Source: an uncultured Tateyamaria sp.
GTDB lineage: Bacteria; Pseudomonadota; Alphaproteobacteria; Rhodobacterales; Rhodobacteraceae
Length of the DNA: 64,000 nucleotides
Direction: 5' to 3'
Assembly (NCBI GenBank): GCA_905480645.1
Contig: CAJQRC010000039.1
Coordinates: forward strand, 1 to 64,000
Part shown: positions 1-64,000 of the stretch, one piece after another
Layout: every line of letters starts with the position of its first letter
Position numbering within the stretch: the stretch's first letter is position 1
The notes under the pieces: model-generated
The model's input: the letters and a program-made list of their open reading frames with translations, nothing else
The model's database searches: none
What the model was told of the DNA's origin: nothing
Program-made: the position numbers and the translations under genes

Positions 1-275
1 CCCTCAATCACTGGTGTCACTAGCCAACCTGAACGTCTGAGATCGATATAGCGTTGTTGTTTTATAGTATTACCTATTTGCGGAACTAACTGCTCGAACT
101 GCCCGTGGCCCAACATTGAAGCCGCTGCTGCATAGCTAGCGCGTGCTTCAGTGTTGATTGCCTGTACACCTGACCAAAGGCCTGTGGCCAAGGCCAGGCC
201 AGTTATGTAAGCAACTAACTGAATTGGATTATATCGCCAGTGTGAGAGTAGGCACGACAAACAAGCTAGAGACAT
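1..275 (-). CDS. FtsX-type ABC transporter permease, N-terminal part (cut by window edge)
   Basis: The reading frame opens with ATG at 273-275 and runs without a stop to position 1, so only about 91 residues are visible. The start overlaps the 3' end of the ABC ATPase gene by 10 bases, which implies translational coupling. After a short polar start there is one hydrophobic segment (about residues 18-32, including LVAYITGLALATGLW). It is followed by SGVQAINTEARASYAAAASML, a sequence typical of the first transmembrane helix and early periplasmic part of FtsX/MacB-like permeases. By family knowledge it would form the membrane part of an exporter or lipoprotein-release type ABC system with the ATPase next door. 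The substrate cannot be read from this fragment. Confidence 0.75.
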   Translation of the reverse strand, partial: MSLACLSCLLSHWRYNPIQLVAYITGLALATGLWSGVQAINTEARASYAAAASMLGHGQFEQLVPQIGNTIKQQRYIDLRRSGWLVTPVIE

Positions 276-928
276 ACCAGCCGTCCGTTTTGCAAATGAA
301 TCTTTTGATCCATGCGTGCTGCCACTTTTGATGAATGAGTAACTGTAAGCAAAGAAGCGCCTGAGTGAGAAACTAATTCCAGCATTTGATCAAGGACTTT
401 AATAGCAGTTATCTCGTCTAGGTTTCCAGTCGGTTCATCGGCTAGTAGAAGTCGCGGTTTCATAGCCAGTGCACGCGCGATTGCAACGCGTTGTTGCTGG
501 CCACCTGACAAAGCCTCCGGGTATCTAGTTATCAGGTCTGATAGCCCTAATGCTTGGGTGAGGTGGTTTATGTGTAGATTATCCACTTGCCCGGATAATT
601 TTGCATGAAAGGATATATTTGCGGCGACATTTAGAGAAGGAATCAGGTTATAATGTTGGAAAATTAACGCAATATCGCGACGTCTTAGATCTGCGCGGGC
701 CTTGTCGTTTAGTCCTCCTATATCAGTGCCACAGATTTTAACATGGCCATTGCTCACATCCTCTAACCCAGCCGCGATATGCAGCAAAGTACTTTTCCCG
801 CTGCCAGATTCACCAGTTAAAGCGAGGGTCTCGCCTGCTTTAAGCTTAAAATTGATATCTTTAAGGACAGCAAACTTCCCGCTGTTGTCTTGGAATATTT
901 TGCGAACTGAGACAAATTCGAGAAGCAT
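266..928 (-). CDS. LolD/MacB-type ABC transporter ATPase
   Basis: A complete ABC nucleotide-binding subunit of 220 residues. Walker A is GESGSGKST at residues 39-47, the Q-loop glutamine is at 91 (FQHYNLIPSLNV), the signature LSGGQQQR starts at 140, and Walker B LLLADE is at 160-165, followed by the D-loop GNLDE. The length and the Q-loop context match the MacB/LolD/YbbA group, which powers FtsX-type permeases in lipoprotein release, peptide or lipid export. The downstream gene, overlapping by 10 bases, is just such a permease, so the two should form one complex at the inner membrane. The cargo is not evident; LolD proper would be paired with LolC/E, which I cannot confirm here. Confidence 0.9.
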   Translation of the reverse strand: MLLEFVSVRKIFQDNSGKFAVLKDINFKLKAGETLALTGESGSGKSTLLHIAAGLEDVSNGHVKICGTDIGGLNDKARADLRRRDIALIFQHYNLIPSLNVAANISFHAKLSGQVDNLHINHLTQALGLSDLITRYPEALSGGQQQRVAIARALAMKPRLLLADEPTGNLDEITAIKVLDQMLELVSHSGASLLTVTHSSKVAARMDQKIHLQNGRLVCL

Positions 929-1259
929 AGTTTTTCCTTATTCCAGAACATCTATCATGTGGAGGAAGGTTTGACAGGATTTGAGAAGAAAAAAGTGATT
1001 GTGTCGCGCTTTCAAACGGTTTTATGGATATTTCTCTTAAATTAAGCTGGATAAATTACAAATTTAAGTCTGACAGTTTTTTTACCTAAACCCTATTAAA
1101 TATGACTATAGGCCAATTTTTATATCCATGTTATCTTTGAAATTGCTGTGTGACTCGAGACAGCTAATTTGGTTAAATCTTTGCCAGGTCATATGCTTTT
1201 GTCGACTTTTGTGCTTGCCATGAACAGGATATGCTGTAAGCGAGCTATACAATTTTTTG
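929..1259. other. Intergenic region between the divergent ABC operon and desaturase gene
   Basis: About 330 bases with no convincing coding frame. It is AT-rich and must hold the promoters of both divergent units. I see no clear long palindrome or known RNA motif in it. Confidence 0.5.
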
Positions 1260-2312
1260 ATGAAGCAGATTATGGCAATAATTCCAGATCACCAAGTACC
1301 GATTTCTGCTCGTGAATGGGTTAAAATATTAGCTCACTATCGTGAGCCAAACATTATACGAAGTAGCTTCGAGTTGGGAGTGAGCTTTGTTCCATTCATA
1401 TTGCTGTGGATCTTGGCCTGCTGGACCGTTCAGTTCAGTTATGCTTTGGCTTTTCTGTTTTCAGCGTTAAATAGTGGATTTTTGTTGCGATTATTTTGCA
1501 TCCAACATGATTGTGGTCACGGTTCATTCTTCAGTAACCGCTATCTCAGTGATTGGGTCGGGCGAATTTTGGGAGTAATTACTTTAACTCCTTATGATGT
1601 ATGGCGGCGTACTCATTCGATACATCATAGCCATACTGGTGATCTTGATCATCGTGGTATCGGTGATATCATGACACTCACAACTGCAGAGTATCGTCAT
1701 CGAAATGCTTTTAAACAGTTGCTTTACCGTATTTATAGACATCCACTGGTGATGTTTGGGTTAGGGCCAGGCTACCAGTTTTTTTTAGAGAACAGAATTC
1801 CTTATAGCCTGATGCGCAAAGGAAAAAAATACTGGGTCAGTGCAATGGGAACTAATATAGCCATCCTTACTGCGCTTACAGCCATCGTTTATTTTGGTGG
1901 GCTGGAAGCCTTATTATTGGTGTTTTTCCCTACTACTATTATAGCAGCATCTATTGGTACATGGTTATTTTATATTCAACATCAATTTGAAGTTACGCAT
2001 TGGGAAAATAAAGAAAATTGGAAAATTCACGAGGCTGCTCTGCATGGTAGTTCGCATTTTGACCTGCCACCAGTGCTAGCGTGGTTCACGGCTAGTATAG
2101 GCATTCACCATGTTCATCACCTGTATAGTCGCATTCCATTCTATAGGTTGTGTCAGGTTCTGAAAGACCACGAAGAATTAGTAGACTGTAATCGAATGAC
2201 ATTGGTTGAAAGCTTTAAATGTGCTAAACTGAGTCTGTGGGATGAAGAAAGTCGTACATTAGTATCTTTCTCTGAAGCGCGAGGTATGGCTAATAGGTTG
2301 GTAGGTATCTGA
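1260..2312 (+). CDS. Membrane fatty acid desaturase
   Basis: A di-iron integral membrane desaturase of about 350 residues that introduces a double bond into acyl chains of membrane lipids. All three histidine boxes are visible (numbering from a TTG three bases upstream): HDCGH at 84-88, HSIHH at 120-124 and HHVHH at 284-288, with an extra QHQF at 241-244. Hydrophobic stretches near 43-82, 104-112, 198-212 and 217-240 fit four membrane passes. The pattern resembles the delta-12/omega-type bacterial desaturases, but position specificity cannot be read from motifs. I chose ATG 1260 over the TTG at 1257; ATG 1272 is also possible, since no strong ribosome binding site separates them. It stands alone, diverging from the ABC operon and convergent with carB. 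Confidence 0.9.
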   Translation: MKQIMAIIPDHQVPISAREWVKILAHYREPNIIRSSFELGVSFVPFILLWILACWTVQFSYALAFLFSALNSGFLLRLFCIQHDCGHGSFFSNRYLSDWVGRILGVITLTPYDVWRRTHSIHHSHTGDLDHRGIGDIMTLTTAEYRHRNAFKQLLYRIYRHPLVMFGLGPGYQFFLENRIPYSLMRKGKKYWVSAMGTNIAILTALTAIVYFGGLEALLLVFFPTTIIAASIGTWLFYIQHQFEVTHWENKENWKIHEAALHGSSHFDLPPVLAWFTASIGIHHVHHLYSRIPFYRLCQVLKDHEELVDCNRMTLVESFKCAKLSLWDEESRTLVSFSEARGMANRLVGI

Positions 2313-2476
2313 TATACTAGATAGTTTTCTCACAGCCTTGCTGTAAATTCTTAAGCTACAATGAGAATGATAAAAAACGACTTAGGCTTTAAGTGCGTGT
2401 TTCAATTAGCTGTTAAAAAGTTATGCCAGAGAATTAAATTTCTTTAATATCGCACCAATACTTCCCAAATCGCCAG

Positions 2477-5400
2477 TTAGCCTTGCAATGCTTTGACACC
2501 GATATCACCTTGTGCCTGTTCGTGGATTGCAAGGACAGCGGCGTGCGCGCCGGCTGCGGTCGTGAAGTATGGAATGCGATCATACAGAGCAATGGAGCGA
2601 ATAGACTTTGAGTCGTCAACTGCTTGTGCTCCCTCTGTAGTATTAATCACTAGCTGTACACCTCCATCTTTCATAATATCAGTCACGTCTGGACGTCCTT
2701 CATAAACTTTATTAACAACGCTGCAGGCAACGTTGTTGGCAATAAGCCATTTGGCAGTACCACGCGTTGCAATGATAGAAAATCCTAATATAATTAGAAT
2801 ATCGGTAGCATCCAGCATCTGCGATGTTTTGTCGAAATCTTTTATAGAAATAAAAGCACAGCCAGAACCTGGCAAAACCATACCAGCACCCATTTGTGCT
2901 TTGAGGAAGGCGCGAGCAAACGTGCGATCCCAGCCCATAACTTCACCGGTAGACCTCATCTCTGGACCAAGAATTGTATCAACGCCTGGAAAGCGGGCGA
3001 ATGGCAGAACAGCTTCTTTGACTGAAAACCACGGCATATTTGGGTTTGCCAATGTCATTGGATCAGCCAAGGGTAGGGTGCTATTATAGCTTGCATCAGG
3101 ATCATAAGCGCTGCGTAGTGGAAAATTTGACAGTGGTTCACCCGCCATAATGCGGGCTGCAATTGAAGCGATAGCACTATCTGTTGATTTTGCTACAAAC
3201 GGCACTGTGCGGGAAGCACGTGGGTTAACCTCTATCAAAAAGATTTTTCTGCCCTGTACAGCGAACTGAATATTCATCAAACCGACAACGTTCAATTTAA
3301 GCGCTAGTGCACGGGTCTGTCTTTCTACATCTGCAATTATTTCTCGACTTAGTGAATAAGGCGGTAAAGAACAGGCACTGTCGCCAGAGTGTACTCCCGC
3401 TTCTTCAATATGTTGCATGATTCCGGCGACATGCACATCGGTCCCATCGCAAAGTGCATCGACATCTAATTCAACAGCCCCTGCAAGATAACTATCGAGA
3501 AGCACGGGGCTGTCACCAGAAACAATAACTGCCTCTGAGATGTAGCGCTTTAGTTGGGCCTCATCGCGGACAATTTCCATTGCGCGCCCTCCAAGGACAT
3601 AAGAAGGGCGAATTACAAGTGGAAATCCAATCTTTTGCGAAATTTCATGCGCTTCTGAATCTGAAGATGCAATTCCGTTTTTAGGTTGTTTCAGGCCTAA
3701 ATCTTCAACAAGTTTTTGAAACCGTTCTCTATCTTCGGCAAGGTCAATGGCATCGGGTGTCGTTCCAAGAATGGGAATACCTACACTCTGAAGACCTTCA
3801 GCAATCTTAAGTGGAGTTTGTCCACCAAATTGGACAATCACACCGTGCAGTGTACCGTTCTCTTGTTCAACTCGTAAAATTTCCATGACATGTTCGAATG
3901 TCAGAGGTTCAAAATAGAGGCGATCTGACGTATCATAATCTGTACTTACTGTTTCTGGATTACAATTAATCATTATGGTTTCAAAACCGGCTTCAGTCAG
4001 AGCATAGCAAGCATGACAGCAGCAGTAGTCGAACTCGATTCCCTGACCAATCCTGTTAGGACCACCACCCAGAATAACTATCTTCTTTCGATTGCTTGGG
4101 CGTGCTTCGCATTCGACATCTCCAAAGACAGGATTTTCATATGTAGAGTACATGTATGGGGTCTGCGCTTCAAATTCAGCTGCACAAGTGTCGATCCGTT
4201 TAAAAACGGCTGTTATACCATAATTTTCGCGTTCTTTTCGGATGTCTAATTCGGATTTTTTTGTTAAAGTTGCAAGGCGTGCATCTGAAAATCCCATCAT
4301 TTTAAGTGCCCGCAAGCCTTCTTTATTATTTGGAATGCCATTTTTATGCAGTTTTTGTTCGCATTCTATTATCTCCCGAATGCGTGCCAAAAACCATGGG
4401 TCAAACATCGTAACGTTGTGGATTTCATCATCTGATAGACCATGACGCATGGCTTGGGCTATCAAGCGTAAGCGATCTGGTGTCTGAATAGAAATCGCTT
4501 TAATCACAGCTGCTTTTTCGGGAGATCCTACGATCTCGATTTCATCAAGACCAGTCAAACCGGTTTCCAAAGAAACAAGTGCTTTTTGCAAAGATTCGTG
4601 AAATGTTCGTCCAATAGCCATCGCTTCGCCGACAGACTTCATTGCTGTAGTCAATGTGGCTTCCGCACCTGCGAACTTTTCAAAAGCGAAACGAGGAATT
4701 TTGGTAACGACATAGTCAATGGTGGGTTCAAAGCTCGCCGGAGTTACTCTAGTGATGTCATTGTCTAGTTCATCAAGCGTATATCCAACTGCTAACTTGG
4801 CGGCAATTTTTGCAATTGGAAACCCTGTTGCCTTGGAAGCCAGAGCCGATGATCTTGAGACGCGTGGGTTCATCTCAATTACAACCATTCTTCCGTCTGC
4901 GGGGTTAATTGCCCACTGAACATTGGATCCACCTGTTTCAACACCAATCTCGCGCAGTACAGCAATAGATTGATTTCGCATGATTTGGTATTCTTTGTCC
5001 GTTAAAGTTAATGCGGGAGCAACGGTGATACTGTCACCTGTATGAACGCCCATTGGATCAATATTTTCGATTGCACATACTATAATGGCATTGTCAGCGG
5101 TATCGCGTACAACCTCCATTTCAAATTCTTTCCAACCTAGAAGAGACTCATCTATGAGTATTTGACCCATGGGAGATGCGTCCATACCAGAACGGCAGAT
5201 AGCCATAAAATCATCACGGTTATAGGCCACACCGCCCCCTGTTCCCCCTAGCGTAAAAGCAGGACGTATGATTGCGGGTAAACCAATATCTTCAATAGTT
5301 TTCAGTGCAGTGGCAACTCCGGTGTTCAGGTCTTTATTGCCTTTTGTGTCGATGGGGCAGGTCACAATCGTCGCCCTAGGGTTTTCGATGCCTAGACGAT

Positions 5401-5809
5401 CCATTGCCTCACGAAATAGCTTGCGGTCTTCCGCCATCTCGATTGCTTCCCGTTTGGCACCAATCATCTCGACGTTGTATTTGTTTAATACACCCATTTC
5501 TTCAAGCTGTAGCGATATGTTAAGCCCAGTTTGACCACCCATTGTTGGCAACAATGCGTCTGGACGCTCTTTTTCTATGATCTTGGTGACAGTTTCGGGA
5601 GTTATTGGTTCAATATAGGTTGCATCCGCGAGACCAGGATCGGTCATAATTGTGGCTGGATTGGAATTAACTAAAATTACCCGGTACCCTTCCTCTCGTA
5701 GCGCTTTGCAGGCTTGAGCGCCAGAATAGTCAAATTCGCATCCTTGGCCGATAACAATGGGGCCCGCGCCGATAATCATGATCGACTGGATATCGGTACG
5801 CTTTGGCAT
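2477..5809 (-). CDS. carB: Carbamoyl-phosphate synthase large subunit
   Basis: The large subunit of 1110 residues makes carbamoyl phosphate from ammonia (delivered by CarA from glutamine), bicarbonate and two ATP, feeding pyrimidine and arginine synthesis. The two homologous halves are clear: the N-terminal [20 protein letters not shown] and the mid-protein repeat [19 protein letters not shown], each starting an ATP-grasp module. The tail carries the MGS-like allosteric domain. The frame extends seven codons further upstream, but ATG 5809 (MPKRTDIQS) is the family start and has an AAGGGG ribosome binding site six bases before it. carA is not adjacent, so the subunits are encoded at separate loci. 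Other pyrimidine genes in this window are pyrD, upp, deoA and cdd. Confidence 0.97.
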
Positions 5810-5961
5810 CGTTGGCCCCTTTATGTGCAAATTGTTCTGCGTTATAGGGATGGCACCAGCAGGTGCAAGAGGTTCGGGCCGGCGCCTTACTTTTATTCAA
5901 TAGATTTTCAGATTGAACATATACCAGTTACTCTTGAATGGGCGACGTAATTCAATCCTGA

Positions 5962-6726
5962 TTAAAATACTGCTGTATCTAGATATGTTCTGACCGTATC
6001 TGCAAATTCGCGGGGTTTTTCTGCATGTAACCAGTGTCCTGCTTGTTTAATTTTAGCAAATTTAGCCTTTGTAAATAGACTTTGGATTATTGATCGATTT
6101 TTTGTTAAAACATAGTTAGACAGATCGCCTGTTAAAAACAAAGTTGGTCCAAGGTGGACTGTATCTATTTCAGGAAAACTCATTATGGCTGGCATATTTT
6201 GCTCTATTGAGTCTAAATTTAAACGCCACTTTTTTGTTTTGATATCCAACGATTGTGTCAAGAAACTACATAAGTTGGCATCGACACCAAGTTTTTCTAG
6301 TTGAGTGTTTGCATCTGATTTTCTCACAACGCAGCTTAAATCAACAGCTTTCATTGCTTTGATTATATGCAGTTGAGTATGGTTGTAAGAAACTGGTGCG
6401 ATATCGCCAATTACTAGCCGACGTAATGTGTTTGGATGATTGAGTGCCAATAGCATCGCTGCTTTGCCGCCCATTGAATGTCCAAGCACGTCCATGGGCG
6501 CGCCAAAATGATTTATTACATTAGCGAGATCCTGAGCCATGTGGCTGTATTCATGATTTTTAGACCAAAAGCTTTGGCCATGGTTACGCATATCAACTGT
6601 TATGACGTGGCGGGTATCTGATAGGTGTTTCGCAATTGTCACCCAGTTGCGCTGTGAGCCATACAGGCCATGCGCTATTATAAGAGAAGATCCACGGTTC
6701 GTTCCGTATTCAGAGTATGCAAGCAT
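5962..6726 (-). CDS. Alpha/beta hydrolase, YbfF/ABHD11-like esterase
   Basis: A 254-residue alpha/beta hydrolase with the nucleophile elbow GHSMGG (Ser84). The oxyanion region LIIAHGLYGSQRNW is at about 15-28, and a C-terminal catalytic histidine sits in AGHWLHAEKP. The sequence around the first strands (HGLYGS, VDMRNHG) is that of the small esterase group with E. coli YbfF and mitochondrial ABHD11, which cleave short acyl or acyl-CoA esters in vitro. The cellular substrate is unknown. The gene lies 150 bases downstream of carB's start on the same strand and is probably transcribed separately. It diverges from the small membrane-protein gene that follows. Confidence 0.85.
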   Translation of the reverse strand: MLAYSEYGTNRGSSLIIAHGLYGSQRNWVTIAKHLSDTRHVITVDMRNHGQSFWSKNHEYSHMAQDLANVINHFGAPMDVLGHSMGGKAAMLLALNHPNTLRRLVIGDIAPVSYNHTQLHIIKAMKAVDLSCVVRKSDANTQLEKLGVDANLCSFLTQSLDIKTKKWRLNLDSIEQNMPAIMSFPEIDTVHLGPTLFLTGDLSNYVLTKNRSIIQSLFTKAKFAKIKQAGHWLHAEKPREFADTVRTYLDTAVF

Positions 6727-6802
6727 ATTTGAAATTTAACTGGCTTTTTTTAAAGCTGCCAGAGGGATTGAGGCAGTATATCTTAAGATATAGAGTTCTA
6801 TT

Positions 6803-7177
6803 ATGGACACTAGACAATCTATCGAAATTCGCTCGGAGCGAATAAAAAAAGGCATGAATAAGGCCTTTGGTTGTAAGGCTGAAACATTGGAAAAAGCATT
6901 GCGTACAGTTGGGCGTCGTTTACCTAAACGGGTGCGAAAAAAAGTCAGCCTTGTTACTACCGCGGAAGGCATGGGTGGACACCCAAAATTGATACAGCGA
7001 ATAGATGGAGTAGCATTAGCAGTTGCTGAAAAGGAAATCATGACTTTCTTAAAGGGCATTAATCGTTTTGATGCGCGCAAGAGGTATTTGATTTCTACAG
7101 CTGGTATGATTGTGCTTAACATATTTTTCGTTGGTTGCTGTTATATTATTTGGGCTATTTTAACTGAAAAATTGTGA
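6803..7177 (+). CDS. Conserved hypothetical protein with C-terminal membrane helix
   Basis: A 124-residue basic protein that I do not recognise as a characterised family. The first 90 residues are soluble and rich in Lys/Arg (RRLPKRVRKK near 38-47). The last 25 form one strongly hydrophobic helix (about 98-119, MIVLNIFFVGCCYIIWAIL), so it is probably tail-anchored in the inner membrane. The opposite strand is open over nearly the same span, but its translation is low-complexity and has no usable start. The forward frame, with its clean membrane helix, is the better gene. It is convergent with glyA. Confidence 0.6.
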   Translation: MDTRQSIEIRSERIKKGMNKAFGCKAETLEKALRTVGRRLPKRVRKKVSLVTTAEGMGGHPKLIQRIDGVALAVAEKEIMTFLKGINRFDARKRYLISTAGMIVLNIFFVGCCYIIWAILTEKL

Positions 7178-7229
7178 TCTACTTTCATTGCGAGCCACTC
7201 TCATAAAACAGATTGATAAACATTTCCAA

Positions 7230-7245
7230 AAAGAGAAAACTCTTT
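7230..7245 (-). terminator. Probable glyA terminator hairpin
   Basis: A perfect 6-bp stem AAAGAG/CTCTTT with a four-base loop lies in the convergent gap between the small membrane protein and glyA. Read on the minus strand it is followed by a T-rich run. The stem is AT-rich, so termination may be weak. Confidence 0.4.
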
Positions 7246-7308
7246 CGTTAAAATGTTTTCTACTGGTTATTATAGTGGCTGGTAATCTTGGATGGATATT
7301 ATAAGTAA

Positions 7309-8604
7309 CTAAAAGTTGGAGTAAATTGGGAACCGTTCACAGAGAATTGCAACTTCTGTCTTAACGCGGTCTTCAACTTCAGAATTGCCGTCCTCACCGT
7401 TTATGGCAAGTCCATCGACTACCTGATTAATCCAGTCACCAATTTGACGGAATTCACTTTCTCCAAAGCCTCGTGTTGTTGCCGCTGGTGAGCCAAGACG
7501 AATGCCGGAGGTTATCATTGGTTTTTCATTATCAAATGGAACGCCATTTTTATTACAGGTAATGTGAGCCCTGCCCAACGCTTTTTCAGTAGAATTACCT
7601 TTGACACCTTTTGGACGGAGATCTACTAGCATGACATGGGTATCTGTGCCATGTGTGACTGTCTCTAGACCACCTTGGTGCAATTGATCTGCTAACGCTT
7701 GAGCATTCTTGATCACTTGCTTCTGATAGGTTTTGAAGGATGGATCTAGTGCCTCACCAAAGGCGACTGCCTTAGCAGCAATTACATGCATTAAGGGCCC
7801 GCCTTGGATACCAGGAAAAATAGCTGAGTTAAACTTTTTAGCCAGTGTTTCGTTATTAGTGAGGATTAAGCCACCACGTGGTCCACGAAGCGTTTTGTGC
7901 GTTGTAGTGGTGGCCGCATGCACATGAGGTAAGGGATTGGGGTATTCGCCCGCTGCAATCAAACCGGCGAAGTGAGCAACGTCTGCGAGTACAAATGCTC
8001 CTACTTCGTCGGCAATATCTCGGATACGTGCAAAGTCTATAACACGTGGAATTGCAGAGCCCCCAGCGATAATCATTGCAGGTTTGTGCTCTCGAGCCAG
8101 TTTTTCTATTTGGTCGTAATCTATGTCAAGAGTATCTCGACGTACTCCATATTGCACGGCGTTAAACCATTTGCCAGATTGGTTTGGACTGGCACCATGC
8201 GTCAAATGCCCTCCTGCATCCAGTGACATGCCAAGGATTGTGTCGCCGGGCTGCAGCAGTGCTTGGAATACGCCTTGATTGGCTTGAGAACCCGAATTCG
8301 GCTGAACATTGGCGAATGAACAGTTGAACAGCTTCTTAGCGCGCTCTATGGCTAAATTTTCGGCAAGATCAACAAATTGACATCCGCCGTAATAGCGTCG
8401 CCCAGGATAACCCTCCGCATATTTATTTGTCATCACTGACCCTTGAGCCTCTAACACAGCCCGTGAAACAATGTTTTCAGATGCAATAAGTTCAATTTCG
8501 TTGCGTTGGCGTCCAAGCTCACTCTGGACCGATCCAAACAGCTCTGGATCACTTTCTGCGAGAGATTTCGAAAAAAAACTACTATTACGGTGCAGCGCGT
8601 TCAT
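7309..8604 (-). CDS. glyA: Serine hydroxymethyltransferase
   Basis: A PLP enzyme of 431 residues that interconverts serine and glycine while loading tetrahydrofolate with a one-carbon unit. The PLP lysine is Lys237 in [14 protein letters not shown], and the N-terminal SENIVS and [13 protein letters not shown] motifs are intact. The length is normal for the family. A GGGAGA ribosome binding site precedes ATG 8604. It is transcribed away from NAD kinase. A longer antisense-like frame across its 5' end (to 8821) is not a plausible extension. Confidence 0.97.
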
Positions 8605-8775
8605 GAGAAGTCTCCCTTAAAAAGCTGGAATCACTAAATTTGACCGTTTCGTATCGTACTGTGTATGTTTCGCATAGCTGTAAATCGACTTTTTGACTAT
8701 GAGTCGCAGCAATGGTGGTAAGCGGTAAGGTTATATGCTTCTCTTGGAACGAAAAGGTATTGTTAGGATATAGGA

Positions 8776-9537
8776 ATGGGCCTAAAAATTGCTTTTGCGG
8801 CAAGTAAGGCGGCGGTAGCACAAGCAGCGCAAGCGACGCTGATCGAACGATATGGCAACGTAATATTTAAGGATGCAGATGTTATAGTCGCATTGGGTGG
8901 CGACGGATTTATGCTGCAAACCTTGCATGACACGGAGGTACTCTCCGCCCCCGTCTACGGAATGAATCGGGGTACTATTGGTTTTCTAATGAACGAATAC
9001 AGTGACATAAACTTAGTGGAACGACTTAAGGATGCTGAAGAAGCCGAGGTTAATCCGTTATCCATGACGGCTTGGGATTTAGACAATAAGGTTAATAAAG
9101 CGTTGGCTATTAATGAAGTATCGTTGCTGCGTGCGGGCCCACAAGCTGCCAAGTTGCGGATCAGCGTCGATGGTCGGTTGCGTATGGATGAGTTGGTTTG
9201 TGATGGTGCCTTGGTTTCAACGCCTGCGGGCTCTACCGCATATAACTATTCTGCACATGGGCCTGTTCTGCCGATCGGATCGGACGTGCTAGCATTGACT
9301 GCGGTTGCGGCTTTTCGTCCAAGACGTTGGCGAGGTGCGCTGTTGCCAAAATTAGCTCACGTACGCTTTGACGTTTTGGAGAGCGAAAAGCGGCCAGTAA
9401 TGGCTGAGGCAGATTCTCGGTCTTTTGAAAATATTACCGCAGTGGAAATTAAATCAGATCCAAGTGTGGTACACCGTATATTATTTGACCCGGGACATGG
9501 TCTTGAAGAAAGATTAATTTCGGAGCAGTTCACTTGA
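8776..9537 (+). CDS. nadK: NAD kinase
   Basis: A 253-residue NAD kinase, phosphorylating NAD to NADP. The GGDG motif with its catalytic aspartate is at 41-44 (ALGGDGFMLQ). The AINEVSLLR and CDGALVSTPAGSTAYNYSAHGP segments form the NAD-binding site. It matches the short alphaproteobacterial form. The stop codon overlaps the TTG start of the following iron-sulfur flavoprotein gene, so the two are probably co-translated. Confidence 0.95.
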   Translation: MGLKIAFAASKAAVAQAAQATLIERYGNVIFKDADVIVALGGDGFMLQTLHDTEVLSAPVYGMNRGTIGFLMNEYSDINLVERLKDAEEAEVNPLSMTAWDLDNKVNKALAINEVSLLRAGPQAAKLRISVDGRLRMDELVCDGALVSTPAGSTAYNYSAHGPVLPIGSDVLALTAVAAFRPRRWRGALLPKLAHVRFDVLESEKRPVMAEADSRSFENITAVEIKSDPSVVHRILFDPGHGLEERLISEQFT

Positions 9538-10736
9538 AACTTCGAGCGCCGGTGGTTCGAAGCTTATGTACTGATTGTGGCGTGTCCCGAATGGCAGATC
9601 CGTCCGCGTGTGGAAATGCTTGCCAATTTATCAAGCCAAACTACCCGATGATGGAGCAAGCCGCACACGGACGTTCAAGAAAAGGTGGGGACGAACTGTT
9701 TTTCGGTCCTTTTCAGGGTATGCATCGTGCGCGAATGGTAAAACCTTTGGACGGAGCACAATGGACCGGAATCACCACTAGCATTGCAGCGGATTTGCTG
9801 AAAGCGGGTAAAGTCCAAGCCGTATTAACTATGGTGTCTGATAGTAATGACCGGTGGAAGCCAAAGCCTGCATTGATTACAAGTGCATCCGATATGGACC
9901 GTGCACGTGGTATGCGAATGGGCTTTGCTCCATTGCTAGCACTACTTGAGGAGGCTCAAGCTCGCAGGTTTTCTCGCCTAGCTGTAATAGGAATTCCATG
10001 TCAGATTTATGCACTGCGAAAGCTCGAGGATCAATTGGGTCTTGATCGGCTGTATGTCATCGGCACCCCTTGCTCAGACAACACAACAACAGAGAACTTT
10101 CACCGTTTTCTTTCCCTTCTTGATACAAATCCAGATAACATAAACTATTTGGAGTTTCGGGCTGATTATCATGTGGAGTTGCGTTATTATGATGGGAGAC
10201 AAAGAGTTATCCCGTTTCTGCAGCTCCCAATTTCAGAGTTGCCATCAGATTTTTTTCCTCTGACGTGCAGGACTTGCGTGGATTACACCAATGTGCTGGC
10301 AGATATTACCGTGGGTTATATGGCAGGTGAGGGCGATCAATGGGTTATAGTTCGCAATGAACGTGGTGCTGAAATGTTAGCTGGTTTGGGAGAGAAAATT
10401 TCACTCCAGCCGATAAAAAGTCATGGCAAACGGCAGGCCGCGGTCAAGGGTTTTATTGCTAATACTGCGCGTGCGGCAGGGGGATTGCCAATTCGTAGAA
10501 TGCCTCGTTGGGTGCGGCCAATTGTAAGCTGGCTTCAACCTCGCATCGGACCAAGAGGGTTAGAATTTGCGCGTACTCGAGTTGAAATGAAAGCGGCGGA
10601 AACAATTTTGCATTTACGGCATACGTTACCGTCTAAAATGAAAAACATGATTCCTAATCACGTCTGGGAGATTGCATCCAGGTACAATCTGAAACCGCTC
10701 ACAGGAGAACGACTTGATAAATCTGAAAATGAATAG
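9534..10736 (+). CDS. BciB/HCAR-like F420-dehydrogenase beta-family iron-sulfur flavoprotein
   Basis: A 400-residue protein of the coenzyme F420 hydrogenase/dehydrogenase beta-subunit family. Its closest recognisable members are the ferredoxin-dependent divinyl-chlorophyllide 8-vinyl reductase BciB and plant 7-hydroxymethyl chlorophyll a reductase. Cysteines that would hold iron-sulfur clusters are at 12, 15, 26 and 30 (LCTDCG...CGNAC), 156 (GIPCQIYALRKL), 180 (GTPCSDN), and 245 and 248 (CRTCVDY). The blocks GIPCQIYALRKL, GTPCSDN and ADITVGYM resemble BciB. The start is TTG 9534, inside the last codons of nadK (TTGA overlap). No other bacteriochlorophyll gene is visible, so the vinyl-reductase role is inferred. 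A general ferredoxin:flavin reductase role is the alternative. Confidence 0.7.
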   Translation: MKLRAPVVRSLCTDCGVSRMADPSACGNACQFIKPNYPMMEQAAHGRSRKGGDELFFGPFQGMHRARMVKPLDGAQWTGITTSIAADLLKAGKVQAVLTMVSDSNDRWKPKPALITSASDMDRARGMRMGFAPLLALLEEAQARRFSRLAVIGIPCQIYALRKLEDQLGLDRLYVIGTPCSDNTTTENFHRFLSLLDTNPDNINYLEFRADYHVELRYYDGRQRVIPFLQLPISELPSDFFPLTCRTCVDYTNVLADITVGYMAGEGDQWVIVRNERGAEMLAGLGEKISLQPIKSHGKRQAAVKGFIANTARAAGGLPIRRMPRWVRPIVSWLQPRIGPRGLEFARTRVEMKAAETILHLRHTLPSKMKNMIPNHVWEIASRYNLKPLTGERLDKSENE

Positions 10737-10883
10737 TGAAATAGTGTAATATTTACGAACTTAATCAGGATAATAATCTTTTCATTTTAATTCAAATGCT
10801 GGTTCGTGATCGCTTGGCGTGGTCAAAGCTTCGTGCTAAACAAATCAGACAAAAGGTCGGTAAAGACCCGAGCAGTTAGTAAA

Positions 10884-11897
10884 ATGACAGCACTAAGTAA
10901 GTATGATCGTCTCGAAGCGACGGGCCTGTGGCGCATCAACCCGTCTGAGCAACGTCGCGAGGTCGTTGTCTCCATAGGTGATGCTACTTTAATTATTTCC
11001 GATATTAACGATACTGCGCTTACTCACTGGTCTCTGGCTGCTGTTGAAAAGGCCATCTTTAGTGATGAGGTTGCGATCTTTTTTCCAGACGGTGATCCCG
11101 AGGAAACATTAGAACTGGCCTTCTCTGAGAAAGAGATGATCGAAGCTATTGATATATTGAGGCAAGCAGTGTTGCGCACACGACCTCATCCAGGTCGAGT
11201 GCGGTGGTTGGGCGCAGGTTTAACTTTATTTATGATAACTGTTCTAACTTTTTTATGGCTTCCGGGGGCATTAGTAGATCATGCCTTACGTGTTGTACCT
11301 GCTGTTAAAGAAGCTGAAATTGGGAAAGCTTTATTGAAGCGCATTGAAAGAGTGTCTGGTCCATCATGCTGGACGTCAGCAGCATCCTCAGGACTTAGAG
11401 CATTGGCTGAGCGCACAAGTGTGGATAGTGTGGTTGTTCTTCCGGGGGGGGTTCGAGAAGCACTTGCTCTGCCAGGTGGTACCATTTTGATCAATCGATC
11501 ATTAATTGAGGAATTCGATGAGCCGGACGTGGCTGCAGGCTATCTTTTGGCAGAAAAAGTAAGAAATTCACTTTCACCACCGCTCCGGCAGTTATTGGAA
11601 AGTGCAGGCATACGGGTGACTGCTAAATTATTGACAACTGGTCAGATTCCTGAGTGGGCCCTTGATGCATTTGCAGAGGCGCAGCTGGCAAGCCCTACTA
11701 TTTTGTTACCGGCCGATATTCTTCTACCAGTTTTTGCTGACGCTAATATAAGTAGCACACCTTTCGCGCTGACCCAAAAAAATTCAGATGATAAAACTAA
11801 GAAGTTGATCAAATATGATCCGATAGGTGCATCTCCAACAGCAATGATCATGCGAGATGCAGACTGGTTGCAGCTTCAGGTAATCTGTGCAGAGTGA
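10884..11897 (+). CDS. Membrane protein resembling an M48 peptidase that has lost its zinc motif
   Basis: About 337 residues from ATG 10884; the open frame extends 26 codons further upstream but that part looks non-coding. Residues 1-105 form a soluble domain. A membrane helix follows at about 108-130 (GAGLTLFMITVLTFLWLPGALV), then an outer domain. The outer domain contains VVVLPGGVREALALPGGTILINRSLIEEFDEPD, the strand-turn that precedes the zinc helix in M48 metallopeptidases. Where HExxH is expected the protein has LAEKV (223-227), so zinc binding and catalysis appear lost. It lies 147 bases downstream of the BciB-like gene on the same strand. The function is unknown; a pseudo-protease or scaffold is my inference. 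Confidence 0.6.
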   Translation: MTALSKYDRLEATGLWRINPSEQRREVVVSIGDATLIISDINDTALTHWSLAAVEKAIFSDEVAIFFPDGDPEETLELAFSEKEMIEAIDILRQAVLRTRPHPGRVRWLGAGLTLFMITVLTFLWLPGALVDHALRVVPAVKEAEIGKALLKRIERVSGPSCWTSAASSGLRALAERTSVDSVVVLPGGVREALALPGGTILINRSLIEEFDEPDVAAGYLLAEKVRNSLSPPLRQLLESAGIRVTAKLLTTGQIPEWALDAFAEAQLASPTILLPADILLPVFADANISSTPFALTQKNSDDKTKKLIKYDPIGASPTAMIMRDADWLQLQVICAE

Positions 11898-12110
11898 ATA
11901 AATTTGCTATCAATTAATCGCTAAAAATAAGCCTAAAGGATATTAAAAATTTGTAACATTGATGCATGTTACACTGGCACCTCACTAATACAGCAGTAAT
12001 ACATGCAACTTATATCACTCCTTCTCAGGCTGGACCGATTGTGCTTGCATGCAATCTAGTTTGAAGGTTATCCCATGACTATTCCTAGATTGTTTAAAAT
12101 ATGGATCGCA

Positions 12111-12148
12111 TAAAGCCTTTTGAGGGTTTTAATGAATCATGGGCTTTA
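12111..12148 (-). terminator. Possible upp terminator stem
   Basis: A 7-bp inverted repeat TAAAGCC/GGCTTTA with a 24-base loop lies immediately after the upp stop codon. There is no strong T-run, so this is a tentative call. Confidence 0.25.
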
Positions 12149-12152
12149 ATGA

Positions 12153-12785
12153 TTATTTAGTCCCAAACATCCGATCACCTGCGTCCCCTAAACCTGGTAC
12201 AATATATCCAACTTCGTTCAACCGTTCATCCACGGCCGCAGTCACAATAGGAACATCTGGATGGGCTTCTTTCATGCGGGCTATTCCCTCCGGCGCGGCA
12301 AGCAAACACAAAAAGCGAATATCAGACGCTCCTCTTTTTTTCAGCAGATCGATAGCTGCGACTGATGAGTTGCCCGTAGCAAGCATTGGATCAACGGCAA
12401 TAACGACACGATCTTCCATCCCCTCAGGAACCTTAAAGTAATATTGCACGGGCTGTAGAGTTTTTTCGTCTCTATATAGGCCAACAAAGCCAACCCGCGC
12501 TGATGGAATTAGCTCAAGAACACCATCTAACAGACCATTTCCGGCACGTAAAATTGAGATTAAGGCTAGCTTTTTACCAGCTAGTGTTGGAGCATCCATT
12601 TGCGCCATAGGCGTCTGGATGCGTTTTGTCGTCATTTTGAGGCCACGGGTCACTTCATATGCTAAAAGCTGGCTTATTTCGCGCAGCAGTTGACGAAAAA
12701 CTGCGGTAGACGTGTCTTTGTCGCGCATAAGCGTGAGTTTGTGTTGAACTAATGGGTGATCGACAAGTTTTAGGTGTTCGGACAT
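12153..12785 (-). CDS. upp: Uracil phosphoribosyltransferase
   Basis: A 210-residue salvage enzyme that joins uracil to PRPP to give UMP. The PRPP-binding loop is [12 protein letters not shown], and the C-terminal uracil site [16 protein letters not shown] is complete. It is the last gene on this strand after cdd-deoA-deoB, separated from deoB by 154 bases. It may be transcribed with them or from its own promoter. Together they recover uracil and pentose phosphate from pyrimidine nucleosides. Confidence 0.97.
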
Positions 12786-12939
12786 GTAACGACTCCTTTG
12801 GATAGCGAGACTTTACTGCCGTGTTCGCATGCATGAAACAACTCCCTAGCTTCTTTTTATTTAAATAATTTTTACACACCAGGCTGTGTAGCTGGTTAAT
12901 TTTGCTTCAGTTTGACCTAGTACTGATTTAGTTAGACTT

Positions 12940-14115
12940 TCATCGCTTCACAGGGCTAATTTCAAGATGTCTGGTGATTATGGAGGCAACATCAACAAAA
13001 TTTATGGAGCCAATGTTTGAAAGCTGTCCGCCTGATACGAGTACAGGAACTTTTTCTCGGGTGTGGTCAGAACCCAGCCAGGTTGGGTCATTGCCGTGGT
13101 CAGCTGTGATTACCAAGAGATCATCAGGCCTTAACTTTGTGATTAGTTTACCCAGAGCCAAATCAAACCATTCAAGATGACGTGCATAGCCTGCAACATC
13201 GCGCTGATGTCCATATAAACTGTCAAACTCTACTAAATTGGCGAAAGTAAGGCTGCCATTTTCTGCTGTTTCAATCAGATCATTTAGGTGTTTGATCAGG
13301 ATTGAATCTGGTCCTTTTCGTATTTCGTCAAACCCTTGCATGGAAAAGATATCGCCAATTTTACCGATCCCATAAACTCGCCGTCCAGCATCTTGGACCC
13401 AATTGCTTAATACAGGTGAGGGCGGTGTGATTGCATAATCACGACGATTAGTCGTACGAGTGAATACACCCGAAGAACCTATAAACGGACGCGCAATTAC
13501 CCTGCCTACCCGCATTTTGTGCAGCGTTGGAGCAATTGTTTCGCATAAGTTCAGTAATCGTTTGAGGCCAAAGCACTCTTCGTGTGCAGCAATCTGAAAG
13601 ACGGAGTCTGCTGAAGTATAACAGATTGGATAGCCTGTTTTTTTATGCGCCTCGGCGTGTTCGTTGATTATCGTGGTGCCAGACGCGCGGCAGTTACCCA
13701 AAATATCGTTTACACCAACAATGTCACAAACAGCATGAACAATACTATCTGGAAAGACAGGGGCGTCAAATGAGAAATAGTGCCAATCCCATGGAACGGG
13801 TAAGCCAGCCAATTCCCAATGTCCTGATGGTGTATCTTTGCCACGTGATACCTGAGTTGCTACTCCAAAAGGTCCAGGATGAGGCGCTCCACCAGTAGCC
13901 AGTGATAAAGCCTTCCAAAGCCCTAAACTTGCAAGATTGGGAAGAAATAATGGACCTGCTCGACCCTCATCTGCTCGACCTGCTTTGCATTCTTGAGCAA
14001 TATGTCCAAGTGTGTTGGACCCAGTGTCAGGAATGTTTCCGTTGAAAAAGTTACATGCATCTGGTGCTCCACCTACGCCTAGGGAATCTAAAACGATCAG
14101 AAATGCGCGTGACAT
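12940..14115 (-). CDS. deoB: Phosphopentomutase
   Basis: A 391-residue manganese enzyme that converts (deoxy)ribose 1-phosphate to the 5-phosphate. The alkaline-phosphatase-fold metal sites are visible at [12 protein letters not shown] (start), [20 protein letters not shown] (near the end) and the phospho-acceptor region [13 protein letters not shown]. Its start overlaps the deoA stop by one base (TGATG), a coupling signal. It uses the sugar phosphate released by DeoA and any purine nucleoside phosphorylase. No deoC aldolase is visible in the window. Confidence 0.97.
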
Positions 14116-15422
14116 CAGATAACTTTATCCATGATAAGCTGTGGTGATTGGGATTTGTCTGGTCCAAGTTTTATTGCAATGCGTAGTGCTGCCTCGGCCT
14201 TAAAAGAGTCCTCTGAGCGGGTTGCGTGAATGACAGCAATTGGTTGGTCTTTCTCTAAATAAGTTCCTAACCGCGCTATGTCAGAGATTCCTACTGCTGG
14301 ATTGATCTTATCATTTTCAACAATGCGGCCCCCGCCTAGTTCTACGACAGCCAAGCCAAGAGCTTCACCATCAATTTCTGATATATAGCAAGCCTCAGTA
14401 GCACATATTTCACGTATTACTGTTGCTTCTGGTAAAAACCTGTCCCAACGTTCAACAAATTTTATTGGTCCACCCATTGCTGCAATCATTGTACTAAAGT
14501 TTTCGGCAGCTCGCCCATTTGAGATTGCAGCTATCATGGACTCAGTGCCATCTTTTACGTTTTTTGATAAGCCAGCATTTTTAAGTAAAACACCACCAAG
14601 GGCTGCTGAAAGATCAACAAGAGGGCTGGATATATGACCAGTTAAAGCACGCATCACTTCGGCCACTTCTAGAGCATTGCCTAAAGAAGGAACCAACGGC
14701 TGGCTCATGTCGCTGAGTAGTGCAGATGTCTTGCAGCCTGCTGCATTAGCTGTCTTAACCAATGCATGTGCTAGGGCGCGAGCAGCTGTTAGATCTTTCA
14801 TAAAAGCGCCTGACCCCACTTTGACGTCAAGCACTAGGCCATTAAGACCTGCCGCTAACTTTTTTGAGAGTATTGAGGCGGTTATAAGGTCGACGCTTTC
14901 GACAGTAGCCGTTACATCTCGGATCGCATAGAGCCGTTTGTCTGCTGGCGCTATGTCGGACGAAGCTCCAAAGATTGCGCAGCCAGCTTTTGCAACTGTC
15001 TCCCGCATATTGGTTTCGCTCAATTGCGTTGACAGACCAGGTATGGACTCTAGCTTATCCAAAGTTCCACCTGAGTGGCCCAATCCGCGCCCTGAAATCA
15101 TTGGTACAAACGCTCCGCAAGCAGCCAATGCTGGAGCAAGTAATAAGCTTACGCAATCACCTATGCCGCCAGTTGAGTGTTTATCAAGCACAGGCCCTGG
15201 TAAATCCCAATTTAAAACTTGGCCGCTGTCCCGCATAGCCATGGTTAGGTCAACACGCTCTTTATCTCTCAGTCCATTTAGGCAGACCGCCATGGCAAAA
15301 GCACCTGCTTGTGCATCGGTTATACTGTTGTCTGAAAGCCCCTTTGCAAACCAGTTAAGTTCAGACTTTGTAAGCGGCTGAGTTTGACGCAGTTTGGCAA
15401 TGATGGCGCGTGCTGAGATCAT
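14115..15422 (-). CDS. deoA: Thymidine phosphorylase
   Basis: A 435-residue pyrimidine-nucleoside phosphorylase, splitting thymidine or deoxyuridine into base and deoxyribose 1-phosphate. The phosphate-binding glycine loop [10 protein letters not shown] and the [14 protein letters not shown] region characterise the family. The gene overlaps cdd by four bases (ATGA) and deoB by one, so cdd-deoA-deoB is a tight operon. The order matches the pathway: deamination of cytidine, phosphorolysis, then mutase. Confidence 0.96.
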
Positions 15423-15817
15423 GTCTTAGCTTCAAAAAAGTCTTGGGTAAACGCTCCAGGCAATAATTCAGCCAAGGTCATCGTGTGTTCAATACCGTTT
15501 AAAGTAGCCATTGTTATGCGGATATCATTAGAACCGAATTCTGCCAGTTTTTGGCGGCATCCTCCACATGGGGTCACTGGCATTGGACTACCTGCAATAA
15601 CATATGCTTCTGTTATGACGTAATCCCCAGCAGCTACCATTGCGGCAATTGCTCCAGCTTCGGCACAAGTACCTTCTGGAAATGCAACATTCTCAACATT
15701 ACAACCTACATAGACCGTACCTGAACTTGAACGTATTGCTGCCCCAACCTTAAAATTCGAGTAAGGTGCATATGCATTTTTACGGACGTCAATAGCTGCA
15801 CTTTGCAAAATATTCAT
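15419..15817 (-). CDS. cdd: Cytidine deaminase
   Basis: A 132-residue homotetramer-type deaminase turning (deoxy)cytidine into (deoxy)uridine. The zinc ligands follow the all-cysteine pattern of the short family: CAE (TCAEAGAI) and PCGGC. The N-terminal YAPYSNFKVGAA substrate motif is present. The open frame extends 24 codons upstream, but ATG 15817 has an AAAGGAC ribosome binding site seven bases before it and gives the normal family length. It is the first gene of the salvage operon. Confidence 0.96.
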   Translation of the reverse strand: MNILQSAAIDVRKNAYAPYSNFKVGAAIRSSSGTVYVGCNVENVAFPEGTCAEAGAIAAMVAAGDYVITEAYVIAGSPMPVTPCGGCRQKLAEFGSNDIRITMATLNGIEHTMTLAELLPGAFTQDFFEAKT

Positions 15818-16174
15818 AAATAGTCCTTTAATGGTGGCGATTTTTGATAAAAAGGTTGGGTAGTCATGCTTCCAAAAGTTCATGGCCAAGCGCCATTTTC
15901 GAGCAGAGCGTTGACATCATCGGTGGAACAACAAATGTATCTTCCTCAAAAATTCAAAGGCTTCTGTGGATTTCCGTCTAATTTCCCCGTTCTTCATTCC
16001 GCTGTCAAACCTGATCTGGAATATTAAACATATGAATTCCCTTCCAGACATCAACTAAACTCTAGAGAATGATGAATGCAATTGTTGTATTGGCAAAGCT
16101 TTATTAACTAATTTTAACAAGTTGGTTTTGAAATATTTAACATAACTGTATCTTAAAAGACAGTTGGCGTTTAA
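15818..16174. other. Intergenic region between divergent cdd and maeB
   Basis: About 360 bases with no credible gene. It is AT-rich, especially in the 150 bases nearest maeB. It must carry the cdd-operon promoter. The maeB promoter and palindrome lie just beyond it. Confidence 0.5.
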
Positions 16175-16204
16175 TTGACAAGTAGTTTAACGTTAAACTA
16201 AATT
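16175..16204 (+). promoter_or_regulatory. maeB promoter with an 18-bp palindromic operator in its spacer
   Basis: TTGACA at 16175-16180 is a perfect -35 box. TAAATT at 16199-16204 is a fair -10 box, 18 bases away. The perfect palindrome TAGTTTAACGTTAAACTA (16183-16200) fills the spacer and touches the -10 box, a position from which a bound dimeric repressor would block RNA polymerase. The predicted transcript start is only about nine bases before the maeB ATG, so the leader would be very short. The regulator is not identifiable from the window. Confidence 0.6.
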
Positions 16205-16219
16205 TAAAAGTGAGTTTTC

Positions 16220-18493
16220 ATGTCTGAACAATCAAACCTGCGTGAAGCAGCTCTTAAATATCATGAATTCCCAAAGCCAGGGAAGTTAGAGATCAGGGCT
16301 ACAAAGCCGATGGCAAATGGACGTGATCTGGCGCGGGCATATTCACCCGGCGTTGCCGAAGCTTGTCTGGAGATTAAAAATGATCCGTCTAGTGCTGCGC
16401 GCTACACTGCCCGCGGTAACTTGGTGGCGGTAGTCAGCAATGGAACAGCGGTGCTGGGTCTTGGTAACATTGGAGCACTTGCCGCAAAGCCAGTAATGGA
16501 GGGCAAAGCAGTACTATTCAAAAAATTCGCTTCTATAGATTGCTTCGACATAGAATTAGATGAAGCAGATCCTGAGAAGTTAGCTGAAATAGTTTGCGCT
16601 TTGGAGCCTTCTTTTGGCGCAATAAATTTGGAAGACATTAAAGCACCTGATTGCTTTATAGTTGAGCGTATTTGTCGAGAACGAATGAATATTCCAGTAT
16701 TTCATGATGATCAGCATGGGACAGCTATTGTTGTAGGAGCAGCCGCTAAGAATGCGTTGCAGGTGACTGGAAAACGTTTTGAAAATATAAAAATTGTATC
16801 GACAGGTGGAGGAGCCGCTGGAATTGCATGTTTAAACATGCTCTTGAAAATGGGAGTTCAACGCAAAAACATTTGGCTATGTGACATTCATGGATTAGTT
16901 TACGAAGGCCGAAAAATTGACATGAATCCATCCAAGGCTGCTTTCGCGCAATCAAGCAATAAACGTACATTAGACAGTGTAATTGATGGAGCAGATATGT
17001 TTTTGGGACTGTCTGGGCCGAATGTTCTCACTCAGGATAATGTCAAAAAAATGGTGGCAGCTCCGATTGTTTTTGCACTGGCTAACCCAACTCCAGAAAT
17101 ATTGCCAGAATTGGTCCGCGAGGTAGCGCCAGATGCTATTATAGCAACTGGGCGCAGCGATTTCCCCAACCAAGTAAATAATGTACTTTGTTTCCCTTTT
17201 ATTTTTCGTGGTGCTTTGGATGTAGGTGCGACTACTATAAATGATGAAATGCAATTGGCGTGTATAGAAGGTATCGCTGCCCTTGCACGTACTACGACGA
17301 GCGCTGAGGCCGCAGCAGCTTATCAGGGTGAACAACTCACGTTTGGTGCGGAATATTTAATTCCAAAGCCTTTTGATCCACGTCTTGTAAGTGTTGTCAG
17401 TTCGGCCGTTGCTGAGGCTGCGATGAAAACAGGTGTTGCTACAAGACCACTGGATGATCTTGAAGCTTACAGACGCCGTTTAGATGGTTCTGTTTTCAAG
17501 TCAGCCTTGGTTATGCGGCCAGTATTTGAAGCTGCTCGAGCCTCATCACGTCGGATAGTATTTGCTGAAGGAGAGGATGAGCGTGTTCTACGCGCAGCTC
17601 AAGCAATGTTGGAAGAAACTACAGAGCGTCCGATATTGATTGGCCGCCCAGAAGTGATCGAGGCACGCATTGAGCGGGCTGGCTTGACGATCAAGATGGG
17701 TGAAAGGGTTGATCTCGTTAATCCTGAAAATGACCCACGTTATCGTGATTATTGGGAGACCTATCACAACCTTATGTGTCGCCAAGGAGTCACCCCAGAT
17801 CTGGCGCGAGCGATAATGCGCACAAATACTACTGCCATCGGTGCTGTTATGGTAAACCGCGATGAGGCAGATAGTATAATTTGCGGGACATTTGGTGAGT
17901 TCCGTTGGCACATGAATTATATAAAGCAAGTTTTGGGAAGAGAAGCTTTTCATCCAGTGGGCGCTCTAAGTATGATGATCTTAGAAGATGGCCCGCTATT
18001 TATTACTGATACGCAAGTTCATTTGCACCCTAAACCTGAGGAGATAGCTAAAATTGCGGTTGGCGCGGCCCGACATGTCCGTCGTTTTGGGATAGAACCA
18101 AATATTGCATTCTGCTCACAGTCTCAGTTTGGTAACCACGGTAATGGTTCAGGCTGGCGTTTGCGTGAAGCAATTAAAATTCTAGACGCTGAAGGTCACG
18201 ATTTTTGCTATGAAGGCGAAATGAATATCGACACAGCTCTAGATCCTGATTTGCGACAGCGACTTTTCCCAGGCAACCGGATGAAAGGTCCTGCCAATGT
18301 TTTAGTATTTGCTCATGCTGACGCAGCGTCAGGCGTGCGAAATATTTTAAAAATGAAAGGTGGCGGTCTTGAAGTTGGCCCAATTTTAATGGGCATGGGA
18401 AACCGCGCTCATATTGTCAGCCCTTCAATTACAGCCCGTGGTCTGCTCAATATGTCTGCTATTGCTGGGACACCTGTGGCCCACTATGGATAG
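16220..18493 (+). CDS. maeB: NADP-dependent malic enzyme fused to phosphotransacetylase-like domain
   Basis: A 757-residue protein. Residues 1 to about 425 are the malic enzyme ([41 protein letters not shown] as the NAD(P) fold, and [27 protein letters not shown]). Residues from about 440 form a PTA-like domain ([40 protein letters not shown]). It decarboxylates malate to pyruvate, supplying pyruvate and NADPH during growth on acids. The PTA-like half is usually regulatory rather than catalytic. The gene is monocistronic, with a palindrome in its promoter. Confidence 0.96.
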
Positions 18494-18780
18494 CTAATGC
18501 AAATATCCAGTGATCGAAATGTAGAAAGCTAACTATTTTTAATTAACTTTTTAGATATTGTGTAATTTGAAAATTTAATTCTTTGTTTTGGATAAATCTT
18601 CATATTCTGGTCAGAAAATTTAAGATTCGGGATCGAGGTTTTTAATAAACTGCCACAACTTATAGTAATGACCTTGCTCAATACTAATGTATCAGTTGTC
18701 GTTTCTCATCACAGCTCTTGCTTCTAGCATATCCTACAGCGTACTTCCATTTTATGGATGCAAAGGTGGAGAAATAAATT

Positions 18781-20670
18781 ATGGGTTACCGCGCGGAATA
18801 CGACTTCTGGAAAGCTGATCCAGAAGCGTACTGGCTAAAACAAGCCGAAGCTATTGATTGGGTAGAAGCCCCAAAGCATGCTTTGTTTGACCGCGGTAAT
18901 GGTTTTTATGAGTGGTTTGCGGATGCTAAGGTCAATACCTGCTGGAACGCGGTTGATCGGCATGTAGCCGCCGGACGTGGAGACCAAGTTGCCATAATTC
19001 ATGATAGCCCAATCACTGGCACCAAATCTAAAATTACCTACTTTGAACTTAAAGATGAAGTCTCAAAATTAGCAGGTGCGCTTGCTATGCGTGGTGTGAC
19101 TTTAGGTGACCGCGTCATAATCTATATGCCAATGGTTTCGGAGGCACTAATTGCGATGTTGGCGTGTGCGCGAATTGGCGCAGTACATTCAGTTGTGTTT
19201 GGTGGGTTCGCTGCCAATGAATTGGCCGTTCGAATAGATGACTGTACACCGAAAGTCATTATTGCGGCTTCCTGTGGATTAGAACCTGGGCGCGTAGTTG
19301 CTTATAAACCATTGCTTGATGGTGCGATTGAAATAGCCGAACATTCGCCAGAGTTCTGTGTGATTTTACAACGTGAACAATGTTCTTGCGACTTGAAAAA
19401 GACTGACGTTGATTGGCATGCTTTCCAATTGGGAATTAAACCAGTGGATTGTGTGCCGGTTGCGGGAAATCATCCAGCTTATATACTTTATACTTCAGGA
19501 ACTACTGGAGCTCCAAAAGGCGTAGTACGCCACACTGGGGGGCATCTAGTAGCTTTAAACTGGACAATGAAAAACATCTATCAAGTCGAACCAGGAGAAG
19601 TCTTCTGGGCTGCCTCTGACGTGGGATGGGTCGTTGGGCATTCTTATATTTGTTATGCACCTTTAGTGCATGGAAACACCACAATAGTTTTTGAAGGTAA
19701 GCCAATTGGTACCCCTGACGCGGGCACCTTCTGGCGCGTGATTGAAGAGCATGACGTCAAAAGTTTTTTTACTGCACCGACCGCAATAAGAGCTGTCAAA
19801 CGTGAAGACCCGAAGGGTTTGGAGCGCCACAAATACAATTTGGGCTGTTTGCGTGCACTTTATCTCGCAGGCGAACGCGCTGATCCTGACACTATTGAAT
19901 GGGCGCAAAATATTCTAGGCGTGCCTGTATTCGATCACTGGTGGCAAACTGAAACTGGTTTCACCATCGTGGGTAATCCTGCTGGTTTAGAAGAGTTACC
20001 TGTCAAAATAGGATCTCCAACGGTTCCAATGCCAGGATATGATGTACAAATTTTAGATGATTTGGGCCGACCCGTTGCACCAGGAGAGCTTGGAGCTGTT
20101 GTAATTAAATTGCCGTTGCCACCTGGAACCTTACCAACCTTGTGGAATGCAGATGATCGGTTTCGAAAATCTTATCTTGAGGCCTTTCCTGGTTACTATG
20201 AGACAGGTGATGCAGGTATAATGGATGAAGATGGATACCTTTATATTATGGCCAGAACGGATGATGTGATTAATGTGGCTGGCCATCGTCTGAGCACTGG
20301 CGCGATGGAGGAAGTCCTTGCAGGGCACCCTGATGTTGCAGAATGTGCTGTTGTGGGTGTTAGTGATCCACTTAAAGGGCAAGTACCTCTAGGGTTATTG
20401 TGCCTCACCAGTGGTGTGAATCGTCAACATCCAGAAATTGTGAGTGAATGTGTCAAAATTGTGCGAGACCAAATTGGACCAGTCGCTGCATTCAAACAAG
20501 CGCTGGTAGTAGATCGATTACCTAAGACCCGATCGGGAAAAATTTTACGGAGTACTGTAGTAAAGATTGCTGACAATCAGGATTTTAAAGTACCTGCTAC
20601 GATTGATGATTTGGCAATTCTAGATGAGATTAAGCTTGCCCTTCAAACAATAGGTTATGCTAAAGGCTAA
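18781..20670 (+). CDS. prpE: Propionyl-CoA synthetase (acetyl-CoA synthetase family)
   Basis: A 629-residue AMP-forming acyl-CoA synthetase that activates propionate, and to a lesser degree acetate, to the CoA thioester. The ATP loop YTSGTTGAPKGVVR, the DHWWQTETGF motif, the YETGDAG segment and the catalytic C-terminal lysine in LPKTRSGKILRS are all present. The N-terminus (YDFWKADPEAYW) and overall length match PrpE better than Acs. A GGTGGAG ribosome binding site precedes ATG 18781. It is followed by about 245 bases with no visible gene before the hydroxyacid dehydrogenase. Propionate is a known product of DMSP breakdown, which may link it to the neighbouring DmdB-like gene, but that is inference. 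Confidence 0.92.
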   Translation: MGYRAEYDFWKADPEAYWLKQAEAIDWVEAPKHALFDRGNGFYEWFADAKVNTCWNAVDRHVAAGRGDQVAIIHDSPITGTKSKITYFELKDEVSKLAGALAMRGVTLGDRVIIYMPMVSEALIAMLACARIGAVHSVVFGGFAANELAVRIDDCTPKVIIAASCGLEPGRVVAYKPLLDGAIEIAEHSPEFCVILQREQCSCDLKKTDVDWHAFQLGIKPVDCVPVAGNHPAYILYTSGTTGAPKGVVRHTGGHLVALNWTMKNIYQVEPGEVFWAASDVGWVVGHSYICYAPLVHGNTTIVFEGKPIGTPDAGTFWRVIEEHDVKSFFTAPTAIRAVKREDPKGLERHKYNLGCLRALYLAGERADPDTIEWAQNILGVPVFDHWWQTETGFTIVGNPAGLEELPVKIGSPTVPMPGYDVQILDDLGRPVAPGELGAVVIKLPLPPGTLPTLWNADDRFRKSYLEAFPGYYETGDAGIMDEDGYLYIMARTDDVINVAGHRLSTGAMEEVLAGHPDVAECAVVGVSDPLKGQVPLGLLCLTSGVNRQHPEIVSECVKIVRDQIGPVAAFKQALVVDRLPKTRSGKILRSTVVKIADNQDFKVPATIDDLAILDEIKLALQTIGYAKG

Positions 20671-20915
20671 GAAACTTTGATCGCCACTAGTTGTGCTGGA
20701 AAGTTATTATATTTGGTTGCCGGCTGAATCTTTCCCTTATTTTGAGCCGAGGGTAGCTATGATTTTCGTCCGATCTTGTTAGCTATTATTTTTGTTTCTT
20801 ATTCCAATAATTGGCCGAATAAAAACCAGTCTTTCGTTAAGTAAGCTGAAAATAAACATTAATACTGCCTCATTAACTTTAGTAGCACTGTGCTATGCAG
20901 AGGTGTGTGGTGAAA

Positions 20916-22046
20916 CTAAACGACAGAGTTTTTAACTAATGCATCATACGTAACATCATTAATGTCGTTTAGTCCTAGTTGTGCTAATGTTATACTTACT
21001 TCTTCTGCCAATAAGTTTGTAATTTCCTGCAGCCCTACAGCACCATTTGCAGCAACTGCGAAAGAAAATGGTCTTCCAAGAAAAACAAAATTAGCACCCA
21101 TGGCATATGCTTTGATAATGTCTTCGCCATTGCGGATTCCGCTATCATAAAAAAGTTTCATGTCAGGTCCAAGTGCCTCACGAATATCACGCAATGCAAG
21201 AATGGCTGGTTTTGAGCTATTTAATTGGCGTCCACCATGGCTGGAAACTTGAATCGCATCAACTCCAATAGATTGCAGCCGTTTTGAATCCTCAACACCC
21301 ACAACCCCTTTTACAACTAAATTGCCAGTCCAGTTGTCACGAATTTTGGCTAGCGTATCCCATGTTGCTGCTGCGCGGCTTTCAGTTCGATCAAACACGC
21401 CATGTTCACCACCAAAATTTGCCATCTTGGGCTTCCCCAATAATATCTGAGATATGGACCATTGAGGATGACAAGCAAAGTCAATTAATTGTCGAGCGCC
21501 GATCTGAAATGGCATTTTGAACCCATGTTTTAATTCTCGAGGACGACGACCGACTTCTGGCACATCTACTGTTAAGATAAGGGTATCGTAGCCTGCCTCT
21601 TTTGCTCGATTGACAAGACGGTAAGAGCCTTCCATGCGGCCACTCAAATACAGTTGAAACCATGCATTTCCATTTGATAACTCATTCATTTTTTCAAGAG
21701 ATGTTGATGCGACTGTAGATACGCCGATAGGTATTTCAAATTGTGCAGACAAGCTTGCCAGTAACCTGTCGGCCTTTGGCGATGATAAATTGCACATGCC
21801 CATGGGCGCTATGCCAAAGGGCAGTTTGGGCCTTGTCATAAAAAGAGGTACTGCAATATTGCGCTTCTGAACATTTTTCAAAATCTGCTGCTTTAGCCAA
21901 AGTTTTTGTAAAGTTTCTCTGTTGAGTTGTTCTGAATACCCGCTTCCCGCAGCACCATCTATATAGTCAAAAACCATCCAAGGTAGACGCTGTTTAGCGA
22001 TGCGCCGAGCATCCTTAAAAGAGTGTATTGTTCTATTGAACAACAT
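20916..22046 (-). CDS. FMN-dependent 2-hydroxyacid dehydrogenase/oxidase (LldD-like)
   Basis: A 376-residue member of the L-lactate dehydrogenase/glycolate oxidase flavoprotein family, oxidising an (S)-2-hydroxyacid to a 2-oxoacid. Catalytic His270 and substrate Arg273 are present. The motif reads SSHGGRQLN rather than the usual SNHGGRQLD, so the active-site surround differs. FQLYL (130-134), DVPEVGRRPRE (161-171), Lys246 and the FMN-phosphate site FLGRP are in place. I chose ATG 22046, with AGGGG seven bases before it, over a TTG 12 codons upstream. It lies 130 bases after the ComE-like gene on the same strand. That placement suggests its product is the substrate of the ComDE-like decarboxylase, for example sulfolactate to sulfopyruvate (inference). 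Lactate is the default alternative. Confidence 0.85.
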   Translation of the reverse strand: MLFNRTIHSFKDARRIAKQRLPWMVFDYIDGAAGSGYSEQLNRETLQKLWLKQQILKNVQKRNIAVPLFMTRPKLPFGIAPMGMCNLSSPKADRLLASLSAQFEIPIGVSTVASTSLEKMNELSNGNAWFQLYLSGRMEGSYRLVNRAKEAGYDTLILTVDVPEVGRRPRELKHGFKMPFQIGARQLIDFACHPQWSISQILLGKPKMANFGGEHGVFDRTESRAAATWDTLAKIRDNWTGNLVVKGVVGVEDSKRLQSIGVDAIQVSSHGGRQLNSSKPAILALRDIREALGPDMKLFYDSGIRNGEDIIKAYAMGANFVFLGRPFSFAVAANGAVGLQEITNLLAEEVSITLAQLGLNDINDVTYDALVKNSVV

Positions 22047-22175
22047 GGCAAGACCCCTGTTAAGTAGAGGCAACGTATTCAACGTGCCACGCTAATTTAA
22101 AGATAGAACGGTTCACGATTTCAAGTTAAAAAGTTAACATAACAGAACATAAAATGCGCTTTATCACAAATTTTT

Positions 22176-22730
22176 TCAGGCTTTTACAGCATTCATAAAG
22201 CGTTCTTTAATCATAACGGGATCTTTTGTAATGACGGGTAATTTAATGTTACCACTATCGCATTTGACGACAATAATTGTCATTCTTTTACTGTCGATAG
22301 CGGCTTGCAGTACCTTGGCAGTATCTAAGTCCTGACAGGTGATCACATTCTCACACCCGCAGGCCATTGCGACGTTTTCAAGCTTGGTCTTCTTGCCCGC
22401 ATAGGTGGGCTGGTCACCAGTGGACCCGTACGAACCATTGTCGATGATTAGTAATATAAAGTTGTCTGTTACATTGTTTGCTATCGTTGGTAGCGTACCT
22501 AGATTAGTCAGAACTGATCCATCGCCATCTATAGATATGACAGTTTTATCTTGGGCTAGCGCCAGGCCAAGTCCAATTGATGAGGACAGTCCCATAGTTC
22601 CTAGCATGTAAAAGTTTGTTGGTTGATCATCGATCAAATGCATTTCCTGGCTTGGTAACCCGATGTTGCAGATAACTAGTTGGTCTCTAAGAATGGGCGC
22701 GATTTCACGCAGGATTTCAGAACGGATCAT
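22176..22730 (-). CDS. comE: Sulfopyruvate/phosphonopyruvate decarboxylase beta subunit (ComE-like)
   Basis: A 184-residue TPP-binding subunit. The thiamine-diphosphate motif starts with GDG at 69-71 and ends with DN at 97-98, the normal spacing. NIGLPSQEM (22-30) and FYMLGTMGLSSSIGLGLAL (40-58) match ComE of sulfopyruvate decarboxylase. The enzyme releases CO2 from sulfopyruvate to give sulfoacetaldehyde. The same fold serves phosphonopyruvate decarboxylase, so the substrate is not fixed by sequence alone. The gene overlaps the alpha-subunit gene by four bases (ATGA), as expected for a heteromer. No xsc gene for the next step is in the window. Confidence 0.8.
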   Translation of the reverse strand: MIRSEILREIAPILRDQLVICNIGLPSQEMHLIDDQPTNFYMLGTMGLSSSIGLGLALAQDKTVISIDGDGSVLTNLGTLPTIANNVTDNFILLIIDNGSYGSTGDQPTYAGKKTKLENVAMACGCENVITCQDLDTAKVLQAAIDSKRMTIIVVKCDSGNIKLPVITKDPVMIKERFMNAVKA

Positions 22731-23233
22731 TGGTCGCCATAGCCTCCCCAGAAGTTAGCATCGGTCAGAATTGCGACCGGTTTGTTGCACATAAAAGTGT
22801 ATTTCAGAATGGCATCTAACTCTTCCACATCACTTTGGTGGTGAAAGTGGTAGGTAGGAATATTCATTTGAGCCAAAAGCGCTTTAGTGTGTACCGCCAT
22901 TTCAACCTGACAAGCGACTGGTTCGCGAAGCTCACCACGATACGAGATAATCATAGGCAGAGGCATCCGGTAATATTGTATCAGTGTAGCCAATGTGTTG
23001 ATTGTTACTCCAATAGCTGTATTTTGCATAATAATTGCTGGCCTTTTACCACCCATGAAAGCCCCGGCGCAAAGCCCCATGCCTTCGTCTTCCTTGTTGG
23101 ATGGAATATGGAAAATTTCGTCACGCCCTTCAATCTCTTCAATTACGCCAGCCAATTGCTTGCAAGGGACTGTCGTTACGAAAGAAATATCGTTTGCAAC
23201 AAGATCATCAGTGATCTTTTTATTCAATGACAT
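22727..23233 (-). CDS. comD: Sulfopyruvate/phosphonopyruvate decarboxylase alpha subunit (ComD-like)
   Basis: A 168-residue partner of the ComE-like subunit, carrying the pyrimidine-binding half of the thiamine enzyme. The region IPSNKEDEGMGLCAGAFMGG (43-62) includes the acidic residues (Glu48/Glu50) that activate the cofactor, and IIMQNTAIGVTINTL follows. In many phosphonopyruvate decarboxylases both halves are one chain; a split into two short genes is the ComDE arrangement. It is the first gene of the unit and is transcribed away from a LysR regulator, which probably controls it. Confidence 0.8.
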   Translation of the reverse strand: MSLNKKITDDLVANDISFVTTVPCKQLAGVIEEIEGRDEIFHIPSNKEDEGMGLCAGAFMGGKRPAIIMQNTAIGVTINTLATLIQYYRMPLPMIISYRGELREPVACQVEMAVHTKALLAQMNIPTYHFHHQSDVEELDAILKYTFMCNKPVAILTDANFWGGYGDQ

Positions 23234-23268
23234 TGAAATACTCCGTTAGTATTTTCAGGTTAATTCTT

Positions 23269-23285
23269 ATAAAAAATAATTTTAT
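23269..23285. promoter_or_regulatory. AT-rich dyad in the comD/LysR divergent gap
   Basis: ATAAAA and TTTTAT form a perfect inverted repeat with a 5-base spacer in the 138-base gap between comD and the LysR gene. LysR proteins bind such interrupted dyads (classically T-N11-A), but the AT-richness makes chance occurrence plausible. Confidence 0.3.
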
Positions 23286-23371
23286 GCAAGAAATAAATTT
23301 TTGATATAAAGTAAAATTTTAGTTTAGTTATCTACGGCTAATTATTTGGAATACGTGACATAGGGTTTCGG

Positions 23372-24265
23372 ATGACAATTTCTTTATTTAAGACAGTAAT
23401 AGCAATTTCTGAATGTGGTAGTTTTAGTGGTGCGGCAGACATTATGTGCGTAACTCAGGCTGCTGTTGGGCAACAAATGCGCCGTTTGGAGGCTTCGTTA
23501 GGTGTAAAACTTTTTGATCGTTCAGAAAAAATACCTCGGCTGAACCAATTAGGAAAATCTTTTGTTCCTAAAGCAAAAGAGGTTGTCGTTGCATATGAAA
23601 CTATTTTAGACGATTTGACGGGCGATCCGCGCATGATTGGTGAACTCAGTCTGGGTGCTGTACCGTCGACGATACGAGAGCTTATACCAAGGTCTGCCAA
23701 AGGATTGATGTGCTTGTACCCAGATCTTCATATTCGTGTTGTTCCGGAGTTATCACCTAGACTTTTGGAACAGGTTGAACAAGGTACGTTAGACGCTGCG
23801 GTTATGAGTGAGCCACTGCGTGTAAGTGACAACTTAAACTGGATGCCTTTTTATAAAGAAAAATTGGTCCTGTTAACTGCGCCCAGAATAAAAGAAATGG
23901 ACCCACGAAAAATACTCGCAACTATGCCCTACATCCGGCATACGCGACACGCTGCAGTTGGAATGCTGGCAGAAGAATGGTTGTCAAAGCACGACGTTAA
24001 GGTGAATGATACTATGGAAATGAGTTCCTTGGAGAACTTGGTGAGTATGGTCTCGCATGATTTGGGGGTTTCTGTTGGCCCAAATGTTTGTGTGCCAGAT
24101 CCTATATTTCGAAAACTGAATAAAATCCCGCTTGGGCCGAACACACCCGTACGCACGTTAGGTATTTTGACTCGCGCTGATTGTTCCAAATTACGTTTGG
24201 TTATGGAACTTTTAGCACAAATTAAAAAAGTTGTTCAGCAGGAAAATCCCGATACCAAAGACTAA
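23372..24265 (+). CDS. LysR-family transcriptional regulator
   Basis: A 297-residue regulator. The N-terminal winged helix-turn-helix is clear (AISECGSFSGAADIMCVTQAAVGQQMRRLEASLGVKLFDR, about 11-50), followed by the linker helix and a two-lobe periplasmic-binding-like effector domain. It diverges from comD with 138 bases between, the usual layout for a LysR activator and its target. The effector is probably the organic acid or its oxidation product, though this is inferred from position only. It is convergent with the acyl-CoA ligase gene, 34 bases away. Confidence 0.92.
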   Translation: MTISLFKTVIAISECGSFSGAADIMCVTQAAVGQQMRRLEASLGVKLFDRSEKIPRLNQLGKSFVPKAKEVVVAYETILDDLTGDPRMIGELSLGAVPSTIRELIPRSAKGLMCLYPDLHIRVVPELSPRLLEQVEQGTLDAAVMSEPLRVSDNLNWMPFYKEKLVLLTAPRIKEMDPRKILATMPYIRHTRHAAVGMLAEEWLSKHDVKVNDTMEMSSLENLVSMVSHDLGVSVGPNVCVPDPIFRKLNKIPLGPNTPVRTLGILTRADCSKLRLVMELLAQIKKVVQQENPDTKD

Positions 24266-24299
24266 ACTTTAATTTAAAATTTCAATAAATGCTTTAACT

Positions 24300-25928
24300 T
24301 TATATTAGCTTAGCTATTTGACGAAGTTGGAATTTTTGTATTTTACCAGTCGACGTTTTAGGTAATTCTTGAAACACTACTTGCTTGGGTGTTTTAAAGC
24401 CGGCAAGCGTTTGACGACTAAAAGTGATTAAGTCTGCCTCTGTAGGCGCAGTGCCTGGTTTGAGTTCTATAAATGCGCACGGCACTTCGCCCCATTTATC
24501 GTCTGGCTTAGCAACTACGGCGGCGAGGTTCACATCAGGGTGGCCCATCAAAACTCCTTCCACCTCCACGGAAGATATGTTTTCTCCACCAGATATAATG
24601 ATGTCTTTAGCTCGGTCGGAAATTTGAATGTATCCGTCAGGATGTTGAACTGCTATATCTCCAGAATGAAAATAGCCACCCACAAATGCTTCTGCAGTGG
24701 CTTCTGCATTTTTTAAATAACCTTTCATAACAGAGTTGCCCCTCACCATAATTTCGCCTTGGGAGGTAGCATCCATTGGAACCTGCGCCATTTCACTATC
24801 AAAAACTGTTATATGCTCCATCATAGGGAATGCGACACCCTGCCGTGCTTTGATTGCGGCCTTTTCATTTTGTTCCAAGCTATCCCAGTCGCTTGAACGC
24901 CACACGCACTCTGTGACATGCCCATAGGTTTCTGTAAGCCCATAAACTTGGGTGATATTAAAACCTAATTCTCCAATTTTACTCAACGTGGCGGGAGCGG
25001 GAGGCGCGCCGGCAGTAAAAACTTGCACAATGTGGTTAAATTGCCTTCGATCGGCTTCCTCAGCATTAACGATCAAATTTAGGACAATTGGAGCTCCGCC
25101 GAAATGAGTAACCCCTTCATCGGCTATAGCATCGTAAATCGGTTTTGCCGCAATATCGCGACAACATACAACTGTACCACCGAGCAATGGCATCATCCAT
25201 GTATGGTTCCATCCATTGCAATGGAACAGGGGCACAATAGCTAAATAAATCGGATATAATTGCATTTGCCAAGAGATTACGGTGCCCATTGTCATCAGGT
25301 AAGAGCCGCGGTGGTGTGAGACCACGCCTTTGGGCAGGCCCGTTGTACCGGAGGTGTAATTAAGGGAAATACTTTCCCACTCGTCGGAGGGCATAATCCA
25401 GTCAAATTTTGGATCGCCATTGGCAAGAAGGTCTTCGTATTCAATATGGTTGTTCGTTTTCGACCAGCCATGCGCGGTATCAGCCACTTCTATAATAACT
25501 GGAGCTGGACCGTCCATTTGTGCACTAGCTGCTTCTGCTAGATCAATGAATTGTGTGTCCACTAGGACGATTTTTGCCTCACCGTGGTCAAAAATGTAAG
25601 CCACAGTAGCAACATCCAAACGCGTATTAATGGTGTTTAAGACAGCTCCTGAAGCTGGAACACCAAAATGCGCTTCAGCCTGAGCAGGAAGGTTCGGTAT
25701 CAAAGTGGCAACCACATCACCTGGCGTTATATTCATTTTTGAAAGTGCTGAAGCTAGTCGTGTACATCGGCTGTAATACTCAGAGTAGGATACTCTGTGA
25801 GCACCATAAACCACTGCTGTTCGATTGGCAAAAACCTGCGCGGCTCGACGCAAGTGAGATAACGGGGTCAAAGCAACATAATTCGCTTCAGTTTTCTCTA
25901 AACCACGCTCATCAGTCATCCAACCCAT
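24300..25928 (-). CDS. AMP-forming acyl-CoA ligase, DmdB-like
   Basis: A 542-residue fatty acyl/AMP-binding ligase. The ATP loop YTSGTTGLPKGVV, the VYGLTETYGHVTE motif, the YFHSGDIAV segment and the C-terminal lysine in LPKTSTGKIQK are intact. The N-terminal LTPLSHLRRAAQVFANRTAVVYG, the FHCNGWNHTW stretch and the length match the group containing methylmercaptopropionate-CoA ligase DmdB and medium-chain ligases. Family knowledge allows substrates such as methylmercaptopropionate or short branched acids. It lies downstream of a GST and an acyl-CoA dehydrogenase on the same strand. The dehydrogenase is too short to be DmdC (about 590 residues), so a DMSP role is only a hypothesis. Confidence 0.75.
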   Translation of the reverse strand: MGWMTDERGLEKTEANYVALTPLSHLRRAAQVFANRTAVVYGAHRVSYSEYYSRCTRLASALSKMNITPGDVVATLIPNLPAQAEAHFGVPASGAVLNTINTRLDVATVAYIFDHGEAKIVLVDTQFIDLAEAASAQMDGPAPVIIEVADTAHGWSKTNNHIEYEDLLANGDPKFDWIMPSDEWESISLNYTSGTTGLPKGVVSHHRGSYLMTMGTVISWQMQLYPIYLAIVPLFHCNGWNHTWMMPLLGGTVVCCRDIAAKPIYDAIADEGVTHFGGAPIVLNLIVNAEEADRRQFNHIVQVFTAGAPPAPATLSKIGELGFNITQVYGLTETYGHVTECVWRSSDWDSLEQNEKAAIKARQGVAFPMMEHITVFDSEMAQVPMDATSQGEIMVRGNSVMKGYLKNAEATAEAFVGGYFHSGDIAVQHPDGYIQISDRAKDIIISGGENISSVEVEGVLMGHPDVNLAAVVAKPDDKWGEVPCAFIELKPGTAPTEADLITFSRQTLAGFKTPKQVVFQELPKTSTGKIQKFQLRQIAKLI

Positions 25929-26181
25929 AACGTCCCCCTTAGAGTAATTACAAAAGCTATTCCCAATTGAATTGACAATATAAAGTTAAGATATTGCATT
26001 TTTACCCTCTCATAATTATTTTAAAAGCTATTATCAATCAAAGAAGCTTTCCAAGATTACAAAACGTGGGCTGTACTAATAAGGAAAATTTTGACTATTA
26101 CAAAATCTTTTTGGCATCACTTCCGCCGTTGCAACTGATTTAGTTTATTATGCGCTATTGGTTTTTTATTGATTTAAACCT

Positions 26182-26814
26182 TCAGCCTCGATCAGCTGGA
26201 GAACCGGGCATAAGGTCGTAGGGTGCTTTCCAGCCTGAAAAATTCTCGATGTTGTTTAGCCACCGATCGACGTTAGCCCATTCAGAACGAATAAATCCAA
26301 ATGGTTCTGGATAAAACAAGTAGCCGCAGCAACTGATGTCAGCGTTTGTAAGGTCGTTTCCAACGATCCAGTCTCGATTAGTTAGATGAGTTTCCAGAAC
26401 GCCGTAAGCAGCCTTAAGACGACCTTTATTGAAGTTAATCACCTCTAATGGTCGCTTTTCTTCTGGTAGGAAATTCATCAAGAAACGAGTAAGTCCAGCC
26501 ATTGAACTTAATTTGTGGTTATCCCATAGCACCCAACGAAGAACTTCGTATTTATCAAGGCTAGTCCCTCCGAAACAACCAGTTTTGTCGGTGATGTATT
26601 GTTGAATAACACCTGATTGACTGATCATTGTATCGTTGTCTATCAAAAGAGGTACTTCTCCCATGGTATTCAAAGAGCGATAAGAATCAGTTCGTGCTTC
26701 ACCATTGAAAAAATCAACAAATATTGGTTCCCATTCTAGTCCTGAAAGTTCTAACGCCAGGGCTGCTTTGTATGAGTTCCCACTTTCACCGAAACAATGT
26801 AATTTTTGGATCAT
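26182..26814 (-). CDS. Glutathione S-transferase family protein
   Basis: A 210-residue GST with an N-terminal thioredoxin-like domain (KLHCFGESGNSYKAALALEL; the EVPLLID cis-proline and QSGVIQQYI glutathione-binding region near 53-74). A helical C-terminal domain contains DWIVGNDLTNADISCCGYLFY, with the conserved N-capping box. It presumably conjugates or removes glutathione from a substrate handled by the neighbouring CoA enzymes. It sits 59 bases after the acyl-CoA dehydrogenase stop and 254 bases before the ligase start, all on the minus strand. Confidence 0.88.
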   Translation of the reverse strand: MIQKLHCFGESGNSYKAALALELSGLEWEPIFVDFFNGEARTDSYRSLNTMGEVPLLIDNDTMISQSGVIQQYITDKTGCFGGTSLDKYEVLRWVLWDNHKLSSMAGLTRFLMNFLPEEKRPLEVINFNKGRLKAAYGVLETHLTNRDWIVGNDLTNADISCCGYLFYPEPFGFIRSEWANVDRWLNNIENFSGWKAPYDLMPGSPADRG

Positions 26815-26872
26815 TTTGTTTTGCCTTTGGCTTTTATGGATTTACGATAGATAAATTGAGCAGTGGCTCGCA

Positions 26873-28030
26873 TTAAAATGCTCTTGCGATCAATTCTTTC
26901 ATAATTTCGTTTGTCCCACCATATATTCTCTGTACGCGTGCATCCGTCCACATTTCGCCAATAGCATATTCCTGCATAAAGCCATAACCGCCATGTAGCT
27001 GTAAACACTCATCCAAAACCGAGGCTTGAGCATCGGTTGTCCAGTATTTGCACATTGCCGCTTTATCTACTGACAGTTTTTTCTGCATATGCTCTAATAC
27101 ACATTCATCAAAAAATGCGCGACTAACCATAGTTTTGGTTTTGGCCTCAGCAAGTTTGAAACGAGTGTTTTGAAACTGCATTATCGGGCCACCGAAGGCT
27201 TCCCGTTCTTTAGCATAAATTATGGTGCGCTCCACCGCACCTTCCATGGCACCCACGGCGGAACAAGCAATTATAAGGCGTTCTTGAGGCAATTGGGTCA
27301 TTAGCTGGCCAAAGCCTTGCCCCTCATCTCCACCCAAGATATTTTCTGGGGGGATCTCAACGTTATCAAAAAATAGCTCAGATGTATCGGAAGCGTGCAT
27401 TCCTATTTTTTCAAGGTTGCGTCCGCGTGTGAAGCCAGTTGCATCATCCGTTTCCACAACGACCAGTGATATGCCTTTTGACCCTTGAGAAGGATCTGTC
27501 TTAGCCGCAACGATAACTAAATTGGCGTGTTGCCCGTTAGTAATGAATGTTTTTTGCCCTGACAGCTTGTACGCATTCCCATCACGTAGGGCGCTTGTTC
27601 GTATCGCCTGCACATCTGAACCTGTTGAAGGTTCGGTCATGGCGAGGGCACCAACTAATTCTCCTGTGACCATTTTGGGCAGCCAGCGATTTTTTTGCTT
27701 TTGAGTCCCGTAGCTTAGAATATAATGTGCCACTATTCCGGAATGAATACCATGACCCCAAGCTGCAAGATTTGCTCGGGATGCTTCTATTAAAATTGCA
27801 GCTTCATGTCCAAAATTCCCTCCCGCACCACCGTACTCTTCTGGAATGGACGGACATAGTAGCCCTAGTTGTCCGGCTTGTTGCCACGTCGAGCGATCCA
27901 TTTCACCTTGTTTGCGCCACCGTGAGAAATTAGGCGCCCATTCCTTAGTGATAAACTGCGCGGTCATGTCTGCTATCATTTTATGTTCGCTAGTCATCCA
28001 GCTTTCTTGATTAGGGTTTTGATATGTCAT
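26873..28030 (-). CDS. Acyl-CoA dehydrogenase
   Basis: A 385-residue FAD acyl-CoA dehydrogenase that forms the trans-2-enoyl-CoA and passes electrons to ETF. The FAD/substrate signatures [20 protein letters not shown] and [14 protein letters not shown], and the C-terminal [11 protein letters not shown] plus [15 protein letters not shown] (probable catalytic glutamate), are complete. I chose ATG 28030, with a GAGGA ribosome binding site eight bases upstream, over an in-frame start seven codons earlier. It is the first gene of a possible unit with the GST and acyl-CoA ligase. A near-palindrome TTGAACGTTCGA lies shortly upstream and could be an operator. Confidence 0.92.
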
Positions 28031-28326
28031 ATTTCCAGTCCTCAAGCACACGTTTGAACGTTCGATATAGAGATCGATATATTAGCCAAAGATTAAAAGA
28101 ACAGATAGTAGTTTTCGCAGTAAGCAGTACGCAACGTTATTTTTGGTTGCAGGTTAATTACAAGTTGCACCCACAGCTATCTTTTTTATTTTTTAAATTG
28201 TGAACAGTAGTCTTTTGATTTTTTGTTCATTTACAAAGTATGATTTGTATTCTGAAGCCTCGATAGTTGTAGCAGTTTGCTATCTTGACCTCGAAATTTC
28301 AATGAACTAGACGACGGTAAGGATAT

Positions 28327-28400
28327 GCGGGCGTTGTGTAGTGGTAAGACCTTAGCCTTCCAAGCTAATGACGCGGGTTCGATTCCCGCCGCCCGCTCCA
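28327..28400 (+). tRNA. tRNA-Gly (anticodon UCC)
   Basis: A 74-base cloverleaf with CCA encoded. The acceptor stem GCGGGCG pairs with CGCCCGC. The anticodon stem TTAGC/GCTAA encloses the loop CTTCCAA with anticodon TCC. The T-arm is GCGGG-TTCGATT-CCCGC. It lies in the gap between the acyl-CoA dehydrogenase and the DUF6880 gene. Confidence 0.97.
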
Positions 28401-28607
28401 CCACAACCACAATTGATTTCTTTCAATTAGCAGACTAATGAGGCAACTCTTTCAATTGTCTCCGACGCTCCTAGAAACCTGCCAAATTTTCCATTCGAAA
28501 CCTAGCTAATTTAATTTAATTTTAGTGTTGAGTTGGCGTTACCTTTTGCGAACTAGAAAAATATGGAGTGTTCTATTCAATTTTAGTGAGTAACAAATTG
28601 GAACTCC

Positions 28608-30038
28608 ATGTCAAAAAAAACTCTTAACTCTAAAAACTTAGAGGCTCTCGGGGCTGAATGCCTTGCAGAACTACTGCTTGAAGTAAGTATAGGAAGTGCT
28701 GCGATTAAGCGCCGTTTACGGCTCGAAATCAGTCACAACTTGGGTCCTTTAGAACTTGCTCGAGAAGTCCGTAAACGGTTGGCATCTCTTCGTAAGTCTA
28801 AAAGCTTTGTTGGCTGGCGGCGGCGCAAGGCTCTTGTCAAAGACCTTAGCATGCAGAACGACATGATTACTAAAAAAATTGCAGTACAGGATCCAATAAT
28901 AGCTTTTGAATTGCTCTGGGAGTTTATGGATTTGGCTCCCTCTGTGTATAGCCGTGTAGATGATAATTGTGTTGAAGTTGATCAAGTGTTTCGTAATGCA
29001 TTGATGCAATTTGGAGATATTGGTCCTCATGTTGAATTGGACCAGTCGCTACTCACGGCTAAAATATTGGATTCACTCATCAATAACGATTTTGGAGTAT
29101 TTGATGGTCTTATCGGATTACTGGCTCCTACTTTGGGTTCGGAGGGATTATGTCTGTTGAAAGAAAAAGTCTTAGATTATTCTCAAACATCCTCAAAAAG
29201 GGGATCAAAAGAACATGCGGCTTTAGAGTTTTTACGTGACCTTCGCAGCGAAAGACTAAGCTATCAAAGAAACTATCAGGACGAATTGGTGAGAGTTTGT
29301 TTGCAGGAAATAGCTCGAGCTCAGGGCGAAATAGATGAATATATATCATACTATTCTGAGGAGGACTTAGTTCGCCCATATATAGCAGAAAAAATAGCGA
29401 AAATATTGCTTGCTGCAAACCGAGCAGAGGACGCTTTGACAATTTTAAATGGTACAAATCATGGTGAACAGATACACGGAAATGTCGAGTGGGATATGTT
29501 GTATATTGCTTGTTTGACTGCGTTGGGTAGGTTTTATGATGCTCAAGATCATCGACGGCGACGATTTGAGCAAACCCTTACACCAGTATTTTTAAGAGAT
29601 TATCTCAATGGTTTGCCAGATTTTGAGGATATTGAGGCTGAGGAGGCGGCTAAGAAACAGGTTCAAAAATATGAAAATGTGCATAATGCATTATCATTTT
29701 TTTTGGATTGGCCTGATTTGGCTGCCGCAGCACACTTAATAAAAAGCCGCGCAACTGAGTTGAGTGGTGAGTTTGAGGAAATGTTCGCTTTAGCGGCAGA
29801 TACTCTCCAAGAGAAACATCCTTTGGCTTCCATAGTATTGCGGCGAACAATTATTGAAAAAATTCTTAAAGATAGGAACTTTTCTCGCTATACTATTGTA
29901 GCTAACCACTTAATGGACTGTGTAGCATTGGATTTGGATATAGTGGATTACGGATCGCTTGAACCACATCAATCTTATTTTTTGCGTTTACGTAAAGAAT
30001 ATCAGCTCAAGGGGCCACAATGGGACAGAGTTGATTGA
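28608..30038 (+). CDS. DUF6880-family protein of unknown function
   Basis: A 476-residue soluble, helix-rich protein. The opening LNSKNLEALGAECLAELLLE, then KRRLRLEI and REVRKRLASLRKSKSFVGWRRRKALVKDL, are hallmarks of the DUF6880 family, widespread in alphaproteobacteria with no established role. The central and C-terminal parts look like TPR-like helical repeats (AEDALTILNG, AALEFLRDL, AAAHLIKSRA). No signal peptide or membrane helix is present. It follows the tRNA-Gly gene by about 200 bases and appears monocistronic. Confidence 0.75.
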   Translation: MSKKTLNSKNLEALGAECLAELLLEVSIGSAAIKRRLRLEISHNLGPLELAREVRKRLASLRKSKSFVGWRRRKALVKDLSMQNDMITKKIAVQDPIIAFELLWEFMDLAPSVYSRVDDNCVEVDQVFRNALMQFGDIGPHVELDQSLLTAKILDSLINNDFGVFDGLIGLLAPTLGSEGLCLLKEKVLDYSQTSSKRGSKEHAALEFLRDLRSERLSYQRNYQDELVRVCLQEIARAQGEIDEYISYYSEEDLVRPYIAEKIAKILLAANRAEDALTILNGTNHGEQIHGNVEWDMLYIACLTALGRFYDAQDHRRRRFEQTLTPVFLRDYLNGLPDFEDIEAEEAAKKQVQKYENVHNALSFFLDWPDLAAAAHLIKSRATELSGEFEEMFALAADTLQEKHPLASIVLRRTIIEKILKDRNFSRYTIVANHLMDCVALDLDIVDYGSLEPHQSYFLRLRKEYQLKGPQWDRVD

Positions 30039-30221
30039 TGGTCTTCAATTTTTTCAATTAACAAAAGGTCTCTCTTAGGTTGCCGGTTTGTATGCTGGGG
30101 TGGTAATTTCATGCAGCAGTTCATTTGTAATTTAAGAGTGAATGCAAAACCAATTTAGAAGGACCAAGTCTGTTTGGTTAAGTTAACAGACAAAGAAGCA
30201 ATATATACCGAATTGGAATTT

Positions 30222-30635
30222 TCAATTTTTAGAAATTTCAGAGGCAACACTATCGCGTAAATTTTGTAATTCGTCTATCGCTTGGTTTAGTTGCGACCGC
30301 TGGTTTGCAAGTTCTGGCAACTGACTGTCCGCTAATCTTATCCATGCACGCATCTGTGCCTCAGTGCCTTCTCGTTCATAGATCAATAGCCACTGCCTTA
30401 TGTCCTCCAATTGAAACCCAAATTTCCTACCCCTCATAATTAATTTCATCCGAGCTCTCTCTCGTCCGTTGTAAAAGCGTGATCGGCCTTCACGGTCGGG
30501 ATTCAATAACTCAATATACTCGTAATAACGGAGCGTGCGCGGGGTAACTCCAAATTCTGTGCACATCTCTTTAAAACTCAAGCGATCCAAAGACATACCA
30601 TTTATCTTTCTAGATGATTTTTTAGCTTGAGACAA
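30222..30635 (-). CDS. MerR-family transcriptional regulator
   Basis: A 137-residue MerR regulator. The helix-turn-helix and wing are LSFKEMCTEFGVTPRTLRYYEYIELLNP and GRSRFYNGRERARMKLI, followed by a long dimerisation coiled coil (about 90-130). It lacks a cysteine-rich metal loop, so it probably senses an organic ligand such as an acyl-CoA, as LiuR/PaaR-like relatives do. It diverges, with an 81-base gap, from two thioesterases and a MATE exporter, which it likely controls. An inverted repeat AGCAAG/CTTGCT lies in the gap. Confidence 0.9.
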   Translation of the reverse strand: MSQAKKSSRKINGMSLDRLSFKEMCTEFGVTPRTLRYYEYIELLNPDREGRSRFYNGRERARMKLIMRGRKFGFQLEDIRQWLLIYEREGTEAQMRAWIRLADSQLPELANQRSQLNQAIDELQNLRDSVASEISKN

Positions 30636-30716
30636 AGCAAGAGTAACTGTTGCTTGCTCTCAATGTGTGAGGCGCTCATAACTTTCAGAAATACGAGCCA
30701 AGGAGTATAACAATAC

Positions 30717-31139
30717 ATGAATAATAAACTTGAAATGGCACGTCAATTTATCAAATCAATTCCTCATTCACAAGACCTTGGTATGGATTTACTTAAGATG
30801 GCTGACGGAATGGCGATTATCACAATGCCCTATAATATAAACTTAATTGGAGACCCTGAAACAGGAGTGATAAGCGGCGGTGCCGTATCCGCTCTTATAG
30901 ATACTTGTTGTGGCGCGGCTGTAATGAGTCACCCTTTGAATTTGGGTGGTACTGCAACTATCGATTTACGTATCGACTACATGCGGCCGGCAACACCTGG
31001 GCAAACCATAAAAACTGAGGCGAATTGTTATCATATTACAAGATCTGTGGCGTTTGTTCGAGCCACTGCAATTGATGATGATCCAGATAACCCAGTTGCC
31101 ACTGCTACTGGTGCTTTTACAGTGGAGAGCTCGGGATGA
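30717..31139 (+). CDS. PaaI-family hotdog thioesterase
   Basis: A 140-residue hotdog-fold acyl-CoA thioesterase. The GVISGGAVSALIDTCCGAAVMSH segment contains the catalytic-helix acidic residue, and TIDLRIDYMRPATPGQTIKTEA is the standard strand pair of the PaaI family. It probably hydrolyses aryl- or short-acyl-CoA to free CoA. It overlaps the second thioesterase by four bases (ATGA). The divergent MerR gene suggests inducible expression. Confidence 0.9.
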   Translation: MNNKLEMARQFIKSIPHSQDLGMDLLKMADGMAIITMPYNINLIGDPETGVISGGAVSALIDTCCGAAVMSHPLNLGGTATIDLRIDYMRPATPGQTIKTEANCYHITRSVAFVRATAIDDDPDNPVATATGAFTVESSG

Positions 31140-31642
31140 TGAGTCCAAAAATTTCAGAAACAGCACTGCAAAGGCGTAGTGATGCATTGAACGCTCTGGT
31201 CGATAGTATTCCTTACATTCAATATCTTGGTGTGCGGTTTAACCCTCAGAACGATCGGTTAACCGCCTTTTTACCATTTAATAAAAAGCTGATAGGTAAT
31301 CCGATCAAACCTGCTCTGCATGGTGGCGTAACAGTTGCTTTTCTAGAAGTTACGGCAATGATCACCTTAAATTGGTTTTATTTAAATGATGAGACTGCAT
31401 ACGAAAATCTTGATTTTAAAAAGATACGGGCCGGGTGGTTCCTAAAGTTGCCAAAAACAATTGACTTTTCTGTTGATTACTTACGGGCAGGCTTGCCGGA
31501 GGATGCCTATGCTCGCGCTCATATAATTCGGTCAGGACGTCGTTACGCATCTGTTCACGTTGAAGGTTGGCAGAATAGCAAAGAAAAGTTGTTTGCATAT
31601 GCCACTGGCCATTTTGTTTTGCCGCAGCGACCTTTGGAATGA
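31136..31642 (+). CDS. Second PaaI-family hotdog thioesterase
   Basis: A 168-residue hotdog protein distinct from its upstream neighbour. KPALHGGVTVAFLEVTAMITL is the substrate helix and IDFSVDYLRAGLPEDAYARAHI the following strands. It may act with the first as a heteromer or on a different chain length. ATG 31136 or 31139 can serve as start. It overlaps the MATE gene by four bases (ATGA). Confidence 0.85.
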   Translation: MMSPKISETALQRRSDALNALVDSIPYIQYLGVRFNPQNDRLTAFLPFNKKLIGNPIKPALHGGVTVAFLEVTAMITLNWFYLNDETAYENLDFKKIRAGWFLKLPKTIDFSVDYLRAGLPEDAYARAHIIRSGRRYASVHVEGWQNSKEKLFAYATGHFVLPQRPLE

Positions 31643-32976
31643 CCCAATTAAAACTGAATGTGACATCGGCCTCGTTGACACATAGGCGTGTTTTAAAAAT
31701 CGCTTTGCCAATTGTTTTATCAAATGCAACGGTTCCAATTCTAGGCGCTGTTGACGTGGGTGTTGTTGGTCAATTGGGTGCAGCGGCGCCTATTGGCGCA
31801 GTAGGCCTTGGGGCCATAATTCTGACAACAATCTTTTGGATGTTTGGTTTCTTGCGAATGGGGACTGTAGGTTTGGTGGGACAGGCCGCAGGATCAGGAT
31901 GTGACGATCAGGCGACTGAATGGCTGACGCGCGCTCTTTTGGTTGCTGCCGCTGGCGGTATTAGCATTATAATAATGCAATGGCCTGTGTTCTGGCTCGC
32001 ATTTCAGTTGGTTACAGCCAGTAAAGAAGTTGAAACTCTTGCTCGCAATTATGTGTCCATCCGGGTTTGGGCAGCACCTGCTGCCATAGCGATCTATGCT
32101 TTGACAGGCTGGTTGATTGCAATGGAGCGAACGGGCGATGTGTTTTGGATTCAACTGATTATGAATCTACTGAATATTTTTTTGGATTTTTTATTTGTTC
32201 TTGGGATGGGTTGGGGTGTGCCTGGTGTTGCTATAGCGACTGTGATTGCCGAAGTGTCGGGCGCGGCTTTGGCGTTGTGGCTATGTCGAAATGCTTTTCT
32301 AGGCCCAGCATGGCGAAATTGGGCCAGTATTTTCAATCGTCATAAGTTAACTAAGATGACGGTATTACACCTTGATATATTACTACGATCAGCAATGTTG
32401 GTGCTTATTTTTTCAAGTTTTGTATTTATTGGAGCTCAGTTTGGTGATGTGACACTTGCCGCTAATCAAGTACTTCTTCAATTCATTTATATTACTGCTC
32501 ATGCTATGGATGGCTTCGCGTTTGCAGCAGAGACTTTAGTTGCTCGCGCGTTTGGTGGGAAAAATCCTACACTTGTGCGCAAGAGTGTCGCGATGACGGG
32601 AATTTGGAGCTTCATTATCTGTGTATTGACAGCCGCCAGTTTTGCTTTTGCAGGCCCTTGGATAATTGATTTAATGGTCAAAGATATCACGGTTCAGGAA
32701 GCCGCGCGTGGTTATTTATGGTGGATGGTTGCTGCGCCTCTTTGCGGTGGGGCAGCATGGATGCTGGATGGTGTCTTTATCGGAGCAGCACGTGGCCGAG
32801 ATATGCGTAACATGATGTCTATTAGTTTCTGTATTTACTGGATTGCAGTGCTCGTTCTAACGCCAAATATGGGCAATGCTGGGCTCTGGGCGGCGTTATT
32901 GATTTCGTTTGTTGTGCGAGGCGTGACTTTAGGGATACGTTATCCTGCGTTGGAGCACAGTGCTAGGCAGGGCTAA
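31639..32976 (+). CDS. MATE-family multidrug/cation efflux transporter
   Basis: A 445-residue transporter with about twelve membrane helices in two bundles (for example VGVVGQLGAAAPIGAVGLGAII near 35-56, MDGFAFAAETLVARAFG near 285-300, and paired N- and C-terminal halves). It resembles the DinF-like MATE branch, which exports organic cations or metabolites using Na+ or H+. It is translationally coupled to two acyl-CoA thioesterases, so a plausible but unproven role is export of the acids they release. It is convergent with pyrD. Confidence 0.92.
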   Translation: MTQLKLNVTSASLTHRRVLKIALPIVLSNATVPILGAVDVGVVGQLGAAAPIGAVGLGAIILTTIFWMFGFLRMGTVGLVGQAAGSGCDDQATEWLTRALLVAAAGGISIIIMQWPVFWLAFQLVTASKEVETLARNYVSIRVWAAPAAIAIYALTGWLIAMERTGDVFWIQLIMNLLNIFLDFLFVLGMGWGVPGVAIATVIAEVSGAALALWLCRNAFLGPAWRNWASIFNRHKLTKMTVLHLDILLRSAMLVLIFSSFVFIGAQFGDVTLAANQVLLQFIYITAHAMDGFAFAAETLVARAFGGKNPTLVRKSVAMTGIWSFIICVLTAASFAFAGPWIIDLMVKDITVQEAARGYLWWMVAAPLCGGAAWMLDGVFIGAARGRDMRNMMSISFCIYWIAVLVLTPNMGNAGLWAALLISFVVRGVTLGIRYPALEHSARQG

Positions 32977-33017
32977 ATTTTGCCTTTCAATGAAAAGTCA
33001 ATTTCTAAATTTTTACG

Positions 33018-34061
33018 TTATAGCCACTTTTTAGTATTGGATCCAACGGCCTGAGCTACATTTGCAAATCCGTCATGGGCCAGCAAGTTATCTAAATTAT
33101 TATTAATTTTTGCTGCAAGGCTTAGTCCGCCATAAATCAAGCTGGTGTAGAGTTGCAGAGCGGAGGCACCTGCCTGAATTTTGGCATATGCTTGCTCGGC
33201 GTTAGAAATTCCACCGACTCCAATCAAGGGTAGCTTTGTTAATTTGTTTAATTTTGCTAAAACGCGTGTCGATTTTTCAAACAAAGGTTCGCCAGATAGA
33301 CCACCGGCTTCCAAAGCATTAGAGCTTTGTAATCTGTCTCGATCCAACGTGGTGTTAGTTGCGATAATGGCCGCAATACCGGTTTGTTCTGCTACTTTGG
33401 CGATGTCTTCAAGTTCATGATCTGTCAAATCAGGCGCAATCTTTAGGAACACAGGCACTGATTTTCTTACTTGCATGACGTCTGTTAATAATGCCTTTAA
33501 AGCAACCGCTCCTTGTAGATCGCGAAGCTTTTCGGTGTTCGGGCTTGAAACGTTTACCGTGGCGAAATCGATATGATCTCTGCAATGCTCTAATACTTTT
33601 GCGAAATCACTTGCTTTGTTCATGCTATTTTTATTTGCACCTAAATTTAACCCTACGGGTACTGTATTAGTGCTGCCAGCAATACGAGCACAAATTTTGT
33701 GCATACCATCATTGTTGAAGCCAAATCGGTTAATCGCGGCTTTGTCCTTGCTTAAACGAAACAGTCTAGGTTTGGGGTTTCCAGGTTGGGCTTGGGGCGT
33801 TGCCGCACCAACTTCGATCCAACCAAAGCCGGCTCGACTTAATGCTCGGATGGCAGTTGCATTTTTATCAAACCCCGCGGCTAGACCAATGGGATTGGGA
33901 AGTTCTATTCCCGCTAATGAGGTTTGCAGGCGCGATGAAGTGGTGGGCCCAGGACAAGGCACAAAAGATGTCTTCAGTGCAGTTATTGCAATGGTATGAG
34001 CAATTTCTGGATCCATTCGATGGAGTGCTTTAAGTCCCAAATTTTCCAGTAGGACTTTCAT
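33018..34061 (-). CDS. pyrD: Dihydroorotate dehydrogenase (quinone)
   Basis: A 347-residue class 2 DHODH that oxidises dihydroorotate to orotate with quinone as acceptor, at the inner face of the membrane. The short amphipathic N-terminus is typical of class 2. The family segments [27 protein letters not shown] (catalytic serine region) and [30 protein letters not shown] (FMN phosphate site) are present. It is the last gene of an overlapping chain with the DUF1330 and DUF952 genes (ATGA overlaps). Confidence 0.96.
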
Positions 34062-34486
34062 GAAAATGTATTACCGTCAGATGTTGGTGACCAGTGGATC
34101 AATCTTGAATTCATAACAGCAGCCTGACGATGTAGAACAGCCTGTTGGTAATCTGGGTCTGAAACCATTTCTAAGAAAGCGTGCGTGCTTGGGTAGTGGG
34201 CGATGAATGCTGTATGCCATACGTTCTCAGTTTGTCCGACCAATGTAGCTTCGTAATTACCGCGCCAAACAATTGATCCACCGACCCTAATGAATATTGG
34301 AATGCTGTACTTGCCATAGAACCAGTATGCTTCAGCTCCTGTAAGTCCTGCAACAATAAATTCATGGTCATCTGGATAACTTACCAGTGTTCGAAAACGC
34401 AAAAGGTTAAGCATTTCGACGGGGCAATCGCGATTTAGGCTTTCAAAGATATCGAATTGGGCAGGCGTCGGATCGATATGGCTCAT
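34058..34486 (-). CDS. DUF1330-family protein
   Basis: A 142-residue dimeric ferredoxin-like-fold protein. [10 protein letters not shown], then [41 protein letters not shown] are the recognisable DUF1330 blocks. The family has no settled function. Four-base overlaps with both the DUF952 gene and pyrD show that it is translated with them. That set recurs in roseobacters, but I cannot verify this here. Confidence 0.75.
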
Positions 34487-34827
34487 TCAAATTTAACCTC
34501 AGTCGGAAACTGATGTATTCTATTTTTTAATAGTAAAGGTTTGGCCCAATAAACATCAGCAATGGTCATTTTGCGATATAAATGTGGAAACAGCACACCA
34601 CCGCGTGAGGGCTCCCACTTGAGATCATCTCCTAAAGTGTTCTTATCTACAGCGATAAGAAATAGATCGTCCAAGTCTGCAAAATATTTTGTTGCTGTTT
34701 CCTTAACTTGGTTTGCTGTTGAAAAGTGAATGTAGCCATCATTTATGTCGATTGGAGCACCTATTGTTGTCCCATCGACACGCAAGTTGGTCCATTCAAT
34801 AGCACGAAATATTTTATAAATTAGCAT
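34483..34827 (-). CDS. DUF952-family protein
   Basis: A 114-residue protein with the DUF952 pattern: YKIFRAIEW at the start, DGYIHFSTANQVKETATKYF, LFLIAVDKNTLGDDLKWEPSRGGVLFPHLYR and VYWAKPL. The fold is related to RNA 2'-phosphotransferase/ADP-ribosyl-type proteins, but no activity is established. It is the first gene of the chain leading to pyrD and diverges from the periplasmic nucleotidase. Confidence 0.85.
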   Translation of the reverse strand: MLIYKIFRAIEWTNLRVDGTTIGAPIDINDGYIHFSTANQVKETATKYFADLDDLFLIAVDKNTLGDDLKWEPSRGGVLFPHLYRKMTIADVYWAKPLLLKNRIHQFPTEVKFE

Positions 34828-34973
34828 GTCTCTCCTGATGCCTGCCGATTATAACTTGGTCAAGTCTGCATCTTATGATCGTTTGGCTTTGTTGAATCAT
34901 GCAAGTTTTTGTATCCTTGACACCTGCAAGAAGTTCACAAATGGTTTTATTGTAATTCATTAAGGAACCCACA

Positions 34974-36527
34974 ATGACCTTTTACCTGAATATTATGGCT
35001 GTTTTGGCGTTTAGTGCTGGAGCGGCACTGGCTGACTACCAACTGACCATCCTGCATACAAATGATTTCCATGCGCGTTTTGAGCCTATCAATAAATATG
35101 ACAGTGGTTGTAGTTTCGAAGATAACGCTGATGGCAAGTGCTTTGGTGGATCTGCTCGTTTGGTTACGGCCATTGAAACAGCCCGAGCAAGGTCAAAAAA
35201 TTCAATTTTAGTAGACGGGGGTGATCAGTTTCAAGGCACGCTATTCTATACCTACTATAAAGGTAAGCTGACGGCTGAGATGATGAATCTTATGGGTTAT
35301 GACGGCATGACGGTTGGCAACCATGAATTTGATGACGGGCCAGAAATATTGCGTGGTTTTATGGATGCTGTTGAATTTCCGGTTCTTATGTCAAACGCTG
35401 ATGTGTCAAGAGAACCTTTTCTTGCAGATAAAATACTCAAGTCAGTAGTTATTGAGCGGGGTGGTGAGAAAATTGGGCTCATCGGTCTGACGCCAGATGA
35501 TACAGATGATCTTGCATCGCCAGGGCCGAACATAACTTTTTTAGATCCGGTAGACGCAGTGCAGGGGGAAGTTGATGCACTCGCGGTTAAAGGCATCAAT
35601 AAGATAATTGTTCTCAGCCATTCTGGATATGGTGTGGATCAGTATATTGCGGCCAAAACGACTGGTGTCGATGTTATCGTTGGTGGACACTCCAATACGC
35701 TTTTGGGAAACATGGAAAGAGCAGTAGGACCGTATCCAACCGTCGTGGGTGATACGGTGATTGTACAAGCGTATGCTTATGGAAAGTTTTTGGGAGAATT
35801 GAACGTAATCTTCAGCCAAGACGGTGAGGTAATTGAGGCTAAAGGGGCTCCTTTTCTTATTGATTCTGCTGTTTTAGAAGACTCTGACGTTAAGGCGCGC
35901 ATTATAGAAGCTGCGGCACCGCTCGAGAAAATTCGGAACGAAATAGTTGCTGAGGCCTTCAAAAGTATTGACGGGGACCGTGACCGATGTCGGTCAATGG
36001 AATGTCCAATGGGTTCGTTGATCGCTGATGCAATGCTTGCCCGAGTTCGGGGACAGGGCATCGAAATCGCAATTCAGAACGGTGGGAGTATTCGCGCATC
36101 TATCGATGCGGGTCCGATAACCATGGGTGAGGTATTGACCGTTTTACCTTTTCAAAATACTTTATCGACTTTCAAAATTTCAGGATCAATAGTTGTCGCG
36201 GCACTCGAAAATGGCGTGAGTGAAGTTGAAGAAAGAGCTGGCCGTTTTCCTCAGGTCGCAGGTATGTCCTATTCTTTTGACGCATCGCAACCGGTGGGTG
36301 CGCGGATTAGTGATGTAATGGTGGGCGGGAAGCCTATAGACTTGAAAAAACTCTACGGCGTGGTGAGCAATAACTATGTACGCAATGGTGGTGATGGATA
36401 TAAATTGTTCCTTTCAGCGCAGGAAGCTTACGATTATGGTCCTGATCTTGCTGATGTCACTGCCGAATTTTTAGCGGCCAAAGTTCCATACAAACCTTAT
36501 ACAGATGGACGCATTAAAATAAAGTAG
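34974..36527 (+). CDS. Periplasmic 5'-nucleotidase / UshA-like metallophosphatase
   Basis: A 517-residue secreted enzyme. A signal peptide is visible (about 1-20, cleavage after AALA). The metallophosphatase domain holds the dimetal ligands ILHTNDFHARF, VDGGDQFQGTLF, VGNHEFDDGPE, LSHSGYGVD and VGGHSNTLL. The C-terminal 5'-nucleotidase substrate domain contains QNGGSIRASIDAGPITMGEV and NNYVRNGGDGYKLF. It would dephosphorylate external nucleotides so that nucleosides can be imported, which suits the pyrimidine salvage operon elsewhere in this window. Confidence 0.93.
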   Translation: MTFYLNIMAVLAFSAGAALADYQLTILHTNDFHARFEPINKYDSGCSFEDNADGKCFGGSARLVTAIETARARSKNSILVDGGDQFQGTLFYTYYKGKLTAEMMNLMGYDGMTVGNHEFDDGPEILRGFMDAVEFPVLMSNADVSREPFLADKILKSVVIERGGEKIGLIGLTPDDTDDLASPGPNITFLDPVDAVQGEVDALAVKGINKIIVLSHSGYGVDQYIAAKTTGVDVIVGGHSNTLLGNMERAVGPYPTVVGDTVIVQAYAYGKFLGELNVIFSQDGEVIEAKGAPFLIDSAVLEDSDVKARIIEAAAPLEKIRNEIVAEAFKSIDGDRDRCRSMECPMGSLIADAMLARVRGQGIEIAIQNGGSIRASIDAGPITMGEVLTVLPFQNTLSTFKISGSIVVAALENGVSEVEERAGRFPQVAGMSYSFDASQPVGARISDVMVGGKPIDLKKLYGVVSNNYVRNGGDGYKLFLSAQEAYDYGPDLADVTAEFLAAKVPYKPYTDGRIKIK

Positions 36528-36734
36528 CCTTTGCTTAGTATGTGCGGCAATCTCTCTTCAAACTTAAACTTTTAACTTATGCCTTGTTCCTGCCATAATT
36601 TTAAATTGAGTTGAGAGCTTTTGAAATGAGAAGGAGTTTTTGGGAATTATGGGTTCCTGAGTTACTCCACCAAATTATGGCTGGCTCACTAATATTAACG
36701 GTGGCTATTTGTTTTGTATGCGCTGATCAATTTG

Positions 36735-37421
36735 ATGTGTGGCCGCTTCGCTATACCTTTCCTCCCGGGCACCGTAGCTCAAACCTTTATTGCATTACCG
36801 GCTGATATTCCGCTGGGAGTTTTATTTGTGATTTTACCCAACAGGCTCAGAACGCGTAGTTTGTTACGTAGGAGACCTGAGTAAATTGACTGAAATGCGC
36901 TAGGGATTTGTGCCGACTTGGTACAAAACGCCTGGTGATGGTTCTCTTTTAATTAATGCTCGTGGCGAGGCTTGCGCAGAAAACCCGCTTTTAAAACAGC
37001 AAACAATAAGCACGGAAGAATACTAGTTGCATCAGGTTTTATGAATGGTCTTGAGAAAGAGATATTAGTCACCTTATTTTATAAAGTTAGTAGACAGAGT
37101 TCTTTTAACTTTAGCAGCCATCTGGCAAACTTGGCGGTCTAAAGAGTACACCAGCGATCATATGTATTCGGCTTCTGTTATAACTAGTAGTGCGGATGGG
37201 GTAATTTCAGAGATTCACCAACGTAAGCCTGTAATTATTGAACCTGCAGGCATCCCACTTTGGTTGCGTGTAAAAGGCAATGCTCAGACTACCTTGCCGT
37301 GGGCAGCGTCAAAAAAACTCTAGTTCAGAACCGCTTATCAAATGCGGTAAATTCTAGGAGGACCACTGGACCTGAACTAATCGAACCGTTAGAGTTGGAA
37401 GCAATTATTTCCACTAATTAA
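36735..37421 (+). pseudogene. Decayed SRAP/YedK (HMCES-like) gene
   Basis: No single frame is open, but stitching frames recovers an SOS-response-associated-peptidase protein. From ATG 36735 the frame gives MCGRFAIPFLPGTVAQTF, including the catalytic Cys2 context. A second frame from about 36850 gives LTEMR, a TAG where the family has Trp, then GFVPTWYKTPGDGSLLINARGE. A third carries VASGF and would read YEW but for one missing T (near 37036). Later segments are SEIHQRKPVIIEPAGIPLWL and, at the end, [16 protein letters not shown] with stop TAA 37421. At least two frameshifts and several stops make it non-functional. SRAP proteins protect abasic DNA sites by forming a covalent crosslink. Confidence 0.85.
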
Positions 37422-37452
37422 ACAGCTTGTCCAATATTCGAGGAATGTCGTG

Positions 37453-38676
37453 ATGAATGCAGAAACAAAAATCTTGAAAGCTAAGGATGCGCCTGATCTT
37501 GGGAGTTTTGATTGGTCTGATCCATTTCGTCTGAATGGTCAGCTTAATGAAGATGAGCGTATGGTACGGTCGTCTGCAGCGGCTTATGCAACCCAAAAAT
37601 TAGCGTCGCGTGTGACCAAAGCCTTTGCGGAAGAAATATCAGAGCCTGACCTCTTCCGGGAAATGGGCGAAATGGGCTTTTTGGGCGTAACTTTGCCAGA
37701 GAAATACGGCGGTCTTGGTGGTTCTTATGTTTCTTACGGTCTTGTTGCGCGTGAGATTGAGCGGATTGACTCAGGGTATCGGTCGATGATGTCGGTGCAA
37801 TCGAGCTTAGTAATTTACCCAATCTATGCATATGGCTCTGAAGAGCAACGACGGAAATATCTTCCAAAACTTGCATCAGGTGAATGGATTGGATGTTTTG
37901 GTTTGACTGAACCGGATGCCGGATCTGATCCGGCGGGTATGAAGACAACAGCCAAAAAGGTTGATGGGGGTTATGTCCTGAATGGTGCCAAGATGTGGAT
38001 TTCAAACGCCCCTATTTCTGATATTTTTGTTATTTGGGCCAAGTCAGAAGCCCATGGGGGCAAGATCCGAGGCTTTATTTTGGAAAAGGGGGCTGAAGGT
38101 CTAAGTGCACCAAAGATTCATAACAAGCTTAGTCTACGCGCTTCGATTACTGGTGAAATTGTAATGAAGAATGTTGAGGTTAATGAGCAAGCATTGTTGC
38201 CTGATGTGCAGGGTCTGAAAGGGCCTTTTGGATGCCTAAATCGTGCTAGATATGGCATAAGTTGGGGGGCGATGGGTGCTGCTGAGGCGTGTTGGCACGC
38301 GGCACGGCAATATGGTTTGGATCGTAAGCAGTTCGACAAGCCATTAGCACAGACACAGCTCTTCCAAAAAAAATTAGCTGATATGCAGACCGAGATTGCC
38401 CTTGGTTTACAAGCTTCTTTGCAAGTGGGTCGTTTAATGGATCAAGCTAATGCAGCGCCAGAAATGATCTCTATAATAAAACGTAACAATTGTGGAAAAG
38501 CACTTGATATAGCTCGGAATGCTCGCGATATGCATGGCGGTAATGGTATTTCAGGTGATTTTCCAGTTATGCGTCATATGATGAACTTGGAAACTGTTAA
38601 CACTTATGAAGGTACACATGATGTCCACGCCTTAATTTTAGGTAGGGCGCAGACAGGCTTGCAGGCTTTTTTCTAG
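37453..38676 (+). CDS. gcdH: Glutaryl-CoA dehydrogenase
   Basis: A 407-residue acyl-CoA dehydrogenase of the glutaryl-CoA type, which oxidises and decarboxylates glutaryl-CoA to crotonyl-CoA in lysine, tryptophan and glutarate breakdown. The diagnostic end [20 protein letters not shown] carries the catalytic glutamate. The start with [13 protein letters not shown] and the [17 protein letters not shown] stretch are specific to this subfamily. GAGGAAT lies before the start; ATG 37453 and GTG 37450 are both possible. It directly follows the SRAP pseudogene and precedes the RraA-like gene by 45 bases on the same strand. Confidence 0.94.
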
Positions 38677-38721
38677 TTTAAACAAGCATATTTATTTGGT
38701 GCTGTGCGGTTTAGAGGTTAA

Positions 38722-39417
38722 ATGATGGATGATGTCCTTTTAAGTCTATTAAGATCCGTTGACACTCCTACTGTTTGCAATGCGATAGAGGTCGCTCAAG
38801 GCAAACGTGGTTTCAATGGCTTCACCCGTGGCACAATGCTAACTTCTGATCCTGCAGGTGTAATGGTTGGATATGCCCGTACTGCACGCATCCGTGCCGT
38901 TGTCCCGCCAACTGAGGAACCTGATGTAATAAAAGCCAGGCGTATGGCATATTATAAATACATGTCGGAAGGCGTACAGCCTTCTGTTTGTGTGGTGCAA
39001 GATTTGGATGTGCCTAATGCCATTGGTGCTTATTGGGGCGAGGTGAATACCAATATACATAAAGCATTTGGTCTTTCCGGCACGCTCACTGATGGCGTCA
39101 TGCGTGATCTTGCTGATTTGGCAAAAAACTACCCTGTGATTGCCGGTTCTATTGGACCAAGCCATGGTTTTGTGCATGTGGTTGATTTTGATAAACCTGT
39201 TCGAGTTTTTGGGCTCGAAATTAAAGCTGGAGATTTGGTACATGCTGATCGTCACGGAGCAGTGGTAGTACCATTGGACATAAAGAATGGTTTAAAGGAC
39301 GCGATTAAAACATTGGTGGAGTCGGAAAAGATCGTGTTTGATGCTGTAAAAGAAAAGCAGATTTCCTTTGAAGAATTTGAAATAGTATGGGCTGCGTTCG
39401 AAGCCGCGCGTACATGA
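38722..39417 (+). CDS. RraA-like / HMG-CHA aldolase family protein
   Basis: A 231-residue protein of the RraA-like fold, shared by ribonuclease E inhibitor RraA and 4-carboxy-4-hydroxy-2-oxoadipate aldolases. DTPTVCNAIE at the start and LTDGVMRDLADL with VHADRHGAVVVPLDI are the family motifs; the Gly/Asp/Arg metal-pyruvate site (G-x-R-D type) reads as DGVMRDL. The length exceeds RraA proper (about 160), favouring a small-molecule aldolase or decarboxylase. The substrate is unknown. It shares its strand with gcdH and the damaged CIA30 gene. Confidence 0.8.
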   Translation: MMDDVLLSLLRSVDTPTVCNAIEVAQGKRGFNGFTRGTMLTSDPAGVMVGYARTARIRAVVPPTEEPDVIKARRMAYYKYMSEGVQPSVCVVQDLDVPNAIGAYWGEVNTNIHKAFGLSGTLTDGVMRDLADLAKNYPVIAGSIGPSHGFVHVVDFDKPVRVFGLEIKAGDLVHADRHGAVVVPLDIKNGLKDAIKTLVESEKIVFDAVKEKQISFEEFEIVWAAFEAART

Positions 39418-39516
39418 CCCGTCTCTCTGATCAAACTGCTAGATCCACAAATTTTGGCATAGGCTGAGGATAGTGCTATAGAGCTTTCTACCAACTGGAA
39501 ATATGTCTCGGATAAT

Positions 39517-39948
39517 GTGATGGGTGGTTTATCGCGGGGTAGCGCGACGCAAACCGAGATTGATGGAAAAGTGGCAATTCGATTGACTGGTGAAGTATCA
39601 TTAAAAAATAATGGTGGTTTTATTCAAATCGCTTTTGATCTTAAAAACAGTGGTCAAACGTTTGATGCAAGTTTTTGGACGGGTATCAAACTTAATGTTT
39701 TTGGTAATAATGAGGTCTATGATATACGTCTCCGGACGGATCAGATAGTACGGCCTTGGCAGAGTTTCCGTAAAGAGTTTTTGGCAAAGAAAGAATGGAC
39801 ATCAATTCGACTGCCTTTTTTTAATTTTCAACCACACCGGATAGAAGAAACGTTAGATCCAGCCCGTTTGCGGCGCATCGGTGTTCTTGCCATTGGTCGT
39901 CAGATGCAGGCTGATATATCTGTCGCTAGAGTTGAACTTTATCGTTAG
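39517..39948 (+). CDS. CIA30/NDUFAF1-domain protein, 5' end apparently broken
   Basis: The open part encodes 143 residues of a CIA30-type beta-sandwich (GGLSRGSATQTEIDGKVAIR, NNGGFIQIAFDL, RLRTDQIVRPWQSFRKEF, LPFFNFQPHRIEE, RRIGVLAIGRQ). The conserved family start ELSTNWKYVSDNVMGG is also encoded in frame from 39463, but it has no start codon and is cut off by TAG 39460-39462. Upstream in the same frame is LIKLLDPQILA, which resembles a decayed signal peptide. As it stands, translation could begin only at GTG 39514 or ATG 39517, losing the N-terminal strand. It may be a young pseudogene or contain a sequencing error. Confidence 0.6.
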   Translation: MMGGLSRGSATQTEIDGKVAIRLTGEVSLKNNGGFIQIAFDLKNSGQTFDASFWTGIKLNVFGNNEVYDIRLRTDQIVRPWQSFRKEFLAKKEWTSIRLPFFNFQPHRIEETLDPARLRRIGVLAIGRQMQADISVARVELYR

Positions 39949-41177
39949 CTCCAAGTTGTAGGCGCTCCGCCTTCAAAGTTGTTGCTGTTTACATAGTCAC
40001 ACGGAGCCTCTTGCATTTCGAGATGTAAGTCTTTGCCTGTGTATTGATGTGCAAGAGCAAATTCTTCATCTACTTTGATGCCTAATCCTGGAGCTTTTGA
40101 AGGTGTAATAAACCCATCTTCAACCGTTATGGAACTCTGTATAAGTTTATCATGAAAGGGTGTTTCTATGCATTCGCACATTAGAATATTAGGTATTGAA
40201 GCAGCGTATTGAATATTTGCGGCCCACTCGACTGGCCCCGCATAGAGATGTGGCGCGATCTGGATATTGTACGCCTCAGCCATTGCGGCAACTTTCTTCA
40301 TCTCCCAAATGCCACCGGCACGTCCAAGGGCTGGTTGAAGAATTGTGGCTGCACCGATGTGCATTAAAGACGCAAATTCTGCTTTTGTGGTTAAACGCTC
40401 ACCAGTTGCAACTGGTACGCGTACCGAGCGGGCTACTTTCTCCATTTCCTGTATGTTGTCTGGCGGAATAGGTTCCTCAAACCAAAGTGGGCTAAATGGT
40501 TCAATTGCCTGGCCTAGCCTTATGGCACCGGCAGTTGAAAATTGTCCATGAGTGCCAAATAGCAAATCAACTTTGTTACCAACTACCGCGCGAATTGCTT
40601 TGCAAAAATTCACTGACATTTCAATGTCACGCATTGCAGGCATATGGCCACCCCTGAGAGTATATGGCCCTGCAGGATCAAATTTGATCGCTGTATATCC
40701 CCTCTCAGCACAGTCCAGCGCTGCTTCCGCCGCCATTTCTGGAGATGACCAAAACTTTGCAAAATCGTGTTGGGGGAGTGGGTATAGGTAGGTATAGGCT
40801 CGTATACGCTCGTTCACAAGACCGCCTATTAAAGCGTGGACGGGACGGTTGCGCGCCTTGCCTAGGATATCCCAGCAAGCTATTTCAAGTCCAGAAAACG
40901 CTCCCATCACTGTCAAGTCAGGGCGTTGTGTGTAACCTGACGAATACACTCGACGAAACATTATTTCTATATTTTCTGGATTTTCACCCATCATATGGCG
41001 CTCAAAAACATCATTGATTACAACATGCATAGCTTTGGGACCCACTGACGATGCGTAACATTCGCCCCATCCGACAATACCATCATCTGTCGTTACTTTG
41101 ACAAGGATCCAATAGCGTCCACCCCACCCCGGTGATGGAGGCGCCGTGACAAAAACGTCAAGTTCACGCAACTTCAT
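39945..41177 (-). CDS. Enolase-superfamily sugar-acid dehydratase/racemase (MR/MLE type)
   Basis: A 410-residue mandelate racemase/muconate lactonising enzyme family protein. The N-terminal capping domain is followed by the barrel with the metal ligands in VDLLFGTHGQF, WFEEPIPPDN and VATGERL, and the C-terminal base region IAPHLYAGPVEWAANIQ. AIKFDPAGPYTLRGGHMPA lies on the second strand. These enzymes abstract a proton alpha to a carboxylate; galactonate- or gluconate-type dehydratases are the nearest guess, but specificity is unresolved. It is convergent with the CIA30 gene, overlapping by four bases. It is followed upstream by the zinc alcohol dehydrogenase on the same strand. Confidence 0.82.
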   Translation of the reverse strand: MKLRELDVFVTAPPSPGWGGRYWILVKVTTDDGIVGWGECYASSVGPKAMHVVINDVFERHMMGENPENIEIMFRRVYSSGYTQRPDLTVMGAFSGLEIACWDILGKARNRPVHALIGGLVNERIRAYTYLYPLPQHDFAKFWSSPEMAAEAALDCAERGYTAIKFDPAGPYTLRGGHMPAMRDIEMSVNFCKAIRAVVGNKVDLLFGTHGQFSTAGAIRLGQAIEPFSPLWFEEPIPPDNIQEMEKVARSVRVPVATGERLTTKAEFASLMHIGAATILQPALGRAGGIWEMKKVAAMAEAYNIQIAPHLYAGPVEWAANIQYAASIPNILMCECIETPFHDKLIQSSITVEDGFITPSKAPGLGIKVDEEFALAHQYTGKDLHLEMQEAPCDYVNSNNFEGGAPTTWS

Positions 41178-41248
41178 GATCTACCCTTTGCTTTATCTGG
41201 TTGCACAAACGCTGGAGGGCGGAGCGCTAGCTTTTTGGACAAGGTATT

Positions 41249-42340
41249 TCACCTTTTAAACACAATCACATTTCGCCGTGCAGTACCAGATTTTGTGTCC
41301 ATGATGGCATCGTTGATTTGATCCAAATTCCATCGGCCTGAAATCAGGCTATCCAGTTGTAATCGACCTTGTTCATAAAGGTCGACTATCCATGGAATAT
41401 CCCTCTGAATAACCACATCGCCCATTTTTGAGCCAATCATACTTTGTCCTACAGCAGCTAAAACAACTGGTTCATAGTTGGCCATGGCGCCAGAATGGGG
41501 CATTCCCACCATAACTACACGACCACCACGCCTGAGATACTTTGGGGCTTGCTCATAAGCAGGTATTGCTCCAACCGTCACAATAACAGCATCCGCGCCT
41601 TTGCCCCCCAGTGCATTAGAACTCGTCCGCCAAGGACGTTCACTTGTTGCTAGTATTCCGTGGGTGGCGCCAAATGCTTTGGCGTCTTCAAGTTTAGCTT
41701 CAATCATATCAACTGCTACAATACGCCTTGCGCCTGCAATCCGGGCGCCTTGAATAGCGTTGAGACCGACGCCCCCAGCACCAATGACGACGACGTCCTG
41801 TCCTGCGCGCAAAGCTGCAGCGTTTACCACAGCTCCAACTCCCGTAATAACGCCGCAAGCAATCAGGCTGGCAGCATCTTTTGCAATCGTTTCGGGTATC
41901 TTCACCAATTGATTTTGGTGAACAACAACTTTTTCCGCAAAAGCACCGCAGGCCATAGCTTGATGCAATTTGGTATTGCTGGTTGTACGAATTGGTCCTT
42001 GGTCACCATCATATGGAGTTTCGCAATTGGTGGGCGCACCGCTTGCGCATGAAATACATGTTCCACAGGCGCGTATTAAGGTAACAACTACACTATCGCC
42101 GATAACAACACTGTTGACGCCTGAGCCAATAGCACTGACCACTCCTGCTGCTTCGTGGCCATATACTGCTGGAAGGCTGCCTCCCCAAGCACCATCGGCA
42201 AACGATATATCAGAATGGCAAATGGCTACGGCATCTAAAGAAACCTCAACTTCGCCCATTTCAGGAGCGCGTAGCAAAATATCTTCGATAACCAGTGGAG
42301 CACCGAATTCATGACATACAGCTGCTTTTATGGTCTTCAT
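41249..42340 (-). CDS. Zinc-dependent medium-chain alcohol dehydrogenase
   Basis: A 363-residue MDR-family dehydrogenase of the class III-like type. The catalytic zinc site includes CHSD (about 40-43) and GHEAAGVV. Four structural-zinc cysteines lie in RACGTCISCASGAPTNC. The Rossmann motif is VIGAGGVGLNAIQ, followed by an acidic residue after the second strand (VAVDM), indicating NAD. It oxidises an alcohol, possibly a sugar alcohol or formaldehyde adduct; the substrate is unknown. It lies 71 bases upstream of the enolase-superfamily gene and may be co-transcribed with it as a two-step sugar-acid or alcohol pathway. Confidence 0.88.
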   Translation of the reverse strand: MKTIKAAVCHEFGAPLVIEDILLRAPEMGEVEVSLDAVAICHSDISFADGAWGGSLPAVYGHEAAGVVSAIGSGVNSVVIGDSVVVTLIRACGTCISCASGAPTNCETPYDGDQGPIRTTSNTKLHQAMACGAFAEKVVVHQNQLVKIPETIAKDAASLIACGVITGVGAVVNAAALRAGQDVVVIGAGGVGLNAIQGARIAGARRIVAVDMIEAKLEDAKAFGATHGILATSERPWRTSSNALGGKGADAVIVTVGAIPAYEQAPKYLRRGGRVVMVGMPHSGAMANYEPVVLAAVGQSMIGSKMGDVVIQRDIPWIVDLYEQGRLQLDSLISGRWNLDQINDAIMDTKSGTARRNVIVFKR

Positions 42341-42469
42341 TTATTATCCTTAAATTGCCTATATATTTTGTACCACCTTGGGATAAATTGCATGGTAAAG
42401 GTGGCTCAATCTTTGAACTCCTACAAGAGTTAATACGACCTGTATTGCTCTAGAATTACCATGCATCTT

Positions 42470-43672
42470 TTATTGTGTGACTGTGCGGTCATAGCGAATG
42501 AAAACAGCTAAACCAATTAAGATTAAACCGGTCGATAATAAAAAGGGTGCCCCAGGCAGATATATCGGAGCTCCAGCACCTGAAAATGCAGCAAAAGTCG
42601 AAGTCATAAGCATCGGTGATATCATCATTGCCAGTGCACTTACGGAAGTCAGTGCCCCTTGCAATTCACCCTGCTGATCATCACCCACTGCTTTAGACAT
42701 TATACCCTGCAAAGCAGGTGTGATGACGCCTGCCAATGAAGCAAGTGGTACAAGGATCAATGCTATTGTACCAGACGTCACAAATGCTAACGCTAAAAAG
42801 GCTGCTACATCAAATCCATGCCCGTAAATAACCGCCCCCCGTTCACCCAGTATCTTTAAAACTTTGGGCATTAACCCACCCTGAACAATCGCAAGCATGA
42901 TGCCAAACAACGCAAGGCTCAAGCCAATGATGGCAGGGCTCCAACCAAAGCGTTCCTGACCAAAGTAGCTCCAGATTGCTGGATAAACCGTGAAGGCCAT
43001 TTGGTAGAGAAAATAAACTAAGAGTAAAGGGCCAATGGTTGGAAGTTTGCCCAAGATGCGTAGTGTGCCTACTGGGTTTGCACGCGACCAGGAAAAAGGG
43101 CGGCGAATCCGATCAGTCACTGTTTCGGTCAGGATTACCCATCCAAAAGCTGCATTAAGAGCTGCCAAAATAGCAGCGGCATAGAACGGGGCTCGGGTGC
43201 CATATTCAGCAAGAAAACCACCAATCAAAGGTCCAATAACAAATCCCATACCAAATGCTGCGCCGATAAGGCCAAAATTAGCAGCTTTTTTTTCAGGCTT
43301 CGAAATATCTGCCATATATGCGGCAGCGGTTGATTGTGTGGCTGCTGTTATACCGCCCACAAGTCGCCCTATTAATAATAACCAAATACTGCTGACCATT
43401 GCCATAACGAGGTAGTCTGCTGTCATAACAACTAATGAGATTAATAAGACAGGGCGTCGACCAAAGCGATCTGACAAACCACCTAGTACAGGACCGAATA
43501 TGAACTGCATTACAGCAAATGACGTCGATAAAACGCCACCCCAAAGTGCAGCTGTTGCGAGGTCGCCGCCGTCAACTTCTTGAATTAGATCTGGCATGAC
43601 GGGTACAATTAATCCAATACCCATAGCATCCAGTAAAACTGTGATTAGGATAAAGACAACTGACAGTTTCAA
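42470..43672 (-). CDS. TetA-like MFS transporter (DHA1 family)
   Basis: A 400-residue twelve-helix major-facilitator protein. Motif A is GGLSDRFGRRPV (about 64-75). ITVLLDAMGIGLIVPVMPDL at the start and the motif-C-like GAAFGMGFVIGPLIGG place it in the TetA/tetracycline group of drug:H+ antiporters. Many members in marine bacteria are not resistance proteins. Its start overlaps the pcaB stop by four bases, so it is translated with pcaB-pcaD. This suggests transport of an aromatic acid or lactone intermediate rather than tetracycline (inference). Confidence 0.85.
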   Translation of the reverse strand: MKLSVVFILITVLLDAMGIGLIVPVMPDLIQEVDGGDLATAALWGGVLSTSFAVMQFIFGPVLGGLSDRFGRRPVLLISLVVMTADYLVMAMVSSIWLLLIGRLVGGITAATQSTAAAYMADISKPEKKAANFGLIGAAFGMGFVIGPLIGGFLAEYGTRAPFYAAAILAALNAAFGWVILTETVTDRIRRPFSWSRANPVGTLRILGKLPTIGPLLLVYFLYQMAFTVYPAIWSYFGQERFGWSPAIIGLSLALFGIMLAIVQGGLMPKVLKILGERGAVIYGHGFDVAAFLALAFVTSGTIALILVPLASLAGVITPALQGIMSKAVGDDQQGELQGALTSVSALAMMISPMLMTSTFAAFSGAGAPIYLPGAPFLLSTGLILIGLAVFIRYDRTVTQ

Positions 43673-44991
43673 AGAGTTTCCACACGGGTTGCAAATGCGT
43701 TTGCTGCAGTGGGTGCGTTGCCCAATTGTGTTTCGACCTGAAAGAGGCTTATAGGTAATTCTGGTCTTGCTTTTAAAACGATTTCAGCCAGTGGTGTTTT
43801 GGTGGAATGAGCTTGTGCAACAAGTTTTTTGACCAGTTTTTGCGCATCGGAGCGCTGCATTTCTTTTGCCAGAGCAAAGCTTAGAGCCTCCGCATGGACC
43901 AGCCCTAAACCACCTAAATTTCTTGTCATCTGTTTTATGTCTGGTTGCATGTCTTCAACAACGGAACAAGCTATTTCTAGGGCGGTTGCCGCAGACAATG
44001 CTATCTGTGGCAAAACCATCCATTCTGTAAACCAAGCGGCACCATCGCGTTGGTGCTGGTGTGCTGCAGCAGACTGAAGTGACGCTCGTAAACCAGCCAT
44101 TTGGTTATTGAGGGCAACCAAAACAGATGGACCTACCGGATTTTGTTTTTGTGGCATCGTCGAAGATTCTCCAACATTGCCCAGGCTAACTTCTCCTGTA
44201 TCTGATCCGGTCAAGCCAATAAGTCCTTGACCCATAGTGGCAAGCGCTGCAACTAGATCGCACATCCAGTTTGAAATGCGTAGGATTGGTCCACGATCTG
44301 TGTGCCAACTACGCTTTGGGTCTGCCAGTTTCAACGCTTCTGCTAAAGCAGCACGCGTAGCGGGAGCATCAGGACCAAGTACGGATGCTGTGCCGGATGA
44401 CCCGCTGAGTGAGACCAATAATGAAGTATTCTTTAATGTCGGTAGTGCGGTCATCGCATCTGCAATAGGCTCACCCCACTGGGCAAGGACTGCGCCCCAA
44501 GATGTTGGTGTCGCGTGCTGCCCGTAAGTGCGCGCAGCCATTGGTGTTTTGGCATAGGTGCGCGATTTTATAGCAAGGCTCTGTAGCAGATATTTTAAGC
44601 GCTCTTCTTGGATGGCCAAGGTTTGACGTAATCTTAGCATCAATCCGGTGTCGATAATGTCCTGACTTGTCGCACCCCAATGGACATGTTGAGAAAACTC
44701 AGGAGCTTCCATCGCGGTACGGAAAGCAGTAACTAACCCTGGAACGCTTACGCCGTTTTGACCTGTTTCGTTGGCTAACCTTGCTGCGTCTATCTGTACC
44801 TCAAGACTAGAACGGTGGATGAATGCTGCACTAAGTTCCGGTATTATCCCTTGAGCACCCTGTACTTTTGCCAATGCGCCCTCAACCAGCAGCATTGCTC
44901 GGACTTCAGCTGCATCAGTCCATAATTTACAAGTATCTCCCGTTGGAAACATTTTGGAATAGAGCAATGAAGAAAAAACGGTAGCTGCCAT
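43669..44991 (-). CDS. pcaB: 3-carboxy-cis,cis-muconate cycloisomerase
   Basis: A 440-residue fumarase/argininosuccinase-superfamily enzyme that lactonises carboxymuconate in the protocatechuate branch of the beta-ketoadipate pathway. The signature GESSTMPQKQNPVGPS and the HWGATSQDIIDTGLMLRLRQ region are intact. It lies three bases after the pcaD stop and overlaps the MFS gene. The genes for ring cleavage (pcaG, pcaH), decarboxylation (pcaC) and the PcaQ regulator are not seen in the window. Confidence 0.92.
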   Translation of the reverse strand: MAATVFSSLLYSKMFPTGDTCKLWTDAAEVRAMLLVEGALAKVQGAQGIIPELSAAFIHRSSLEVQIDAARLANETGQNGVSVPGLVTAFRTAMEAPEFSQHVHWGATSQDIIDTGLMLRLRQTLAIQEERLKYLLQSLAIKSRTYAKTPMAARTYGQHATPTSWGAVLAQWGEPIADAMTALPTLKNTSLLVSLSGSSGTASVLGPDAPATRAALAEALKLADPKRSWHTDRGPILRISNWMCDLVAALATMGQGLIGLTGSDTGEVSLGNVGESSTMPQKQNPVGPSVLVALNNQMAGLRASLQSAAAHQHQRDGAAWFTEWMVLPQIALSAATALEIACSVVEDMQPDIKQMTRNLGGLGLVHAEALSFALAKEMQRSDAQKLVKKLVAQAHSTKTPLAEIVLKARPELPISLFQVETQLGNAPTAANAFATRVETL

Positions 44992-44994
44992 GAT

Positions 44995-45783
44995 TCAAAT
45001 ATGTCCTGTTGAGCGCATAAAGTCTGTAACTATAGAGGCAAATTCGTTAGGTTTTTCGATACACGGTAAGTGGCCAACTTTACGGATCAGGCAAAATTGG
45101 CTCCCCGGTATAAGCTCGATGGTCTCTCGTACCAGATCAGGTGGTGTGGATCCGTCTTCGCTTCCGGCGATTCCAAGTGTGGGCAGACGAAGACTTGCTG
45201 TGGTTGCGTAGTAATCGGTTCCCGAGATTGCAGCAGAGCAGCCCGCGTAACCTTCAGCTTTTTGCTGTGTTAACATGTTACGCCAAAGTTCCAGATCTAT
45301 ACCTTTGCGAAAACTCTGTGAGAACCACCGTTCCATTACAGCGTTTGCTAGACTTTCCATGCCACCATTTTTGACGTCTTCAATGCGGTCTGCCCATATT
45401 TTGGCATTTCCTATTTTGGCAGCGGTGTTTGAAAGAACCATTGCTCTTACGAGATCTAGGCGCTTGATGGCCAAACCTTGTGCAATCATGCCACCAATGG
45501 ATAAACCAACAAAAAATGAATTTTTAAAATCTAGATGATCCATAAGGTCTTCGGTGTCTTTGACTAATGCCCCCATTGAGTAGGGAGCTGGAGGACAAGT
45601 TGACAGGCCATGCCCTCTCTTATCAAATCTCAAAATCCGCAGGTTGTCTGGCAATAATGGCATGATTGGATCCCAAAGTCGCATATCAGTGCCCAATGAA
45701 TTCGCAAAAACAACTGGCGCACCGTCCTTTGGTCCATCAATACGGTAGTGCAGTCGCAAGTTGCCCAAATCTGCCATATGCAT
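44995..45783 (-). CDS. pcaD: 3-oxoadipate enol-lactonase
   Basis: A 262-residue alpha/beta hydrolase that opens beta-ketoadipate enol-lactone to 3-oxoadipate. The nucleophile elbow is GLSIGGM. The oxyanion segment FANSLGTDMRLWDPIMPLLP and the C-terminal RKVGHLPCIEKP histidine are typical of PcaD. ATG 45783 or the ATG two codons in (MADLG) may be the start. It is the first gene of pcaD-pcaB-MFS. Confidence 0.92.
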   Translation of the reverse strand: MHMADLGNLRLHYRIDGPKDGAPVVFANSLGTDMRLWDPIMPLLPDNLRILRFDKRGHGLSTCPPAPYSMGALVKDTEDLMDHLDFKNSFFVGLSIGGMIAQGLAIKRLDLVRAMVLSNTAAKIGNAKIWADRIEDVKNGGMESLANAVMERWFSQSFRKGIDLELWRNMLTQQKAEGYAGCSAAISGTDYYATTASLRLPTLGIAGSEDGSTPPDLVRETIELIPGSQFCLIRKVGHLPCIEKPNEFASIVTDFMRSTGHI

Positions 45784-45959
45784 AATTATCAGTCCTTTAA
45801 TCTCATATGAGCAATACAGTGATCCTAATCTGCCAGACCCTAGAGCTGTGTATAAACCTGATCAAAAGTTTCATAAACCCACCTAAGGTTGATTTAAAAA
45901 TATTCCGTAACTTGATCAGTGCTTTAATTGGAATCCACCAGATTAGTCATTGCTATGTT

Positions 45960-46931
45960 CTATACCAGAGTATTCAAGCTTTTGGCAAAAAGATCGGGGT
46001 CTACGTTGCCACCAGAAATCACAACAACAACATCATTTCCTTCTATCTCGCCTTTCCGAAAAATCGCTGCAGCAAGGGCAACGGCACCGCCAGGTTCTGC
46101 AACCAGTTTGAGACGTAGAAAAGCAATTGCCATCGATTCCAGAGCTTCATTTTCATCAACAATAAGGCCTGGTCCGCAGAGACGCTGCATTACTGGAAAT
46201 GTTAGATTTCCAGGCTGAGGAGTTATAATTGCATCACAAATGTTGCCTGTTGTTTTGATATTTTTTTCAATTTTACCAGAGAAAAGTGAGCGTGTCACAT
46301 CGTCAAATCCTTCAGGCTCGACCGGACGAACGCACAATCCTGGAGCGTCAGCTTCCAGAGCAAGTGCAATTCCGCTTGTCAAACCTCCACCGCCGCAACA
46401 GACCAAAACATCCCCTTTTTCTACACCGAGGCTGCTTGTCTGTTTTGCAATTTCTAGTCCCGCAGTGCCTTGTCCCGCGATTACTTGTGGATCGTCAAAA
46501 GGTTTGATCATCGTTAATCCGCGCTCGTGCTCAAGAGAAAGTCCAATAACCTCTCGATCTTCTGACGCGCGGTTATACAGAACTACTTCAGCACCTAACG
46601 AACGTGTATTTTCGATTTTCAGATGTGGTGCGTCAGCTGGCATAATGATGACACTGGGTACATTGTGTCGTGCGGCCGCAAGAGCTACGCCTTGTGCATG
46701 ATTTCCACTTGAAAAAGCGACCACACCTTTGGCCCGTATCGATGGTTCAAGTGCTGACAGAGCAGCCCATGCCCCCCGGAATTTAAAACTGCCAGTATGT
46801 TGTAGACACTCTGGTTTGATCCAGACCCGCCGTCCGGCTAGATCATCGATAAATGGTGAATTTAATAATGGTGTGCACCTTGCTTCGCCATCTAGGCGTT
46901 GAGCAGCTGCGCGGATCATCTCTATGTTCAT
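45960..46931 (-). CDS. Threonine/serine dehydratase-like PLP enzyme
   Basis: A 323-residue fold-type II PLP enzyme. The PLP lysine is Lys50 in HTGSFKFRGAW, and the phosphate-binding glycine loop is CCGGGGLTSG. There is no C-terminal ACT-like regulatory domain, so it is the short catabolic form. Members include threonine/serine dehydratase, serine racemase, threo-3-hydroxyaspartate ammonia-lyase and the hydroxyectoine enzyme EutB, and sequence alone does not separate these. No ectoine genes are nearby. It is on the same strand as pcaD but separated by 176 bases. Confidence 0.88.
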   Translation of the reverse strand: MNIEMIRAAAQRLDGEARCTPLLNSPFIDDLAGRRVWIKPECLQHTGSFKFRGAWAALSALEPSIRAKGVVAFSSGNHAQGVALAAARHNVPSVIIMPADAPHLKIENTRSLGAEVVLYNRASEDREVIGLSLEHERGLTMIKPFDDPQVIAGQGTAGLEIAKQTSSLGVEKGDVLVCCGGGGLTSGIALALEADAPGLCVRPVEPEGFDDVTRSLFSGKIEKNIKTTGNICDAIITPQPGNLTFPVMQRLCGPGLIVDENEALESMAIAFLRLKLVAEPGGAVALAAAIFRKGEIEGNDVVVVISGGNVDPDLFAKSLNTLV

Positions 46932-47214
46932 TTCAGCTTATCCAATTAATAAACTTGAAGTTCAACAATGTTTATTGGTTCGATAAAAGATGCGCCAGTA
47001 CTCTAAACCCTCTGAATAGATAATTTGGGTAATTTGAACACGCATCTTTTTAGCACAATCAGTTCTTCTTTATTCATAATTTTGGTAGTCGCAGAGTCAT
47101 CTTTTAGATGTATTAAAATCAAATAAGCTTGGGTGGAAAAGGCTAAAATTATTTTAAGGTAGAACATAAAGTTAAGTATTAACTTAAACTAAGACCGTCT
47201 TGAGTTACAGATTT

Positions 47215-47907
47215 CTAATCATAGATGCCTGCCAGTTTTGGAATATCTTTTAGATTGGGCAAGACCTTTTGAGGCGTCCAAGGCAGGCGGTCTACCGGTT
47301 CATTTGCGCGATTAACCCAGACAGTATTGAAACCGTATCCCGCAGCACCCGCTACATCCCAGCCATTAGATGAAACGAAAAGTACTTCAGTAGTTGAGCA
47401 CCCAAACTCTTTGTTTACCAGATTATAAACTTTTGGATCAGGTTTGAAAACTTTTACACTTTCAACTGATAAACAACCGTCTAAGATATCCTGAATACCC
47501 GCTGATTTAACAGCGCTTTCCAACATTTTAGGTGAGCCATTGGAAAGAATAGTGGTTTTTAAACCTGCTTTTTTCAGCCTGCCAAGCATATCTGAAACTT
47601 CTGGATAAGGTTGTAATTCCCAATAGAGTGCTAGGAGCCGTTTGCGCATTTCTGGCTTACCGGCATGACCAGTTTTTTCCAAAGCCCAATCTAGGCTTTC
47701 TTTTGTAACTTGCCAAAAGTCAGTGTGTGATGATGTGATAGCACGCAGCCAAGTGTATTGTAATTGCTTAAGTCGCCAATACTCGGCTAGTGCTGGCCAG
47801 CTGTTTTTAAGATCTATAAATTTGGGTTCTTTAGCGGCTTGACGAGCGGCAGCGGCAACATCGAACAGGGTTCCATATGCATCAAAGACGCAAGTTGTGA
47901 TAGGCAT
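47215..47907 (-). CDS. Haloacid dehalogenase type II
   Basis: A 230-residue HAD-superfamily L-2-haloacid dehalogenase, replacing a halogen on a short acid with hydroxyl. The nucleophile is Asp9 in VFDAYGTLFDV. The family motifs LSNGSPKMLE, VKVFKPDPKVY (lysine) and FVSSNGWDVAGAAGYGF are complete and match DehII rather than phosphatase-type HADs. Natural haloacids occur in seawater, so the role is plausible. It appears monocistronic. Confidence 0.9.
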   Translation of the reverse strand: MPITTCVFDAYGTLFDVAAAARQAAKEPKFIDLKNSWPALAEYWRLKQLQYTWLRAITSSHTDFWQVTKESLDWALEKTGHAGKPEMRKRLLALYWELQPYPEVSDMLGRLKKAGLKTTILSNGSPKMLESAVKSAGIQDILDGCLSVESVKVFKPDPKVYNLVNKEFGCSTTEVLFVSSNGWDVAGAAGYGFNTVWVNRANEPVDRLPWTPQKVLPNLKDIPKLAGIYD

Positions 47908-48256
47908 GTTATTCTCCGTTTCCTAAGCAAATTGGCACAACAACTGAGAGACGAAAAGACCTTAAGCAGGGCTTGTCAGCCAGTAACGCATTTGCAGTGT
48001 TTTCTGCTAACTGGTGGGTTAGAAGTACCAGAGTTTTATAACTAAATTGAAGTATTAGGATAAGAGAAAAGAAATCTCTTAAGTTTGTTCGTATTTCCGA
48101 CATGACTTTGATGTAAAATAACAAAACTCTAGGCATCTGTAAGCGCTATCTGCTGGCTACACTGCCCTTGGCTGTACAACGATATATCTTTAATGATCTA
48201 CGGAAGTTGATTGTAGTAAATCGAGCTATTTAACCAGTATTCCTAATTGTCCGCTC
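47908..48256. other. Intergenic region upstream of the dehalogenase gene
   Basis: About 350 bases between two minus-strand genes. It holds the dehalogenase promoter and the 3' flank of fabI. A short minus-strand frame (47909-48136) has no family resemblance or good start. A loose dyad (CCAGT/ACTGG, 47980-48020) is the only structure I see. Confidence 0.4.
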
Positions 48257-49048
48257 TCAGAGGAAATCGGGCTGCGGCATTCCCAATACATGAAAGCCAC
48301 CGTCTACGCGTATAATTTCACCGGTGGTATAAGCTCCAGCCTCTGAGCAAAGATATACAGCCGTCCCACCAACAGCCTCGAGCGTAGCGTTGGATCGCAG
48401 TGGTGCGTTTTGGTCTGTGTGTTTATAAGTTTTGCGCGCCCCTCCAATTGCAGCGCCAGCCAATGTTTTCATTGGACCTGGAGAAATTGCATTTACGCGA
48501 ATACCGTCTGGTCCCAAATCGTTAGCAAGATATCGCGTTGCAGATTCCAGCGCTGCCTTAGCAACTCCCATAACGTTGTAGTTTGGGACAACGCGGTTGG
48601 ACCCACTATAGGTAAGTGTTAATAAAGTGCCGCCGTTATCAACCATCATTGGATGTGCACGACGGGCTACCTCTATAAATGAATAAGCGCTGATATCCAT
48701 TGAATGCTTAAAATTTTCTCGGCTTGTATTTAAAAAGCGTCCAGTTAACTCCGACTTATCTGAAAAAGCTATAGCGTGGATTACAAAATCAATAGAACTC
48801 CAGCGCTTGGCAAGTGCTTCAAATGCTTTATCCAGAGATGTATTGTTGGTAACGTCCACATTGACCATGAAGTCAGATCCTACGCTAGAAGCAAGTGGTT
48901 CCAACCGTTTACCAAAAGGTTCACCTTGATAGGTAAACGCAAGTTTTGCCCCCGCGTCTGACATGGCTTTAGCTATACCCCATGCGATTGAGCGTTCGTT
49001 TGCAACGCCCATAACCAAGCCACGTTTTCCTTTTAATAACTCTGACAT
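48257..49048 (-). CDS. fabI: Enoyl-[acyl-carrier-protein] reductase (NADH)
   Basis: A 263-residue SDR-type enoyl-ACP reductase for the last step of each fatty-acid elongation cycle. The N-terminal VMGVANERSIAWGIA is the nucleotide-binding start peculiar to FabI. The catalytic pair is Tyr157 and Lys164 (YNVMGVAK). It is the third gene of fabA-fabB-fabI, ten bases after fabB. It is the classic triclosan/isoniazid-type target. Confidence 0.96.
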   Translation of the reverse strand: MSELLKGKRGLVMGVANERSIAWGIAKAMSDAGAKLAFTYQGEPFGKRLEPLASSVGSDFMVNVDVTNNTSLDKAFEALAKRWSSIDFVIHAIAFSDKSELTGRFLNTSRENFKHSMDISAYSFIEVARRAHPMMVDNGGTLLTLTYSGSNRVVPNYNVMGVAKAALESATRYLANDLGPDGIRVNAISPGPMKTLAGAAIGGARKTYKHTDQNAPLRSNATLEAVGGTAVYLCSEAGAYTTGEIIRVDGGFHVLGMPQPDFL

Positions 49049-49057
49049 TTTATATCC

Positions 49058-50287
49058 TTATCCACGAAATTTGGAGAGGATCATTGATCCATTTGTACCA
49101 CCAAAACCAAAGGAGTTGGTCATAACTGAATCCAATTGTGCATCAGTACGTATTTCAGTTGCAATTTCCGTTGGGTCGAGTGCTGGATCAAGATTAACAA
49201 CATTAATTGATGGGGCAATAAAATCATTGTCCAACATGAGGAGGCAAAAAATTGCCTCTAGTGCACCCGCTGCTCCTTGTGCGTGGCCCGTCATTGACTT
49301 TGTTGAACTAACTGGTGGTGTGCTTCCTTTACCAAAAACACGCCTTACCGCTTCTATTTCCCCCACGTCACCAACAGGTGTCGATGTACCATGAGCATTA
49401 ATATAACTGATGGTGCGTCCTTCGGGTAGCGTTTCAAGCGCAAGTCGCATGGCCCGTTCTCCGCCCTCACCAGATGGTGCGACCATATCGTGCCCGTCTG
49501 ATGTCGCCGCATAGCCAGTTATTTCAGCGTAAATCTTGGCTCCCCGCAATTTTGCATGCTCCAACTCTTCCAGAACAACGATCCCGCCCCCCCCCGAGAT
49601 TACGAAACCATCCCTATCTGCGTCAAAAGCACGACTTGCAGTTTTTGCATTATCATTGTTTTTGGATGACATCGCACCCATCGCGTCAAACAGGCAGGAT
49701 AAAGTCCAATCTAACTCCTCGCCGCCGCCAGCAAACATTACATCTTGTTTGCCGAACATTATCTGTTCTGCAGCATTTCCGATACAGTGCAATGACGTCG
49801 AGCATGCTGACGTGATAGAGTAATTTATTCCTTTGATTTTAAAGGCTGTCGCTAGGTTGGCTGAAATTGTAGATGACATACACTTAGGAACGGCAAAGGG
49901 TCCTATCCGTTTGGTTGCCCCAGACTTTTGTACTGTTTGGTGTGCGGCGAACATCGTTGATGTTGATGGGCCGCCCGATCCGGCAACCAAACCGGTGCGA
50001 GGATTTACAATGTCGTTTTCTTCTAAGCCGGCATCTTCAATAGCTTGTGACATAGCAATATGCGCAAAAGCAGCACCTGGCCCCATAAACCGCAAGGTAC
50101 GTTTTTCGATGTGTTCACTCACATCAATTTTCAAAGTACCTGCAATTTGGCTCCTAAAGCCATGCTCAGCCATTTCTGGGCTTGCTTCTATCCCACTAGA
50201 CCCATTTTCCAAACTGGCCAAGACTTCAGCCGTATTATTCCCGATGGACGAGACAATTCCCAATCCAGTGACAACAACCCTGCGCAT
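49058..50287 (-). CDS. fabB: Beta-ketoacyl-ACP synthase I
   Basis: A 409-residue condensing enzyme, required with FabA for unsaturated fatty acids. Catalytic Cys162 lies in SITSACSTSLH, with the two histidines in NAHGTSTPVGD and TGHAQGAAGA. It lies between fabA (101 bases) and fabI (nine bases). In alphaproteobacteria this gene trio is the anaerobic-type unsaturation pathway, so the desaturase at 1.3 kb provides a second route to unsaturated acyl chains. Confidence 0.96.
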   Translation of the reverse strand: MRRVVVTGLGIVSSIGNNTAEVLASLENGSSGIEASPEMAEHGFRSQIAGTLKIDVSEHIEKRTLRFMGPGAAFAHIAMSQAIEDAGLEENDIVNPRTGLVAGSGGPSTSTMFAAHQTVQKSGATKRIGPFAVPKCMSSTISANLATAFKIKGINYSITSACSTSLHCIGNAAEQIMFGKQDVMFAGGGEELDWTLSCLFDAMGAMSSKNNDNAKTASRAFDADRDGFVISGGGGIVVLEELEHAKLRGAKIYAEITGYAATSDGHDMVAPSGEGGERAMRLALETLPEGRTISYINAHGTSTPVGDVGEIEAVRRVFGKGSTPPVSSTKSMTGHAQGAAGALEAIFCLLMLDNDFIAPSINVVNLDPALDPTEIATEIRTDAQLDSVMTNSFGFGGTNGSMILSKFRG

Positions 50288-50388
50288 GTAAGCGCTCCTT
50301 TAAGAATTATATATTGAACTGTTTAGGACAGTGGAGGCGGTACACGCAACCATCTTATACCTAAAGAGTTGTCTGCGCTATTAATGTA

Positions 50389-50898
50389 CTAAGTTTCACT
50401 GAGTGCAACACGCATGCCTTTAACTTGATAAATTTCTTCGCCATCCGCTTCAACACGGCCGTCAGCTACACCCATCGTTAGGCGACGGGTCTGAATAGCT
50501 TTCGTGAAATCCACATAATAAGTAAGCATTTTGCGCTCTGGTCGAACCATACCTGTCAGTTTGACCTCTCCTACTCCTAAGGCGTAGCCACGCCCCTGCC
50601 AGCCTCGCCAGCCAAGGTTAAAACCTGTTAGCTGCCATAATCCATCAAGGCCAAGACAACCAGGCATTATGGGGTTACCTGGGAAGTGACAATCAAAAAA
50701 CCAAAGGCTGGGTGCGATATCGAATTCAGCGACGACGTGGCCTTTGTTATGTATTCCCCCATTGCTTGATATATCTGTAATCCGGTCCATCATAAGCATC
50801 GGCGGTTTAGGCAACTGAGCGTTGCCAGGGCCAAACAGTTGGCCTTCAGCGCATTTCAGCAAATCTTCTTTGGTAAAACTATTTGGGTATTCTGCCAT
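50389..50898 (-). CDS. fabA: 3-hydroxydecanoyl-ACP dehydratase/isomerase
   Basis: A 169-residue hotdog enzyme that dehydrates 3-hydroxydecanoyl-ACP and isomerises the product to the cis-3 form. Catalytic His71 and Asp85 lie in [21 protein letters not shown], almost exactly the E. coli positions. ATG 50898 (MAEYPNSF) follows a GAGGC ribosome binding site and is preferred over an in-frame start seven codons upstream. It diverges from irr. Confidence 0.96.
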
Positions 50899-51085
50899 GC
50901 TTGCCTCATTTTTTGTCACAAATCAGATCTTGCGGGTTTGGGGTGCTTTTATAACCACAGGACAAGTGGGTACAAGAGAACACTTTAATGTTATTTTTCG
51001 GAAAAACTGCATAAGTTAGTGACCTATTGGGAATTGAATTTGCGTGATTTCTGTCGTACATAATGAAAAACAGGAACAGAATTCG

Positions 51086-51514
51086 ATGACTAAGGATCAG
51101 CACCATATAGGTAGCTCATGGTTAAAAGGCTCCGGTTTAAGGCCGACACGCCAGCGTGTCACACTTGCGGCTTTACTAATCGGCGACGGCCAAGACCGCC
51201 ATGTGACGGCTGAGAGCCTTTTTGACGCAGCTAAGTATCAAGGCGAAGCAGTCTCCCTTGCCACAGTTTACAACACGTTACGGGCTTTTTGCGATGCAGG
51301 GTTGATGCAAGAAGTGACTGTGGATGGTTCAAAGAGCTATTTTGATACTAATACGCACGATCATCCGCACTTCTTTTGGGAAGATGATGCTAGGTTGACT
51401 GATGCTCCATCGGATCAGCTTGTTATTTCCCAAATTCCCAATGCACCAACTGGAGCAGAAATTGCTTCAGTAGATGTTGTGATCCGCTTGCGGCGCAAGA
51501 GCCAATCTGGGTAA
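51086..51514 (+). CDS. irr: Fur-family iron response regulator Irr
   Basis: A 142-residue Fur-superfamily protein. GLRPTRQRVTLAALLIGDG with HVTAESLFDAA and SLATVYNTLRAFCDAGL form the winged helix. The histidine cluster HDHPHFFWEDD is the heme/metal site typical of Irr rather than Fur. Irr controls heme synthesis and iron genes in rhizobia and roseobacters, and is stable when heme is low. I chose ATG 51086 (AGGA upstream) over a start 14 codons earlier. It diverges from fabA, a conserved arrangement, and its stop overlaps the next gene by one base (TAATG). Confidence 0.88.
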   Translation: MTKDQHHIGSSWLKGSGLRPTRQRVTLAALLIGDGQDRHVTAESLFDAAKYQGEAVSLATVYNTLRAFCDAGLMQEVTVDGSKSYFDTNTHDHPHFFWEDDARLTDAPSDQLVISQIPNAPTGAEIASVDVVIRLRRKSQSG

Positions 51515-52296
51515 TGTCGGTGTTGGTTACTCAGGACGATGTTAATACATATCAAGCCGATGGCGTGGTTCTACTACGCGGTTTATTTGCGGATCATGTA
51601 GAAACTTTGCGAGCTGGTATTGAACGTAATATGGCTGAGCCCAGTCAATATGCGTCAACGAATGATCGACAGGGTGAAACAGGTCTATTTTTTGATGATT
51701 ACTGCAACTGGCAACGCATCCCTGAGTTTTCTTCTGTAATAAAAAGTTCGCCTGTAGCGCTGGTGGCGGCTGAACTAATGCAATCTGAGACAGTTCAATT
51801 ATTTCACGATCATGTATTGGTTAAAGAGCCAGGTACTTCGATGGCAACTCCTTGGCATCAGGACAATCCATATTATTTCGTTGAGGGTAAACAAACGATC
51901 AGTTTTTGGTCTCCACTCGACCAAGTCAGTGATGCGACACTTCGCTGTGTGGCGGGTTCACATCATTGGCCGAAAGATGTTGTACCTACTCGCTGGGTAT
52001 CTGAGACAGCTTTTTTTGAAGGAGATTATATTCCTGTTCCTGATCCAGAAGCAGAAGGTATGCGAATAGTAGAGTATGATATGGAACCGGGCGATGCTGT
52101 AGCCTTTCACTTTCGGATTTTGCATGGTGCTAGGGGTAATAAGAGTGAAGAGCGTCGCCGCGCGTTCTCCGTGCGCATGGTTGGGGATGATGCGCGGTAT
52201 ATTGAGCGTCCTGGCCCAACATCCCCGCCGTTTCCTAAGCACAAGATGGAACAAGGCGAGAGGCTTCGTGAAGATTGGTTCCCGCAGTTGTTGTGA
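51514..52296 (+). CDS. Phytanoyl-CoA dioxygenase (PhyH)-family Fe(II)/2-oxoglutarate oxygenase
   Basis: A 260-residue double-stranded beta-helix oxygenase. The iron facial triad is likely WHQDNP (His/Asp) and the late histidine in FHFRILHGARGN, with the following arginines (SEERRRAFSVR) binding 2-oxoglutarate. PhyH-family members hydroxylate acyl-CoAs, ectoine or natural products; this substrate is unknown. Translational coupling to irr, an iron regulator, is notable for an iron-dependent enzyme. Confidence 0.85.
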   Translation: MSVLVTQDDVNTYQADGVVLLRGLFADHVETLRAGIERNMAEPSQYASTNDRQGETGLFFDDYCNWQRIPEFSSVIKSSPVALVAAELMQSETVQLFHDHVLVKEPGTSMATPWHQDNPYYFVEGKQTISFWSPLDQVSDATLRCVAGSHHWPKDVVPTRWVSETAFFEGDYIPVPDPEAEGMRIVEYDMEPGDAVAFHFRILHGARGNKSEERRRAFSVRMVGDDARYIERPGPTSPPFPKHKMEQGERLREDWFPQLL

Positions 52297-52410
52297 TTTT
52301 TATAGAACTAAGCCAGCTCATTAACATAAACAATTCGATATGGGTGCATTGAAAGATATATGCCTTCTTGTTAAAGCCACCGTTTAACTTAATAGCCTTG
52401 GGTGACCGAC

Positions 52411-53733
52411 ATGACGACGCAGAAGAAGCTGTTCATCAAAACCTATGGTTGCCAGATGAACGTTTATGATAGTGAGCGCATGGCGGAAGCCTTGGGCAGT
52501 GAGGGCTACATTGAAACTACAAAGCCTGATGATGCGGACATGATTTTGCTAAATACTTGTCATATCCGAGAAAAAGCTGCGGAAAAAGTTTATTCTGAAT
52601 TGGGTCGGTTGAAGAGTTTTAAGGCTTCTAATCCTGATCTGAAAATTGGGGTTGCGGGCTGTGTTGCGCAAGCTGAAGGTGCTGAAATTATGCGTCGTCA
52701 ACCTGCTGTTGACCTGGTTGTCGGTCCACAAAGCTATCACCGCTTGCCTGATATGGAAGCAAAAACGCGTAAAGGTAAAAAAGTTCTTGATACAGAATTT
52801 CCTGAAGAAGATAAGTTTGAAAAACTAAAGAGCCGACCCAAAGGCCGACGCGCGCCTGCTGCGTTCTTAACTGTGCAGGAAGGTTGTGATAAGTTTTGTG
52901 CATTTTGCGTCGTACCTTACACTAGGGGCGCTGAAGTTAGCCGACCTGTTCAACGGATCATCGATGAGGCTCGTGATCTTGTGGAACGTGGAGTGCGCGA
53001 AATCACATTATTGGGGCAAAACGTTAACGCTTATCATGGAACGGGTTCTGATGGGTCCGATTATACGTTAGCAAAACTTATTTGGGACCTCGACAAGGTA
53101 GACGGCCTTGAGCGTATCCGATTTACAACTAGTCACCCCAACGATATGACGGATGAATTAATTGAAGCGCATGGTTCGTGCTCAAAACTGATGCCTTATT
53201 TGCATCTACCAGTACAATCTGGAAGTGATAAGATTTTAAAAAGGATGAACCGCAGCCACACATCCGATAGTTATTTGAAACTTATTGAACGTATTCGTAG
53301 GGCCCGTCCTGATATATTAATGTCAGGAGATTTTATTGTAGGGTTCCCTGAAGAGACCGAAGAAGACTTTCAAGCGACGCTAGATTTGATTGAAGAGGTT
53401 AACTACGGATATGCTTACTCTTTTAAATACTCACCACGTCCTGGAACGCCAGCGGCTGAACGCCAGCAGGTTGAGATCGCTCAAGCGAACGATCGTCTAC
53501 AACGTCTGCAATCTTTGGTGACGCACCAGCAAAAAGAAATTCAAGAAAGTATGGTTGGAAGCACAGTGAAAGTCTTGTTTGAGAAGCCAGGTCGTGAATT
53601 GGGTCAAATGATGGGCAAAAGCGAGTATCTTCATGCTGTACACGTAGCCGATGCTCAAATTGCAGTGGGTGAAATCGCGGAAGTCAAGATCGTAGAAGCT
53701 CGGACAAATTCACTTGCTGGCGTATTTGTGTGA
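52411..53733 (+). CDS. miaB: tRNA-2-methylthio-N6-dimethylallyladenosine synthase
   Basis: A 440-residue radical-SAM methylthiotransferase that adds methylthio to i6A37 in tRNAs. Its N-terminal cluster cysteines are Cys14 (TYGCQMN), NTCHIR and AGCVAQ. The radical-SAM cluster is [17 protein letters not shown] (CxxxCxxC), and a TRAM domain ends the protein. I prefer ATG 52411, which has GGTGA five bases upstream, to the GTG at 52402. It opens the run miaB-phoH-ybeY-corC-lnt-metK. Confidence 0.96.
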
Positions 53734-53842
53734 AACCCGAATTAAACAAATAGGACTTTAAAATCCAGAATTTTATATTCAACAGCTTGCGCTCCGTGTG
53801 CCAACCTGTAGATTTATTTACTTACAGACACAGGAGTACGTA

Positions 53843-54835
53843 TTGACCCTAGATCATCCGCTGACCGAAGTGGTTCTTGAATTCCCTGATAACAGATTGT
53901 TGATCGATTTATGCGGGCCGTATGACAGTCATCTAACGGCAGTGGAAAAAGCTCTTGAGGTTCAAATTGTTCGTCGAGGCAATGTGCTCTCTATTTTAGG
54001 AGATGAAGCGTCCCAATCTCGTGCAAGTTCTGCACTTCATGCGCTTTATTTACGGTTAGAATCTGGAAAAGAAGTTAATCCAACTGATGTTGATCGCGAA
54101 ATGCGTATGGGTATTTCGGAGATAACTCCAGAAACGAGGGCAGGTGATCAGTTGGAAATGCTAAGGGGCAATGGAATTGAGATTAAGACACGTAAAAAAC
54201 TAGTCGAACCGCGGACTGATGCGCAAAAGTCATATGTTCAGTCACTCTTTCAAAATGAAATGGCCTTTGGGATTGGGCCTGCCGGAACTGGTAAAACATA
54301 TCTGGCGGTCGCGGTTGGCGTGTCGATGTTCATTTCAGGTCAGGTTGATAGGATCATTCTTTGTCGACCAGCAGTGGAGGCTGGTGAACGTCTGGGTTTT
54401 CTCCCAGGGACCCAAGAAGAAAAGGTAGATCCCTACATGCAGCCACTTTATGATGCCTTGAATGATTTTCTACCGGGCAAACAACTTGCCAAGCTTAAAG
54501 AAGAAAAAACGATCGAAATTGCGCCACTTGCTTTCATGCGTGGACGGACCTTAAGCCGTGCTTTTGTCGTGCTGGACGAAGCTCAAAATGCAACATCCAT
54601 GCAGATGAAGATGTTTCTTACACGTTTGGGCGAGGGGAGCCGCATGGTAATTACTGGCGATCGTACACAGGTTGATCTACCGCGAGGTGTCGCCTCAGGC
54701 TTGGCAGATGCAGAAAGATTGTTGAAGTCGGTACCGAAAATTAGTTTTAACTATTTTACATCTAAAGACGTTGTCCGGCATCCACTTGTTGCGGCTGTGA
54801 TCGAAGCTTATGAGGCGGATACGAAGATCTCGTGA
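53843..54835 (+). CDS. PhoH-like P-loop ATPase
   Basis: A 330-residue PhoH/YbeZ ATPase. Walker A is GIGPAGTGKTYLAVA and Walker B VVLDEAQNAT. EAGERLGFLPGTQEEKVDPYMQPLYDAL is the family block. It probably acts with YbeY in rRNA maturation and ribosome quality control. The open frame begins at GTG 53798, but an AGGAG ribosome binding site six bases before TTG 53843 marks that TTG as the start (MTLDHPLTEVVLEF). It precedes ybeY by 16 bases. Confidence 0.93.
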   Translation: MTLDHPLTEVVLEFPDNRLLIDLCGPYDSHLTAVEKALEVQIVRRGNVLSILGDEASQSRASSALHALYLRLESGKEVNPTDVDREMRMGISEITPETRAGDQLEMLRGNGIEIKTRKKLVEPRTDAQKSYVQSLFQNEMAFGIGPAGTGKTYLAVAVGVSMFISGQVDRIILCRPAVEAGERLGFLPGTQEEKVDPYMQPLYDALNDFLPGKQLAKLKEEKTIEIAPLAFMRGRTLSRAFVVLDEAQNATSMQMKMFLTRLGEGSRMVITGDRTQVDLPRGVASGLADAERLLKSVPKISFNYFTSKDVVRHPLVAAVIEAYEADTKIS

Positions 54836-54851
54836 TCCGAGGTAACTAATA

Positions 54852-55346
54852 GTGCCGCATAACATTGATGTTATTATTGAAGATGATCGTTGGGTTGCGT
54901 TTGATCTTTCAGAACTTGCTTTAAACGCGATCAATGCCACTCTAGATTTCCAGAATATTGATATTGCCGAAATATCCCTGTTGGGTTGTGACGACAGAAG
55001 TATTGCCGTGCTGAACGCCGACTTCAGGGGTAAATCTGTTCCTACAAATGTATTAAGTTGGCCAAATGATGATCTGAAGCCTTTTAAAAACGGAGATGTC
55101 CCACTGCAGCCAAAGAGTGATCATACAGGAATATTTACGCTGGGAGATATAGCCCTCGCATATGAAACATGCTCCCGCGAAGCGTCAGAACAAAATAAAA
55201 AAATGACTGAGCACGTCACACATTTAATAGTTCATGGAACTTTACACTTGCTAGGGTTTGATCATATTCGTGATCTCGATGCCACGCGTATGGAAGCGTT
55301 AGAGGTAAATATACTTGGCAGTATGGGGTTGTCTGACCCATACTAA
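54852..55346 (+). CDS. ybeY: Endoribonuclease YbeY
   Basis: A 164-residue zinc endoribonuclease for 16S rRNA 3'-end maturation. The metal motif HLIVHGTLHLLGFDHIRD has all three histidines. NVLSWPNDD (normally NVLSFP) is the upstream family strand. The start is GTG 54852 with GAGGTAA upstream. It is in the phoH-ybeY-corC-lnt operon. Confidence 0.95.
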   Translation: MPHNIDVIIEDDRWVAFDLSELALNAINATLDFQNIDIAEISLLGCDDRSIAVLNADFRGKSVPTNVLSWPNDDLKPFKNGDVPLQPKSDHTGIFTLGDIALAYETCSREASEQNKKMTEHVTHLIVHGTLHLLGFDHIRDLDATRMEALEVNILGSMGLSDPY

Positions 55347-55386
55347 AAGTGTCTTAATATAATCGTAATATAACGGATAGGAGCCA

Positions 55387-56274
55387 ATGGGCGAAAACGA
55401 AGGATCGTCTGACGCGGCGCAAGGCGCGCTGCCAGACAGTGATATAAACGCAACATCAAAACATATTGGATTTTTTGCACGAGTTATAGGTGCTTTTAGT
55501 TCATCTGAAGCAAACATTGAGGCGCCGGCGGATGGCAGTCCCCGTAATCAAGGTCATGGTATGATCAATCTACGGAGGATGTTGGTCGAGGATGTGTCCG
55601 TACCGAAAGCGGATATCACAGCAGTGCCAGATACGGTGACACTGGATGAGTTAGTGGAATTATTCAAAGAAAGCGGACTGACACGCCTGCCCGTTTTTGA
55701 AGGTACGTTAGATACGCCGATTGGCTTTGCCCATCTCAAAGACATAGCGCTGAACCATGGTTTCAACGGGGGAGGTAAAAAATTCAATTTGCGGAAGCAA
55801 TTACGTCCTCTTTTATTTGTACCTCCTTCGATGACGATTGGAGTCCTTCTGACTAAAATGCAGACTGAACGACGTCATATGGCATTGGTTATTGATGAAT
55901 ATGGTGGTGTTGATGGATTGGTGACAATCGAAGATTTGATCGAGCAAGTTATTGGTGAGATCGAGGATGAGCATGATATCGATGAAGGTGTATATTTTAC
56001 CGAGGAAAAGACAGGGTGTTATCTTGCTTTGGCAAAAACACCACTGGAAGACTTTGAGCGAGATATAGGGTTCTCGTTGACAACTCATGATGATGTTGAT
56101 GAAGAAGATATAGACACCTTGGGTGGCTTGGTATTCATGCTTGCCGGCCGGGTGCCAGCGCGAGGTGAGGTTGTCCCTCATCCTGATGGACCAGAGTTTG
56201 AGGTTATCGACGCGGATTTACGTCGAATTAAAAGAATGCGAGTTAGGTTGCATGGCAGGGAAGCCACTACGTGA
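55387..56274 (+). CDS. corC: CBS-domain protein of the CorC/TlyC family
   Basis: A 295-residue cytoplasmic protein: two CBS domains (about 65-190, with VPKADITAVPDTVTLDELVELF and MALVIDEYGGVDGLVTIEDLIEQVIGEIEDEHD) followed by a CorC_HlyC domain (GCYLALAKTPLEDFERDIGF, DTLGGLVFMLAGRVPARGEVV). There is no N-terminal DUF21 membrane domain. CorC-type proteins are linked to Mg2+/Co2+ efflux. Its stop overlaps lnt by four bases, the usual neighbour. Confidence 0.93.
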   Translation: MGENEGSSDAAQGALPDSDINATSKHIGFFARVIGAFSSSEANIEAPADGSPRNQGHGMINLRRMLVEDVSVPKADITAVPDTVTLDELVELFKESGLTRLPVFEGTLDTPIGFAHLKDIALNHGFNGGGKKFNLRKQLRPLLFVPPSMTIGVLLTKMQTERRHMALVIDEYGGVDGLVTIEDLIEQVIGEIEDEHDIDEGVYFTEEKTGCYLALAKTPLEDFERDIGFSLTTHDDVDEEDIDTLGGLVFMLAGRVPARGEVVPHPDGPEFEVIDADLRRIKRMRVRLHGREATT

Positions 56275-57767
56275 CAAGCTCATCGGTGTGGTCGTCTGCT
56301 ATGAAGCGTCGTGTGTATCTTGTGGCAGCGCTATTGCTAGGTGCTTTGGGTTCTTTTGCTCATCCACCACATGCTTTTGAACCTGCGATATTACTTCCTC
56401 TTATTGCCGCGTTTTTTCTATTGGTTGGTGCCGAACGTATCCGTGACGCTTGGTGTTATGGATGGGCTTTAGGTATTGGATATTTCAGCCTTACACTGTC
56501 TTGGATTTCTGAGCCTTTCCAAATAGACGCCGTTGAGATGGGCTGGATGGGCCCGTTGGCTGTTTTGTCACTTGCAGTTTTACTTGGTATGTTTTGGGCT
56601 GGAGCAATGGCTTTTGCGCTTTGGGTGAGTGGCAATCCAGTGGTTTTAGTTTTTACCTGGACTGGGGCTGAGATATTGAGAGCCTATCTGTTTACAGGTT
56701 TTCCGTGGGCGTCTCCTCCCCAAGCTTTGGTCGGCACATTGGCAGGGCAAGCTCTAGCATTTTTTGGGCCGCATGGATTGATGTTCTTATGTGTTAGTCT
56801 GGCTTTCTTGATTGGTACAGCTCAACGCTTTTGGTTGCGTATTGGCAGTTTGTTTATAGCTGTAGTCATGATTATCTCTCCACCCATTAGTGCCTCAAGT
56901 GCACTTACGTCATATACAGTTCGGTTAGTGCAACCTAATGCCCCACAAGACGAAAAATGGTTGCCTGAAAGTATCCCGATCTTCGAAAGTAGGCTAATCA
57001 ATTATACCGCTGAGGGATTACCTCCAGATTTAGTGATTTGGCCTGAGACTGCACTGTCTTATCTGGAGGAAGACGCACAATTCATCTTTGATGATATAGC
57101 TGAAGCAGCAAGGGGATCGCTGGTCGTTTTGGGAATTCAACGGCGTCATAATGAGAAGTATTTTAACAGTCTTGTTGTTTTGGATAGTGCGGGAGAAGTG
57201 GTTCAGACGTACGATAAACATCGTTTGGTTCCATTTGGGGAATACATGCCTTTTGATTGGTTCTTTAGGTATATAAATGTAGGTGGTTTAGCAGCCCGAA
57301 CAGAACTAGGATACACATCTGGATCGGGTCCTAGTATTTTAAACTTTGGCGCCTTGGGTGCAGCGTTACCTCTTATTTGCTACGAGGCTGTGTTTGCACA
57401 CGCCGTGGGTGGAACGGAAATAAGGCCTAATTTTTTAATACAGCTGACAAATGATGCATGGTTTGGTAATTGGTCGGGACCGCAGCAACATTTGGCTCAA
57501 GCACGAATGCGAGCTATTGAGCAAGGATTGCCAATGGTGCGGGTCGCAAACACTGGAATTTCAGCTCTGATAGACCCAAAAGGTAGAGTAACTGCATCAC
57601 TTGGTTTAGGTACTGCTGGCTATTTAGATGTGAAATTACCCCAACCAGGCGCATCTACGTTGTATAGCTACACAGGTGATTGGCCATGGATAACCATTCT
57701 GATTTTAGGACTCTGGGGCTCAATCATAAAGCGAACTTTGCAAGGTGGTAAAATTGGCGTTGACTAA
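56271..57767 (+). CDS. lnt: Apolipoprotein N-acyltransferase
   Basis: A 498-residue inner-membrane enzyme that adds the third acyl chain to lipoproteins. The N-terminal third contains about six to seven membrane helices. The nitrilase-like domain carries the Glu-Lys-Cys triad: WPETAL, YDKHRLVPFGEYMP and LICYEAVF, with TNDAWFGNWSGPQQHL and RVANTGISALI completing it. It overlaps corC by four bases. Its last codons contain the -35 box of the predicted metK promoter. Confidence 0.95.
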   Translation: MTSSSVWSSAMKRRVYLVAALLLGALGSFAHPPHAFEPAILLPLIAAFFLLVGAERIRDAWCYGWALGIGYFSLTLSWISEPFQIDAVEMGWMGPLAVLSLAVLLGMFWAGAMAFALWVSGNPVVLVFTWTGAEILRAYLFTGFPWASPPQALVGTLAGQALAFFGPHGLMFLCVSLAFLIGTAQRFWLRIGSLFIAVVMIISPPISASSALTSYTVRLVQPNAPQDEKWLPESIPIFESRLINYTAEGLPPDLVIWPETALSYLEEDAQFIFDDIAEAARGSLVVLGIQRRHNEKYFNSLVVLDSAGEVVQTYDKHRLVPFGEYMPFDWFFRYINVGGLAARTELGYTSGSGPSILNFGALGAALPLICYEAVFAHAVGGTEIRPNFLIQLTNDAWFGNWSGPQQHLAQARMRAIEQGLPMVRVANTGISALIDPKGRVTASLGLGTAGYLDVKLPQPGASTLYSYTGDWPWITILILGLWGSIIKRTLQGGKIGVD

Positions 57768-57788
57768 ATTCGCTAGTATACCTATTAG
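57760..57788 (+). promoter_or_regulatory. Predicted sigma-70 promoter of metK
   Basis: TTGACT (57760-57765, 5 of 6 matches) and TATTAG (57783-57788, 4 of 6) are separated by exactly 17 bases. They place the transcript start at about 57795, directly before the riboswitch. The -35 box overlaps the end of lnt. Confidence 0.55.
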
Positions 57789-57797
57789 ATCTCTCAC

Positions 57798-57844
57798 TTC
57801 TGCAACGGCTTCCTGGCGCGGAAAACTTATTATAAATTGGAGCA
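57798..57844 (+). promoter_or_regulatory. SAM/SAH riboswitch upstream of metK
   Basis: P1 stem TTCTGC (57798-57803) pairs with GCGGAA (57818-57823) with one G-T wobble. The enclosed loop AACGGCTTCCTGGC is the conserved core of the SAM/SAH riboswitch class known from Rhodobacterales metK leaders. After a 12-base linker comes ATTGGAGCA (57836-57844), whose GGAGC pairs with the loop GCTTCC as a pseudoknot and includes the Shine-Dalgarno sequence. Binding of SAM (or SAH) would stabilise the pseudoknot and block translation of metK, whose ATG lies four bases further on. Confidence 0.92.
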
Positions 57845-57847
57845 ATA

Positions 57848-59029
57848 ATGTCCCGTAATAACTACACCTTTACCTCAGAATCAGTTTCTGAGGGGCACCC
57901 TGATAAGGTTTGTGATCGTATTTCTGATGCTGTTCTTGATGCATTTCTAGCAGAGGAACCTGAAGCTCGTGTTGCCTGCGAAACTTTTGCAACAACTAAC
58001 CGTGTTGTTATTGGTGGTGAAGTCGGCCTGAGTGATCAAGATAAGCTGTCAGATTATATGAAGCAGATTGAAGATATTGCACGGGCATGCATCAAAGATA
58101 TTGGTTACGAACAAGATAAGTTCCACTGGAAATCTTGTGAAATCACTAATTTGCTGCATGAGCAGTCAGCACATATCGCGCAAGGCGTAGATGCTAGTAA
58201 CGAAAAAGATGAAGGTGCTGGCGATCAAGGTATTATGTTTGGTTATGCGACGAACGAGACCGACGCACTCATGCCAGCGCCAATTCATTATGCGCACGCT
58301 ATGTTGCGTCGTCTAGCTGAGGTGCGTAAAAACGGTACTGAGCCGGCCCTTGGTCCTGACGCCAAATCCCAGCTTTCTGTTATTTATCGTGACGGTCAAC
58401 CTGTTGGGGTGAGTTCAGTTGTTCTGTCAACTCAACACCTTGATGAAAACCTGAGCAGTGACGACATCCGGGCTCTAGTAAGTCCATACATTTATGAAGT
58501 ATTGCCTGAAGGGTGGCTGACGGATGATACAGAATGGCATGTAAATCCTACTGGTAAGTTTGTAATTGGTGGTCCTGATGGTGATGCTGGACTGACAGGC
58601 CGTAAAATAATTGTCGATACATATGGGGGAGCAGCGCCGCATGGTGGCGGTGCATTTTCTGGTAAGGATCCAACTAAAGTTGATAGGTCAGCAGCATACG
58701 CGGCTCGTTATTTGGCCAAAAACGTTGTGGCCGCCGGTATGGCTACACGCTGTACGATTCAATTGAGCTACGCGATTGGTGTGTCTCGTCCTCTTTCGAT
58801 ATATTGTGATACATTTGGAACTGGTGAGGCTCCAGATTCGACAATTGAAACGGCAATCGGTCAGGTCATGGATCTGACACCACGCGGTATTCGCGAACAC
58901 CTTTCTTTAAATCGACCTATCTACCAGCGCACCGCTGCTTATGGTCATTTTGGTCGTGCACCTGATGAAGATGGTGGTTTTAGTTGGGAGCGTACAGATT
59001 TAGCCAACGTGTTAAAGGGCTCTGTTTGA
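57848..59029 (+). CDS. metK: S-adenosylmethionine synthetase
   Basis: A 393-residue enzyme making SAM from methionine and ATP. The signatures [30 protein letters not shown] and [19 protein letters not shown] are complete. It is controlled by the riboswitch immediately upstream, so end-product SAM should lower its translation. It is followed by a roughly 290-base structured gap before rpsA. Confidence 0.98.
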
Positions 59030-59056
59030 GGCACATCTAGAGCAGTCTCCGTAAGT

Positions 59057-59083
59057 CAGGTTGTGCAGCAGTTGTTCAACCTG
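59057..59083 (+). terminator. Hairpin downstream of metK
   Basis: CAGGTTG (59057-59063) and CAACCTG (59077-59083) form a 7-bp stem with a 13-base loop, extendable by one T-A pair. It may end or protect the metK transcript, but it lacks a T-run. Confidence 0.35.
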
Positions 59084-59184
59084 AAGTTTACAGCATGAAC
59101 TGGAGGCGTGACGGGTATACACGCTCTTGCTCTTTCCTCAATCTGGGGGTAAAGGCGCTTGATCGCTAGGGGTACTTTACACAG

Positions 59185-59229
59185 AACTCTGTTTAAAAGC
59201 AGTGTTGTTAACATACAGCGGACAGAGTT
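59185..59229 (+). other. Stem-loop in the rpsA leader
   Basis: AACTCTGT (59185-59192) and ACAGAGTT (59222-59229) pair perfectly over 8 bp around a 29-base loop that contains the smaller palindrome GTTAAC. It lies about 90 bases before the rpsA start. It could be a leader structure for S1 autoregulation or a terminator of the upstream transcript. Confidence 0.35.
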
Positions 59230-59317
59230 TTGTAATTACGCCTGATTTGTGAAACATAAGACCGGCGGAGACAACCGCACGGCCCGAAAAACATTAACGT
59301 TAGGAAAACGACGCCAC

Positions 59318-61000
59318 ATGGCTGATAAATTGATGGAGGAATTCGAAGCCCTCTTACAAGAAAGCTTCGAAATGGACACACCCGAAGAGGGAACAGTTGT
59401 CAAAGGTAAAGTTATCGCAATTGAAGCGGGACAAGCCATTATCGACGTAGGCTACAAAATGGAAGGCCGTGTCGAGCTCAAAGAATTTGCAGATCCCGGT
59501 GAAGCGCCAGAAATCAATGTTGGTGACGACGTTGAGGTTTTTCTCCGATCAGCGGAAAACTCTAAAGGTGAAGCAGTAATTTCCCGTGAAATGGCTCGAC
59601 GCGAAGAAGCTTGGGATCGCCTAGAAAAAGCTTATGCTGGCGAGGCACGAGTAGATGGTGCAATCTTTGGTCGGGTTAAAGGCGGATTTACCGTTGATCT
59701 GGGCGGTGCTGTTGCGTTTTTGCCTGGCTCTCAGGTTGATGTCCGGCCAGTACGGGATGCGGGGCCACTAATGGGTCTCAAACAACCATTTCAGATTTTG
59801 AAAATGGATCGCCGCCGTGGTAATATTGTTGTTTCGCGTCGCGCGATACTTGAAGAATCACGTGCAGAACAACGCGCAGAGGTTATCGGAAATCTTGTCG
59901 AAGGCCAAAACGTTGATGGTGTTGTGAAGAACATAACTGAGTATGGCGCATTTGTGGACCTTGGTGGCGTGGACGGTTTGTTGCATGTGACTGACATGGC
60001 GTGGCGCCGTATAAATCACCCTTCGGAAGTCTTGACTATCGGTGAGACTATCGGAGTGCAAGTTATCAAAATCAACAAGGATACGCATCGAATTTCCTTG
60101 GGTATGAAGCAACTACAAGAAGATCCATGGGATCTTGTAGCAGCAAAATATCCTTTGGAATCATCACACACAGGTCGCGTCACTAACATTACTGATTACG
60201 GTGCATTTGTTGAGCTTGAGGCAGGGGTTGAAGGTCTTGTACACGTCTCTGAGATGTCTTGGACCAAAAAGAACGTACACCCTGGAAAAATTGTGTCTAC
60301 ATCTCAAGAAGTTGAGGTTATGGTTCTGGAAATTGACGGGATTAAACGCCGCGTTTCTCTCGGCCTTAAACAGACAATGCGTAACCCGTGGGAGGTGTTT
60401 GCAGAAACTCACCCTGAGGGAACTGAAGTCGAAGGTGAAGTTAAAAACATTACTGAATTTGGCCTTTTTGTTGGCCTAGAAGGTGATATTGATGGGATGG
60501 TTCACCTGTCTGATCTAAGTTGGGACCAGCGTGGCGAAGAAGCAATTCAAGACTACAGAAAGGGTGACACTGTCCAGGCGGTAGTATCCGAAGTAGATGT
60601 AGAAAAGGAACGTATTTCGCTTTCTGTTAAAGCTATCGGCGGTGACAAATTTGCAGAAGCAGTTGGCGGAGTGAAACGTGGTTCAATTGTGACCGTTGCA
60701 GTCACTGCTATTGAGGATGGCGGTGTAGAAGTGGAATATGAGGGTATGAAGTCCTTTATACGCCGGTCTGACCTTAGTCGTGATAGAGCAGAACAGCGTC
60801 CGGAGCGTTTCTCAATTGGGGATAAAGTTGATGTGCGTATCACAAACATTGACAACAAAACGCGCCGTTTAGGCGTTTCGATTAAAGCGCGTGAAATTGC
60901 TGAAGAAAAAGAGGCCGTCGAACAGTATGGGTCATCCGATTCTGGCGCGTCTCTCGGGGATATTCTTGGCGCTGCTTTGAAAAGTGATGAAGAAAAGTAG
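59318..61000 (+). CDS. rpsA: 30S ribosomal protein S1
   Basis: A 560-residue protein with six S1 RNA-binding domains (for example VKGKVIAIEAGQAIIDVGYK, VDGVVKNITEYGAFVDLGGV, GRVTNITDYGAFVELEAGVE and VEGEVKNITEFGLFVGLEGD). It binds mRNA at the ribosome for initiation. I chose ATG 59318 (MADKLMEEFEALL) because the 23 upstream codons are non-conserved and basic. In many relatives cmk precedes rpsA; here metK does. A strong terminator follows. Confidence 0.95.
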   Translation: MADKLMEEFEALLQESFEMDTPEEGTVVKGKVIAIEAGQAIIDVGYKMEGRVELKEFADPGEAPEINVGDDVEVFLRSAENSKGEAVISREMARREEAWDRLEKAYAGEARVDGAIFGRVKGGFTVDLGGAVAFLPGSQVDVRPVRDAGPLMGLKQPFQILKMDRRRGNIVVSRRAILEESRAEQRAEVIGNLVEGQNVDGVVKNITEYGAFVDLGGVDGLLHVTDMAWRRINHPSEVLTIGETIGVQVIKINKDTHRISLGMKQLQEDPWDLVAAKYPLESSHTGRVTNITDYGAFVELEAGVEGLVHVSEMSWTKKNVHPGKIVSTSQEVEVMVLEIDGIKRRVSLGLKQTMRNPWEVFAETHPEGTEVEGEVKNITEFGLFVGLEGDIDGMVHLSDLSWDQRGEEAIQDYRKGDTVQAVVSEVDVEKERISLSVKAIGGDKFAEAVGGVKRGSIVTVAVTAIEDGGVEVEYEGMKSFIRRSDLSRDRAEQRPERFSIGDKVDVRITNIDNKTRRLGVSIKAREIAEEKEAVEQYGSSDSGASLGDILGAALKSDEEK

Positions 61001-61031
61001 CTCCATTTTAGAAATTGATAGCTTTATTAGG

Positions 61032-61059
61032 CCCTGCATGATTAGTGCAGGGTTTTTTT
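61032..61059 (+). terminator. Rho-independent terminator of rpsA
   Basis: CCCTGCA and TGCAGGG form a 7-bp GC-rich stem with a 7-base loop, followed directly by seven Ts. Confidence 0.9.
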
Positions 61060-61314
61060 ACAGTTTTCAAAATATTTTGGAATGTACAACATTATTTAAG
61101 ATTCGAATCGTTTTGAGAAAATTTGGGTTTTGAGCACAGTAGGTGACTTTAGACACACCATTGGTGACAAAATTAAACTAATAGTATGGGTCTAACAGCT
61201 AAAATAGTACAAAAACCCGCCTAGAGTTGCCAGTTTCTATTTCCGATTAGTATTATTGTTCTTATAGTCATTTAGAGTTTTTGATTAAAATTTTATCTTA
61301 CGGGGGAGATATTC
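61060..61314. other. Intergenic region before ihfB
   Basis: About 255 AT-rich bases between the rpsA terminator and ihfB (314 bases from stop to start overall). No gene is seen. It should hold the promoter for the ihfB-lapA-trpF-trpB run. GGGGGAG lies six bases before the ihfB ATG. Confidence 0.5.
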
Positions 61315-61599
61315 ATGATCCGATCTGAGCTGATCCAGAAGATTGCTGACGATAACCCACACCTCTATCAACGTGACGTCGAGCGGATCGTGAATACGAT
61401 TTTTGATGAGATAACGGATGCTATGTCGCGAGGAGACCGTGTAGAATTGCGTGGATTTGGAGCGTTTTCCGTTAAAAAACGAGATGCCCGTTCGGGACGC
61501 AATCCGCGCACGGGAGAAACGGTTGCGGTTGAAGAAAAACATGTGCCCTTTTTTAAGACGGGTAAGCTGCTTCGGGATCGTTTGAACGGGAAAGCCTAA
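61315..61599 (+). CDS. ihfB: Integration host factor beta subunit
   Basis: A 94-residue DNA-bending HU/IHF-family protein. [27 protein letters not shown] contains the beta-arm with the intercalating proline. The N-terminal [15 protein letters not shown] and length identify the beta rather than alpha subunit. A strong GGGGGAG ribosome binding site precedes it. The next gene starts at the base after its stop. Confidence 0.95.
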
Positions 61600-61950
61600 A
61601 TGCGCTATATCCGCTATGCCTGCATTATTGTTTTTGCGTTGGTGTTGATTGCTGTAGCAATGGCTAACAATGAAGCTGTCACAGTACAGCTGCTGCCTTC
61701 AGGAATATCACACCTTTTCTCCGTTACGCCAAAGGTTCAGCTGCCGTTATTTATCATTATCTTCACTGGTATCGTTGTTGGTTTGCTAGTTGGTTTTGTC
61801 TGGGAATGGATGCGTGAATATAAGGTACGCGCAGAAAATGCACGTAATATTAGGGAAGTAAGCCGTCTCAATCGTGAGGTTAAGCGTCTTCGTGGAGACA
61901 AGTATGATGGCAAAGACGATATTTTTGCTTTGCTTGATCAAGCAAGCTAA
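61600..61950 (+). CDS. LapA-domain (DUF1049) membrane protein
   Basis: A 116-residue inner-membrane protein with two helices (about 5-23, [19 protein letters not shown]; and about 47-66, [20 protein letters not shown]), then a cytoplasmic coiled coil ([20 protein letters not shown]). It matches the LapA domain, associated in E. coli with LPS assembly control through LapB. It abuts ihfB (no gap) and is two bases before trpF, so the three are one transcript. Confidence 0.88.
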
Positions 61951-61952
61951 TC

Positions 61953-62603
61953 GTGGCGCAGTCAGTTTCGGTAAAGATCTGTGGTCTGAGCCATTCTGAA
62001 CAAGTATTGGCTTCTGCCGAGGCGGGTGCATCTTACATAGGTTTCGTATTTTTTGAAAAATCGCCACGCAATCTCACCTTTGAGGCGGCTAATAAACTTG
62101 CTTCATATGCGCCTGTAGGGTTGGCTAAAGTAGCTCTTGTCGTGAATGCTGACGATAGATTTTTAGATGCACTAATAGAATCTGTGCCATTAGATGTTTT
62201 GCAATTGCATGGGAGTGAAACGCCTGAGCGGACCGCGCAAATTAAACAGCGTTATCGGTTGCCGGTGATGAAGGCAGTTGGTGTTGCTACCGCTGCTGAT
62301 CTTGTCGCATTAGAGGCATATATGCGTGTTTCTGATCAAGTTTTGGTGGATGCTAAGCCATCTGAAGAAGAGAATTTACCCGGTGGGAATGGCTTGGCTT
62401 TTGATTGGGATCTTATCGTCGGAAGGCGTTGGCCCGTTCCATGGATGCTAGCTGGTGGATTGACACCCGCCAACGTAGCTTCGGCGGTACGTTTGACCGG
62501 GGCACGCCAAGTTGATGTGAGTTCGGGAGTTGAAAGTTTGGCTGGTGTGAAAGATCCTGACATGATCCATGCATTTATCAGAGCGGCCCAGTCTAAAGTG
62601 TAA
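61953..62603 (+). CDS. trpF: Phosphoribosylanthranilate isomerase
   Basis: A 216-residue (beta/alpha)8 isomerase of tryptophan synthesis. [12 protein letters not shown] carries the catalytic cysteine, and [15 protein letters not shown] holds the catalytic aspartate and phosphate site. The start is GTG 61953, two bases after the lapA stop. trpB follows. Confidence 0.95.
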
Positions 62604-62681
62604 ATGTAAAAGGCACGGTTGTCGCATTTACGCGAGTCGTAAATCACGATAAGTATCAAATAGTAACACGGAGCTTGTCCA

Positions 62682-63914
62682 ATGGCAGATGATCTTTTTA
62701 ATTCATTTATGAACGGCCCAAATGAGCAGGGAAGATTTGGTGATTTTGGAGGGCGTTTTGTGTCTGAGACGCTTATGCCTCTGATCCTTAGCCTTGAGGA
62801 ACAGTACGAGATAGCCAAAACAGATGATAGTTTCTGGAAAGAAATGGATTTCCTTTGGAAACATTATGTCGGCCGCCCCAGCCCCTTGTACCATGCAGAA
62901 AGGCTGACTGAGAAACTCGGTGGCGCTAAAGTTTACATGAAACGGGACGAGCTGAATCACACAGGCGCACACAAGATCAATAATGTGTTGGGCCAGATCA
63001 TTTTGGCTCGGCGAATGGGGAAAACGCGGATTATAGCGGAAACTGGAGCGGGGCAACACGGGGTCGCTACGGCAACTGTTTGTGCAAAGTTTGGTTTAAA
63101 ATGTGTTGTCTACATGGGTGCTCATGATGTCGAGCGCCAAGCCCCTAATGTCTTTCGCATGCGGTTACTGGGAGCAGAGGTTGTTCCTGTTACATCTGGG
63201 CGTGGTACCCTCAAAGACGCTATGAATGATGCGCTTCGGGACTGGGTTACTAATGTTCGCGATACTTTTTATTGTATTGGTACGGTTGCGGGTCCTCATC
63301 CTTATCCTGCAATGGTGCGTGATTTTCAGGCAATCATTGGTAAGGAAGTCCGTGAGCAAATGGTGGAAGCTGAAGGCCGTTTTCCAGATACTATTATTGC
63401 TGCAATTGGAGGTGGATCTAATGCAATGGGTCTGTTTTATCCATTTCTGGACGATAAAGAGGTTGGAATCATTGGTGTTGAAGCTGGTGGCAGAGGAGTA
63501 AACTCCAAAATGGAGCATTGTGCGTCACTTACCGGTGGGCGGCCTGGTGTTCTGCATGGAAACCGGACCTATCTGCTTCAAGACGATGATGGGCAGATCC
63601 TTGAAGGATTCTCTATTTCGGCTGGGTTAGACTATCCTGGGATTGGTCCTGAACATGCCTGGTTACATGACATCGGACGTGCACAATATGTATCGATAAC
63701 GGATGATGAAGCCCTTGAGGCTTTTCAAATTTGCTGTACGCTCGAAGGAATTATTCCCGCATTAGAACCCAGTCATGCTCTAGCCCATGTTATGAAAATT
63801 GCACCCAAATTACCTCAAAACCATATTATTTGTATGAATATGTGTGGGCGCGGGGACAAAGATATTTTTACAGTTGCTAAGGCGTTAGATTTCGATATGG
63901 GCAATTTTGAGTGA
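62682..63914 (+). CDS. trpB: Tryptophan synthase beta subunit
   Basis: A 410-residue PLP enzyme joining indole and serine to tryptophan. The PLP lysine is Lys98 in [15 protein letters not shown], and the phosphate loop is GGGSNAMG. Length and motifs match the normal TrpB1 type. trpA is not visible; only 86 bases remain after the stop codon, with no gene start recognisable. Confidence 0.97.
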
Positions 63915-64000
63915 AATGTCGGAGGTGTGAGTTAGTTTATAGTCGGTTTTTTAATCTTTCATGTGTTGAGTTGCAAAACTGCAAGCTCTACAACTTCCAA

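Follow-up and report, generated by a model that had tools for sequence, protein, structure and literature searches.

DHPS and sulfolactate are algal sulfonates in the ocean sulfur cycle. The gene order in R. pomeroyi is published as hpsR-K-L-M-N-O-P-Q-slcD, and the available portion of that report designates slcD (SPO0598) as the gene of a membrane-bound sulfolactate dehydrogenase (PMC4334477). An HpsNOP-SlcD-ComDE-Xsc pathway is described for Jannaschia sp. CCS1, Ruegeria sp. ANG-S4, and Granulosicoccus antarcticus in the accessible sections of another paper (PMC11382572). Excerpts of two further papers report that Roseovarius nubinhibens converts sulfolactate to sulfopyruvate and sulfoacetaldehyde, which then enters the Xsc reaction, and that it has the SlcHFG transporter (PMC5812351, PMC6278857); a CuyA branch is also recorded for this organism in the same sections of PMC11382572. 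SlcHFG, the sulfolactate uptake system, is of the same class and has the same gene order as TctC-TctA-TctB, according to the excerpt of PMC5812351.

The window, i.e. the whole 64,000-nucleotide stretch analyzed here (uncultured Tateyamaria sp.), contains a locus (Table 1) that very probably encodes the steps from sulfolactate to sulfoacetaldehyde in the DHPS/sulfolactate route already known from marine bacteria of the Roseobacter type. The four-gene layout given in the earlier note, with comD and comE overlapping at ATGA, a flavoprotein gene, and a divergent LysR gene, was borne out. Its title had called the FMN dehydrogenase divergent, but that gene runs co-directionally with comDE, as the body of the note had it, and LysR alone is divergent. 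An ATG at 22046 is a likelier start of the flavoprotein gene than the listed TTG and gives 376 aa, because the open reading frames of two relatives (L046 and L047) start at the corresponding residue. The gap between comE and this ATG is 129 bp, and one shared transcript for the two genes is possible. A terminator pattern scan of the region was uninformative: it gave two sites with 3.6 expected, each of them on the opposite strand and outside the comE-slcD gap. A promoter scan gave 14 sites against 8.4 expected and was left unused.

Table 1 Positions of the locus features in the window.
Feature	Position	Strand	Remarks
slcD homologue	20916-22082	-	FMN-dependent 2-hydroxyacid dehydrogenase; TTG start as listed
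Active-site motif	21219-21251	-	QVSSHGGRQLN, residues 266-276 of the flavoprotein
Segment differing between forms	21405-21521	-	Residues ~176-214; matches the (S)-mandelate dehydrogenase segment that differs between membrane-bound and soluble forms
comE	22176-22730	-	Sulfopyruvate decarboxylase beta subunit, 184 aa
comD/comE overlap	22727-22730		4 bases, ATGA
comD	22727-23233	-	Sulfopyruvate decarboxylase alpha subunit, 168 aa
LysR-comD intergenic region	23234-23371	.	Putative LysR operator
TAAA-N7-TTTA boxes	23270-23284, 23307-23321, 23312-23326		In the LysR-comD spacer; last two overlap
LysR-family regulator gene	23372-24265	+	297 aa; divergent from comDE

The flavoprotein matched the Pfam family FMN_dh far more strongly than chance would allow (E = 1.4e-107) and was 59% identical over 373 residues to the protein in the slcD position of R. 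pomeroyi. In the FMN tree, both fell into one clade of 82 rows, which was split (100/99) from 8 paralogues. The tree and the column counts were made without L003, L188, L186, and L190, which duplicate the window gene, L106, L058, and L056, and without L097, whose sequence is truncated. The order at the R. pomeroyi locus L106 (LacI-DctP-DctQ-DctM-HpsN-SDR-ADH-UspA-FMN) is that of the published hps-slcD cluster, and slcD was therefore placed in the FMN_dh family; this identity rests on gene order in strain SZCCDBG043, not on the DSS-3 protein itself. By this criterion SlcD itself is an LldD-family flavoprotein, and the window flavoprotein looks related to the sulfolactate dehydrogenase already described, not like an enzyme of a novel type. 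The earlier note had been unable to match an LldD-type partner of ComDE to any described system; this view was not upheld, as the slcD slot of R. pomeroyi holds a homologue and the HpsNOP-SlcD-ComDE-Xsc pathway had already been published (PMC11382572, in the sections cited above). A plasmid search matched 808 records, all below 60% identity; among the matches listed, the best 13 were from roseobacters (58.1-59.5%) and the other 12 were at 35.6-41.5%. Arg220 is present in 82/82 clade members and 0/8 paralogues, and clade-specific residues of this kind offer a testable signature.

The motif was confirmed to read SSHGGRQLN, and it contains His270 and Arg273, which we take to be the catalytic residues of the family. 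Its unusual letters had been thought to suggest a different substrate. This was rejected, since Ser269 is present in 75/82 clade members and is ordinary for the clade; position 276 is D in 40, E in 35, N in 4, Q in 2, and S in 1 of the 82. Among proteins of solved structure, the nearest in sequence is (S)-mandelate dehydrogenase (6bfg), which has the same fold (34% identity over the fold) and a different pathway context. The structure model had a mean pLDDT of 83, and only the fold is readable from it. The flavoprotein aligned without gaps to membrane-bound 6bfg along the segment that soluble 1huv lacks, whereas its alignment with 1huv was gapped there, and the clade profile scored 317 bits with 6bfg versus 279 with 1huv. 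A soluble enzyme, as had been supposed, is unlikely from this alignment and the flavoprotein may well be membrane-associated, but model confidence is low there (residues 164-181 below 50), and a similar stretch is kept in the FMN_dh paralogues of the genome and is thus not specific to the clade.

At least 581 relatives of the flavoprotein were found, and the best 80 were kept for neighborhood counts. Among these 80, comE was found in 60 loci and hpsN in 54, and 70 had at least one of comD, comE, hpsN, and tctA. None of the 8 paralogue loci, whose flanks are shorter, had any of these four genes. Eight of the best 80 lacked any hps, comDE, or TTT marker; in three of them (L085, L100, and L104) the sequence ends near the gene, but the 10 kb flanks of L096 and L124 are complete. 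In L046 and L047, which come from genomes of the window's own family, hps, comDE, and FMN_dh form a single cluster. A point against the assignment is that 5 (L048-L052) of the 7 further genomes whose ComE reaches ≥58% identity have no FMN_dh gene adjoining comDE.

Curated equivalog cut-offs were reached by both decarboxylase subunits, ComD scoring 149.5 bits with TIGR03845 (cut-off 147.95, a margin of 1.6 bits) and ComE 242 bits with TIGR03846 (cut-off 221.5). At E ≤ 0.001, the genome yielded a single ComE match. A ComE tree of 47 of the 91 sequences found placed it in a 25-row group (99/94) that includes the ComE of hps clusters, apart from 22 divergent thiamine diphosphate (TPP) homologues from the class; all rows are biochemically uncharacterized.

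The remaining pathway genes were found elsewhere in the genome, so that comDE-slcD, the xsc set, and hpsNOP lie on three contigs. A search for xsc yielded a true gene (895 bits; cut-off 676.4, passed by 0/14 control genomes), followed by pta and soeABC-like genes at the same locus. This locus could serve taurine; its regulator is of the MocR type and scores above the cut-off of the PdxR model (352 versus 320 bits). Homologues of hpsN, hpsO, and hpsP are adjacent on another contig (80, 75, and 69% identity to hps-cluster proteins). Inspection of this locus revealed no HpsKLM-type TRAP transporter or LacI regulator HpsR beside hpsNOP, whose neighbors are another kind of TRAP system and a regulator of the IclR family. 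Only HpsN, HpsO, and HpsP match the hps cluster at ≥38%, and the TRAP transporter is no HpsKLM orthologue. With xsc, pta, the soeABC-like genes, and hpsNOP, the gene set is predicted to be enough for the route from DHPS through sulfolactate, sulfopyruvate, and sulfoacetaldehyde to acetyl phosphate and sulfite. HpsN, HpsO, and HpsP would convert DHPS to sulfolactate. SlcD, an FMN enzyme of the LldD/mandelate dehydrogenase family, would act on sulfolactate, in all likelihood its R form, oxidizing it to sulfopyruvate, and would hand the electrons to the respiratory chain. ComDE with thiamine diphosphate would then produce sulfoacetaldehyde, which Xsc would convert to acetyl phosphate and sulfite, and Pta and the SoeABC-like complex are the presumed final steps.

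The LysR protein contains LysR_substrate (2.4e-29) and HTH_1 (2.7e-15) domains, and 9 of the best 80 loci have a homologue of it (43-79% identity) in the neighborhood of their slcD homologue. The window locus is thus a minority, LysR-linked form, which is a distinctive but modest feature. A TAAA-N7-TTTA box, derived from the alignment of the divergent LysR spacers examined, is present in 5/5 of them. Four co-directional LysR loci were checked next, and 3 have the box; L097, the last of the nine LysR relatives, lies outside both sets. For the AT-rich spacer of the window alone, about 5% of shuffled sequences are expected to match the box by chance. From this putative operator, the LysR protein probably regulates comDE-slcD.

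Other readings of the locus were weighed against the sulfolactate route. The flavoprotein might yield phosphonopyruvate from phosphonolactate, the split TPP enzyme being a phosphonopyruvate decarboxylase that forms phosphonoacetaldehyde. The families are related, and the closest solved relative of ComE (9iz3, E = 4.4e-18) is labelled a putative phosphonopyruvate decarboxylase beta subunit. However, ComE and ComD scored only 132 and 74 bits with the phosphonopyruvate decarboxylase model TIGR03297, far under a cut-off of 312.5 that was set for a fused protein, and far below their sulfopyruvate decarboxylase scores. No PEP mutase in the genome exceeded the cut-off (best 106 bits versus 319.55), which counts against phosphonate synthesis but not against the use of imported phosphonates, and the relatives adjoin hps and SlcHFG-type sulfonate genes. 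This alternative, raised in the earlier note, is accordingly disfavored and seems most improbable, and the sulfolactate/sulfopyruvate reading of that note gained support from the genomic xsc, the ComDE family scores, and the hps-comDE clusters of relatives. We also regard as highly unlikely an ordinary L-lactate or mandelate-type dehydrogenase standing beside comDE by chance. The best NCBIfam models for the flavoprotein are indeed L-lactate dehydrogenases, and its closest solved relative is the mandelate enzyme, but the scores with the lactate models remained below their cut-offs (NF008398, 255 of 376 bits; NF033901, 222 of 550 bits), and both the clade split from the paralogues and the markers in 70 of the best 80 loci argue against it.

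A further question is the source of sulfolactate. TctC-TctA-TctB genes adjoin slcD in L056 (the sister of the window locus), L058, L061, and L072, of which L061 has no LysR match and the others are LysR-linked; such an SlcHFG-type operon would suit a module serving imported sulfolactate directly instead of that derived from DHPS. For the window this appears unlikely, since its operon contains no SlcHFG-type transporter, the best TctA match in the genome is only 41% identical, where the L056 and L072 orthologues reach 85-89%, and hpsNOP and a TRAP transporter are present. A GlcD-like FAD enzyme is encoded beside the module in L056, L058, and L061. One speculative reading, on balance doubtful, would join these observations: LysR would be a dedicated sulfolactate sensor, acting at TAAA-N7-TTTA, of a second, hps-independent module form (LysR-comDE-slcHFG-slcD, as in Neptunicoccus L058); the window would have lost the transporter, its operon having turned into a downstream stage within DHPS catabolism, and the GlcD-like enzyme would oxidize the opposite sulfolactate enantiomer. 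If so, SlcD and the GlcD-like enzyme would make up a purely flavoprotein-based counterpart of SlcC and ComC, which use NAD.

The sulfolactate-to-sulfoacetaldehyde assignment adds one further genome with a predicted DHPS-to-sulfite route. Because SlcD belongs to the LldD/mandelate dehydrogenase flavoprotein family, annotations such as "L-lactate dehydrogenase" or "alpha-hydroxy acid oxidase" adjoining comDE or hps need re-reading and are better taken as candidate sulfolactate dehydrogenases. The predicted steps are those of Roseovarius nubinhibens, whose type of TTT transporter is shared by some of the related loci; the window locus itself differs in having no SlcHFG. R. pomeroyi SlcD (SPO0598; PMC4334477, available portion) shares family, clade, and the same four leading NCBIfam models with the window protein, but its gene ends a LacI-linked hps cluster with no comDE in the stretch seen, whereas the window slcD follows comDE beside LysR. 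Homologues of the whole HpsNOP-SlcD-ComDE-Xsc enzyme set, as given in the accessible sections of PMC11382572, are present in the genome of the window, split over the three contigs and with a LysR-linked slcD-comDE part. The pathway is thus already known, and the LysR-linked arrangement with its common box is what sets this locus, modestly, apart.

The four genes described in the earlier note were soundly observed, and the proteins of the module gave family matches far above chance level. The flavoprotein gene, called divergent in the title of that note, is co-directional with comDE, on the same strand. Coordinates are collected in the table.

Coordinates of the module and of neighbouring or related genes in the window and in the compared loci.
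Feature	Sequence	Positions	Strand	Remark
FMN-dependent hydroxyacid dehydrogenase gene	window	20916-22082	-	
comE	window	22176-22730	-	ATGA overlap with comD
comD	window	22727-23233	-	
LysR gene	window	23372-24265	+	divergent
Malic enzyme, fused phosphotransacetylase-like domain	window	16220-18493		PRK12861, 990 bits (cut-off 1178)
Acetate/propionate-type ligase gene	window	18781-20670		
Acyl-CoA synthetase, GST-like, acyl-CoA dehydrogenase genes	window	24300-28051		beyond LysR gene
comE fragments	L056 (Tateyamaria pelophila)	6623-6939		between LysR and tctC
Intact comDE	L172 (T. pelophila hps cluster)	3736-4802		
GlcD-like FAD-linked oxidase	L061	11115-12566		
GlcD-like FAD-linked oxidase	L058 (Neptunicoccus)	3378-4775		
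GlcD-like FAD-linked oxidase	L056	4113-5513		
Sulfoquinovose-type cluster	L050 (G022)	1592-10450		
Sulfoquinovose-type cluster	L052 (G161)	5205-11676		
GMC oxidoreductase and IclR-type regulator	L171 (contig C10, window's genome)	14796-17271		adjoin TRAP genes and hpsNOP

An alignment of three family members served as the query for a scan of GTDB species genomes for relatives of the flavoprotein, and the best 80 of at least 581 loci were kept. These include Ruegeria pomeroyi (59% identity to the window flavoprotein, 373 residues), where the order is LacI, DctP, DctQ, DctM, HpsN, SDR, ADH, UspA and FMN dehydrogenase. A passage of PMC4334477 gives the annotation of strain DSS-3 as hpsR, hpsK, hpsL, hpsM, hpsN, hpsO, hpsP, hpsQ and slcD, the last product being named membrane-bound sulfolactate dehydrogenase. 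Because the two orders run in parallel, slcD is an LldD-family gene; judged by sequence, the window flavoprotein is assigned as SlcD. In a 90-row tree, the 82 members of the clade, among them the window and R. pomeroyi, were split from 8 paralogues (support 100/99), the placement of one long-branched paralogue (L184) being unsure. The window's partner in the tree is T. pelophila (L056, 77%; 100/99), and L057, L058 and L089 complete their five-row group (98/83). Two further full-length FMN_dh paralogues in the window's genome are 28% and 35% identical to the flavoprotein.

The active-site motif, taken earlier to suggest a different substrate, is a mark of the clade and no peculiarity of the window: Ser precedes the catalytic His (SSHG) in 75 of the 82 members, and the final motif residue varies (40 have D, 35 E, 4 N, 2 Q and 1 S). 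Among solved structures the nearest in sequence is 6bfg, an (S)-mandelate dehydrogenase whose title calls it a monotopic membrane protein. The clade profile scored 317 bits with 6bfg and 279 bits with the soluble form 1huv; a tandem lactate oxidase construct outscores 6bfg when its four stretches are summed. An AlphaFold model (mean pLDDT 83, 29 sequences) folds like glycolate oxidase and mandelate dehydrogenase. In the fold comparison two entries for glycolate oxidase have better E-values than 6bfg, though the query TM-score of 6bfg (0.84) is the highest among those listed. Against 6bfg the flavoprotein shows no gap across a segment that is gapped against 1huv; going by structure and paper titles, this segment would be the membrane-binding part. 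This region is poorly resolved in the model, and the segment is no special mark of SlcD, since the genome's paralogues keep a similar one. The flavoprotein is likely membrane-associated, matching the published description of SlcD.

Against the sulfopyruvate decarboxylase models, ComE scored 242 bits for the beta subunit (cut-off 221.5) and ComD 149.5 bits for the alpha subunit (cut-off 147.95). With the phosphonopyruvate decarboxylase model they reached 132 and 74 bits, respectively, against a cut-off of 312.5 that was set for a fused protein. Among 289 genomes sampled from the class, 112 had a ComE match (E<=0.001); identity was at least 58% in 8 of them, the window's own counted, and at most 48% in the remaining matches listed. 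In the 7 others of this set, an FMN_dh gene follows comDE in two (G154 and G252) and in none of the other five. Of 91 ComE sequences found, 47 were used for a tree, none of them biochemically characterised. It placed the window inside a 25-row group (99/94) with ComE of hps clusters, with 22 divergent rows apart; it separates groups and by itself assigns no substrate. Other ComDE pairs lie in the sulfoquinovose-type clusters of L050 and L052, with SftI-like isomerases (252 and 275 bits, under the cut-off of 700), a ribokinase-like kinase and an aldose epimerase. In L050 a presumably SlcC-like D-2-hydroxyacid dehydrogenase gene stands immediately before comD, and in L052 such a gene lies two genes from comE; L050 additionally holds a LacD-type aldolase and an SSADH-like aldehyde dehydrogenase. 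A route from sulfoquinovose to sulfoacetaldehyde within one cluster is possible.

The 80 loci were picked by the flavoprotein alone. Their neighbourhoods contained comE in 60, comD in 58, hpsN in 54, hpsO in 53 and hpsP in 51 loci, with LacI regulators in 43, LysR in 9 and TctA in 4; at least one of comD, comE, hpsN and TctA occurred in 70. At the thresholds used, no hps, comDE or TTT marker was found in 8 loci, three of which (L085, L100 and L104) end at a contig edge just upstream of the gene. Two others, L096 and L124, have no marker although their flanks reach the full 10 kb; the link between flavoprotein and markers is therefore not universal. The 8 paralogue loci used as a control had no markers save one 33% SDR match; this control is weak because their flanks are shorter than in most of the 80.

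The LysR-linked form is thus a minority (9 of these best 80 of at least 581 loci, plus the window). The window layout is not unique, since L057 and L089 carry the same LysR, comDE and slcD set, with no TTT match. The Neptunicoccus locus (L058) has LysR, then comD, comE, tctC, tctA, tctB and slcD; L072 has LysR, tctC, tctA, tctB and slcD, and L061 has the transporter and slcD with no LysR match. The tctA-tctB order in L058 and L072 is that of SlcHFG, for which an excerpt of PMC5812351 describes TTT systems for sulfolactate uptake with tctB downstream of tctA. The T. pelophila locus L056 has kept the transporter and holds comE only as fragments, intact comDE lying in its hps cluster; the window has kept comDE and lacks the transporter. 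The best match to the TctA of L058 is 41% in the window's genome, 89% in that of L056 and 85% in that of L072. Flanking fadD-like and acyl-CoA synthetase genes are common to L056 and the window. Counterparts of the ligase (87%) and of the acyl-CoA synthetase near the LysR gene (83%) flank the Tateyamaria module. A GlcD-like oxidase adjoins the transporter-slcD module in L061, L058 (61% identity to that of L061) and L056 (58%); the best match in the window's genome is 46%, on a different contig. This oxidase could take the opposite sulfolactate enantiomer.

On one reading, two sister lineages each lost different parts of one operon. In a more novel reading, the LysR protein would be a dedicated sulfolactate sensor, acting through a TAAA-N7-TTTA box, of an hps-independent module that lost its transporter in the window and now serves as a segment of DHPS catabolism. 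The box was defined from the five divergent LysR spacers examined, one of them the window's, and all five have it; of four co-directional LysR loci checked later, three carry it (none in L072; L097 left out). In the AT-rich window spacer 5% of shuffles hold a match; across the 64 kb there are 7 matches against 2.5 expected, a number reached in 1 of 100 shuffles. Alternatively the transporter may have been gained in the other close relatives, since L057 and L089, two of the four, are also without it. The sensor reading is regarded as improbable, somewhat more so on this account. Among the open-licence papers listed on the subject, none is, judged by its listing, about a LysR regulator of these genes.

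The search for xsc and pta proposed in the earlier note located both on contig C51, with xsc over its curated cut-off (895 bits, cut-off 676.4; passed by none of 14 control genomes). The malic enzyme fusion gene of the window is distinct from this pta. A MocR-type regulator gene (over the PdxR cut-off), presumably in the role of TauR, precedes xsc; pta follows it, as do genes encoding a molybdopterin oxidoreductase, a 4Fe-4S protein and a DmsC-type anchor. These last are soeABC-like, so named from their arrangement; the molybdoprotein and Fe-S protein passed no curated NCBIfam cut-off. Contig C10 carries homologues of hpsN, hpsO and hpsP side by side (80, 75 and 69% identity), near a TRAP system unlike HpsKLM, a choline-dehydrogenase-like GMC oxidoreductase and an IclR-type regulator. 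This arrangement resembles that of the isethionate dehydrogenase gene iseJ alongside iseKLM and iseR, so the locus may combine isethionate and DHPS use. Xsc was over the cut-off in 12 of 13 genomes compared, the sole miss being a partial match (485 bits) at a contig start, and an HpsN homologue of at least 61% was present in all 13.

FMN enzymes of this family use L-2-hydroxyacids (passage of PMC10153336), and SlcD is listed as R-sulfolactate dehydrogenase in part of PMC11131964. By our own argument from the priority rules, L-sulfolactate would be the R form; R-DHPS would yield R-sulfolactate via HpsN, which would then be the substrate of SlcD. The earlier guess of a sulfolactate-type pathway was largely correct. 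Its claim to novelty arose because SlcD was not recognised as an LldD-family member, and it falls, the enzyme type being known: HpsNOP-SlcD-ComDE-Xsc is already published as a pathway (excerpt of PMC11382572), and hpsN, comDE and soeABC are reported from RCA roseobacters in a section of PMC10675870.
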